Source: Chrysomallon squamiferum (lineage: Eukaryota > Mollusca > Gastropoda > Neomphalida > Peltospiridae). Taken from it: DNA of 64,000 nucleotides. The stretch is taken from the NCBI GenBank assembly GCA_012295275.1, contig CM022668.1, positions 1,263,637-1,327,636 of the forward strand, read 5' to 3'. The notes beneath the pieces are model-generated. The model was not told where the DNA came from. It made no database searches and worked only from the letters and a program-made list of their open reading frames with translations. Of the stretch, positions 1 to 64,000 are shown in pieces; positions within the stretch are counted from its first letter, which is position 1, and every line of letters starts with the position of its first letter. Position numbers and translations under genes: made by a program.

Positions 1-443
1 TTAAAATAATTTGTCTGATCTCCAAGCTAAATACACTTTACAAAACCAATTTAGTTCTTTACAGTCTCTTTTATTTTGTTTTTATGCAATATTTGTCATT
101 TATAATTACATTTTTCTTATTTAAAAAAATGGGTGGATATTGGGTGGCTTGAACAGATTAATGGTATTTTCTGTTGGGAAAATTGATTTTATATATGAGC
201 AAATTGAGATACAAGCTCAGTCACAGAACGAATTAAACTTGCAAGTCAAGGTACCACTGAATTTAGAAACAAAGCAATTAACTGAAAGTTTCGCTTTATA
301 ATTTAATGTTTTATATATATACAGACATGCACTCACAAATATATACAAAGACAAAGACAATCTATTTCTAAAGTACACTATAATGTCATATCTCCTCTCT
401 GAATTTTCTGATAATAAGATTCATAATATTTAATTTCATACAG

Positions 444-3400
444 GTGATGATGCCAGCAATATGACAGAAGAAAAAGATCAGCCATCACAGAAGAAAGAAG
501 ACATCAGCAGGAGTGAATCAGAACCACTCATGTCTGAGTGAGTAACACACATTTAGCTATACATCCTGTGAATCAAACTGAGTAACAAATATCTAGCTTC
601 CTGTGAATCAAACTAAGTTACAAACATTTAGCTTCCTGTGAATCAAACTGAGTTACAAAAACACTTAGCTAAATGTCCTGTGAATCAAACCAAGTTACAA
701 ATGTTTGGCTATATATCCACTGAATCAAACTGAATTACAAACATAATTATTTTCAAATACATATAATGATATATTTTTAGTTAAACATAAATAAACTTCA
801 AAAATTCCATTTTTTTAATTCGATTTTTTATAGTTCTGATGGGAGGCTTCAAAGAAGAAACATCGCCATCATCATCATCATCATCATGAACATTTCAAGC
901 ATGAGGATCTTCGTCTACGTAGACAGAAGGGAAGTGATGTTCATCTTGATAATATAGATACACTGACAAAGTCGCCCACTGAAACAGATGAGGCTATGCT
1001 CCTCCACATGGCAGACCTTGATGAAATGGCTAGTATGTGGCTTAGAAATATTTCATACAGTTTGTCTATTGTTTGAGGAATGTTTATATATAAAGATAAG
1101 ACCATTTCCTAGGAGATGGGTTTTTTGTTCCACTAAAACTAAAGAAAAACATAAAGGAAAGCATAACAGACATATGGAATATTTGTTTATATATAGCTAT
1201 AGCTACATTTATTTCTATTTATCTATCTATCAATCTGTCTGTCTGTCTATAGAGCAGAAAAACAGCTGAAATGTGATTGGTTAAAAGTAATCTATGTAAG
1301 AAAGTTGATATAAGGTATATAATACCGGTGACAGGTTTAAAGACATTTTTTAGTCAGTAAATCTAACTCTCAGTTAGTACTTCAAATATTCTGATATCGA
1401 CAAATGAACACTTGAAGTGGTGAAATTAAAAAAGATTCTTGTCCATCAATATCCGACGTTCATCTCTGTTTCTAAGCACAGATAGCTTGTGTAGATCTTT
1501 TTTCATTGTGTTAAGATAATTTTTAAAACAATAGAAGAGTATGCAGTAGAAAATGGAATGCTCATTATTTAACTAATTTTAGACTAGAGTATCTTATTTT
1601 TTTGTTTTTTGTTTTTTTTCCCAAAAGGTCACAGGTGGGAAGATGTGCGAGGTATTCGACGTCACAAGATTGGTCGACATCGCAACACACTGCACTCCAT
1701 TGTCCATATAGGCAAGGTTCACAAAGAAAAGAAAGAACATAAATCTAAATCTAAATTTGACCACAGCTCACATGAGGTGAGTTTTTAGCAATATATTTTG
1801 TATTCTTTATGTAGTAAAATGGCTGTAATTTGATGTTAAGTTTTATGATTTAAAGCTGATAATGAGAAAGCATTTTACTTTTGCAGGTGTTTGTAGAACT
1901 TGATGAGTTGTATGTGGGAGATGAGGTGGAGTGGGAGTGGCGGGAGAAAGCCAGGTGGATAAAGTTTGAGGAAGATGTGGAGGAAGGTGCAGAGAGGTGG
2001 GGCAAACCGCATGTAGCGTCACTGTCATTTCACAGTCTGCTGGAGCTGAGGAGAGGTTTAGAGAATGGTGAGAATCTAAACAAATGAACATACGGTTGCT
2101 TACTTGTTTTCAGAAGAACTGTTAAACATATCCACCAATAGATATTTTGAAGAATATATTTAATTCACAATTATATTTACTAATAGATACATTTGTTTTA
2201 CCCCCAGAAATACAGTCACAAATAGAAATATATTTAAAACAAATAAATAATAATAGATATTTTAATCTATATTTACTTTTTATTTAGTTTGGTAATAATT
2301 TTGTTTGAAACCAGGATGTTTGCTGCTGGATCTGGAGGCCACAGACTTACAGACAATTGTACACTACGTGGTAGAGAACATGGTGATTCGAGACCAGATC
2401 AGAGAGGAGGACAAAGGAAACATTCTGAGAACTCTGTTACTTAAACACAAGTATGTGATTTTAATAACATTCCATTAGAATTAGTTTTTTCATTAATTTG
2501 GCTAAACAATACTATTGGCTTATTTCTGTTTTCATTAATGCCACCAGTAAGAGATATATTGCTAGAGGCTATATTGTGCAGGATTAGTTTGTTGGTGAAA
2601 ATCTGTAATCTTTTATTTATTTTACATTATTTGATGTTTTAGGATAGATTAAATTTCACTTTGTATAATACATATCTACTATATATTTTATGTATTTTAA
2701 TGTAATGATCTGAGTATTATTAGAATAAAGATTTTTATGTATTTCACATTATTCAGGGATAAACTAATTTCTGAGTGTTTTCAAATATGTAAAAGCCATA
2801 TGATTATAAACAGATTTGCAAGAAACAAATATAATATACTTACGCAGTTTGTTTTATCATTGTTAATATATTTTATAATTATTTTATATTTTTATCCAGT
2901 AGTATAAACAAGCTGTAATACATTTAACTGAAAAAGTCTGTATCTGTATATTCTGTATATTGTATTGATTTAAATTCTCTAAACTTAAAAAATATTATTC
3001 AAATGTAAAGTGGTACAGCCTTGGTTTATTGTTTTGTCACATTACTTTGTGGTTTATTATTGTTGTTTCTACCATTTTGTCATTGTTACCTATTGTTAGT
3101 GTTATTGTTATTTGCATCCCTAAATATATTTAATAGTTTTACTAACAATACTTGACACAAACAAAATCTGCACTTTTGATAATGTTGAAGTCAGAATTTT
3201 TGTGTTAGATTGTCAATCTTTTTTTTTTAATAAAAAAAGTCTTTATAGATATTAATCATAACTAATGTAAAAAAATGGTAATTGAGAATTCAGAAAAAAG
3301 AGTTGCTGTCTGTGATTGTATTATAATTTGTTAGTGTTTGTCTTTACCAGTCATTATTTATACAGTTATGTACTCTGCTGTCTCACATGTGTTCCAAATT

Positions 3401-4417
3401 TCAAAATGAAGGATCAAAACAAAAAATCATTTTTTTCTTATTTTTAATTGCATTTAAAAATGAAGGTTCAAAACTAATAAATCTATTTTTTCTTTCTTTT
3501 AATTACATTGTCGAACAATACATTTACTTAAATAAATTATCAATCAAGATAAATGATTACTTCATTTTTTAATTTATTTTTTAAATCTTTTTCTAATAAA
3601 TAAGAAATACTGATAGTCAATTAATTTATTTTTGAAAAATGCCATTTATTTTTAGGCTGGTTATCATTAAATTTTTGCCATTTAATTATTTTTTGTCTTG
3701 AAAAAAATAAAAATAAAATTAATACGAGATGAATATCATGGATAATCTAGGTTAATGATGTTATACTGAAAATACTTTGATGTGAGAATTTCAAATAACA
3801 GTAAATAGTAATTGAGAAATAAAAACATTGAATATTAATCTCAAAAGTAATTTGTGTTTTATTTTGTGTTTTGATGGCCTGCTTAATTACAGACATGTGA
3901 GTGACCGTTCTACGTTTTTGAGAAGGAATGTGTCGTATAACAATCTAGCAGCCATGGACTCCAGGTTTGGCACTCATTAGTTTTAACCACACTGCCTGCT
4001 TGTCTTCACTGTAGTGGTCCTTTTTACTGTTTTGTTTGGTTGGGCATGGTTATTAATGCTATTATTTAATACATCTTTTCTTATTATCATCAGTAAATCC
4101 ATTGCTGGATAGTTTTGGATCTTTCAGTTAATTTAATTTTTTGGGATAGTTGTATGTTATGGAAAGGTTAATTATGTTAGGCTGGCAATATAATAATGTA
4201 ATAGTTTGGGATACAGGCATGTAGAAGTTATTTACATAAGAAACTAATTTAATAATGGAATATTTTGGGATACAGGCATGCAATCTAAAACCTGCTGTAT
4301 TATGTAGTCTCATGATCAAGGTGAAGGCATGTTTTTGAAACTTCATTGTTGACTTGATGTTCATTAAGGTATTGAGTTTTGCATGTTCAATGGCAAAAAC
4401 ACAAAAAGCCCCATTAA

Positions 4418-4459
<42 letters not shown>

Positions 4460-6120
4460 CATACATACATGTAGACATGTATTATTATGGTTTTAAAATT
4501 TAAATAATGTTACTGGTATTAGAATAAGAGAAATGCTAATCATGTGAAGATCATAAAAAAGACATTCTGTGAAAAAACTGTTATGTATAAAAGTATAATT
4601 TAGACATAATTCCAACATGTTTTGAAACATTAAAATATACAAAACATGCATGAATAATTTTATGTAGAAAAGATGTGTCAAAGTTTAGCAAGTGGACAGT
4701 TTTTGTTGTGACCTACTAACAGGACTAATATTAATAATAATGTAAACCACTATTTAATGTTTTGTTGCAAACCTGTGTGTGTTGTCATCAAAACTGCCTG
4801 AATAACCAACAGATAGTTTCATTTCAGAGATATGTCTCTACTATAATGTATTTGTACATTTATACAAACACTTTAATCAGTTTTATTTTTTCAGATAATC
4901 ACAACTTTATTTTTGAGCTGTAATCATAGTATTAATACACTTGTATTGTTTTTGTTTTTTTCAGAAACAAATTTAAAAGTTGTAATAAATAGAAAATTAA
5001 CTTGATTCTTGCCTCAACTGATCCTCCACTGAGTCTGTAACAAAAGTAGTTGCTTTATTTTTGCTGATACCTCACAGTGTTGACTGTATTCAAAATTTGT
5101 TTTCAACTAATATTTCTTTTGAGAAGAGTCATCAGTCCCCAGTAATAACTAATTTTGCTGTTTAACTAAAACACAGTAAAAAAAAAAAAAAAAAAACGTG
5201 AAATAAAATAAAATCCCTGTTTTCTGTTTATATATTATTGTATGGTTTTTTAGGTCTCAGGTTTTGGATAAATACCATGGGCTTTTTAGGTAACACTGTA
5301 TTGTTTGTTGATTGAAACATGTTTAACAGTGTTTTTGTTTAATATTTATTGTTTTCAGATGTTGTACAAGTACTGTCATATTTTAACTTGTACAGATGTT
5401 CAACTCATCAGTAAGTTTCAGAGAATGAGTCCAGGTCAGGACCATTTGCTGATCAGTTTTTGTTTTTATGTAGAGTAAATATTATTTTTTTTATTGTTAT
5501 GCTGATGAGCTTCTTAATAAAAACTGACCAATCTTAACATACATGCCAGACGTTCTTTTTGACCATTAAAAAATATTTAATTATTTTTCTTCTTGGTTTA
5601 AATGAAAAAGATTGCAAATGGTTTAAGCTAAATTAAACTGAGAAATATTTAAGAATTAGTAATATTTTATTCAGCAGAAAGAAATATGCACATGTAATTG
5701 GGTTTGGGTTTTTCATTTGTTATTTGGCATGTATGTAGCTGTATCTACATCAGTGTTGTCCTGTGCATCAAGTAACCAACCAGCTCTAGTATTTTGAAAA
5801 GATGCAGTAGCTTTATCAGACTGATAAGTAAAATACAACTGTTTTCATTCTAACATAGATAGAAACCCTTTAAATGATCTCTACAAAATATTATCAGTAG
5901 TTAATTAATGATGATCTTGTACTAATAATGAATAATATAACAAACTGATTAATGTGGTTACTTATAATTAATTGTTTTTAAAAAAATCAGTAATTTGGTT
6001 ATACCCATTTTGCCAGACATGGTAGTAAGCTATACAATGTATGCTTTAAAAAAGAGAAATTTTCATTATATAATTTAAGGGATACTATAAATGAATAACA
6101 AAAAAAAACCCATAACATCT

Positions 6121-6158
<38 letters not shown>

Positions 6159-9100
6159 TGCATTTAATGTACATTACCCTTGAAATTCTGTCCTGATTGT
6201 GTGTGATTTTTTTCTTTGTCTTTTTTGTTTTTTGTTTTGATTTTTTTTAATTAATGTTTTCAGTGGGGAAATAAATGCATGTACTGTTGTAAGCATGCAT
6301 ATATTCTTATTATTTTTATGTATGCAGATAAAGAAAACATTTATTTATTTACTATGAACATTTTAATATAGTTTATAAATGTACAGAAACTGAATTAATA
6401 TTATTAAACAACTTGAATGAAAGATTTACAAATAAATAAAAAATCTGTTGCAGATATGCATTTTAATTATATATGTTCATATTATTAGCTCATAGAATTT
6501 TGATACACTTTTAATTTATTTTTGCATTTTTCAAACTTAAAATAGTTTCAGTAATTAAATAGATGGATATAATTTGCATATAGATTTTTGAATTGATCAG
6601 ATATGTTTATAATTATCAATATTCAGTGTAATTTACAATTTATATTTAAAATAAACTGATTTTAACGTATGTCTTTGAACAATTTAGAGGTTAAAAAGTT
6701 TGATTTTTATTTTAAAATATAATTCTTTATTTTTTTAATCTCCATTAAATTTGTTTACTTTATTAAAAATGTAGACAGTAGTTCCACAAATATGTTCTGT
6801 TTATAATTTATGTATTAAAAATATTATCTGTGACTAACAATAATCAGGTAACATTGTCCATCTGTAGCTCAGTGGCAATTGTTTTTATTCATCATCTACA
6901 TTCAAATCATTTTAACAAACTTAAAAATTCACTTGCAAATACAGCTAAAATAAATTTGCAATGTATTTTATTGCTTCTTCAGAAAGATATTATAATTTTT
7001 TTCTTAATTGCAGAGATTTCTAAATAACTATTATATAGTTATGCACCTTAGATATTGAAACAAAGAAAATTATTTATAACATTTAAATAAATGGCAAAAA
7101 TGTAATATTTTTTTTTTAGTAGTAAAGCTTTCAGATAGTTTTAATATAATTTTTTTTTTTTTTACAGACATCAAAAAGAAAAGTTTCTTCTGAACTCAAT
7201 GTCAACAAACAGTTTTCTCACAGTGGCCTCTTCACATGCTTTAAATCAAACCTGCTAAACCTGAGGATTCATCAAATTCAAAAACTAAAAAGGAATCAGC
7301 AAAACTGGAAATGGTTAAAGTGGATGTAGATAATAATATGGTAATTATCTCTCATAAGTAATGTAAAAATAAATTCATTTATTTTAGTATTAATTCCTAT
7401 TTATAACTTATATAAATCTTTTAATGAAAATTATTTTTAAACGAATTAACTAACATGTTATCTTAAGACTTCTATTTTTTTTAAATTAATTTAATTTTGA
7501 TGACATATTTATTTTTTTATTTGACTTTACTATATCTTAACTCCATCATATGTACTCATATTTACATTGGCAAGTAGGCAGGTATACAAATAAATAAATA
7601 CTTATACTGTAAAATGTACATGTAAATCAGGTTCATTCTTCAGTTGAAATTGTCGCATGTTTCAGACTGGAAATGACGGAGTTCACATTGGAATAACACC
7701 AACAGATCAGAACAAGAAAAATGTTCAGGACATCATGCGTCGGATCCCGTCAGGCTCAGAGTCGACCACTGTGCTTGTTGGCCGAGCTGACTACTTAGAG
7801 AAGCCTACTGTAGCATTTGTTCGACTAGCTAAAGGAACAGTCCTGGAAAACCTCACTGAGGTGCCTCTTCCCACTCGTTTTATCATCATTGTGCTGGGGC
7901 CTGACAAAGAAGGAATGGATTATCATGAAGTTGGCAGATCTATTTCTACTCTGATGGCTAATCAAGTTAGTTAATTATCTACCAGCATTAAAAACTGGTT
8001 TTTAAATACAACCATGACATGTTTATAGTTTTCTTTTCATTTAGTTAAAAATATTATCAACTAGATAATTCATTAGTTTGTCTTCAGCAATTAAATCATT
8101 ATCTCTTGATACATGTTTTGCATGTACCTGGTAATTATAAACTGTCACCAGATATCAGTAATATTTCACCATTATTAACTTTGCTTATTTTGTTATATAA
8201 CATATAAAAGTCAGCATTTATTTATTTATATATTAAACTGTTCTGTATTAAAATTAGTTTGAATAGTTTAAATAGTTTAGATAAAGGTGATTTTGTAATA
8301 GATACAATAGCATAGTTTTTTGTAATAGATGATTTCAGGTTTGTCTTTTGTTATTTTTCAGCTTTTCCATGATGTTGCATACAAGGCACAGAGTCGTGAA
8401 GAACTGCTGCATGCTATAAATGGTTTCCTCGATGACTCGATAGTCCTGCCTCCAGGAGACTGGGATCACAAAACACTTCTTCCCATAATGGACATGGCTC
8501 GCAAACGTGCTAATGTTCGACGAAGAACAAGGAAAAAACAAGAAGAGAAAGAAGGTAATTTCCCTGTAGTCTTTATCTTTGAATGTAATATGTATTGAGA
8601 AATAATTGTAAAGCTGGTTTTTAAAATACTTTTTATTTTTTAATAAATGTTAATATATCATATTTTTTTATTTTAATATATTTCACTGATTGAAGGTCTT
8701 ACTTCTAGTATTTTAATTACCATTATTAGAATAAAATTATTAATTTTAATTAGTAATCTGACCCCAGACTTGGATATCAGAAAAAAAAAAAAATTTGGTT
8801 ATACAAATGATAAAATTTGGAGATTCCAGTGATAGATTAAAATGATATTTGTTTATTTGAATCTGTGTATTTCAAAAATTATTTTGAGTTGAAATAATAT
8901 TAAAAAGCTGACATGAAATAAGCTGTGTAATGAGCTGGACAATGTTATATTTTTATAAAGCTCTGTTGGAGAAGGAGATTAAAGACAAAATTCCATCTGA
9001 TCCTTTACAACGAACTGGCAAAGTGTTCGGTGGTCTCTTCAACGACATTCGTCGCCGCTATCCTCACTATCTCAGCGACTTCAAGGATGCACTCAACGGC

Positions 9101-12100
9101 CAAAGCATGGCAGCTCTTGTTTTCATTTTTTTCGCTTGTTTGTCTCCGTGTATTGCATTTGGAGGTTTGTTAAGTAAGTATGCACAAACAATCAATAAAC
9201 ATTAGCACATATTTAGACTATGATATTTTTATATTTTTAACAAACAAATAATTGATAGAAATGCATGCATCCATGCATAAAGAAGCACAAATAAAAAAAA
9301 CAATAAATAAAAAAAAATGATATATGGCAAACAGATAAATAGAGAATCATGAAAATGTCTGATAGATTCCAGTTTGTAATAAACTTTTTCAGGTGAGAAG
9401 ACAAAGGGGTTTATGGGTGTCACAGAGACAGTGTTAAGCACGTCAGTGTGTGGAATTATTTTTGGACTTTTCAGTGGACAACCTCTACTCATTGTTGGTG
9501 CTACTGGACCTGTTCTTGTCTTTGAACAGTCCCTCTTTAAGGTAATTACATTCAGCATGAATGTTTTACTAGGTTTTCAGTCTTTTGTTTTCTTCTTCTT
9601 TTATGTGCCTAGTGAATTGTTATTAAATGTTAATTTTCACATAGTGTTGATTGTTATTAGAAATGCCTTAGATGTTACATTAAATAGGTTCAGTAAGATA
9701 TTAGATTAACATTTCTAATAAATATTAATTTTTGGATTTAAAGGGATGTCACAAAATACTTAAATTTTAAATGTCTAAATTCATATGCAAAGTTTTTCAT
9801 ATCAGAAATTTATTAATTATTCTGTATTTATTACTTTCATTTGGCTTTTCATTGTTACCTGTTACTCTTAATAATTAACTTATAATTTGAATTTTTAAAA
9901 TGATTTGTTTTGTAATATATTTATTTTACTTAATTACCTGACAAAAATTTGAAATTGTTTTACAGTTCTGTGATTCTAATGGCATAGAGTTTTTACCATT
10001 TCGTTGTTGGATTGGAATGTGGGTGTGTCTCATCTCCACAGCAACAGTGGCTGCTGAAGGCAGCTTTCTAGTTCGATATGTCACCCGTTTCACTGAAGAA
10101 ATATTTGCTATTCTTATTTCTTTGATATTTATTTATGAAGTCATCAAGAAGCTGGATGCAGTAAGAATAAAAAAAAAAAATTCTCTTTCAATTGATTTTA
10201 TATAATGTACATTTTTTCTCATTAATATATTTATTTCTAATTAATATGCAGTTTACCTGATAACACTGACACATTTTAATTGACTTAACATTAATACAGT
10301 TGAGTGTTTATGATTTTGAATACTACTTGTATATTATATTTATGAAGTAATTGGGTTTTTTTTTTGTTGTTATTACTCTCAAATCAGTCTGTCTTTTTTA
10401 TTGCAATTTTAAATATAGAAAGATGTTTGATTAAAATGAATATACTTTCAGACATTTGACGCTCATCCTCTTAAAGAGTTTTACTGTATGCCCAACGAAT
10501 CAACCTACACACCTCACCTGGGGAATGTATCTGGTAACCATAGCAATCTGTTCAGCACTGGACCATCAAACGACAGCTACTTCTTTGAAACAAATGTTTC
10601 TGGTCATGGACTGAGTAATGATTACAAGAAGATAGAGCGACCTAACACAGCCCTGCTTTCCACAATACTTACTGTAGGAACATTCCTCATTGCTTATTTT
10701 CTCAGGGTGTTCAGAAATAGCAAGTTCTTAGGCAGAAATGTGAGTGAAAGTCAAAACTAATATTTTAGATTTTATAACATCATTTTGCATTACTTAACTG
10801 CAGCAACAAAAGATTTTCAAATAAATTAACAACAACTACATATGCATGCATATACATGCATACACATATGCACACAAACATACAGACACACACACACACA
10901 CACACACACATTTCAAAATATCAAAATTTTTAAAAACGTTTTTTAATAACTTAGTTTCATAGCAATGAATAAATTATTATTTTTTAAAATAATTGTGACT
11001 TTAATTTTACAGGCTAGAAGAGCGCTGGGTGATTTTGGGATACTCATTGCAATTGTTGCCATGGTTCTCCTAGATTTCTTTATAAAGCATACATATACAC
11101 AGGCAAATATTTCTTCATCTTCTGTCTTAAACTGAATTAACTGAAATTAAACTTGAAATTGTGTTTTTGAATTCTAATTCTAATATGCTTGCAAGTCAGC
11201 CTGATCTTATTTTTAAATTACATGTTTAAGTCTGCATTTTGATAATGTCATTTTAAAAAACTCCAACATTTTGATTTATTAATGAAAACAATTAGTATGT
11301 TTGTGAGTGGTGTATCTTTTTTATTATAATTATGATGACGTGTTACAGAAATTGGAGGTACCTGATGATCTAAGCCCCACATCACCTAACAAGCGAGGCT
11401 GGTTCATTAACCCACTGGGCATGCACAAAGCTATGGAGACCTGGATAATATTTGCTGCCATCATCCCAGCTTTTCTTATCTTCATTCTCCTCTTCATGGA
11501 GGTGCAGATTACAGAGTAAGTAATAAAATATATTATGTAACATAATTTAGCATTAAGGGGACATGCACTGGTGAATATTATTCAAAATAGAAAAAATATA
11601 TATTATATATACATATATATTGTCAAATTTAATTTTTGTTTCTGTCAGTACAGGCAGTTATCGATTTATTATCATAATTGGTTTTTGTTTGATCAAGTTT
11701 GACATCTACATTTATAGAATCCATTTTATTATACATATGGTACATTGTGTAATCATTTAATCATGTTATCTGTATCTTAAAGCATATTCATTTTTAGTAA
11801 ACACTTTAATTAGTTTAAATCAATCTCAATTCACACTACAATGTGTTTAATACTTGCTACCACTGGATCAAATATATCACTTTCTGGGTAGCTGGTGGAT
11901 TCTTCACAAACATATTGAGCTTAGTCTGAATTGTTCTTACTTTCCTTTCCTCTTAACTCTCTTGACAAGGATGGAAAGCATCTTGCACCAGTGTGAGAAG
12001 TTTGAATCTGGATTTAGCACTTCTCATAGAGGTGCAGTTAAACAGTAGTAAGTCAGTGACTGACTGTATATTGAAGTTTTATTTTTATGTAAAAACAGCA

Positions 12101-13991
12101 CATTATTAAAACAAATGAGTTTAATTCACAGTGTTTGGTTTGCAGGATGATTTTAAACAAAAAGGACAGGAAATTGAAAAAGGGTTCAGGTTTTCACCTT
12201 GATCAGTTTATAATGGGAATAATGGCGTTTGTGTGTGCGTTGTTTGGTCTGCCGTGGATGTGTGCGGCTACAGTGAGAACCATCGCTCACGTGTCAGCTC
12301 TCAGTGTGATGAGTCGAACACATGCGCCTGGAGAAAAACCGAAACTACTCGGAGTCATAGAGCAGAGAGTCACTAACATTGCTGTTAGCTTGTTAATAGG
12401 TGAGAACAGTTATAAGTGATGTGAAACAAGTCAGTGGCAGTTTTTAACATATTAGACATTAATCAGTATCTTGTTCATAATTTTTACTATTCCTGAACCA
12501 TTAATTGCAAAAAGAACTGAACTTTGAATTCTGTTTGCTAGTTATTTCTTCAATTAAATTAAATTTACATGTTTTATGTTACACACTGTATAATACAACA
12601 TTTTAAATTAATGTGTATATTTTAATCCAGGTATTTCACTGGCTCTTGGGCCACTGTTAAGACAGATTCCCATGGCCGTTTTGTTTGGTGTGTTCCTCTA
12701 TCTTGGTATCTCAGCCATGAGTGGAGTACAGATGTTTGACAGAACTAAACTACTTTTCATGCCTGTTAAACACCACCCTAGTGTTGGCTTTGTGAGGAGG
12801 GTCAGTATAACACATTCTTATCTAACTTTTACATTGTGCTAACCTGAGATAAAAGATTTCTAAATAAATTAAATATATTAAAGAAGTTAAGGTGCAGAGG
12901 TAGTCTAACAGGTTCAGGGAAAGTTTGTCAAATCCCTCATTCAAGTTTATTTAAATAATATTTATAAAAATGTTCTTAAGTTAACTGTAATTTTTAATTT
13001 AATCTTATCTAGTTAGCAATTTCAATTAGGTGTATATTTGTATTTCATTAGTTACCATTAAAGTAAATGATATAGTTATTATATGTATATGTATGTACAG
13101 TAAGTTACTATTGCAGTATGAGATACACTTGTTAGGAGTATATACATATAAAATAAAAATGTAATAGTAAATGGTTGTTATGTTTTATGTTAGGTGCGTA
13201 CATACAAGATGCACATCTTCACGATCTGTCAGCTTGTTTGTCTGGTTGTTCTCTGGGTTGTCAAGTCAACACAGGCAGCTCTTGCTTTTCCATTCCTGTT
13301 GATTCTCTTAATTCCACTCAGACTGAAACTCATAACACGGTTTTATTCTCCTAGCGAGCTGCATGAGGTAAGTTATGATTCTGTAAAACATGAAATTAAT
13401 GTGATTTCCAGGATAAACCAAGTTAGGGATCATCACCTCATCTTTAGTAGAAGTAGACAATATCAATATTAAAATTCCTTCAGTATTTACTAGCTGTATA
13501 ATTATTTGAATGTTGAAAAACTATAATCTGAAAGGGAGGTCACTCATTAATTAAATGTCATTTACTTGCATTAATTGAGAGAAGTTAAAATCCATAACCT
13601 GCTGTACCTATACACAGACACACACATGCACACATATTAAGGATTCTTTCCTTTCTTCAGTTTGATTTATTAAAAATATGTATGAAACTGTTTTTTTCTT
13701 AGTGACAAGATAATTGATTATTATTGGGATTTTATATTTTAATAATTATATTTGAATGTCATTAACTCTTACAGTTCTTTGATATTGAATCTTAAAAATA
13801 CCAGTATCCATGCTTTAATTAAAATTAAAATGTTTGGTCTATAGGATTTTTTCTCGGTTTGTATTTGATTTTCTGGATGTAACTATATAATGTAAAGTTT
13901 TTCTTTTCAGCTGGACAAGGAGGAGGAAGATTCTGACATTGATGAGGAGGAGGAACCAGATTTCTATGAACAAGCTCACATGCCAATATAG
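444..13991 (+). CDS. SLC4 anion exchanger, AE2/AE3-like (5' partial)
   Basis: Plasma-membrane Cl-/HCO3- exchanger family (SLC4A1-3). Exons: 444-537, 834-1032, 1628-1776, 1887-2067, 2315-2450, 3893-3964, 7168-7340, 7666-7965, 8362-8554, 8961-9173, 9393-9541, 9966-10160, 10452-10739, 11013-11102, 11349-11515, 12146-12399, 12631-12800, 13194-13367, 13911-13991 (stop). About 1,090 codons are present; the start lies upstream. The cytoplasmic domain shows [20 protein letters not shown] and [13 protein letters not shown]; the membrane domain shows [32 protein letters not shown] and KHHP. The acidic tail ends MPI. PHYLSDF, HTYTQKL and the tail match AE2/AE3 better than the Na+-coupled NBC/NDCBE branch. 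The loop coded by 10452-10739 has several N-glycosylation sequons and one Cys. Exons 834-1032 and 7168-7340 each need a one-base frame change. The intron after 11102 has a GC donor. Confidence 0.9.
538..745. repeat. Intronic tandem repeat, about 35-43 bp unit, about 5 copies
   Basis: Diverged copies of a unit containing CCTGTGAATCAAACTGAGTT and a TTAGCT tail. The first copy overlaps the splice donor of the exon ending at 537, whose GAGTGAGTAAC resembles ACTGAGTAAC in the repeat. Nothing else is visible in this intron. Confidence 0.7.
861..893 (+). repeat. Histidine-run coding repeat in the anion exchanger
   Basis: A (CAT)n run inside the second visible exon codes H-R-H7-E-H. SLC4 proteins often carry His/Arg-rich stretches in this part of the cytoplasmic domain. 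The frame read here is the one that continues into the conserved downstream exons. A single-base break lies just upstream, between 837 and 860. Confidence 0.75.
3965..7167. other. Long AT-rich intron of the anion exchanger, no exon seen
   Basis: A 3.2-kb intron with TA microsatellites at 4424-4452 and 6126-6155 and an A-run near 5180. I looked for spliced coding segments that would extend the variable linker between the exons at 3893 and 7168 and found none. Open frames here are short and low-complexity. Confidence 0.6.
11103..11348 (+). other. GC-AG intron in the anion exchanger
   Basis: The upstream exon ends CATACATATACACAG and is followed by GCAAATAT, not GT. The acceptor is TGTTACAG. 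Joining at these points keeps phase 0 and gives HTYTQ-KLEVP, which matches the conserved HTYTQKL region of AE-type SLC4 proteins. No nearby GT gives an in-frame join. Confidence 0.75.
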
Positions 13992-16900
13992 ACCGTGTGT
14001 TTACAAGAGTTTTTACATTTCTGTTACAGCATTGTTACTTATATCATTCAGATGATATATCATAGAAGGTGGACATATCATTATGACTGGTGTGTTTGTT
14101 ACATGGATATAAAATGAAATGTGGATTATGACCAATCTTATCAGTTGGACAGAACACGACAGTGGTGTGAGCATCTGTGTATCTTGTCATTTGAGTGGGA
14201 CATAGCAGTTTGATGTGTCATGTGAGGTGGCTATATTTTTTTAATCAAATGAATGAATGGACAGGTCATTCAGGTGATGTTTGATTCTAATGAAAGACAA
14301 TATAACATATTACTTACATTTACTGTTGAATGTATTCATGTTTTTATTTGAAATGTGGTTCAGACATGAGTAAGAAGTAAACATATCAGTTACTGATGCT
14401 AACAATGCAATGAGGTGGAGGTTCAGCTATTTACTACAATTTTTACAAGACTGAAGTCGTTTCAGTGTGTGTTTTTATTGTTAGATCAAATCTTGCAGAG
14501 TTTTATTATTTGAACTGGCTGGGAATCATTCCATGCAGTGATCTAAAATGTAGTCGTAATTTATTTTTATTATATATTTTCTGCATAAAATGTGCTGTTC
14601 TGATTTGCATTGAATATTTTTAAAACTTTGTTGAACATATTATATTTGTTGGAATGTTTATATGAAGTTTTAACAGAAAGCTTGGTCTACATTGTCCATA
14701 TTTTAATACACATCTGTTATTTTAATTATAAATTAACCTTTATAATTTTTTATATTTCTTTAAAAAATCAAGAGAATGTTTGAAGCATCATATGAAATCC
14801 ATTACATTTTTGTTAACATTTGATTCATGTCTCATACATTTAGTTTTGAGCATCAAAAATCCATTTGTTTTATTTATACCAAAAATATAAGCTGTATGAT
14901 GTCAAATTTTTAATGCCTGATTTTTAAAGTTTTAGTTATTTATGCCAAAAATAGAGTTGAGCTTAATACAGTTGGTTTGAAATAATGTAATAGTCCTATT
15001 ACAGGGTAGTACATATACTTTTATTTTGTTTGTAAATTATAATTTACAGTTATAGCATCAGTAATTGCAGCAATTATTTATTTATTAAATGGTATATTAG
15101 CTTTGCAAGAGTATTTAAGAAATAGGGAATTATATGAAGAATTTAACTGTTAAATTTTGACATGGTGTATATGTGATGCTAATGTATCTTAACAACATTT
15201 TACACAGAACATACACCAAGTCTTTCTTCTCAGTTTGTCACTGACAGCACAACAGATCAACATCCTTACTTTGATAAACACATATTTTATTCTTTTAAAT
15301 CTAAAACTATGCATAAAATTTTTGTTTATTAAACTGACTGGAAGTGACATTTTATTGGTATTGTTAATATATATATATATTATTCTATGATTTCAGTGTT
15401 TTAGTTTGTTAATTTATAAGTATTACTTTGGTAATATTTTTAACATGTTTGTATTTTGGATTTGCAATTTTGTATGTTTGTTATGTTCACAGAAATCCTA
15501 CTTTCAGTGTGTTATCTAATTTGTGTTACTGATCTTGACTGTTATAAGTAATTACTGTAAATGCTCTTAATAATTAAAAAGTAACAAGAAATGATTTTTT
15601 TAAAAAGCACAGTTAGGCATAGTCATTGACCTAAGAAAAAAGAAAAAAAAAGAAAATAAATAAATATGTGAATGAAAAAACAAAAATAAAAATGAGTCGC
15701 TCAGAACTGCCGATTACTTCAGAATCTTTGTTCAAAGTTTTTTTAAATCTTAAAAGTCAAGCCAATTCTGCTGTTCTCACAAACCAACATGAAGTATTTC
15801 ATATATTATCAGAATTATACATGTTGATACTGAGTTTGGAAAATATTTTAATTAAATGTTTTTTAAATTTTGTTATTATAATATTACATTAATTATTCTT
15901 TCTTGTTAACAACCATTTACATTTTCCCAGTGAAAGAAACAAATATTTGTTGATGTTTCTTTGCATGATGCTGTATCAGCATACTTCTTGCTTCCACTGG
16001 CTTTATTTATTTATTTTTATTTATTTATTTTTATTTTTATCTCCATATTGAAAATACATACTAGATTTCGTATAATACATTGACAGTTTGCTAATGTTTC
16101 AGTTTTTTTATTGCCTTTTGCACTGTACATCAGGAGTCTATCAGACAAATACTTCAATACCTTGTATAATGTACACCACTGGAAAAATTGGAATTAAAAT
16201 AAAACCTTCACATAACATTTTAAAACACATTGTTGCATAAAAGTTAGTCAAATCAAATCAAACATTTTTTGAAGCTAGTCAGATTTCTGATTACAAATCT
16301 GTTATTTCTTTTTAATGATAATGATGAGTATTTTTATGCATGTATAAGAAAGTAAACTAGTGATAAATTACAATCAAGTCATTCACACTGTCCCTTTGTC
16401 AGAGGTAGCTTGTTTATTCAGCTTTCTCAGTGCTAGCTTTGTCTCAAACAAGTTTTCTGTATATATTTTAATATATAAATATTTTTATTGTGGTTAAGGA
16501 GTATTTTTATTTTATTTTGCACACATACATACTTGCACATGCATGCAGAGTTTTATGTTTCCTTATTATTGTTATTTTTTGCTTTTTTGATGTTGTAACC
16601 TACTTAAAAGCTATATTAACATGTAAAATATTTTGTTGTTTTGTTTTGTTTTGGATTATTATACTCACATACAAACACAGCTGTTTCCTTAATTATTTTA
16701 AATTATTTTCAGTTTGGTACCCTTTTACACAGACTATGTTCTAAATATGTGTTGAATATATATTAAAAAAAAAAAATTGTGTTTAATTGATATTTTTATA
16801 GAATCATTGATTCAGTGAAGTAAAAAGGTGAATACAATCAAGTTAAAATCTGGCTTAATTATTTTGAATGTTAAAAATTAGTTTTTGCTTTTCTGTCTCA

Positions 16901-18403
16901 GTATTAAAATCATTCTGGTCATTCATAAAGATTTTTATGAAATATTTTTATAAATGAATTTTATATTAATATTTTATATGTAATCCATCCGCATTAGAAA
17001 AATTTGCTTTAAAATATTTGATTTATTTTATTTCATACTTGTGTATCAATTCTGGTTTTTGTTTCGGACTTTCTTTTAAACTGCTTCATAGTGCCTATGA
17101 ATTCATTAGAACTACATGAAGTATCTAGGATCATTTTATATGTTTTTAATAATGACTGAGAGAACAATGTTTCCTTGAAACTGGTTTTTACATTTGCATT
17201 ATGTTTTTGTGAATTATTCTCTTTTGTTCACTTAAATAAAGATTAAAAAAACAACTAAGTAAATAGAATAATTAGTTGTAAGCATTTCCTCTTTCAGCTT
17301 TTTGAGTACTGTGAAAAGATCATTCCATTCATTACCTCAGTTAATTACCAGATATCTTTATTTAAATATTGTTCAGAGTACATTTCACGTGCATTTTCAA
17401 ACAGTAACATTTCTTTTATGATCTTCAGATTTTAAAAACATTTGAAATAATGTCTTGAAAATACTGCCAAATAGTGGTACTTGAAATCATGATTATAGCT
17501 AAAGATAAATTACATATAAAATGAAAGATGCAAAGGTAACATAAAAAAAAATTAAAGTCAACTTTACCTTTTTTTAAATATTAATGTCTCATTTTTCTTA
17601 TTTTTTAATTGTTATCTTTTATGTTAATCTTATTTTATATTTCAAAATTTATATAATATATATATATATATAGAATATTTTTAGAAATTTGCAATTTTAA
17701 AGCATAATCTAAATTATGAGTTTGTTTTAAATGAGATATTTGTGCTTCCCAGGCTTCAGGCTTCACTGTGAGTGAGTGAAAGATAACTTACTGTACATAT
17801 GTGTGCTTTCAACATTTCAAAACTAGTCCCTGCATTTCAGGTTTTCAAAAAGAAAAAACAATAATTAAAAAAAAACAAAAAACAGTAATTTTTATAATGT
17901 CATTAGTTTTGATATCTTTAATGTTATTAAAAAATTAAATTAAAAAGGGGACTGTATTAGATACAGTTAACATGAAGTATATAATTTGATATTACAGTAT
18001 GTAATTTTGAAGAGATTTTCCAACTGGAATAGACCTACAACGAAAAGTAATTTTTTAATATAACTTTTTCTGCATCTTGACTTTGTAAATGGCAAGTTAT
18101 ATTTACTATGTATGAGAAAACAGTGTATTTGGAATCCGGGTTTGTCTGTTGACTATTTTTGGTGAATAAATAGTGCTTTATAACATAATTTTGTTACTTT
18201 TCTTTTTCTATACATCCTTTTACTACAAGATTAATGAAAATAAAATGAGAATTTCCAAGTATGCACTAAAACAAGAGCCAGTTTTTGAGTTAGTATTGCT
18301 AAAATGTAAGACACAGTTATATTTACTTTGTATGAGTAAGCAAAAACTGTATTTCTGTGTAAAACTTCATTTCCCCAAATTTATATTTAACAGAGGTATT
18401 ACT

Positions 18404-18491
18404 ATTATCAGTGGATTTAATGTTTACAAACTAACGACAAAATTTATATTATCAGTGGATTTAATGTTTACAAACTAACGACAAAATTTAA
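18404..18491. repeat. Two-copy tandem duplication, about 44 bp
   Basis: The segment ATCAGTGGATTTAATG...ACGACAAAATTTA occurs twice in direct succession with essentially no divergence, so the duplication is recent. No coding function is seen. Confidence 0.8.
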
Positions 18492-18810
18492 ACCAGCTGA
18501 ATGCACAAGTACATCTCTTAATAAAATATTATTACTATTTAAGATCTTGACATTATTTGAAAGAATGTATTACAAAATAGTATAATAAATAAATAAATAA
18601 TATTATAAATAAATAAAGATTAATAAACTTATAGTTTGAAATGTTACCTTTTCAGAAATAATAATAATAATAATAATAATAAACATGCAAGTACTTATAA
18701 CAAACAGTACTAATGATTGACTAAACTGCACTGGTTTCAGTATCCAATAACCGGTATGAATCCGGACTAAACCTGTAACTAATATGTTTGTATTCTTCTT
18801 TCTTCTACTG

Positions 18811-18813
<3 letters not shown>

Positions 18814-18879
<66 letters not shown>

Positions 18880-18883
18880 TTTT
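18814..18883. repeat. (TTA)n then (TTTA)n microsatellite
   Basis: A pure trinucleotide run passes directly into a short tetranucleotide run. Confidence 0.95.
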
Positions 18884-20649
18884 TCAACATTTATTACATA
18901 AAATGAAAACGAAAATTAAATCGCAACGTCGTGGAATCGATTAGCAGCAATATAACAGTCTCAGAAAAAGACCCGTCTGAACAACATAGACGACCTCGTT
19001 TTAAAAATCTTTGATCTGATACATGGCGTTATGCAAAGAGAAGGGTCAATTCCGAGACTGTAAAGTTACAACCACTCCAATTAATGTATTAGATTTTTGT
19101 AAGATAAAACTAATGTAAACACACGTTCATGACGTCGAGACCGTAAGCGTTCGAGTTGTTACAGTGGTTTTTTCTCCTGTGTTTTGGCGCACCTGAACGC
19201 AGACTTTGGCAAGCTGTACATTATTACAACGCCAGGAATCTGACATGAAAATACCGCGCGACACAGCGCGTTCATGTCGCGAGGCTGATCAAAACGAAGA
19301 CTCCTTTGAGACTTGTCGAATTCTCGCGTGCATAAACGAAGGTAAATTGACAAACACGAGATCTGTATGAAGGTTTAACGCCGAAGAGTAAAGAGGCTTT
19401 AAAAGTATTTGCGTAGAATTTAAAATATACCTTGTGGTTAATTCCCGTGTACCGGAGTTATTCGTCTTAGAAGCTTTCCATGGACTTCGGTTGGACTCTG
19501 ATTAAAGAAGAAAGGAACACGAAGCTGGGTGAAAGGGGTATATTTTAAGAGGGAGAAAAGGAGTTTAATTAACAGAACACTTTATTCTGTCAGCATTGAA
19601 CCTAATGTAAATGTAAGGGTATTTTATACCTGTGTCCAGACATTGTACTTTAAATGAAAACCTATAGACGAAAATCAAGTATATATATATTATAAATGCT
19701 TGTTGGACATCATAAATTTGGACATTGGAAAAAGTTACAGGTTATTGAGGAAGAATAAAAAGTGTTTAATAATGAAAAAAATATCAAGAGGATAAAATAC
19801 AGCTAAAAAAAAAAAAAAAAAAATAATAATAAAAAAAAATAAATAAAAACAAAATAAAAATAAAAGGCATAGAAATTCAAGTTAATCAAAATGGCCTATT
19901 CAGTTCTTTAACATGATTGTGAAGAAAATAAAAAAGAAAGAAAAAAATGCTTTCCTTCAAAACAAAACATTGACATACCACTGTTATCATTAAAATAAAT
20001 AATAAATAATAATTACATTTATGTTCACTATCTGCAGTAGATGTTTGTATAATTATGTATAATACAGACACGACAGAAGTTCCTGTCTGTAAGCCATGTT
20101 ATGTGCTGACTACACAACATTGTGTTATTAATGGTTTACGCAGCTGACGTACTTTCACTACAACACAAGTATTTAAAAGACGATTGTCGAGTTTTAAGAC
20201 ATGAGGAACATGTGTTTCATCTAATATAGTTGTGATAACTCGGTATCATACAAACTACTGCAAGTTATTCTGCTTCAGAAGCCAGTAAATAAATTTATTT
20301 ACTTATGGTTGGAGGAAAGTGTTAAATAAAAATTAAATTTGTTTCAGTTAGTTTTTAATAATAATTATCATTATGGATCTTTTGTCGCATTATTTTATGA
20401 CATTTGCAACCGTAGAGTGTAAAACAAATAAAATTGTATCACTGTTATAACATTTCTATTTCAACTCCTGTCTAACTCCTTTATAATATTAAAAATAAAA
20501 ATAAATAAATGTAATAAAATTGTGTAGTTCATATCATGTTATATCATTTCATATATGTTTGTATAATCAAATTTCATAAACAATTTTCATAATCAAATCA
20601 AGATTTGCTTTTGCTTTTTGTATTTTTTCTTTACTGTTTTAAACTATTG

Positions 20650-20652
<3 letters not shown>

Positions 20653-20726
<74 letters not shown>

Positions 20727-20728
20727 AT
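20653..20728. repeat. (TC)n microsatellite
   Basis: A dinucleotide run of about 70 bp, interrupted once near its 3' end. Confidence 0.95.
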
Positions 20729-20999
20729 TAATTTTGTGAATTTCCTTTCTCTGTATCATAGTAAGTTTACAACATTATGACTATTTAAGAATTCACGTTA
20801 GACATCTATTAACAAGTTACCGATCAACGTTTCACACAAAAGAATATAAACTCCAACAATTGTAAATGTGCAGTTCCTATATCTATAGTCAATATAGAAA
20901 TAAAATATTTATAACAAGAAAATACAACAAAGTCAAGGCACATAAAACTTTAACTTTTGTTTTAAGATGAAATAATCTCACTAAATTCAAGTTCTCGTT

Positions 21000-21729
21000 T
21001 AGACACACTAAAAACCGCGATTACCACTCAGGATTGCTTGAGGAAATACAAGGCTGTTTCACGCGTGCTAGGCTTCCCTTGTTCCGTATTTTCTGCCTTG
21101 CCCACCCGAGCGGCCACATCAAAGACAGCTATACAACAACCAAGTGAATAGCTTCGTTTGACGTTAACCGTCTGGAGACGTTTTGCCTGGGCGGGACCTC
21201 TGACGTTACCAGTGCACCAGAGAAATGAGTTAAATAACTTTAATCTTAGGTTAAAACGCTGATTTTTCAGATAGCTTAACGATGGGATAATTTAGAAGCT
21301 CATTTCAAGTTTGTAGCGTTAAAACCACTTGGTGATCCGATTATCCAAGGGTCTATAAGACTTTTCAAATGAAAGCTATATTTACTCTGGATCTGTCAAT
21401 CATCTCTGGCCTGTCGCGCTCCCTTTGTTCTGACAGAGTTTATCCTGATTCTATCAGGTGTGCCCTTCATCTTTATACCTATACCTTACCTTGATAGATT
21501 TAACCATGTTTGTTTGATGTAAGCGTTTCGTCCAAGCCCCAAGCGGATAGCAGAATTTCCTTGTTTTGTTTTTTCGTTTAGATGATCGTTTTTCGCTTTT
21601 TGTACTTTCCACTGTAACATTATGGTAGATGAAATCAACAATAATAAACGGACTGTTTTAAAGTCAGTTAATATGATTTTTTCTTCAAGGAAAAGTAATT
21701 AAAACTGGCAGGTGACTGGACAACTTGAG
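21000..21729 (+). promoter_or_regulatory. Possible promoter and first non-coding exon of the TSPEAR-like gene
   Basis: The first coding exon of the TSPEAR-like gene starts just after a good acceptor (26327), so an upstream non-coding exon is expected. This stretch is less AT-rich than its surroundings and ends in a strong donor, CTTGAG|GTATGT, at 21729/21730. The link to that gene is inference only; no transcription start can be read. Confidence 0.25.
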
Positions 21730-21914
21730 GTATGTTGTATTTTTTAATTTATTATTATTTAAAAAATAGTTTTTAATTTTTATTCAAAGCGTTGTTTATT
21801 TGTTATGGATCAACAAAATTAACTTTTATATCAAAAATATTATATTTAGTTACATAACTCTCTGTGAGACAGATTATGATATTTTAAAACGTTTTGTTAT
21901 TATTTGCTTAGCCT

Positions 21915-21915
<1 letters not shown>

Positions 21916-22006
<91 letters not shown>
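21916..22006. repeat. (AAC)n-(AAT)n compound microsatellite
   Basis: A run of AAC passes into a long run of AAT. The poly-Asn open frame across it is an artefact of the repeat. Confidence 0.95.
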
Positions 22007-22007
<1 letters not shown>

Positions 22008-22099
22008 TTATGATTAATAGTATTAATATGAAATAACGTTATTCATAAGTCCGTGTTATTTCAGGGAATTTTTAACAGGTTTGAGGAAAGTTTGTTATG

Positions 22100-22450
22100 A
22101 TTTAATATTATCCGATGAAAGTTATACCTAATTTAATACTATCTGATGAAAGTTATACCTAATTTAATACTATCTGATGAAAGTTATACATAATTTAATA
22201 CTATCTGAGGAAAGTTATACCTAATTTTATACTATATGAGGAAAGTTATACCTAATTTAATACTATCAGAAGAAAGTTATACATAATTTAATACTATCTG
22301 ATGAAAGTTATACATAATTTAATACTATCTGATGAAAGTTATACATAATTTAATACTATATGAGGAAAGTTATACATAATTTAATACTATCAGAAGAAAG
22401 TTATACCTAATTTAATACTGTTTGACGAAAGTTATACAAAATTTAATATT
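22100..22450. repeat. 31-bp minisatellite, about 11 copies
   Basis: Tandem units of the type CTATCTGATGAAAGTTATAC plus MTAATTTAATA. Copies differ mainly at ACCTA/ACATA and at TGATGA/TGAGGA/AGAAGA. No gene is seen here. Confidence 0.9.
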
Positions 22451-22671
22451 ATCACATGAAGGGATATAGGTTTTATTAATGCGCAGCTTAGATTTTTCTT
22501 TAACGGGAAACTGTGACAGAAAATTAACAACGTGCTAACGTTACAGAGAATTAATTGTGCATGACAGAAAAAAACAACTGATAAACTTTGCTAATTATAG
22601 GTTTAATTATAACAATTTTTCTCTCAGTTTTCTGAATACTTCTGAATATTTGTGTGCCCAAGTTTGAATAA

Positions 22672-22697
22672 TGAAAATAATAATAATAATAATAATA

Positions 22698-22731
<34 letters not shown>

Positions 22732-22733
22732 TT
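22672..22733. repeat. (AAT)n microsatellite
   Basis: Trinucleotide run with one interruption. A two-copy duplication of about 50 bp containing TTATTTATTAAACAAAA lies 120 bp downstream (about 22850-22940). Confidence 0.9.
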
Positions 22734-23878
22734 CATTATATAAATATATTATAATGAGAATATTATTATTATTATTATTATTACTAAATTTATAATTATA
22801 AAAATTCTTTCTTCTTTATAATAAAATAATTAGTCAAATACTAACAAAATTTTATGTTATTTATTAAACAAAAATATTAAATTAGCAAAACACGTTTAAT
22901 GTTATTTATTAAACAAAATATTAAATTAGTAATAAAAACATTTTGTTTTATATATATCTTGTTGTCAAAGTGAGATTAGCTCGGTTTAAAACGTCGCTGT
23001 AGAAACTGTTACAATCACTCAACTTTGTTAATGCATTTCCCGTGTAACCTAGCTCCCAGTGAAAAGTAATTACAAACCAGATCTAACACAACTGAACTGT
23101 TTGTTTAGGATTAAACAGTAGAAAATAACGCGTTGAACACATTGAAATTAATCTAAAAAATAACATCTACACTTAGACTATGTCAATCTTCTTTTAATCT
23201 TTTTAATTTTATTTATATACACGTACTTCATCTGTTTTATTAATTTATTCTGTTTTTCCATTTATTAATTTCTTTAAGATTTGTTTTCAACAAATTAGAC
23301 AAGTATACAAGGTATTTATTTGTGCAATATATTGTTTAAAATTAAAAATAGTTTCAAAAATATAAATTATTATTATCTTTTAAAATTACATATAATTTTT
23401 TGTTTTAAATTTAAATATTCCTTTCTTCAATTTATTTCTTCTTTTTCTTTTAACATTAATCTAAGATAGGTGCAAAAATAAAATAAAAATAAAATAATAA
23501 TAATAATAAAAAATATATATATAATACTGTTATTTCGATGGTGTTGATTACAAGGTTATATTTAACTATTAACACAGTTAACTTTATGAACAAGTTTTCC
23601 TCGCTGCGTGATCAAAGAAGGAAATTCGAATTACATCATAACTTGACTTCAAGTCGCCTTCAATTCAGATTCACTTAGTTGGATTTGTTTTCAGAAAACG
23701 AAAACACGTAGTGTTATAAAAAGTGTATACATTCAAAGTTATTTCTTTTTCTTTTTTAAAACCTGAATTAATAATAATAATGACAATAATATAATATTGA
23801 TATGATTATGATTAAAATAATATAGTAGAATATGGTAATTATAATGTAATACAATATAATGTTTAGTACAGTACAATA

Positions 23879-24080
23879 CTATATAATGTAACGTAATATA
23901 ATTCGATTTGATATATGATATGATATGATAATAATATAATATAATATAATTAATTTAATTTGATATGATAAATAAGACAATAAAATAAAATAATATAATA
24001 CGATATAATAATTTATATAATATAATATACTATAATATAATATAATATAATTTAATATAATATAATATAATATTAATCGA
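23879..24080. repeat. Degenerate (TATAA)n-rich sequence
   Basis: Imperfect pentanucleotide-like repeats built from ATATA and ATAAT. The open frame across it is repeat-derived. Confidence 0.7.
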
Positions 24081-24499
24081 ATGCTGTCTGTCTGTTTTTG
24101 TAACATTTATTGTGCTGTTATTTCTAGATATACTGAGTTAATTATTAATGTACTGAGTGAGTATAACTGCACTGAGTGAGTTATTGGTATAATGAGTTAT
24201 TGGTGTAATGAGCTAGTAATTGAAGTATTAGGTTACGTATTACGTAATGAGTTAGTTATTAATGTACAGAGCTAGCTATTTATGCACTGTGTAAATACAT
24301 GTGTGTGTGTGTGTGTGTGTGTGTGCTGAGTTAGATATTGATGTAGTGAATTAATTATTAATTTATCAAGCTAATATATACCAAGTCATATAGTTAGTTA
24401 GATGTATAATTATTTATTTTTATAATTAGCTCTGTATATATATATATATATAGATTATATAACTATTGATGTACTTGAGTTAGGTATTCAGAGTTAGTA

Positions 24500-25560
24500 T
24501 TCTCGGTTCTGAGTTAACTACTGATATACTGAGTTATTATTGTTTATAATTAACTACTGATATACTGAATTATTATTGTTTATAATTAACTACTGATATA
24601 CTGAGTTAGCTATTGTTTATAATTAACCACTGATATACTGAGTTACTATTTTTTATAATTAACTACTGATATACTGAGTTACTATTTTTTATAATTAACT
24701 ACTGATATACTGAGTTAGCTATTGTTTATAATTAACTACTGATATACTGAGTTACTATTTTTTATAATTAACTACTGATATACTGAGTTATTATTGTTTA
24801 TAATTAACTACTGATATACTGAGTTACTATTGTTTATAATTAACTACTGATATACTGAGTTATTATTGTTTATAATTAACTACTGATATACTGAGTTATT
24901 ATTGTTTATAATTAACTACTGATATACTGAGTTATTATTGTTTATAATTAACTACTGATATATTGAGTTACTATTTTTTATAATTAACTACTGATATACT
25001 GAGTTATTATTGTTTATAATTAACCACTGATATACTGAGTTAGCTATTGTTTATAATTAACCACTGATATACTGAGTTACTATTTTTTATAATTAACTAC
25101 TGATATACTGAGTTACTATTTTTTATAATTAACTACTGATATACTGAGTTAGCTATTGTTTATAATTAACTACTGATATACTGAGTTACTATTTTTTATA
25201 ATTAACTACTGATATACTGAGTTATTATTGTTTATAATTAACTACTGATATACTGAGTTATTATTGTTTATAATTAACTACTGATATACTGAGTTATTAT
25301 TGTTTATAATTAACTACTGATATACTGAGTTACTATTGTTTATAATTAACTACTGATATACTGAGTTATTATTGTTTATAATTAACTACTGATATTCTGA
25401 GTTACTATTGTTTATAATTAACTACTGATATACTGAGTTATTATTGTTTATAATTAACTACTGATATACTGAGTTAGCTATTGTTTATAATTAACTACTG
25501 ATATAATGAGTTAACAATTGGTTTAATTTTAACTACTCATATACTGAGTTACTATTGGTT
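24500..25560. repeat. 36-37-bp minisatellite, about 28 copies, with higher-order duplication
   Basis: The unit contains TACTGATATACTGAGTTA, then a variable core (TTATTG, CTATTG, CTATTTTT or GCTATTG), then TTTATAATTAAC. The order of core variants from about 24605 recurs from about 25041, so a block of roughly 435 bp was itself duplicated. Confidence 0.92.
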
Positions 25561-26163
25561 TATTAAATAAATTTCATTGATTTTTTTTATCGATTACCGA
25601 TTATTAGCTGATACTGTGAGTCAGCAGTTTTTGAAATGATTAGATTTAGATAAATAATACTTGTAAAGGAAAGGTATGAACTGCATGACAAGTTAGTTGC
25701 TATGAAATGTACACAGAAACTTTGACAGATCACAGGCTAGACACGACAGAAACGTTGATGTTTTGTCAGTTTGCTAAATAATGAACAGTAAAAGTCAGTG
25801 AGGCGAAGGACACCACTGAAACATGTAGAAGCAGACAAGTAAACCTACAATTTGTGTTGTGACAGTCGCTGTAATTGAAGAGATAGCCCGATATCTTAAC
25901 CAGCAATCTAACAAATCCCCTATTTAATGCTCCTTTATTTAAATCCTGTCTTGTTATTTGGTTCGTTCTGTTTTGTTAGGATTTCTTTGAAATCTAAAAT
26001 GTCACTGGAATTTGGATTATTCATTTTGCACTACATAGAAATTATTCAGACGAAAATTAGAGGGAAATAATACTGAATTTTGAAATTAAGATCAAAAGTT
26101 TTGGATCTCTATAGAAAAGTTTATGTGTATGTATAGTGTGAGTGTGTGTGATTGTTTGTCTGT

Positions 26164-26165
<2 letters not shown>

Positions 26166-26209
<44 letters not shown>
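26166..26209. repeat. (CA)n microsatellite
   Basis: Pure dinucleotide run about 120 bp upstream of the first coding exon of the TSPEAR-like gene. Confidence 0.95.
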
Positions 26210-26212
<3 letters not shown>

Positions 26213-26329
26213 AATATCTTGTGTGAGAGAGATAAAGAAAATAAATAAACATTATTGTTTAGAACCATGAGTCTTATATTTGAATAATCATAAACTATAT
26301 GTTTTTATGTGATTTTGTTTTTCGCAGGT

Positions 26330-29300
26330 ATGGACGTACCTGGACGGAATCCCTGCATTTTTGTTATCTCAGTGCTGTGGATACAGTCCAACCTGGCTAA
26401 CCAGCGACTTCCTGTGCCTTGTACAGGTTTGTGATGATTCGACTTTATTAATCTCAATGCTTAAAACAACAAAACATTCAAAGATAAAAAAATAAAAAAT
26501 AAAATAAATAGATAGATAGATAGATAAACAAACAAACAAATAAATAAATGAACAGAAATAGAAATATTAATTCAATAAAAATAAAAATAGAATATTGAAA
26601 TATTTATTTTTAAATGTTATTGGTTTAGATTCCTATTTGACCGTTTTTTTGTTGAATATAATAAACACCTAATCTTAATGTGTAAGACTTCTGAGTTCGA
26701 TGTTTTTTTTCTTCTCTTTATTCATAAAGTAATTAAAAACATTAATCAAAATAGCTGATGTTATACTCCAGTGACTGTCACAAACAGATTTGTTTTTCTG
26801 TCTGACGTCTATTGAGACCTAAAAGAAACACTTCATTTATATGTCCACAATAAAACCTTCATGTAAAATTTTACAACAATACGCTGCTTAGACAATTTGA
26901 AATTTATCAAATACAGTTTTTACTTTTAAAGGTAATGTTCGAGTTTTAAAAATGTTCACGTTTAAGTGATCTCTTTGAAGCTGTTATTTTATGAGTCATT
27001 TTACTCATAAATCTTTATCTGGAGACAATCTTAAACACCTATATCTGAGTCACAATGATAGATGTAGACACATGCACGAAATTAGACGTGCCTTTCCTTT
27101 CACTCTGACTTTTGTATGTACGTGTGTCTGTTTCTGTGCGTTCGTGTGTGTGTTTGTGGCTATAAGGCCAAATAAAACAGACATATGTTAATAATAAGGA
27201 CCAAAAAATGTATGTCAAACAGTCTGTATACATGTCAGAGCGCTTGCTCATGTTTATCTATGAGTGAAACAGAGGGACAGATGTACAAAACTACGGAGAT
27301 ATAAAGAGAAGGGGGGTCAGGAATAGTAATTACGTCAACCAGAAAATTATTAAGCTGCAGTAAAACGTTTAATTTTTCACACTGCTAAGTAATAAAACGG
27401 GTAAGTAAAGACTCAGTAACACTGTCACTGAACGGAGGACCAAGCACAGAAATATTTCGTCTTTTCTTGTTTTCGTGACGCGCTGAAGGAAATGCACGTC
27501 ATCGCGTGTGTTCTGGGGGGGGGGGAGACGCGTGTGTACACAGAAGCTTTTCGGTAGCTTTCTTTTGAAAAACACACAACTAATAAATAAATAGCAACGC
27601 AGAGCGAGATTCCACGAACTGTTGCTAAATAATTGTCCTCAAAGCCACCAATCGACACATCGGCCATGTTCATAAATTCTTTTTAAAACCACAAAACCGC
27701 TCTCTTTCCTCACAAAATATGTTAGCTTTTGTAGTCAAAAATCTGTATTTTAAACAAGCATTCTAGTTTTTTAAATTAAGTTTCGAATTTCCGTTTAATA
27801 ATTATAATCAGTCCATAACGATTAACAGATAGTTAAATTTTATCAAAATCGAATAAAAAACTACTGTTTGATAGTGTGTATTTAAATGCTTCCGTTACCA
27901 TTTTCAGTTATTTTTCGTTTCCTTTAAAAAAAAAGAAAAAAGAAATGTTTCCAAAACTACAAACGAGCTAAATAATCTCTATCGTTTCTAACTGCTGTGT
28001 CTGTAGTTAAGCGCTGTCTTTGTGTTGTCTGTAGTTTTAGTACTTGCCTTCTGCAGAGTCTACAGTTTCATTTGACCAATATTTACACAATATCAATATT
28101 TACAAGAAGAAAGTTTGATGAGAATTCTGAAGGGTGTTTATAGTCGATGCGGTTCTTTGCGGCTGTGTCGCGTTCAGTCCAATTTGCGTGAACACACTAG
28201 CCCGGCTCAGTTATCAACTGTCTGTTCACACACCACGTGTAATTAATTCTGTCAATATCAGGTCCGCTCACTGGCGGTTCAGTGTTGGGTGAGATACACA
28301 GAGAGGAAATGAACGTAAGATCAGACGAGATGATTCGTAAACAGATAAGAAAATTCTGTAGTGGGCATATGTACGTGTACGAGTATCGGTTCTGTATGCG
28401 TATGTAAGTGTATGTGCGTATCTGTGTGTGTGCTTTGTATTTTATTTAAACGATTTTAACAAATTTCTTATTTAATGTCTAATTCTTAATTTTTAAAACT
28501 GATTATTAAATCAGAAATAATTATAACATATGAGCAATTGTTAAATCATATCAGCCTGAAAAGGTTTCATATTTTGTTTTCTGCTCTGTTGTAGGGATTG
28601 GCATGATGTTAAAGTACGTTGTTTTGTTGTTCTATACTTTCCTGACAAAAAAACAACAACAAACAAACAAAAACAAAACAACAAAAAAAACCCCAACAAA
28701 TGTGCAGCTTTTCAGTTTGTGGTTAATGGCTGGTCGAACTGTAAATATGAAATGTGTTATATTAAGTTTCCAAATTTTCTATTTACCTTGTAACCACACA
28801 GTTCAATTTAATATTAATTTAAACCCTCCAAGAAATGAATACTATCTGGTTATAATGTATTTCTGCAATTTGGTGAAATGTCAAGGTTTTCCCGAAGTTA
28901 TTACTGTAACGAAGAACAAGTAGAAGAAAAAAGAGAGGGGGAAAAAAAAAAAAAAAAAATAATTATCGTTGTTTAAAATGTTCTGAAATACCAGCGCTGA
29001 TTGATAATACTACATCAGGTTTTGTATTTTTCTTTTGGTGTCTTGGTTTTTCTAACAAAGAATCTACTAGACAGCAGCACATTCCAACCTGTAGCTCCCA
29101 GCTTAGGCAGTTTGTAAAGGTCAGCTTTGTCTTTGTGTGTTTTCCATTTGTTTTTCTTAACTGGACTCCTCGACTCCCGCCGTGCTCAGTCTGTTCAGAC
29201 ATCACACAGAAAGACGAACTCTGAATGTACAGGAATAAAGAAAAGTTTCAGTTCGGTCGACGTACGTTTGTGAGTTTGCCGTTTTAAAGCGACGATCTGT

Positions 29301-29624
29301 CGATTGTAGTTTCCTCCAATTCGCAAAGCATCTGAAACTTCCATATGTTTGTAATTTCAGAGAAAACTATTTACAAATGTTTACAGTGACCCCCCGTACA
29401 CCACATGAACTATACGAATCTCCGAAAAGGTGATAGGAAAACTTGCAGAGGACACCTTCGTTGTTTTTATTGTTTTTTTTACTGTTTTTGTGGGAACTTA
29501 TTTATTATTAGTAGTAAAATAACTAGTAGAAGTTGTTATAGTTGTTTCAGTCTGTCGTAGATAATGTGTACCAGAAGTAGGAGCAATACCAGAGGAACAA
29601 GCAGCATACATACACAGTCACCCT

Positions 29625-29699
<75 letters not shown>

Positions 29700-30310
29700 T
29701 ATACATATACACACATAATATGAAAAACAAACACTATTTAAAAATAAAAGTAATTTTCGTAGTATATTTTGTTGGTGGTCTCGCTAATCCAGTGCAGACC
29801 ACACTTCACCAGTTTTCCCACCCATAGCCACGGCTCGGCGCGGCAGAGCGCACTGTGCCAAACTGCTGAACACAACTCTTTTCATGCATTTGTCACCATG
29901 GCGAGCTTTGTTGGCAGTAATTTGAAGTCATATCCATAAAGGATTTACAAAACCATAAATACAGATGTTTTTCTTTTTTTTTCCGCCTCGATTGACAAGC
30001 TGTTCAAATTAAAGCGCAGACTGTTTGGAAAGTATTTGATGAACTGTCGCTGGAGGTGAATTAATTACTTACCGTGTGAGAGATCAAAGAGATTAATGTC
30101 AGGTTTCAAGTAGGTGTTCTTTCATAAGTGTCTGTCGTCAACTCAACTGCCCATCGTGTAACAGAGTAAACGTTTTGTAGTCAACCACATCGCGAGCAAT
30201 CAAAAATAAATGAAAGTAAAAATTCTGTTAAATATAAATTAAAGTTAAACCTTCTTATTACAAGAAAATTTTACATTTTTAATTTAACCACAGCTTTGAT
30301 TATAGTCCGC

Positions 30311-30372
<62 letters not shown>

Positions 30373-31884
30373 CTATAATTTCATTCTCTCACTCACTCTC
30401 AACTTATTTCTGTATATCATTCTCTTTGTTCGTTCTGTCTGTATAAGCAGTTCCTGTAATCACTGTATAGAAAAAAGGCGTGATTAAATGTTGTTGCAAT
30501 AAAGAAACTGCATTAGTTACAGTTCGTTCATTTATTACACTTCTGCTCAACATAAAACGAAATCAACCTCTGCAGAACATTTGTGAGTTCATGTTCGTCT
30601 CGGATAACATTAAAACACTCGTATTTTCAACTGTTGTTCTTTCATCTGTAAAACACGCCACAGCCCGGGGTGAATTAGGACTTTCTTTTAAAAAGTTTTT
30701 TTTTTTTCACTCCGATCGAAAGCGAGACTTCACTTCAAAGGACAATAATCGAGTATCTAATGTAGTTAACAGCAATTCAAAAGGAAGTATGTGCACGTGC
30801 TACTCTTTGAAAACAGTGTTATACATAGCTTTAATTTGTCTAATTGCCACAAAATGTAAATTTAGGCTTTTTTCTTATTTCTAGAGGTCATATTACATTA
30901 AAAAAATTATAATAATAAAATAAAAAATACACAGACACACGATAAAGCACTTACCACTTTTTTCTCAATCATGACTGACATTAGATTAGTTAACAATGTT
31001 ATTTTGTAATATGTCGATCACGGTAATAAATTCTAAAAAAGTCGTACCACATTACTTGAAATATACAAACAGCGACTGATCTCAGTGAATATCATCCGTA
31101 TTTCCTACTGGACGCTATCATCAGTGATAATTAACAAAATGTAAAACTAAAAATATGCTATCCATTTTAATAATATTAATAAACAAATACTTAACGCCCC
31201 TCCCCACGTCCCTGTTAAAAGCGTTTACTGCGGAGTGGACGCAGGATGTGTACGTCTCAAACTGTTTAGTGCCAAGAATGTCTGTGTTGTTTTATTTGTG
31301 TTTGAATGAAATTCAAAATTGGGGGGGGGTGCATGTCAAATGTTGAATGAATTAATGTCATAAAAGTTCATGCTGATAGTATGAAGTCAGGATGAATTTT
31401 CTTCGGTTAATTATCTTCTGAGATCTAAGTTCTCCTACATTATACAGTGGTGTAGGCGCATATATTTCACAGTTTTTTTTTATATTTCATTTTTATATTA
31501 TATAGATATATATACGATTAAATAACTTTTTTGCTATGTAACTGTTCTCGTTTTAATATTATGCTACATTTTTCAATTTCTGTTACATACAATCTGTAGT
31601 CATTTATTTTTGTTTTCTTATTTCTGAGACGGCCCTGTTGGTAATCTGACTGGAAATGGTTAGGTGCGTTGTTCACACACATTTCCAGTTAATGAATGTA
31701 GCTGTCTGCTTCTGTTGTAACTTTTGTCTAGAATACAGACGTCCTACTGCTGACTCTGTGCAAGTTACAAAGTATTTACACTTTATATTTGTTTCACTAC
31801 AGTTTCTGCAATATTTTATGTGAATGTGGAAACAAAAACATATAAATTATTTGGTCAGAACTGTTTTGATTTTATTTATTTATT

Positions 31885-31940
<56 letters not shown>

Positions 31941-32859
31941 CATTTTTATTATTATTAGTCTTATCATTATTATTTCTGAAGAAAGATTTGACCATATGGT
32001 AACGTTTCTTGTCTAGTTTTGTTTTGTTCTTAGTAAAAACGTGTACTAGTAAATATGAACAGACGTTGTTATCGAGACTCTGGCAGTTTCTTCGGGCAAA
32101 ATTCCACCTCCCGCTTCCATGAAAGGGAACGCGTATGCCGATGATAATAACTGATATTTACTTTTTCTTTTCTTATAGATCTGGTACCAGTTGATATTCT
32201 ACGACTGGCAGTTCCGAACATCCAGTCAGTGCCTCCTGGTGTCAGTATTATTTACGACAAATACAACCACGTGCATGCATTTACGTTTTCAAAGGAAGCT
32301 CACAGTCTGAGTTTCATGGCTGACAAAGTGTTCAAGCGATGTGGCTTCTTTCCGGAGGAGTTTTCACTGTTTTTAGTGCTAAGACTGCAACGACGTCAGA
32401 GACGAGAGGGTTGTATAATGTCGTTGTTCGACACAACGACGAACAGAAGTGTTATATCAGTGGTATTATCAAACAGACGTGTTATATTCCAGTACGCCAG
32501 CCAAACTCTTAGATTTCAGACGACAGTACTCAAAGATGGGGCGTGGCATACGATTGGTTTCAGCCTATCAGAAGACACTCTTGTTATGACGTCAGATTGC
32601 CATGATCGACGCAAGCGCCTAGTTAAAAGAGTTATCCCAGCATTCCTTCCTGTAGGAAATGCTTCATTTGTAATTGGGAAGTGCCGCAAACGAGTGTTTC
32701 AGGTGATTTTAAAACCGTTTATGTAATTTTAACATTTAGTACATTTCTGAAGAAAAATGTATTACTAGGTAGTTTATAATAAAAACATGTATGAACAGTT
32801 AATAAAAAGTATTTATTTATTTATATTTTTGGTTTCTTCTTCTTCTTCTTCTTCTTCTT

Positions 32860-32890
<31 letters not shown>

Positions 32891-35800
32891 TTATTATTAT
32901 TATTGTTGTTATTATTATTAAGTCGGCCTAATTTTATTTCGACTGAAAATAACTTAGAAATCTAAAGGATTTATTCTTTTTTAACTGAATACTGATTTCT
33001 TTGTTCATCGGGTTTTAATCTGATATTGTTTAGTTTTTCTTTTACTGAATAATAAAGTCTAAATTATCAATAATCTTAATTTATGAGTTTAATAACTGAA
33101 TAAAACAGTTTGTTGATTTAAATTAAAAACAGAAGTATATAAAACATGTATTTTATCAGATAATGATATAGTTAGTGTTTAACACTGGTTTAACACGTTT
33201 TATACAATACTGATTTTATACAATACTGATTTAATATATGACAAATACTATAATTTAATACGTTTTTAGGGATATGTCAAAGATATAATTTTGGTTCCTG
33301 GAGGAGACGCAACAGCTCGAGCTTGTCCCCCTAAAATTGAGTCACACCCAGAAATGAGCAACGTAGTTTCTACCTTTCCAGGTATATCTATTGTTATGTT
33401 AATTATTATATGTCCAGACTAGATACTTCGCTATTGTTATTAATCTCACTATCAGTAATTTAGTTGTAATAACAGTATTTTCATAAATTAATATTAAATA
33501 ATGATCAAGTAGATACGGTGCATTTAGTCTAAATAATTGAAGCAAGAACGCATAAAAGAGCAGATTTTCCCACGTTAACAACACAGCACGTACCAAATTG
33601 TCTAATTCGCATAATAATACATTCAAATTCAAAACTGAGCTAAGAAATTTAAGTTAAAGAAACTCAAACATGATTACTTTTAGGAATATAGAAATAAGGG
33701 TAATACGATGACGTAATAATTACTGTTTTAAAATTTAGCATTTTATCACCATGGAGTGTTTACTCCGGCTGGAGTGAAGTGTACTTGGAGTGACGTAGGT
33801 AACCTCGCTTTCGACACCCTGGCCCACCAGCTCAAAGTCTGCGTCAATGGAATCTGGCAAGAGGTCTCAGTGAGAACAGGTAATCAATCGAAGATCAAAG
33901 ACTTTTATTCATAGTTTTACCTTTAATGGTTTAATATCACGAATTTTATCTCCTTGGCTTTGTAAAACTAAAACAATGAAAAACGAAATGAATACAGAAC
34001 TTAGTCTTTATTATCTTGCTTTTGATTATATCGGTAATTTGATAGTTGTTATGCATTTTAATAACAGAAACGATGGGAGCATATTCTATACATAAATAAA
34101 ATAAATACATACATTTTACAGAGAAACGCAAACTGGATTATCTAGAAGAATACCAAGATATTGTTTTGCCTGCCAGTTCTATTGACGTTGAAATATTCCG
34201 GATACCTAAACAGGGCCTCTTTGCTATGTTTTCTTCTGCGAATTCTTCTAACAGAAAGAAGAGCTACTCTTCAGTTCTTAGATGGACTAATGGCGGATTC
34301 GAGCATTATCAGAAACTAAGCACAAATGCAGCACAATCATCAACGTTCTTCAGTATTGGAAAACAGGTAAATCTGGAGAAGAAAAAAAAAAATAATAATA
34401 CTAATAATAAAGTAAAAACAATAATAATTTTATTACATTATTGTTATTTTGTTTTGATTTGTTTTATTTACCTTCACTAGAAAAATATTAAAATAAATCC
34501 GTTTATCTTACATTTTCGATGATGTAAACAGCGTATATATAATATAAAGAAAGTCGCCAGATGTTTTAACTGTTCTTTTATCGCAAACAGCAAGATTCGT
34601 AGCCAAAATAAATAAAATAATAAAAGAGAAACCAATATTCAAAATTTATTTACATTATCGATCACCAACAATACACCTGGCAAATTGTCATAAAATTTAA
34701 AACAATTAAAAAACAAAAAAACCTGTGTAATTTCTGTTGTTAAACGCGTGGGGAATCTTTGGTTACGAGCTGAGGGAGAGAGGGGTTCCCTCGCCCTAAA
34801 ATTATTACAAGTACCAACATCTAAAACAAAATCCTTTATCTTTTTGTTTTCTGTTCTAGTTTTTATTTCTTCTTCTCCCAAAGTTTATATATTTTATTTA
34901 TAAATTTAAATACTTGATATCTTCGTTCACTAAACATCTAGATGTAACAGAGAGAAGTTTTCTAACCATTTATTTTTAAACGACGACACTGTGTGAATTC
35001 AGACTTGTGAAAACGCTGCTAAAACATGTTTATTTGAGTTTTATTTATTTCAGTTTTTCCTTGCAGTGGCAAACTACGGGTCATCACAGACTGAGTCGTG
35101 TAACTCCACGATCTTTCGCTGGAACAAGAAACGCAAAAAGTTCAAACTTTACCAAAATTTAGTCACGTGGACTGCGAGAGATTTTGAACATTTCGAAATT
35201 GATGGACAGCATTTTCTTGCTGTTGCAAATTATGAGAAAGGTAAAAGCAAATTACAAGTAATTACAGGTATGATATTCAAATAATAACTGAAAATGAAGA
35301 TAATTCAGTTTCCAGTGATCTGTTAGCTTATTTTTGCATTTTTTATTTCACAACTTTTATATTTGGGGTTAATATAAAAAAAAATGTGTAAAAAACATTC
35401 TGTATAACTTGAACATTTCGTTTTTATTATTTTTAAATATATATAAGTAATATCCCTACAGAACGTGTTGTTATCTCCGTTTTAACATAGATATCAATAC
35501 TTAGTGAACTTCATTTTAAAATGTAGTATATACAGAAAGTTACTTCAGGTGATGATACTCATATCAACTCATACATCTACGTCTGGGATGTGAAAAAGAG
35601 AAAATTTGTACAACATCAGAAAATAATGACAATAGGAGCGTACGACTGGACGTACTTCATGGTCAGCGGGTTTCATTTCTTGGCGCTGGCTAACGCCTTC
35701 AATGGAATGTCCACTCTGCTCTATTCCGTCATCTACTTCTGGCAGGATGGTCAGTTTGTCATGTTTCAAACTATGGAGGTACGTATCAGTATTCTCACAG

Positions 35801-35938
35801 TCACATATACATTTTCAAACGATCTAAAACTGAGGTTTCTTCGTTTGGACTTGGTCATATGGTGACTTTATTTCTAACATAACTATGCTTTACAGTTCAT
35901 TACTTTTTTTCGTTTTTTTTTTTGTTGGATTTTATTTT

Positions 35939-35985
<47 letters not shown>

Positions 35986-36945
35986 GCTTTCTATATTTAA
36001 TATTTGAATTCACTACATTCACATCTGCAGCTTCGAGTGCAAGTCTTTCAATAAATCTAAATCTCCTACAGCAGATGTTAATAAACATTTTTACAATTAA
36101 AGGTGAAAAGTATTTAATACCTGTAGAACATCAAAACAAAGTGAGAATGTTAAACTAGTTAACTAGCTTTAATTAGATTGTTAGAGTTTCAAATGAAGTA
36201 CAAATATTAAAAATTATTAAACTAACTTCATTCGAATTGTTAGTTTAAAATAAATTAAAAATATTGATTATAATTGAACTTTAATTAAATTGTCAGTTCA
36301 AAACAAAGTTAAAATATTAATCATTATTAAAGTAATTAAATGTAAAAGTATTACTGCAGACAAATGGTGCTACGGACTGGGAATATTTCACCATAAAGAA
36401 CGACGTCTTCCTTGTGGTAGCCAACGCCTTCAACTACGGACCTCAGAACTACAAGGACATTGACACTTTCTATACGAATTCGACTATTTACAGACTAAAT
36501 ATCAAAAAGAAAATATTTGAAAAGTTTCAGATCATCCCGACCTACAGGTATGTTTTTAATATTTTTACTTAACACTAAAATAGTTTTAATAAAACATTAA
36601 TTGGGAGATAACGGTCTAAGACCAAACTCTCTGTAACATTTACAAGTTGTAACAAGTATTAAAATATTTAGTATATTATTTCAGAACTGAATGTAATAGT
36701 TTTTCATGTGTTTAATGTCGCATAAACGGACAGGTACACTGCAATAATGTTTGGTGCTCTGGTGTATCTCCTGTAACTATGTTGAGATGATCCCTCGCGT
36801 TCTTCGCGCTGAAGTACGTTTTTGTAGAACTTTACCAGCGAACTTGAAAATGACAGATCTAAACGAATGTAAAGCCACAATTAATTATTAAATTAGTATA
36901 GTAGTTCTCAACTAAAAATCAGCCAAAGATCATAAAAAAAAAATG

Positions 36946-36983
<38 letters not shown>

Positions 36984-37562
36984 GAAGTAAAAAGGAGTAA
37001 AAAAAAAAAAAATAAAAAAAAAAAAAATAAATAAATAAATAAAATAAAATAAAAAGGAAAAAATAAAATAAAACAACAACAAACCGCTCCAGGATACAGA
37101 CCTATCTCTGGCAGAAAACATCCACATAAATGTGAGTCCGAGCTGTTCTCAGCCAGAGGAGATAGTAGTGGCTAAGGGGAGATAATTCAGATTTATAAAT
37201 GGTTATATTCCCGATTCTCATAAATAGACAGTTATGCTAACGCGCATACACATTACACACAACATCGTCATATTTGTACTTATGAATATTAATTGTTTTT
37301 CAGTGCTATTGACTGGGAATATTTCAGTGTAGGCGGAGATCATTTCCTGATTGTATCAAATGCACAAAATGGCGGAACTGAGAGACAGCTGGACAGTGTT
37401 GTGTATCGATGGCAGGGACTGGACAAATTCGTTCCAGTTCACAGTTTGGTAACACTACCAACAGCAGACTGGGAGTCGTTCACGATCAAAGATGACGTTT
37501 TTCTGATATGTGCAAATGCTAAAGATACTACCTCTAAAGTTGTCAAAGTTAGGTTTACTTAG
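26330..37562 (+). CDS. TSPEAR-like secreted protein: laminin-G/TSPN-like domain plus EAR repeats
   Basis: Complete coding gene, about 660 aa (human TSPEAR is about the same length). Exons: 26330-26426, 32179-32702, 33270-33381, 33739-33879, 34122-34366, 35054-35240, 35549-35778, 36360-36547, 37304-37562 (stop TAG). All junctions are GT-AG and keep frame. The start ATG heads a hydrophobic signal peptide (CIFVISVLWIQSNLA). Residues about 33-245 form the laminin-G-like sandwich (KDGAWHTIGFSLSED, FVIGKCRK). From about residue 290 to the end are EAR/EPTP repeats, each with a D-W-E-x-F strand, a FL-x-x-AN strand and an Ixx-W strand, for example AIDWEYFSVGGDHFLIVSNA. EAR repeats are predicted to form an extracellular beta-propeller that binds other proteins. 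In vertebrates TSPEAR acts in ectodermal organs; the role here is unknown. Confidence 0.9.
29627..29692. repeat. (CA)n microsatellite
   Basis: Dinucleotide run inside the intron of the TSPEAR-like gene, followed by ATATAC units. Confidence 0.95.
30313..30369. repeat. (TC)n microsatellite
   Basis: Pure dinucleotide run in the same intron; the poly Leu-Ser frame is an artefact. Confidence 0.95.
31870..31940. repeat. (TTTA)n then (TTA)n microsatellite
   Basis: Tetra- to trinucleotide run in the first coding intron of the TSPEAR-like gene. Confidence 0.95.
32833..32904. repeat. (TTC)n then (TTA)n microsatellite
   Basis: Polypyrimidine triplet run in the intron that follows the laminin-G exon of the TSPEAR-like gene. 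The TTC part is a homopurine/homopyrimidine tract. Confidence 0.95.
35941..35983. repeat. Poly-T tract of about 43 bp
   Basis: Uninterrupted T-run in an intron of the TSPEAR-like gene. It could be an old retroposed poly(A) tail on the other strand, but no element body was recognised next to it. Confidence 0.9.
36945..37078. repeat. (AAT)n and A-rich tract
   Basis: AAT microsatellite followed by an A-rich stretch with AAAT/AAATA units in the last intron of the TSPEAR-like gene. Confidence 0.9.
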
Positions 37563-37912
37563 TATTAATGTCTTTGTTTTTAGACTTTTTAAACTGATAT
37601 TTATTTATAACAAACTGTTTACATTCCTCAATTTGTGATTATATTTTTCTCTTTAAAATCCAGTTTTGTGTTATGTCATTAACTTTTTATATGATATTTC
37701 ACAAACCAATAAATACTAAACATTTTCAGCGTTCATGTGCATTTTTCTTTTTAGTTAGAATATTCATCGTAGAGACATTCATGTATACTGTTTAATTTTC
37801 AAAACCGGACAGTCTCAGATTTTTCTTTCTATTAATTTCACTCAAGTCAAAACTTACACTCTCACTCCAAATCTAAATATGTAAAAATCGGACTGTCTTT
37901 ATGATGTATAAC

Positions 37913-37955
<43 letters not shown>

Positions 37956-38117
37956 TGTGTGTGTGTGGGTGAAGACACCCAATGATATGACAGTAATGAT
38001 AATAATAACTAATAAATAATTCTGCTTATTTTATTCATTTTAAAGCGATTACAAAACAGTTATAAAAGCGTGAAGGAAACAAGACGGTTCTGTGAAGCTG
38101 CAGTCTGTCTTCTTGGT
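37563..38117. other. Convergent intergenic gap
   Basis: About 550 bp between the stops of two converging genes (TSPEAR-like on +, Pif/BMSP-like on -). AATAAA at about 37709 lies about 150 bp past the + stop and could be its polyadenylation signal. An (AAT)n run covers 37914-37954. Confidence 0.6.
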
Positions 38118-38324
38118 TCATGGGTTACACTTGTACAACGCAAACTGAAAGAGAAGAATTAAAATTATCAGCCTCATTCTAGTTAACAAGTTATACAAAG
38201 TCAAAACGGTTACGATAATCGTAGATAATTATTATTAAACTTTTTTTTTTTTTAAATTTAAAAACAGAAAAGTTAAATGAAAAAGAAAACAAAACGTGTG
38301 TCGAAAAATATTTTAAAATAAATA

Positions 38325-38359
<35 letters not shown>

Positions 38360-38763
38360 TTAAGGTGAGAAAAGAAAAAGTAACGATTGTAAAAAATAAA
38401 AATAAATAAAATTATTCACAAATGGACAGCAAAATACATTTATTAAAATAAACAGGAAACTAAATAAATGGACAAAATTTAAAATCAAATCAAACAAAAT
38501 GAGAACTCACTTCATCCAGATCTCCGTGGAAATTAGAAAATCCATCACAGGATGCAATTGTTAAAGCAGCTTGTCTCTTTTCAATGTCTCCTGCAATACA
38601 CAACAGAATAATTTAAACAACATAACCTTTTTCTAAGACTAAAGAATATTTTGAAAGTTAATAAATACTGACAACATTGATTTACAATAATACAACTGAA
38701 ATAGATCTGAAAAGAAATGTGTCTCTGTTCCTGTAACGATCTCTCTGTCTGTGTGTGTATCTA

Positions 38764-38799
<36 letters not shown>

Positions 38800-41700
38800 A
38801 TTAATAATGAACATACCAGATAAAGGAACAGATCTAATTAATAATTAACATACCAGACAAAGGAACAGATCTTTTGGCGCCGTTCACGACTCCTGTCAGG
38901 TAGTTACCATCATACTGAAGTTCTATATCATTGAAACCATGTTTCTGTCAGAAAAAAGGAAGCAAATTGTATTTAATACAACATTACTTTTAATGTATTG
39001 TTAATAATAATAATACTGAGTTAATATAGACGAGACAGAAAGAGAGAGTGAGTAAAAAAGAAAGAAAAAAGTAAGAAAAAGAAAAGAAAGAAAAGGAAGG
39101 TAGACGATTAACTTTACTTACTGCAGCCATAGACAGTATGACGGCTTTAGCGGTATTTCTCGTCTTAAGAGAAAAAATTATTTCTTGGTCGTTGGCAAGT
39201 ATCATTATAGAAGCGCCACGCTTCATTTTCCCCTCGCAGTTCGCCACTAATGTTTGGTGTTGACCATGTTGCCATAGTGATCGCATCTTGGAGTTCCATT
39301 TCACCTGTCTTCTCAGTCTCCTCGATGTGCCTCTGATAGGAATCAAATCATACTGGAGAGGACCGATGTACGTACGGTTAACTTGCACGGAGCCTGGTAT
39401 TACTCGCTGTATTTTAACTTTACTGCCACCAAATATTCTGCCCTCTGCTCCGCCTCCTCCAGTATTTCCAGCCCCGAAGCCGGGTTGTGTTTGGGTTTTA
39501 ACTTTTATTTTATGTAGGCCTGGTGGAAATCCACTGCCCGTCCTAACTTGACCTTTAGAATCAACAACCGTCCATTGTGAATTTGAAGTTAGTTTAGACA
39601 AGATGTCAGCAGGGATAGTTCCTGTGCCAGTTTTCACTCTACCGTCTTCTAAGACAAAAGACCATCTAGAAAATATTTTACCACTTTCTGCGCCAGCACC
39701 GTCATTCCTGTTTCTGGCTGTATTAGCCGAGAAAGCAGAACCATCCAGTAATTCTGGAGGAATCTCACCAACTCCTCTTATAGGTTTTCCGTCTGGACTC
39801 AAAACAGTCCATCGCGTGGAGGCACCCTGGATTTTCTGCAGCACGTCTGTGGGTATTGGTCCTGTTCCTGTTCGCGATGAACCATCCGGTAGCGTAATTG
39901 TCCACTGCTTTTGTATTTTCGCGTTATGTACACCAGGAACGGAACTGCTTCCGCGAACAGGTTTTCCTTGACTTAACTGTCCAGGCTTGGTATTAATTTG
40001 TTGTAGTATGTTTTGTGGGATGGAACCTTTGCCAGATTTGACTGAGTGATCTGGCAGAGTAATCGCCCACCTCACTCGCTGACCGCGAACTTTCTGGAGA
40101 ACGTCTTGTGGAATCGACCCAGATCCAGAACGAACTGACCCGTCTTGCAGAGCTATCGACCAGCTTCCAGGAGACATGACGCTCTTCTGGACAACTCCGC
40201 CTATTAAGGAACCAAACTGGGACGCGTTTGTTTTTCCTGTTTTTCGTTTCACACCATTAGTCAGTTTAAGAATGTGTGCTGGGATGTTTCCAGTCCCACT
40301 TTTCTTAAAACCGCGCGGCGTCATTATCATCCACTCTCTTACATTGTTTAGAAATTGTTCAGGAATTTCCTCAATCCCAGTGTGAACCTTCCCGTTTGAA
40401 AGTACTATTCTCCAGAACGTCATTACTGGTTTCTTTGTGACAGTTTCAGGAGGTTTGACGAAAGGTCTAATGTCTGGAGCGGAGTCATCAATTAAATGAC
40501 GTGGAAGAGAACCAGATCCAGTTTGAGTCGTTCCGTCAGACAGTGTAACGACCCACTGTGTGACTCTGTTAAGCACTCTAGCAGGGATATTTCCAGTACC
40601 CGTTTCTACAGTTCCATCGGAATGTGTAATTCGCCATACTTTTTGGCGCGTTATTTTTTTTGGTTGGATTGGTCTGTCATTAATTCGTGTTGTGCCTCTC
40701 AGAGCACGCGCCATAACATCAGTTGGTATAGCACCTGACCCTGTTTGTACCTTGCCGCCCGATGAAATAATTTGCCATCTGATAGTTCCACCTATTGTCA
40801 TCTTCATTATTATTGCTCCTTTACTTTTCCCTGATCGTATCGCTTCTACAACAATTGCTGGTGCTCGACCAGTTCCTGATTTACCATGAGAACCATCAGC
40901 ATTGATAATTAACCATTTCTCAAGATTAGGGCCGCTGTGAGGAACATGTTTGGTTTTAATGATTGTTTGAGAAGTAGTCTTTGGCGTTGTCGTTGTTACA
41001 CTTTGAGGATCAATGAGAAACTGAATCCTGTAGAAGATATCAGAGGGGACAACACCAGAACCTTGGTCTCGCACCACACCGTCCGGATCTACCAGCTTCC
41101 ATCCCGAGGTTTGTCCATTGAAACCTATTCGTTTTAGAACCGTCCATGATGTTCTGTATCCAACATTCTCATCTGAAGGTACTGAGTCACCAAATCCAGA
41201 CTGGACTATTTTGCCATTCTTAATCATGTACCATTCCTTTAAATACTCTGAATATTTGCCGCCAGTTTCAGGATTCGTTTTAACTAGGTCTAAAGGAAAT
41301 TTTCCCGTTCCAGTTCTAGTTCTTCCATCCGGTGTTTTAATGGTCCATGTAACACGTTCTTTTTCGACTGACTTAACAATGTAGCGCGGTATACTGCCGA
41401 CGCCTGTGTGAACAGTTCCGTCAGACATGATTACTTTCCACTGGATTCCGACCTGAGTTTTGTTATGAATTTTTATGTTTGATTCATAGGAAAACTGGTT
41501 CTGTAACTGCTTTAGAACATCTGTCGGAATCGAGCCACGTCCTGTGTGCACTACTTGACCAAACGAATTTATAATTTCCCATTTCCCTTCTCTGCCTTGT
41601 GAATCAACTCTCTGTCTTACCAGAGAACCTTTTATTTTGCCTTCCGCTAAATGTCTGAGAACTGAAGCAGGAGGGTTGCCAAAACCTGACTTTATTGCAT

Positions 41701-44390
41701 TTCCGCCTGGTCCAATGATAAACCACACCAAACCACCATTTGGGTGTTTGACGCTGGTGATATATTGCAGTATGACATCTCGGGTTAATATTCCGCTGCC
41801 TGATTTGACTATTTTCCCATCAGACCCAATGATGTTCCATTTTCCACTACCTCCATTTGAAGGAAGCACACGAGTGACTAAAATGCCTTTGAGAGTTTCT
41901 CGTTGAAGTTCTTGTAATATTTGTTTTGGTATTTTACCATTTCCTGATTTGCTCAATTTTCCATCAGTGGTATAAAGATACCAAACTTCATTGGTTCCGT
42001 CTCCTGGACCAAAATTTGCAATCAATTTTAAAACAGTTTGGTCAGTTTGTCCTGAACCAGTTTGAAGAACATTTCCGTCAAGCCCTAATATCTGCCAAAC
42101 TGTACCTTGGGGTGAAACGATCTCTCGGCCAAGTGATCCGTGTATTCTTCCATCTCTGATCCCCTCGATGACTGATTTAGGAACTTCTCCTGTGCCAGTC
42201 TGAATGATTCTACCTTGCAGATCGACCACAAACCATAGAGTATGGTTTACATTAGTCGACAGTCCTTCTTCTCGGTATCGCAGATGAGTAATTACATCTT
42301 GTGGAACATGTCCAGTTCCCGTCAATTTTACATTCCCATACCTGTCAAGCACCATCCATTTCTTTGGGACACCATTATATCCTAATACTTCTTTGACAAT
42401 AAAGCCACGGATGATTCCATGCTGTAATTGTTCTTGTATATCTAGTGGAATATCTCCTTCCCCAGATGTAATTACAGTTCCATCATTTGCATAAATATAC
42501 CATTTCAGTAGTACGTTACCGTTTGGTTTGAAGTTTGCTATCTGCATCATTGTTTGTCCGGTTATTGGCCCAAACCCGGAATGTAACACACTGCCATCCA
42601 AACCAATAATCTGCCAAATCGTTGTTCCGTCCACAGTGGACACAATCTGCCTGGCAAGAGTGCCAGTGATGGTTCCTTGCTGCAGGGCTCGAAATATATC
42701 AATAGGTATTTGTCCATAACCTGATCTTGTCACTTGTCCATTGGCTCCAATAATCATCCACATGGTCTGACCACCTCCATTGTCGCCAACGCCAGTACCG
42801 TCCATCTTGTACCTTATCCTTATGGTCAGTTTTTGTCCGAAGTCTGTGCCAGAAAATGACGGAATGGTCATCTTACTTGTTCCATCAAAATGACCGACAC
42901 CATGACCTATGATTTTCACTCCTTCTGCTACTGCCTCTATGTTGTTTCCTGAGCTGTCCTTGGTGTTCTGATCAAACGTGTAGTGGACCGTGGGGAGACA
43001 GGCTGCAACAGGAAACCTCACAATAAACACACAATCGTTTGATAATAAGTAGCACAGTTTTAATAATAAACTTTATATATATTTAGTATTATTATTATTA
43101 CTAGTGGTAGTAAAAGTAGCATTAGTAGTATAGTAATAGAGGTAGAAGTACAAACAACTGTAAAACAAAGAAAATGTTTATGTTTTTGAAGACTGTTGGC
43201 TTTAAAAGTTAATAAACTACTACTACTACTACTACTATTATTATTATTATTTTACACACGGTAAAGTGTTCATGCTTACGTCCATTCGAACTGGTGTCCG
43301 TATCTTTGATACAGCTGCAGTGTGGGTAACTGAAAACTGTGCCGGGTGCGCATGGGCGGACCATACTTCCGTGACCCGGGATGCTCTGAACAAACTTCCG
43401 TTTGTCTTTGTGAGCCTTTAGCAAACACGTATCTGACAAGAGACGTTTTTAATCTGGTTATACACACATCTGACAACTTTTAGTTCATAGTTATTTATAG
43501 CGAAGAAGTTGTGACAGATATTTCAGATGAGAAACATACATTTCATCGAATACAAAATGAAACAGCCTAACATGTTAGAATTTTACTAGTCGATCGCTGA
43601 ATGAATGAATGAATAATATATGTATATATGTATGTATGTATGCATGCATGAATGTATGTATGTATGTATTATACATGTATGTGTATATCTGTGTGTGTAT
43701 ATATATATACATATACACAAACACACATATACAAACGTGTACGCACACACAGATACACGCATAGACACACAAACACACACATACATAGATATATGTATGT
43801 ACATCATTATGCAGTTTTGTATCTTTGAAGGTAAAACAAGCGACCTGTGACTGATTAACGGTTGAACTATAAATCTCACTTTTTAGATTTTCTGTTGATA
43901 CGGGAGGACAGTCGTCTCGACATGAGGAGTCTTGGATACACCCCATCTGATAGACGAACCGTGACCCCTGGGGGCAGCACATCGGCACTGAATGACTCTC
44001 CTGACAAATGAGATAAGATCGACACCCATAGCCTCGATATGGGTGAATTTGATTTTCAGTGCTGTTAAGACATTTGTCTGAAATGTGACGTAAATATGAT
44101 TATTTCAAACATTTACTGAGATTAACAGAATGAAACAAGTGTAGAGGTTCATTTATGTAAACTAGATATATATTTTATTTCTTCCTAATCCAACGTATGT
44201 TAATAATAAATTATGATAATTAAATATAAAATAAATAACAAAAAATACAACATAAACAAAGAAGCAGGAAGGTGGTTCATATATTGTCTTTTCTTTTGTT
44301 TAAAAAATAAGATAAAATAATAATAATAAAAATGAAAATAATAATAATAAAAAAATAATAATAATAAAAATAATGATGATAATAAAAATG

Positions 44391-44431
<41 letters not shown>

Positions 44432-45026
44432 AATAGATAAATAAATTATTCTGTTTAAGAAATAAGTCAAAGATTTTCAGTGGCTTTCTATAGTAATACT
44501 ATATTACTATTATTATTATTATTTATGGAAATCTAAAATGATAATAATAAAGAGGATTGTGAAAACATTCAGTCGGGTTTACCTGCCGCGCAGTCCACTT
44601 CCTCTGCCGGCCTGCACGTGACAGAGTCGCGATCCCAGAAGAGCCCGAATGGGCAGCGCTTGATGAGTGCTCGGAACCTCGTCTCGTCTCGGTAACACTG
44701 GATGTACTTGCTGCAGTCTCCGGGGTAGGGATTGTAACCTATTCCGTTGTCAATTTTACACCCACTACATAATTCTGCAATAACATTAAGACATTCGTGT
44801 TATATAGTTTTGCATCATCACTGCATTAGTGTAAACTGTTTTCTTTACTATCTGTCTTGTTACCGTAAAGTCTGGGGAGGCATCAGTAACATGCACCGGC
44901 TTTGAGCCCACTCTGGCTTAGACAAAAGGCGATCTCGAATTTCTTGCCCAATTCTACGTGATTTTTGTATTCATACTTATGAAGGTGCTATCGACTGAGC
45001 AATATTTCTACTTTGGAAATATGAGA

Positions 45027-45073
<47 letters not shown>

Positions 45074-45771
45074 ATACATACTCTCCGACGCACACACACA
45101 CACGTACAGAACGGAGTGTTGCATGACACTCAGTCGTCTAACAAATGGGAGTCTGACACCTCTAAGTTGTGTACTTTACTTACGTGGAATGTTCGGAGCC
45201 GGTGTTGTTGTTATAGTCGGCGGTGGTGTTATAGTCGTTGTTATAGCTAAAACAAAACAACAGAAAATTATCCAGAAAAAGTGCCTCGCGTTTTCTACAG
45301 TTATTTTTATTATTACTGAACTATGTTGTTACTAATAAATTAATATATTCAACCTTGGGTTCGATCACAAAACGTATATAATATATAGTAAACAAAAATA
45401 TGAAATAAGAAAACAAAAAATAAAACAAAAAAATAGATAAATAAAATTTATTTTTTAAAGTAACTCAAAGAAAACAAATAGACGTACACAATTTTGTTAC
45501 TCTATAAAACAAAGTTATGATGAAATTTTAAGTATGAACCACTTTGAAAATAGGTACCTCAAGGACATCACAAACATCTGTTTCTTTAAATTATGCTATT
45601 TCATCATTATCATCATCGTTACTATTATTATTATTACTATTACTATTATTATTATTATTATTATTATTAGTTTTTTATTCATTATTATTATCACTATTTC
45701 TATAATTATTATTATTGTTGTTATAATTGCTACTACTACTATTACTACTATTAAACTACTACTACTACTAC

Positions 45772-45828
<57 letters not shown>

Positions 45829-47936
45829 TAAAGCACTGACCAGTACAAATAAGATCTTTCATGACGTTCACGAGACCAAACAGAGCGTTGAAATCAGCAA
45901 CTGGAAACACTTTTCTTCTGGAAGAAGCGATGTTGATGAGTTCATCAGTCATGGCGTGAGAGCTGATTCCTACAGCAATCATGATGATTCCCTCGTCTTT
46001 TGCAGCTTTGGCCTGGGCTTGGGTCTTGTCGGTGTAGTCGCTTTGGCCGTCTGTTATCACTATGGCAATCTGGGGAACCCCTTCAGAACGCCGACCTTGT
46101 GACGTCATCATTTCACGTACTTTCGCGATTCCCTTGTTAGTGTTCGTCCCAAAACCTGGTTGTTTCAAAGTTTTCGTCAGCTGCACAAGCGTCCTTTTGT
46201 CCTTGAATGGCATCAGCGGAACGACGTCGCCTATGAAGGTGCTAAAGACGACTATACCAACGTGAATGGTTTCCGGATGAATATGCAGACTGTTGATGAG
46301 AGTTGCCACGAAGTGCTTCTGTTTGATCCAGTTGTGATCCTCGATGCTGTGCGATGCGTCGAGAAGAAAGACAATGTCAGCAGGCATGTCACACGCGATA
46401 TCTGTAACATTGTACACTTCAGTCAGTTCTTTCATGTACACACTGACTCCATACACACTCAACTCATACGTACGTATATATATATATATATATATACGCA
46501 CGCACACACACACACATTAATTCATTCATTAATTTATTTATATTATTTTCAAAAAGAGGATAAAATTTGTACTCTATATTTTACCGGTTTTTTATTTTTT
46601 ATTTTTTTATTTTGATTTTTTTCAATTGTTTAACAGAATTACACGTTTATTATATACTGAACCTGGTGGAGGAATCAGTGTTACTGTCGTTGTTGAGGCA
46701 GTGGTCGTTGTTGTCATGACAGTTGTACTGCGCTCTGTAAACAGAATAATTTGCACGTAATTATTAGAAGAAGAAAAGTATAAAAGAAAAAGAAAAACAG
46801 AAAAAGAAATTCATAAAGCTATAAAGCCAAAAAATTATATAAACCGCTTTTTTTTTTGCTTTTTTCTCTACAGATCTGGATTCTTAAAAAAAAAAAAAAA
46901 AAAAATCCTCGTTAATTTCCAAGATTAGATCCGCTGTGAAATAATTTAATTTAAAACCACAAATAAATAAAAATAAAAATAAAAATAAAAATAACCTGAA
47001 CAGATCATGTCTCTGATGAAGTACACCAAGTTTGGCAAACTTCTGAAGTCCTTGACGCTGAAGGCGTGACCTTCTGATGCGATGTCGTTCACTTCAGTAA
47101 TGAACAGACGTGCAACTCCGACAGCGATCATCGTGATCCCTTCCTGTTTAGCTAGCAACGCTTCCTGTTTGGTTTCCGCGGGCAGACTTGACTTTCCGTC
47201 TGTAACAACAATTCCAAAGTGAGGCTTGTTCGGTCTGCCTTGGCTTCGCAACATCATCCTCAGCGACTTTATACCCAGCGCCGTGTTGGTGTCGTCTCGA
47301 GGTTGTGTCAGATTGCGAACCATTCTCTTAATCGTCTCTTTGTCCTTGTACGGATTCAGACTAATGATGTCGCCGATGAATCTGCTGAAGACGACAGCGC
47401 CGGCGTGGACAGCGTATGGTTGGATATCAAATGAGTCGACTAACATTTCAACGAAAGTTTTCACGTAATTCCAGTCCTCGGACTCGATGCTCAAACTGCC
47501 GTCGAGAAGAAAAACCACGTCAGCCGGCGCGTCGCATTTACTTACTGAGAAAAACAGAATAATTTAATATAAAAAACAACTGAATAAGTTATTATAATAA
47601 ATAAAAACTGACTGACAAACGTTTAATTAAATAACGTTTTCTCTAATTAATTAGATTAATCAATATTCGAACTAAAAATAACATCTGATAATAATGAACT
47701 CATGAATATTTTATAGGATATCGCAGGACACCATCTACAGCAAATTGAACTTTGTCTACAATTAACTTCTAAGACAAAATATTTATCAACTTTAAAAATT
47801 ACTGTTTTAAGTGAGTGCAGTTGTTTTCTGCTTTTAACACTAAGATTATAAAAAAGTTGATATAAAAAATATTACTTTGACAGTTGACGGTGCTGAACGT
47901 TAACGCCAGGAGCGTCAAAATGAAATGTGCGCCCAT
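38118..47936 (-). CDS. Pif/BMSP-like shell matrix protein: VWA x2, chitin-binding x3, laminin-G split by a novel repeat array
   Basis: Complete secreted protein, about 1975 aa. Exons, 5' to 3': 47936-47876, 47544-46996, 46734-46663, 46401-45841, 45246-45184, 44774-44583, 44077-43880, 43432-43280, 43002-39122, 38944-38854, 38590-38511, 38144-38118 (TGA). Every join is GT-AG and in frame. Residues 1-19 are a signal peptide (HFILTLLALTFSTVNC). VWA domains at about 23-203 and 230-414 have MIDAS DGSLS and DASHS with TDG motifs. Two Thr/Pro-rich linkers follow them. Peritrophin-like Cys modules lie at about 436-499, 500-565 and a degenerate one at 566-616. The laminin-G domain starts at about 620, is interrupted at 698-1777 by about 26 repeats, and resumes to the C-terminus (YDGNYLTGVVNGAKR; final YKCNP). 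VWA + chitin-binding + laminin-G in this order is the Pif/BMSP layout of mollusc shell matrix proteins, which bind chitin and calcium carbonate. That role is inferred here. Confidence 0.9.
38797..38871. repeat. Tandem duplication spanning a splice donor
   Basis: Two adjacent copies of about 36 bp (TAATTAATAAT...ACATACCAGAYAAAGGAACAGATC) differ at a few bases. The copy nearer the exon contains the real donor of the exon 38944-38854 of the Pif/BMSP-like gene. The second copy carries a decoy donor 36 bp downstream. Confidence 0.75.
39308..39322 (-). other. Possible furin-type cleavage site RRLRR
   Basis: Residues about 1844-1848 of the Pif/BMSP-like protein read SRRLRRQV, which fits the R-x-[KR]-R proprotein convertase pattern. 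It lies between the repeat array and the second half of the laminin-G domain. Known Pif precursors are cleaved into two chains by such processing, but at another place. Function is unproven. Confidence 0.45.
39521..42763 (-). repeat. Coding array of about 26 W..I...DG.V.TG.G.IP.DVL repeats
   Basis: This part of the large exon of the Pif/BMSP-like gene codes about 1080 residues of diverged tandem repeats. Each repeat has a core of about 25 residues: Trp, a hydrophobic strand, [DN]G, [ST]G-x-G, [IV]P, then a short amphipathic helix-like [DN][VI]L..L. Examples are KWNIIGSDGKIVKSGSG and SWSIALQDGSVRSGSGSIPQ. Spacing alternates between about 30 and 40-60 residues. I do not recognise the unit as a named domain. 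A beta-hairpin plus helix fold is a guess from the pattern. Confidence 0.9.
43575..43800. repeat. (TATG)n/(CA)n mixed repeats in an intron
   Basis: Degenerate ATGT, GTGTA and ACACAT repeats between the second and third chitin-binding exons of the Pif/BMSP-like gene. Long frames here on both strands are repeat artefacts. Confidence 0.85.
44315..44440. repeat. (AAT)n-rich repeat in an intron
   Basis: Imperfect AAT units ending in AAATA units, between chitin-binding exons. Confidence 0.9.
45029..45063. repeat. (GT)n microsatellite
   Basis: Dinucleotide run in an intron of the Pif/BMSP-like gene, about 120 bp downstream (in gene sense) of the second Thr-rich linker exon. Confidence 0.95.
45606..45830. 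repeat. (ATT)n-rich repeat beside the second VWA exon
   Basis: About 225 bp of ATT/ATC/ACT units starting 10 bp inside the intron from the donor of the second VWA exon. Open frames that run from the VWA exon into poly-Asn/Ser are read-through of this intron. Confidence 0.92.
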
Positions 47937-47951
47937 GTTTCTTGTGATAAC

Positions 47952-49199
47952 CTGGAAAAACAGAAGTCTTTATGTCAGAGATTAGAAACAGCAGCAGCAG
48001 CAGCAGTAACAACTACGACATCAGAATTAAAGTAATATATATTAAAATACAGTTAACAGGTAGTTTGTGACGTCATCACTGAGGTGAACGTCGTGACCTG
48101 TCAGGCTGATGTTTACTGCGGAGATGAAAACTGCTTCATCCTGTTTTCTGTCTCTTTGATCCAAGCATCGCCTCACTTTCACTCAGCAAGCTGCACATCT
48201 CTCACAAACCTCATCCGCTCTTCGTGCAGCAGCCAGTTTAAAAACAGTTACTAAAAACACTTCAGTTTGTAATGATACTTTTACTACTACGATGTTTACT
48301 GTTACACTGTTATTATGTTTTAGTTGTTCAGCCATGTTACTTTATTAACAGAATTACTGCTGCTACCAGTCAACTATTTTACATTTTAACAATATTACTG
48401 ACGCTAGATTTGTCAATAACAATATTATTCAGTCGTCCATTTCTTCTATTTTTCATTTAGTACTCAATGGCTAGTTTAACCAAATTAATGCTGGGTACTT
48501 TCATGCTTTGCTGAAACTATTTGTAATAGTAGCCCAAAAGTGTAGGCTGTAGATTTCCTTTTTTTTTTTTTTTTTTTTTTTATATTATAATTAAAAACTA
48601 TCTCACCTATTTTTGAATTTCTGAAACAAATGTTAATTTATATTACTCAGTGATAATAAAGATTCTATTATAGCTACTAAAATAGTGCTATCCTTAAAGT
48701 GACTACAACAAAACACAGTGGCGACGTACACTCACTGACAAAGTTTGGTGGTGTGAGTTCAGTTTTAACTGATAGAGCCAGAGCGTGCTTCATCCTGTTT
48801 CAGGATTATCACTCAGAGAAGTTTAGTCACGGTAAATGTGGGAGAATAATGATAAAATATATTTACTAATAACTTTAAATTTGTTCTGCCAGCTAATATT
48901 ATTAATATTAGCTTTGTCTTTTCTTTCTTTTTTCTTTATTGTTTTCTCTTTCTCTCTTTCCACGGGGAATGAGAGAAAGAAACCGAAAGAAAAGAGGAGA
49001 GAGATAGAGAAAATTCTGGAAAATGACTTTTCGTTTTTCTTATAAATGTTAAAATTAGTAATAATAAATTTACCAAATAATACAGTTACACGATATAAGT
49101 CATTAGGTTGTTAAATGTTTAAATGAAATAATAAATGGTATATAAGAGAAGGTTGTCTCATGCACTGAGACTCAAAGAAGGATTAGAAAACACACCTAC
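47952..49199 (-). other. Probable 5' UTR intron of the Pif/BMSP-like gene
   Basis: The signal-peptide exon begins at a good acceptor (TTTTTCCAG|GTTATCACAAG, exon start 47951). A strong donor ATCCGAG|GTAGGTGTG lies at 49200/49199 on the same strand. I infer a non-coding first exon ending at 49200. The region holds a poly-T run near 48560 and no convincing gene. Confidence 0.45.
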
Positions 49200-49532
49200 C
49201 TCGGATCCCAGTCGAGGATGCTTGTTGACGGGAAGATGTTGAAAATTATAAACATGTCTTCTGACTGACGTCACCGCGCATTCCTCCGCATCACGTCGTG
49301 TCAGCTGTCTCTGAACAAGCAGAAAGTTGCTCTTTTTTCCACCGCCATTCTGACATCCTCTCAAACGAAGACTTTCTTTCACACAGAACGCAGTGAAGTC
49401 AGAACCAGTTTCTGTCCGAGACAAGAAGAGGAAACCGGCACAACAAGTTGTGAGACTCTTTCATCTGCTCGTGTACTCGTCTTAGCTGCATTCACAGTCG
49501 TGTTTTACTTGTCACTGCGAGTACGTCTTTCT

Positions 49533-49543
49533 CTTTATAAAAG
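49533..49543 (-). promoter_or_regulatory. Candidate TATA box of the Pif/BMSP-like gene
   Basis: On the minus strand the sequence reads CTTTTATAAAGAG, containing TATAAAG. It is about 330 bp upstream of the inferred first-exon donor at 49200, so transcription could start near 49505. The position is plausible but there is no direct support. Confidence 0.3.
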
Positions 49544-50679
49544 TCTGAAACACTCCCGGCCTAAATCATTTCTATAATTAAACCTGTGAATCTAATCACT
49601 CAGCCCCATTTTGAGGTTTTTAAATCAGATGTAGATGATTAGTGATGTCAAAAAACCAAACAAACAAAAAACAAGGAAAGGACAAGAAAGAAAGAAAGAA
49701 AGAAATAACTTTATTCCAAAAGGTGGTTTGTATGTGAATGAAGGTTTTTGTGATTGGTATTGTTTTAATGTAATATTTTGATGTATTTTAATACAATATT
49801 TAGAAATACCGTTTGTCATTTTTATAAACATAATAGCTGTTTATTTTGAATACATATTCCGAGATTCTCCTTGAAAATAATTTTAAAAACCATTTTTTTT
49901 TTTTTTATTGCTTTGTTCTCCACCAAATCAGACTCGTTTTATTTGATAATAATTAAATGTGGCTAATAAAACAAAGTTTATAATGAACGAATGAATGAAT
50001 GAAAAAAATAAATAAAATAAATATAATGGTACCTGAGACAAGCGGCCACCTGCGATGTAGGGACAGTGTTCTCAAGAACCAGTTTGTTTTTCAGTAGATA
50101 TGACATCTACTGAACGCAGACACGGACAGTATTTTTAAATTATGATTCTAAAGCGGACAGTCATGTCGATTTGTTTTCTCCAAAATACGTAATTGTCTTA
50201 GCAGCTACACGAGATTTAAAGATGGGGTCGCCTGGTTGTTGCACTGCACAGTGCACGCGTCTTGTTGTGTCGTGTTTGTCGTTGCACAACTCGCGAACTG
50301 AGCGAGTTCATCCCACTGCTATCTGATTTGCATCATTCAATCATTCAATCATTCAACATCATTCGAGGCACATTTACGTTTTATAAACACCGCTTTTTAA
50401 TTTAATTTTTTTATTTGCTTATTATCAGTTTTGTGACGTGCAAAATGTTTTGTTTACATCCATCAATCAACTCGACGTGTTTCCAGTTGTGTTTTAACAG
50501 AAAGTCGTGAGGCTTGCTATAGCAACATTTGTTCTGGGTACTGGTGTGTGCACATGAATAACATTTGTAAATATGTTCAAAACACCGACTGTAATGTTGT
50601 CTCTCTGGTGAAGAGACACCTGCGATTAAGGGACATTTTGCTCGGTCACACAGGTGTCCCTGCAAGACAGGTACCTGTG

Positions 50680-50710
<31 letters not shown>

Positions 50711-51706
50711 ATACTACTACTACTACTACTACTAATAATAATAATAATATTGTGTTTTTCCATAATTTGTGTAGTTCAGCTTCAAACCGAATATAACACA
50801 CACACACACGCACTCATACATTGACACATGCAATATTAAAACGATTAAAAATAATTAATGACCAGTAGAGTTTATATCTGTTTATTTACATATCATTTCT
50901 TGTATATTAGTCCATTTCATTATATATTACCCATTTATACAGTTTGAGTATACAGAAATTGTTATAATAAAAGTAATCTAGAATATGGAAGACTTGGATT
51001 GCACCTGTGAGAATTAATATTCCTTAACAAAAAACAAACATACAAACAAACAAACAAACGAACGAACAAAAAACAAAACAAAACAAAAAAACATCGTTAC
51101 ATTATAAATGCATTAAATATATCTTGTAAGATGACATATTTCGTCATGAAGTATATTCATTATGATGCTGAAATGACAGTCAGTAACACATATTGCTGTA
51201 ATGTCAAGTAATTATCATTAAAACGAATAGTACCTCCATGCATAGATGTTGGACAATATCACATGGGGCCTGTAGACAGTGTGTAAACAGAAATATGTAG
51301 ACAGTGTTGTGTAAACACAAACATGTAAACAGTGTTGTGTAAACAGAGACTAAGTTGTTATGAAAACAATGAGAGATACAGACAATGTTGTATACAAACA
51401 GATTGAGAAAATGTAAACAAACAATGAGGCACATAGACAACGTTTTGTTAAGAAATCAAATGTGTTTGGAGGCAAGGGTAAATATAATCTTATTTCACAA
51501 ATATATAACACATGTACATTATACTGAAGGTCACTTTTCAGTTCATAACAATAATTTATTAAAGCCGCATATTCACACTTTCTTTTCAGTTCACAAACTA
51601 ACTGAATTCAACAATGTGATAAAAACAAGGCAACAGTAAACGCACTGTTTTAAATATAAAATATGAATATCCAGCAGCACGTTTTACGTCTACTTTGGCG
51701 CTGTGA

Positions 51707-53152
51707 TCAGCTCAACAGTTTTTGATGTATGTGTTGTAAGTCTGTCGTTGTTAAAGTCTCGCTATAAAAAATTCTCATGCACATCTCGCGGTCCCGAACA
51801 TCCGTCCAGCCCCCGTAAGGCTGGTCCAGCTTAAAGCGAACTGGGAAATCATGGGCAATGTTAACGTGGTTAGGAAATAAGAATTTCTTGTTTTGCTCTA
51901 ATTTGTTTCTGACTCTTTGCAGAACGTCTGTCGTTTTACACGACTTGTTTTGATGAAAGCCTTTACAGCTACCTAAGTGAAAAACTCGACTGCCTAAAGG
52001 TTTTAGTATTTTCAAGCCTCCTGGTATGCACGTGGCCGTCACGTGCATCAGAGACCAGTCCCAGTTACAGTCATCAAAAAAACAGAACGATTTTGAACAG
52101 TTTTTCAACATTTCCCAGAAGTCTTTGCGGAATGCCATGCCCCTTCCGTTTCCGGCCCACCAGTAATCTTTTTTTGCATCTCCTAATCTGTAGTTGTCGC
52201 GGAAGTAGTCTGTCGACTCCCCCATTACATACATTTTACATTCCGGACACTTTCTTCTGCTTTCACTGTCCAGTTTTTTTAAATAGTCCAGTGTATCCTC
52301 TGCTAAGTAGTAATCATCGTCTAGACGAAATATAATACCTTTATAATTTCGAAGTAATAAACATTCATCAAAAATAAATCGCAGTTTCCACAACCAGTGG
52401 TGTTTAAGTTGGGCGTGCGGCGCTTCTCTGTAATGTCCAAACGGGTCTTGGAATTCCGCGTTGTTACACTTGATGTGTCTCGCTACTGTTTTATCCAAAT
52501 TGCGAGCACAGTCGTTGGGATCGGTCCCAGGAAACTGTTTGCTGTACACCTGAATAGGATACGGGTAAAATATCTGCATATAGGGGCAGAAATCTATCTG
52601 TCTGATCACTTGGAAAACGTCGTCGGAGAAGTAGTCGTGGCTGAAGATGACGAGTGTTTCGTTGATGTGTCTCATTTCACGAAAAGAATCAATCTGCATT
52701 TTCAGCTGGTCCGCGCGGTCATGAACTTGTACTAAAATGACTACACTCTGAGGCGTCAGGCTCAGGCCAAATCTGTCTTCATTGTGAACAAATCCTTTTT
52801 CGTTTAAAATCTCTACTTGTTGTCTGAACTTTTCCACATCTTTCCAGTCGGGAATGAACGGAACAAACTTACCAGCTGCTTTCACTGTCGAGTTCAAAGT
52901 TCTCACGTGATAAACTGTTTCTGTCACTGTTTCTCCACCGACTGTGCTGACTCCACCCTTGTCTGACAGTCTGACGTTGTGGTTGACTGTCTCGACGTGA
53001 ACGTGGTGGCCGTCTCGGTGAACGCGCGGAGACAGTTTGTTCTCGCTGTTCCAAAGAGCCGATGATGTGTAGATCCGCAACTTCAGTCCAGCAAAAACCA
53101 CCATACAGAGGTACAGGACAAACAGCGTCGTTTTCTTCGCCGATAACCTCAT
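51707..53152 (-). CDS. MGAT2: MGAT2-like N-acetylglucosaminyltransferase II, intronless
   Basis: Alpha-1,6-mannosyl-glycoprotein 2-beta-N-acetylglucosaminyltransferase (GnT-II) of the Golgi, which adds GlcNAc to the second arm of N-glycans so that complex glycans can form. 481 aa from the first ATG (MRLSAKKTTLF); the frame extends upstream only through GTG, so 53152 is the start. Residues about 9-28 are a single hydrophobic segment (type II anchor), then a stem. The catalytic domain shows VVILVQVHDRADQL, LVIFSHDYFSDD, DPFGHYREAPHAQLKHHWLW, DDDYYLAED (metal site), FFDDCNWDW, FHLGSCKGFH and GGWTDVRDREMC. Human MGAT2 is also intronless in its coding part and about 447 aa; the extra length here is mostly in the stem. 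The metal-binding triplet is DDD where vertebrate enzymes have EED. Confidence 0.93.
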   Translation of the reverse strand: MRLSAKKTTLFVLYLCMVVFAGLKLRIYTSSALWNSENKLSPRVHRDGHHVHVETVNHNVRLSDKGGVSTVGGETVTETVYHVRTLNSTVKAAGKFVPFIPDWKDVEKFRQQVEILNEKGFVHNEDRFGLSLTPQSVVILVQVHDRADQLKMQIDSFREMRHINETLVIFSHDYFSDDVFQVIRQIDFCPYMQIFYPYPIQVYSKQFPGTDPNDCARNLDKTVARHIKCNNAEFQDPFGHYREAPHAQLKHHWLWKLRFIFDECLLLRNYKGIIFRLDDDYYLAEDTLDYLKKLDSESRRKCPECKMYVMGESTDYFRDNYRLGDAKKDYWWAGNGRGMAFRKDFWEMLKNCSKSFCFFDDCNWDWSLMHVTATCIPGGLKILKPLGSRVFHLGSCKGFHQNKSCKTTDVLQRVRNKLEQNKKFLFPNHVNIAHDFPVRFKLDQPYGGWTDVRDREMCMRIFYSETLTTTDLQHIHQKLLS

Positions 53153-53537
53153 CTTTTCACTAAACACTGTGCGCTATGATCTGTCAAAACGCAGAGTTAC
53201 TTTTCAGTCAGCTTTCACATTTCATCGACGATTTCTTCAAGAAAGGAGCTCACCGACCAGAATAAATCTGTAACAACAAAATATAAAAAAAAATAATAAT
53301 AATAATAATACATTTCGTATTACCTCAAAAGTTACTATTCATTAGAAATCATAATTTATATGCACGTATGCATGCATGCACACATTTCAAAACATTATTT
53401 AAAAAAAAAAAAATGTCCAGCTTCACACGAAACTGAATAACAAAGTTCTTAACCGCTTAACGTATTATTATAAGCCTATTTATGACTGTCTCAACCTTTT
53501 TAATATTAAGCGCATCATTATAGCAACAGGTGAGAAA

Positions 53538-53584
<47 letters not shown>

Positions 53585-53805
53585 AAAGTAAATAAAAAAT
53601 TAAAACATTAAAAAGAAAAAAATGTAAAACGTAATATAATTTTTTATGACTTTAGTTCGGTTAATTAATACTGTAGAAACAATGCTAGCACACACACAAG
53701 ACAATATACAAATCAATAATTTATATATGAAATATGTATGGAAATAGATGAAAGTTCTTTTTCTCTCGCTTTTCTTTTTTTCTGTGTTTTTCTGTCTGCA
53801 TGTGT

Positions 53806-53849
<44 letters not shown>

Positions 53850-55950
53850 AACAAATCCTAATAGACTGAGTAAATATTACCGTAGCAGAAACTGCTTGTA
53901 TTTAAACATGAGAGATGAATGATAACTTTGTTATATAAAAACTAAACTTCTTTTATTCAGATTCGTGTATGATCTGAAATGATTACTGATGTCAAAAAGC
54001 TGGCTATTTCGAATGATACCCAACCATTTTTAAATCCTTGTCAGTTTTTGTTATCGATGATCTCCTGCCCCAACAGATTTTTTTTTTTCATCAGATGATT
54101 TGTTTGTATCATAATATAAAGTTAATATACATTTTAATTATTTTCACTTCTTAATATCATTTATTTATTTACTTTGTGGTAAGAAGGCCAAGTCAAACGT
54201 GCGCCTGTCTCTGTCAGGTGTTTTCTGAGAAGTCGTGTTGTTAATACGTGCATATTGCTGATTTTAGTATTTTACTTTTTATTTTGTTTTTCATGTTATT
54301 TTGGGTAGTTACTGAATGAAACTGTACCAAACTAAGCGATACTTCTGACTCTCTCTGTAAAACACATATGCCTCTTTTTTCTTTTCCCTCCTGAGCTCTT
54401 TCAAAGATGTAAAACCCTGAAGTGAATCGTGAAGTATATGTATTTAACATTACTTTGGAAATCTTTACATAGCATTTTAAAATGTAGTTTTTTTATTCGA
54501 ATAAATAACCTAAATATAATTCGCATACTTTCAGATTATTGATTTTTTGTTTATCCATTATTAGTTTATAACGAAGTTTTGCAATAAATGAACAAAGGTA
54601 AAATATCTGATTGCAACTGACAAAACCACACTTCACTCAACTCTACAAATAAACAACACCCACCATCCTGCTAGCTTGCCAACACGCACATAAAACTATT
54701 AACTCAGTAAAGAAAGATTTTATTTCTTAGTTTTATTAGATAAACCTAAGACATGTGTTATTAGCGGGTGTAACACATCCTAGAGTAATTATGGAAAGTA
54801 GTTTGGCTGTTGCTGGTAATTTCAGAAGGTCCAACCCGAGCCAGCCATCTACTGAGCAGTTGATCCGGACAGTTCACGCTCGCTCTTTGACCTTTACCAC
54901 CAGTGAGCAGAACATAAATTCATTAAAGTACTGTCATTGTGATAATGTGTTAATCTTGAACTTTGGATGTGTTGTTAAGTGATTTATAACAAGCAGTGGT
55001 CTCGTACCAGTTATATTAAATACATTTAGCTGACCCAGAATTTAACGTGTTTACTCACTAACTACAACAACAACGGCATTTGTTATAATAATATAAGTAG
55101 CTGCAGTAGTATTAACAGTGGTAACAGTGGTTACAGTTGTAGTAGTACTAGTAGGTGTAATAACAGCGGAAATATTTAAAATATCAGTAACAATAGTAGG
55201 AAGAGATGTAGAGTTGTAATGTTACTACTCTGTTGTATTAAAAACACGTGTTACAAAGTCTAGAAATACCGGTTCTTAGTTAATTTGTGAGTTGTCATCA
55301 GCTGTGGACACAAATTAATAGAATTAATAAAAAATATACTAAAGTCCAGTTACTGTCGTTAATATTTCACAGATTACTACAATTCAGTGATTAATTTTAG
55401 CTTCCGTTATTTAACATCTGTAACGAACAAGTTTTCTCCTGAATAATGGCGGTATGAAACAAAAATATATTTTGTACACTTTCAAATGTTCAGTTTATAT
55501 CTGAAGACCACTTGACAAATGAAAACAAAAACAAAAACAAAAAACAACAACCCAAAAGCCCAATTATTTTCCTGTTCTGAAAAATCAAGTGTGAATGATA
55601 TGATGCTGATGAAGCAGTGTTTATTTTGAAACCGCCGAGTCTTCACCTCATTTCCCGTGTTTAATTATTTGTTTTGTTATTTCTGTGTTAAGTGAAACGT
55701 TCGTGTCTAATCGTTGCTTTTTACTCCATTTCCGTGAACACGACACAAATATTTGATCTCTGTGATCACTTTTAAAACTTCTCAGTTCTTGGCACCCAGT
55801 TCGTGTTGTGTGGTGAACGAACGAAAAACGAAACTAGACTGAACTCGCATCTTTTTAATTAAATATTTCAAAAAATTACATAATTTTAAATTTGTAATCT
55901 ATTATTAACATAATTATTGAATATTAACGACATCAATTAAATTTGATATA
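53153..55950. other. Intergenic region upstream of MGAT2, no gene seen
   Basis: Contains (AT)n at 53541-53571 and (TG)n-(AG)n at 53808-53850. A 75-codon frame at 54755 shows no domain. MGAT2 promoter elements must lie in the first part but none is distinct enough to call. Confidence 0.5.
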
Positions 55951-55961
55951 GTGTTCAACCC

Positions 55962-56030
55962 GCTTGGTAGTACAAGGTTTAGAATACTCGACTGTCACTC
56001 GAGTGATGAGTGTTCAAATCCCTCCCAAGC
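55962..56030 (+). tRNA. tRNA-Asp-like sequence (anticodon GTC), probably pseudogene or tRNA-derived
   Basis: Folds by eye as a cloverleaf: acceptor GCTTGGT/CCCAAGC (6 of 7 pairs), a weak D arm, a perfect 5-bp anticodon stem CTCGA/TCGAG with loop CTGTCAC, and a T arm GAGTG-TTCAAAT-CCCTC (4 of 5). The B box TGTTCAAATCC is near consensus. It differs from ordinary eukaryotic tRNA-Asp in the acceptor and T stems. Confidence 0.5.
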
Positions 56031-56044
56031 AGTAGCTACAATTT

Positions 56045-56113
56045 GATTGGTAGACTGATGGTTAGAATATCCGGCTTTCACCCGGAAGATATGTGTTCGA
56101 ATCCCGTCCAAGC
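56045..56113 (+). tRNA. tRNA-Glu-like sequence (anticodon TTC), probably pseudogene or tRNA-derived
   Basis: Lies 14 bp after the tRNA-Asp-like sequence and shares its acceptor 3' end (CCAAGC) and T arm. The anticodon stem TCCGG/CCGGA is perfect, with loop CTTTCAC. The A box TAGACTGATGG and B box TGTTCGAATCC match RNA polymerase III consensus. The D stem pairs badly. Confidence 0.5.
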
Positions 56114-56289
56114 AAAAAACCTTTATTTATATTTTAATAGGAAAAAAAAATGTACATTACAAAAAAAAAAAACCTTTATTTATAATTTATTACATCTACT
56201 GAAATAATTATATTTAGATTATAACGACGTTATAAAATTTCCTGATTATTTGTATAAATAGGGATCAGAATTTCGTTATTACATCAGAA

Positions 56290-57370
56290 TAACAATAGCA
56301 TATAGAAAATAAAACTACTGAATGTGTTCAAGTGAACTATATGAAATTATCGAACATTTATCTAACGAAGAAGCTTTTACCATTTTTGAAGAATTAGTAA
56401 GTAAAGAAACAAAATTTAAAAGTGTTGAAACAGCAATCTGTATTGAAATTAAAGTCGTCAAAGATTCAATCAAAAACAAAACACATCATATTATTAAATA
56501 CTTACGTTCATCATTATTGTGAAATATTCAACAATACTGAAGAAGAAAATGATAATTACTGTTATATAAAAAACATTTTAAAAGATCACATAATTTATAT
56601 AAGTGGAAAAAACGGTTATATTCGTTATTACGATATTGTAGAAACAAGAAGTAACATTGAAATATCTAAATGTCAGCATTTTATATTAACAATTTATCAA
56701 AAGAAAAAGCAAAAGAATATTTGAAATTATCTTACTCTGAATTTGGGAAGTTACATGAAGGAATAAACATTAAAACTCACTAGAAAGTTGATGAATTAAC
56801 ATTTTGGAAAGAAGAAGTTAATGTGAAACTACAATTTATTTCTGACGAAGATGAAACTATAAAAAGGCAAGAAGAATTTGTAAATATGTAGGAGGAAGAT
56901 CAGACAAGAAAGCAATTGAAAAAGAGAGAAGCAGAATCAACTATTATCTATTTCAGTAAGAATTTGATTATACTAAATAAGAAACGACAATTAATTGATA
57001 CATTTTGGAATTACATATATAGTAAAGTGTGAAATATAACTCAATAGGCAGTGTTGATACAACTGTAACAGCTCGTAGAAATCAGCTGTGTGATAAATGT
57101 ACTGACGTTAATCGCTATTCCACTTTATATCATGAAAATGTTGTATTACTACATAATATAAAATGTAAGTGTGGAAAAGAATCGCAATGGACTGAAGATG
57201 ACAAAGCTACGATAAATATATTATAATAAAAGATTACGACGATACAATAGGAAAATAACTGAAGATGCAGACTGGATTGAAAAGATTCAACGACATATTT
57301 ATTATCTAAGACGATTAAGAAGAACTTTAATATTGACTGGTTTAAAATAAAATATAATATTCATTATGGC
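56290..57370 (+). pseudogene. Decayed A-rich coding-like block of unknown origin
   Basis: Several short open segments in different frames, each with codon-like composition rich in Lys, Glu, Ile and Asn, are separated by stops and apparent frame changes: about 56322-56520, 56520-56722, 56672-57030 and 57030-57350. One segment has a C-x2-C and a CKCGKESQW motif, possibly a zinc ribbon or knuckle. No family is recognised. Neighbouring intergenic DNA does not look like this. With the two tRNA-like sequences just upstream it could be the remains of an inserted element, but the source is not identifiable by eye. Confidence 0.35.
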
Positions 57371-58353
57371 TGTCATTATATGGAACGGAGCCGATCGTTT
57401 TTATAAAACGTTTTGAAGATGTCAACTGAAGACGCGTTCGTGAGATGGAAAGTGTGGATGGATCGAGCTGGTTTTTTGAAAATTTCTATATAGAATTAAA
57501 AATAAAAGATGACTATGTAAAGTTCGAGAATTATATTGTTGTAATTAACACTGGTTTCACAAAGAACAGATTACAGTCACCAGTTGTCAACTATACTCTC
57601 CTACAAGTTCTATAACACACATCTACAAAAGTGTTTTTAATACAGGACTGCGCGGAACGTTCTTACTGTTCATAAAACACCTCAAGTTTATTTTATACTT
57701 GGTGTTATTAGTCAGTTTTGAAATCTTCTGTCATTTGCTATACAGAAACATTTTCAAAAGCTTTGAGATCAGACTTCCTGGTTTATAACCTGACGATGTA
57801 CAGGTAAAACTTGGATCTTTCAAGCGATACAATTAAACAGAATTAGAAACTTGCATCAGAAATATAGAGTGTTATTTATAAAATAACACGTGTTTGTAAA
57901 GAGTCTTTGTCACGTTTTAACATTCAGGACAATTTATTTTGACTGATTATTCCCCGTCATGACAGGTCAGAAGTGACGTGGTTTGACCCGCCGCGCGAGG
58001 ACTTGTCTCTGAACTCTACTTGGGTCTTCTTGATGTCGGAGCGCAGAGTGAGGGTTCTTTTACTAATGCAGCAGTGCACGATTTCCAAACAGCGTAGCAC
58101 ACTTTTAAACATTTCCATCATGGCATACTAAACTGATTTTCCTTATTACGACAACAGCATCATAATGTTACCACTCGGTGCCATTTTATCTGCCAGGTTC
58201 AAAAAGTGAACTTAAATTTCAAGGCTGATAAAAATTTATATCTGCATAGCGAGTTACTAGCCGCAACATTTAATGTACGCCGCTGTTTTTGTTTTCAAAC
58301 ATTCATACTACACCCAAAGGAAATAAAACATTCAAATACACAGTAACTAGCAG

Positions 58354-58357
<4 letters not shown>

Positions 58358-58410
<53 letters not shown>
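58358..58410. repeat. (AAT)n microsatellite
   Basis: Trinucleotide run in intergenic DNA. Confidence 0.95.
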
Positions 58411-59378
58411 GCAGAATACATTTATAATAATGTAAAACACGTTAATATAAAACAATGAATATAATGCTCTGCTAAAATATACTTTTAATAATTTTAAAAA
58501 TCGTATAAAGAAAAATCCTATCAATATATTGCGGAATTCTTATTTAATTTTTGTAAGGAAAAAAAATCCGGTTTATTGACAAATGGCATAAACATAAATA
58601 CTTAATTACTACAGAAATAACTGATAATTAAAGTAACATCGATGTTTATAATAATAATTAACATGTAATATGCTTTGTTATTAAATCAATATTTCTGACT
58701 TGCTAAAGTCTAGAGTGGTACCAGTTTCCCCTCATTCTTAAACTGAACAAGAAGAAAAAAATTCGTTACTGATATCACGAATTCCTAGAAACCTGTTTCT
58801 CTGAACTTTATTCTTACCAAGCATACAGTGACCGCGTCATTGTCGTAGGTTGTCGTCGGTGGCTCCTTGCAGCATCAGTGAAACAACACAGAATACGTCC
58901 CGTTTTCAAATAACAGAATCCGTTAAAAGCCGTCTGTTCGCTAATGGCTACCGACGCTTTGTTCATAGCTTGTCTTGAACGATGAAAGTCGGCGGCGGAA
59001 ACTCACTGCAAAGCATGCGCCAATTGAAACGGGAGATTTATGAAAATAATCAGCCTGACCCTGTTTCCTGTGTACTTTGTCCACAAGGACACCGTTACAC
59101 GCGCGTGCTGATAGTGTTAGCGAGTTTCAGAGCAGGGGGGATTAATTACTACTTCACCGTGATTTTTGGAAATATAAACACTCAGCCAAATATTTTATAA
59201 CTATTCACATGAAATTATGTTTGAATGCGCAGTCCTGTATTAAAAACAGAAGAGGGAATACATATTTTTCATACACGATCGCGCAACAAAGGACATTAAT
59301 ATCATTTATTTCGGAACTTAAAAATATGGCATATTTAACATTAAAATTAATAGGTTTACCATTAATAGTAATTTTGTG

Positions 59379-59382
<4 letters not shown>

Positions 59383-59442
<60 letters not shown>
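59383..59442. repeat. (AG)n microsatellite
   Basis: Pure dinucleotide run of about 60 bp in intergenic DNA. Confidence 0.95.
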
Positions 59443-59443
<1 letters not shown>

Positions 59444-60329
59444 AAAAAAAAAATAAAAATAAGAAGACATCTGCAAAACAAAGTAAATGAAAGTATTAGA
59501 AGATAAATTATTTATTAATCTAACATTTCAAGATCGATATTGTCTGTTTGTTCCTCTATGCATTTTTGAATATCATTTATATTGTTATTTTTGTTTAAAG
59601 AAACAGCGAACGTAAAATTCTGTTGACATATGTTAACTGTGTTTATTCACGCCTGAGTTAAAACGCTGTGTTTCATCATGATGACATTCTGATGTGAAGT
59701 ATCACAGGAAGGATTTTACTGAACAAACTTGCTTTGTGATGATCCCAGAGCTCCAGATACACGTATTACGAGATGCATCAAAGATAACAGTAAACCTAAC
59801 ACATATAAAATAATTAGAAAATAAATTCTGCATAATAGCTTATACAAATTAACCAGGACACGCTTCAAGGATCATATGTTATGAATTTATTTGTAACAGA
59901 GTAATACACAAACAAGATTAATCAGTCAAATTAAATCTTTGTCAAGTTTGTGTTCCGAGTTATGCAAATAAGGGTCAGTGTGTTTCTGTTTTGAAGAAGA
60001 CATTACTGTTCATAGTTTAAACGATGATAATATCAGTTGTGTGTGCGTGTGTGTGTGTGTGCGTGCATGTGTGCTCGTGCTCATTAAATAAATAAATTAA
60101 TAATAAATATTAATTTAAAATGATTCAACAACTGATATTAATATTTCTAATACTAGAACTACACAGCAAAACGAGTATGTATACAAAAATTTCTCCACTT
60201 TATAGTTCATTATTAAATTTAAAATAATTATTAATTTATAGAGAGAAGGGAAATGGAACTGTGCCAGTAGTATAATTCATACTTTGTGAAATGTAAATAT
60301 ATACTACTTCATACTGATAGCTGTAAACG

Positions 60330-60330
<1 letters not shown>

Positions 60331-60377
<47 letters not shown>
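60331..60377. repeat. (GT)n microsatellite
   Basis: Pure dinucleotide run of about 47 bp in intergenic DNA. Confidence 0.95.
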
Positions 60378-60378
<1 letters not shown>

Positions 60379-60689
60379 ATACAGACAGGTTAACTATACA
60401 AATACTTCAAACAATAACAACTAGCACATAATGATGTTATTTTGTCAAACTTTATATTGCAGTGAAATGTTTTAAAATGAAACTAATAATTATAAATTAT
60501 AAAATAAAAACAACGAAAAAATTGTATCATACCATTAGGTAAGTTTTTAATTAAAAAAAACCATGAAGTCATTTATAGTTTTTAACTAACATTTATATTT
60601 GTTATATTTATTCAAATATTACATTGATTGTATATATTTTTGTAACTTTTTGTTGTTGTTATTTTATCATTAATTATATGGTTGCGTTT

Positions 60690-61466
60690 ATATTTGAGTT
60701 ATGTTGTTATATTTATGTTTGAGTTATGTTGTTATATTTATGTTTGAGTTATGTTATTATATTTTTTTAGTTATGTCCTTAGTTATATTTAAATGATTTT
60801 GTTATATTTATTTTTGAATTATATTGTTATATATGTTTGAGTTATATTTATGTCAGTGTTATGTTATGTTTATGTCAGAGTTATGTTATATTTATGTCAG
60901 AGTTATGTTATATTTATGTCAGTTATGTTATATTTATGTCAGAGTTATGTTATATTTATGTCAGTTATGTTATATTTATGTCAGAGTTATGTTATATTTA
61001 TGTCAGAGCTATGTTATATTTATATCAGTTATGTTATATTTTATGTCAGAGGTATATTATATTTATGTCAGAGTTATGTTATATTTATATCAGTTATGTT
61101 ATATTTATGTCAGAGGTATATTATATTTATGTCAGAGTTATGATATATTTATGTCAGAGTTATGTTATATTTATGTCAGAGTTATGATATATTTATGTCA
61201 GAGTTATGTTATATTTATGTCAGAGTTATGTTATATTTATATCAGAGTTATGTTATATTTATGTCAAAGTTATGCTATATTTATGTCAGTTATGTTATAT
61301 TTATGTCAGAGTTATGTTATATTTATGTCAGAGTTATGTTATGTTTATGTCAGAGTTATGTTATGTTTATGTCAGAGGTATGTTATATTTATGTCAGAGG
61401 TATGTTATATTTATATCAGTTATGTTATATTTATGTCAGAGTTATGTTATGTTTATGTCAGTTATT
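60690..61466. repeat. 22-bp minisatellite (about 28 units) with diverged leader
   Basis: The unit GTTATGTTATATTTATGTCA plus GA varies in length (20 or 22 bp) and at a few sites. A related TTTGAGTTATGTTGTTATAT-type repeat precedes it from about 60690. The array ends about 13 bp before the stop codon of the ShKT gene on the other strand, so it would lie in that gene's 3' UTR or just past it. The long + strand frames are repeat artefacts. Confidence 0.92.
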
Positions 61467-61478
61467 TTATTACAAAGT

Positions 61479-62488
61479 TCAAGAGCACACAGAACATGAT
61501 CGCCTGCAGCTAGTCAGCATGTAGTTGGGGTTGACCTGACATTCACCACGTTGTGCCCACGTGGCACACATGAAGTGGTTATCAAAACACGACAGATCCG
61601 CTGAAACAAACAGAAAAGCTAAAATATTTACTAGTGAATTGTATTCGATTGTAGTTTATTATTTATTTGTTTTTGGTATGCAAATTAGTATAATTTAATT
61701 TAATTTGATAATGTAACATGAATCATTTAAAAATAATATTTATTATTAATTTATTTATTTAATGAGCATGAGCACTCATGCACACACACGCACACGCACA
61801 CACACACAACTGAAAAAAGTATTATTTACTGTTTGTACTGCAAGCATCGCACGACAGTCTGCACGAACTGAGCATGTACGCAGGGTTGGATTCACATTCT
61901 CCCGTCTGAGCCCACGACACGCAGTTTCTGTTACTGTCCGCACACACAGACGTCTGTGTGCCAGATGCTGCGGAATTTACAGCTGTGAAAATATAATTAA
62001 CTTCTTTACTACTTAAAGACAGTACGTGAGATAATTAAATAAAGCAATTAAAACATAACGTTTTATTATGAACAAAAATTTATATCATAATTTAAGAAAA
62101 ATAAAAGGAGAGAACATCTGCTGCAAATCAGTGACAAAGAAGAACTCACAGTCAGAACAGCGGTTACACGCTCGTCGACAGGTTGTCGTCATGAACGTCG
62201 AGTAGGCGCGGTTGTTACAGTAGTTTCGTCTCGACCAGTAACCACAGTAACCGTTCAGATCTTTACACGCTCGCGATCCTGAATGTTACACATACCACGT
62301 GATTAATAACGTTACCATACAGTTAATCGTAACCAAGTTTACATTTCACTTCTAAAGTTGTTTATCGTCTTCATTATTATTATTATTATCATCATTATAT
62401 CATCATCATTATTATCATTATCATTATCATTACCATCAACATCATCATCATCATAATCATCATTATTATCATTATATCATCATCATCA

Positions 62489-62540
<52 letters not shown>

Positions 62541-62844
62541 TGCTTTCCTCGCAAGCATGACGGGTTTGAAATAAATAATTTTTGCTAAAACTCTTCCAAA
62601 CAAAGCCTTGCTCTTTTCTCATTCTTAATTATCTTGCCCAAGGGAAAATTCTAAAACTGACATCACAATGTAGACATTTTTCTTATCGCTGGGCGAGACA
62701 GGTTTAAGAAAAAGTGAAAAAATAAAAATAGCTTGACTCACAAAACTACGATGTTAATACAGCATTTCTTTTTAAATCACTATTGATTTTAAAAAGTTTG
62801 AAAATATAAAATATTGGTCTGGAATCTCTTCAAATTATTTCAAA

Positions 62845-62903
<59 letters not shown>

Positions 62904-63642
62904 TAATAATAATAATAAAACAGAAGAGGAAGAAAGCGTGAGTTGACAATAAATAACTTACCACCAGTCTGACATTTTCTACACGATTTCTTACAATATG
63001 ACAACATGTATGCTGGGTTGTTGTTGCATTCCCCGATTCTAGCCCAGTAAGAACATCTTGAATTCTGATCTCTACACGTTCCTGTAGATAAAATACACAT
63101 CACAGCTGATAATAAGCAAACCAGGCAAACACTAGCATGTATCCATATATGTATGTATCTATGTATGTCTAAATGTATATGTTATTTTATTTTATTTTAT
63201 TTTATTTTTTAATTTTTTAATTTTTTTAATTATTATTTTTAATTTTTTTATTTTTTTATTCTTTATTTATTTATTTTTTATTTATTTATTTATTTTTTTT
63301 TTAATATTTTTAAAATTTTTTTATCCCAAATTATGCAGTTGTGTTTAGAAAAATAAAAAAGAAAAACTCCACAAGAAAAGATTAAAGAGAGAACATAAAA
63401 GTTACTTGTGCCAGTTCCTGTTCCTGTTCCTGTCCCTGTCCCCGTTCCGGTTCCGGTTCCTGTCCCCGTTCCAGTTCCGGTTCCTGTCCCTGTCCCTGTC
63501 CCTGTCCCGGTGCCTGTCCCCGTCCCTGTCCCTGTCCCTGTGCCGGTACACAGACTGTACGGAGTGCCCGGACACCAGCACTGACAGTCTTTTCCTACAA
63601 AACCTTCTCCTGGACACTCCGAGTCGTCTTTCCTACAGTGCG
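61479..63642 (-). CDS. Secreted ShKT-repeat protein with Thr-Gly repeat (3' part; possibly astacin-like)
   Basis: Exons, 5' to 3': 63642-63406, 63081-62962, 62278-62150, 61982-61830, 61600-61479 (TGA); all GT-AG, all phase 1. The upstream part lies beyond 63642 or outside the window. The first visible exon has a Cys-rich motif, CPGEGFVGKDCQCWCPG, then about 23 Thr-Gly pairs. Each of the next four exons codes one ShKT domain with six cysteines, for example CSYWARIGECNNNPAYMLSY and CATWAQRGECQVNPNYMLTS. ShKT domains occur in secreted animal proteins, often C-terminal to astacin metalloproteases, and need not be toxins. From memory the CPGxGFVGKDC motif also occurs in mollusc astacin-like proteases, but no catalytic domain is in the window, so this is a suggestion only. 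Confidence 0.82.
62371..62540. repeat. (ATT)n/(ATC)n mixed microsatellite in an intron
   Basis: Imperfect CATTAT/CATCAT units followed by pure ATT, in the intron between the first and second ShKT exons. Confidence 0.92.
62850..62918. repeat. (AAT)n microsatellite
   Basis: Trinucleotide run about 45 bp from the donor of the first ShKT exon. Confidence 0.95.
63182..63310. repeat. (TTTTA)n/(TTTA)n-rich tract
   Basis: Imperfect T-rich pentamer and tetramer repeats between the Thr-Gly exon and the first ShKT exon. Confidence 0.85.
63408..63546 (-). repeat. Coding 6-bp repeat (GGNACN)n giving Thr-Gly dipeptides
   Basis: About 23 hexamer units inside the first visible ShKT-gene exon. Third positions vary while the Thr-Gly pattern is kept. 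It separates the N-terminal Cys-rich motif from the ShKT domains. Confidence 0.9.
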
Positions 63643-63659
63643 CTGCGTTAAAGTGAATA

Positions 63660-64000
63660 CATTTAAACACGACATTGGACGTATAAGCAAAACAAAAATA
63701 AAATAAAATAAATAATAATAATAATCATAATAAAAAGTAAAAAAATAAAAGAATAAGAATACAAAAAAGGTTTGAAATATTAATAATCATTTTAACTTTA
63801 ACGCGTTTATGGAAAACAATAAGTTGTTATAAAAATAAGAAATTAATGAAGAAAACAATTAAGCTAATAAATAAACAATTAAACAATCAAACAACAACAA
63901 AAAATAAAAATATAAATAAAAATATAAATAAAAAAATAAATAAAAATAAAAATAAAAATAAAATAATAAAAAAAAAATAAATAAAATAAATAAAATAAAT
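63660..64000. other. A-rich window edge, no exon seen
   Basis: Within the intron upstream of the first visible ShKT-gene exon. AAAT-type repeats dominate the last 120 bp. Confidence 0.6.

Follow-up and report, generated by a model that had tools for sequence, protein, structure and literature searches.

What occupies the interruption in the laminin-G (LG) domain of a predicted shell protein of the vent snail Chrysomallon squamiferum, and what could it do there? An earlier note on the window (the whole stretch of DNA analysed here, 64,000 nucleotides) had placed at 39521..42763 a Pif/BMSP-type protein whose LG domain is split by about 26 copies of an unrecognised repeat, and had proposed that this array could form an arm able to bind mineral, chitin or other matrix proteins. 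We examined the gene, the repeat and its relatives, and weighed several accounts of what the array is for.

Gene structure and placement in the Pif/BMSP family

The gene, the anatomy of which was read from sequence, lies on the minus strand, runs from a start at 47936 to a stop at 38118, and comprises 12 coding exons encoding a product of 1975 aa. All introns of the model are GT-AG and their phases are consistent. The features are as follows.

47876..47951 (-): exon 1, ATG at 47936, hydrophobic leader with a signal peptide judged by eye
46996..47544 (-): exon 2, VWA domain 1 (Pfam VWA, E 3.9e-34)
46663..46734 (-): exon 3, Thr-rich linker (exon model)
45841..46401 (-): exon 4, VWA domain 2 (Pfam VWA, E 4.3e-36)
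45184..45246 (-): exon 5, Thr/Pro linker (exon model)
44583..44774 (-): exon 6, chitin-binding peritrophin-A domain (CBM_14; 41.0 bits, cutoff 22.1)
43880..44077 (-): exon 7, second CBM_14-like domain with a Cys-Cys doublet (...VPMCCPQG...; 19.7 bits, below the cutoff of 22.1)
43280..43432 (-): exon 8, third Cys-rich domain, without Pfam match; 41/49 aligned residues identical to Gigantopelta
39122..43002 (-): exon 9, LG N-half, 26-unit array, tail, R-x-R-R site and start of the LG C-half
42800..43002 (-): LG N-terminal part (LG-N), from the joined-half Pfam score and the alignment of a published LG-N segment
39494..42775 (-): 26-unit array within exon 9, from the unit list
40931..41002 (-): Thr-rich linker that separates unit 14 from unit 15 and splits the array into two blocks, read from the unit list
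39308..39322 (-): RRLRR, furin-type R-x-R-R site, the sole R-x-[RK]-R of the window protein
39122..39265 (-): first piece of the LG C-terminal part (LG-C), from Pfam scoring
38854..38944 (-): exon 10, LG-C (exon model)
38511..38590 (-): exon 11, LG-C (exon model)
38118..38144 (-): exon 12, end of the LG domain, FALYKCNP-stop

The single exon of about 3.9 kb that had been proposed is borne out: exon 9 (43002-39122, 3,881 bp) is bounded by AG and GT junctions and lies within a minus-strand frame of 1360 codons without stops (38990-43072), while the remaining two forward frames of the exon contain 87 and 74 stops. As had also been claimed, the LG domain resumes after the array and finishes in three small exons.

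N-terminal VWA domains, downstream CBM_14 and CBM_14-like domains followed by a further Cys-rich domain, a Cys-Cys doublet and a split LG domain place the product in the family to which it had been assigned, as a gastropod protein of Pif/BMSP type that most likely is secreted into the shell matrix. Pif, BMSP and their Lottia relatives have been reported to carry a second CBM_14-like domain with such a doublet (PMC3374290). The two tandem VWA domains match the gastropod type of the BMSP subfamily, in which four occur in bivalves and two in Lottia Lgi140660, a count that is not diagnostic alone, as Lottia Lgi236719 also has two VWA domains yet lies outside the clade (PMC11291548). This subfamily (bivalve BMSPs, Lottia Lgi140660, Chrysomallon Csq193_7.17) shares with the window protein the tandem VWA domains, the chitin-binding domains and an LG domain split by a long insert at the corresponding position. 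In the window protein, however, conserved modules in tandem make up the insert, whereas the published inserts are treated by composition and low-complexity regions (PMC11291548). Likewise, Pif97/Pif80 of pearl oysters has a VWA and chitin-binding part followed by a split LG domain, and an R-x-K/R-R processing site; unlike the window protein, with its modular and Asp-poor insert, Pif has one VWA domain and an Asp/Lys/Arg-rich insert. Partners of the Pif VWA domain and mantle expression of Chrysomallon BMSP have been reported (PMC11291548), as has expression of Chrysomallon pif in the mantle (PMC7142155).

The split LG domain and its repeat array

The LG domain is interrupted by an insert of about 1,180 aa that carries all 26 units in one exon. 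Joined, the two halves in the window reached 26.8 bits against Laminin_G_3 (E 6.6e-6), just under the Pfam cutoff of 27.6; by itself, the C half reached 17.8 bits and the N half matched no Pfam family. The joined domain of P0001, the Gigantopelta aegis relative, scored 20.7 bits, below the window, and that of P0003, the Haliotis asinina 'mucin-19-like isoform X2', gave no Laminin_G_3 match. We also aligned published LG segments. The LG-N segment directly precedes the array in all three proteins and aligns in the window at residues 654-684 with a score of 73, compared to 48 for the best of 300 shuffles. The LG-C segment fell at the expected place in the window, but scored 46 against a shuffle maximum of 50, and in P0001 it was barely above shuffles (47 vs 46). 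In P0003, both segments exceeded shuffles (LG-N, 75 vs 42; LG-C, 55 vs 49). Shimizu et al. 2024 (PMC11291548) reported LG pieces in 34/50 Pif/BMSPs, the whole domain being detected in two of these 34; insert lengths spanned 138-1,438 aa. The split itself was therefore already published, and the idea that no such array had been seen inside an LG fold survives for the content of the insert, which seems undescribed: no such repeat unit is named in the Methods, Results and Discussion of that paper, nor in the titles and abstract beginnings of the literature matches listed.

The 26 units were listed from a pattern, by regular expression and, for the remainder, by eye, and nearly all of the array falls within the interval first given for it. 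An HMM was built from these units, so that the count of 26 in the window holds by construction. At domain E-values up to 0.1, the HMM found 26 units in P0001, 26 in P0002, 18 in P0003 and 18 in P0004; the weakest of them, a P0002 unit, scored 5.5 bits. Shuffling the exon protein 20 times gave no match. A super-period of four units (about 173 aa) runs through the first ten units, and from unit 11 onward the best-scoring partners are adjacent units. The array is cysteine-free, with D+E at 7.3%, K+R at 12.0% and a pI of about 10, and is neither Asp-rich nor low-complexity. This composition does not support the Asp-driven form of the proposed mineral binding, although mineral may be bound in other ways.

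Structure prediction, which the earlier note had suggested as a check, returned strand-strand-helix(-strand) units with a mean pLDDT of 81 over five units. How the units pack against one another is uncertain (pTM 0.51 and 0.55), and the quality of the two-unit model drops towards its end, where the last three blocks average a pLDDT of 50-64; any arm-like shape is therefore a guess. The repeat had been called unrecognised, and searches of the unit against Pfam, NCBIfam, PHROGs and PDB indeed gave weak matches only. It is improbable that the repeat derives by divergence from a small fold already known, for which UPF0339/YegP (DUF1508) is the best lead. A weak register match (W..L...NG..(I/V)..SG) links the two, and YegP has a strand-strand-strand-helix order, which resembles that predicted for the array unit. 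Nevertheless, no significant sequence or structural match to the unit was found: six profile-profile comparisons gave E-values of 0.14-0.39, within noise, unrelated proteins reached equal scores, and DUF1508 is absent from the Pfam families listed for 21 modules, a search in which HMMER filters drop most matches above E 0.1. Members of UPF0339 are small bacterial or archaeal proteins with one or two copies.

Relatives of the array

The array has at least four relatives; two length-limited protein searches scored 7,999 and 8,000 candidates, up to a cap, and a protein search that scored its full set of 319 candidates recovered P0001, P0002 and P0003. P0002, an ENA sequence, and P0004, an abalone-like sequence, both comprise the array exon only. 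Prokaryote genomes, scanned with one word of the array (MMQIANF) and one LG-N pattern ([IL]GHGVGHF), returned 165 stretches, and viral contigs, scanned with two LG-N patterns, returned 70; none of either set was confirmed as a relative.

In P0001, 25 of the 26 window units have their reciprocal best partner at the corresponding rank, and identity is 446/676 within unit cores and 205/416 between them. Only 7/26 units had a reciprocal best match in P0003, several of them out of rank. P0003 resembles the window protein in its three Cys-rich/chitin-binding domains, LG-N, 18 array units, R-x-R-R site and LG-C, but has fewer units, an array interrupted by about 450 residues of Gly/Thr-rich low-complexity sequence and, as the annotated isoform, no VWA domain. 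Between P0003 and P0004, 651/720 positions are identical in the unit stretches (10 gap columns), compared to 273/383 in the low-complexity stretch (101 gap columns). The presence of the array in both the vent snail and abalone suggests that it belongs to the protein of old. CLC_303, a shell protein of abalone described with three chitin-binding domains, a ConA-like domain and repeats (PMC6003135), might be this abalone protein or a relative. The abalone relatives, like the R-x-R-R site at the C-terminal end of the array, went unmentioned in the earlier note.

An R-x-[RK]-R motif occurs at one place, between the array and the LG C-half, in 5/5 sequences, and it is the only such motif in the window protein, P0001 and P0003, chitin-binding part included. 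Judging from this motif, a furin-type protease probably cuts after the array. In Pif, the cut at RMKR separates Pif97 from Pif80 (PMC11291548); the window protein has no site of this type between its VWA/chitin-binding part and the insert.

Proposed role of the array

With moderate confidence, we favor the view that the array is a folded arm, anchored on chitin, that serves for interactions and is not a mineral binder of the Pif80 kind. By analogy with Pif, we infer that the chitin-binding domains would anchor the protein to chitin and that the VWA domains would dock other matrix proteins. The array would fold into small beta-beta-alpha(-beta) modules strung one after another and may project from the LG loop as a long, basic, cysteine-free arm. 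Judging by charge, such an arm could offer many similar surfaces to acidic matrix proteins and to polysaccharides that are sulfated or acidic, which would make it a scaffold or spacer and not an Asp-rich crystal binder. After the putative cut, the array would stay with the VWA/chitin-binding part, and the C-terminal part of the LG domain would form a separate chain, which the fold or a disulfide might still keep in place. The latter is speculative given the odd total of cysteines in the chitin-binding and LG domains (19 + 4, counted manually).

The array might instead be the gastropod counterpart of Pif80/BMSP100, binding calcium carbonate directly and guiding crystal growth, which we regard as rather unlikely. 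The insert does occupy the position that, on our reading, belongs in Pif and BMSP to the CaCO3-binding C-terminal product (PMC11291548; PMC3374290), and its basic residues alone are no argument against such a counterpart, since Pinctada Pif inserts contain 17-19% Lys and 10-15% Arg besides Asp. However, Asp makes up 21-26% of the Pif inserts, far from the composition of the array, and a cut at the R-x-R-R site would keep the array on the VWA/chitin-binding side, unlike Pif80. We give a comparably small chance to the proposal that the LG halves never reassemble, the C-terminal part being discarded upon cleavage and the array forming the C-terminal tail of the protein. The placement of the R-x-R-R motif between the array and LG-C in 5/5 sequences favors this proposal, as does the weak LG similarity, with no Laminin_G_3 match for joined P0003. 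Against this, identity between the window and Gigantopelta is 75% for LG-N and 73% for LG-C, above that of the array (60%), the four LG cysteines (one in LG-N, three in LG-C, none in the insert) are retained in 3/3 proteins checked (window, P0001 and P0003), and the published segments align above shuffles in P0003.

That the array is an in-frame open stretch which is spliced out or untranslated is very hard to credit. The frame is open and the amino acid sequence is conserved along the exon in P0001 and P0002, P0003 and P0004 carry the array, it forms part of the genes that NCBI models in Gigantopelta and Haliotis asinina, and third codon positions vary, with all four third bases in use in Gly and Pro codons within the unit cores.

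A broader and more tentative proposal, somewhat less likely than not, is that gastropod BMSPs contain a new repeat-domain family, a folded, basic, cysteine-free two-unit module (~86-90 aa) present in up to 26 units inside a two-chain, furin-cut LG domain and predating the divergence of Neomphalina (vent snails) from Vetigastropoda (abalone). If true, this would be a fold-based means to the role that Pif80 plays in pearl oysters, where it is performed by Asp-rich low-complexity sequence. LG inserts have been compared by composition and low-complexity content, with strong differences stated between subfamilies (PMC11291548). The array insert consists of modules that are predicted to fold, and it is collinear in a vent snail and abalone, so that single modules could be expressed and solved and binding by the insert directly tested. 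The site after the array also predicts processing products unlike Pif97 and Pif80.

Gene model and the split laminin-G domain

The shell-protein gene, of Pif/BMSP type, lies on the minus strand of an AT-rich, eukaryotic and evidently gastropod window. The exon holding the repeat array is open, 38990-43072 (-) being a single frame of 1360 codons without a stop. The gene model comprises 12 coding exons with consistent phases (start 47936, stop 38118, 1975 aa), joined at GT-AG junctions picked by eye with the Gigantopelta aegis protein as guide. Its neighbors include frames at 32151-37562 whose Laminin_G_2 and EPTP domains suggest a TSPEAR-like gene.

Features of the window
38118-47936 (-), shell-protein gene
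39122-43002 (-), exon holding the array
39494-42775 (-), array of 26 units
39308-39322 (-), RRLRR, an R-x-R-R site
32151-37562 (+), putative gene converging on the 3' end of the shell-protein gene, its frames matching Laminin_G_2 (E 6.8e-5) and EPTP (E 9.2e-20)
51710-53173 (-), MGAT2 (N-acetylglucosaminyltransferase II), one 488-codon open frame (Pfam E 2.7e-114)
61482-63181 (-), ShK-like domain frames, two of which were tested (E 2.7e-8 and 7.9e-10)
63290-63724, hexanucleotide repeat encoding a run of Gly-Thr dipeptides, upstream of the ShK-like frames
24514-25563, tandem array of 1,050 bp (AT-rich 36-bp unit, 29 copies, 94% match)
60841-61461, 22-bp units in tandem, with a higher period of 64 bp

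From N to C terminus, the protein consists of a leader, a VWA domain, a Thr linker, a second VWA domain, a Thr/Pro linker, a CBM_14 domain, a CBM_14-like domain with a Cys doublet, a third Cys-rich domain, the N part of laminin-G (LG-N), the 26 units, a tail, RRLRR and the C part (LG-C). Comparison with Pfam recovered both VWA domains (E 3.9e-34 and 4.3e-36), CBM_14 (41.0 bits) and, below the 22.1 cutoff, the second chitin-binding-like domain (19.7 bits), and gave no match for the third Cys-rich domain.

When the laminin-G halves were joined, Laminin_G_3 scored 26.8 bits in the window protein (cutoff 27.6) and 20.7 in the Gigantopelta protein, and was not matched in that of Haliotis asinina. 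Alone, the window C half scored 17.8 bits and the N half had no Pfam match. Furthermore, segments taken as published were scored against the best of 300 shuffles. LG-N adjoins the start of the array (window, 73 vs 48; Gigantopelta, 61 vs 44; Haliotis, 75 vs 42), and LG-C was correctly placed with scores of 46 vs 50 (below shuffles), 47 vs 46 and 55 vs 49, respectively. On these comparisons we accept that laminin-G is split around the array, as read in the earlier note, with the C part being weaker.

Conservation and age of the repeat array

The conserved W...DG...G.G pattern served to list the 26 units with their coordinates, some by regular expression and the rest by eye. They share 40% mean identity in local alignments. 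Similarity peaks at offsets 4 and 8 among units 1-10, a super-period of about 173 aa, and between immediate neighbors from unit 11 onward. The array is basic (pI about 10; D+E 7.3%, K+R 12.0%) and the insert contains no cysteine. Glycine codons within unit cores are spread over third bases (GGA 35, GGT 23, GGC 15, GGG 13), as expected if the protein is what selection acts on.

Protein searches revealed at least four relatives. The closest among the matches listed is the G. aegis protein (P0001; LOC121387883, 2024 aa), with 58% identity and 100% exon coverage. The others are an ENA sequence (P0002), H. asinina 'mucin-19-like isoform X2' (P0003) and an abalone-like sequence (P0004) 83% identical to P0003 across the aligned part; P0002 and P0004 cover the array exon alone, plus a few residues beyond its end. 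A profile search using an HMM of the 26 window units (domain E up to 0.1; the window count of 26 is by construction), found 26 units in each of P0001 and P0002, 18 in each of P0003 and P0004, and none in 20 shuffles. Between P0003 and P0004, unit stretches are identical at 651/720 positions and a low-complexity stretch at 273/383; this Gly/Thr-rich, mid-array stretch of abalone (P0003 residues ~660-1080) diverges faster than the units.

Window and Gigantopelta units are reciprocal best matches at the same rank for 25 of 26, and those of window and Haliotis for only 7 of 26, several out of rank. A collinear pairing of 18 window and Haliotis units, taken from an alignment and thus picked after seeing it, scored 73.8 (random mean, 41.7) and left window units 9-12, 19, 20, 25 and 26 partnerless. 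None of 20,000 shuffles scored as high, nor did any of 20,000 within halves; for Gigantopelta and Haliotis the counts were 0/20,000 and 1/20,000, respectively. In units 1-8, window and Haliotis score about equally when shifted by four (74.3) and at the same rank (72.5). Both the array and its period of four units thus appear to predate the divergence of Neomphalina (Gigantopelta) and Vetigastropoda (Haliotis), with individual units being at most candidate one-to-one orthologues.

Known and new features, and a putative processing site

Splitting of laminin-G by a long insert is already known: of 50 Pif/BMSPs, Shimizu et al. 2024 (PMC11291548) report 34 with partial laminin-G sequences, two of these having the complete domain, and insert lengths of 138-1,438 aa. 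The BMSP subfamily of that study includes a mantle-expressed Chrysomallon squamiferum protein, the scaly-foot genome paper gives pif as high in mantle (PMC7142155), and Lottia shell proteins that are possibly pieces of BMSP are abundant in shell (PMC3374290). The repeat unit is unnamed in the Methods, Results and Discussion of PMC11291548 and in the passages of PMC7142155 and PMC3374290 drawn on here. The novelty claimed in the earlier note is thereby narrowed: the split was published, and what appears new, within the scope of the present searches, is that the insert forms a conserved array of modules built on an unnamed unit, together with the site after it.

All five sequences carry R-x-[RK]-R at a single position, between array and LG-C, in a scan that includes the chitin-binding part in the window, Gigantopelta and Haliotis proteins only. 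In Pif, a cut at RMKR is reported to yield Pif97 and Pif80 (PMC11291548), whereas the predicted cut at R-x-R-R in the window protein would leave the array on the chitin-binding part. By analogy with Pif, the VWA and chitin-binding domains may keep their roles there, and the charge and modularity of the arm suggest that it could act as a basic scaffold.
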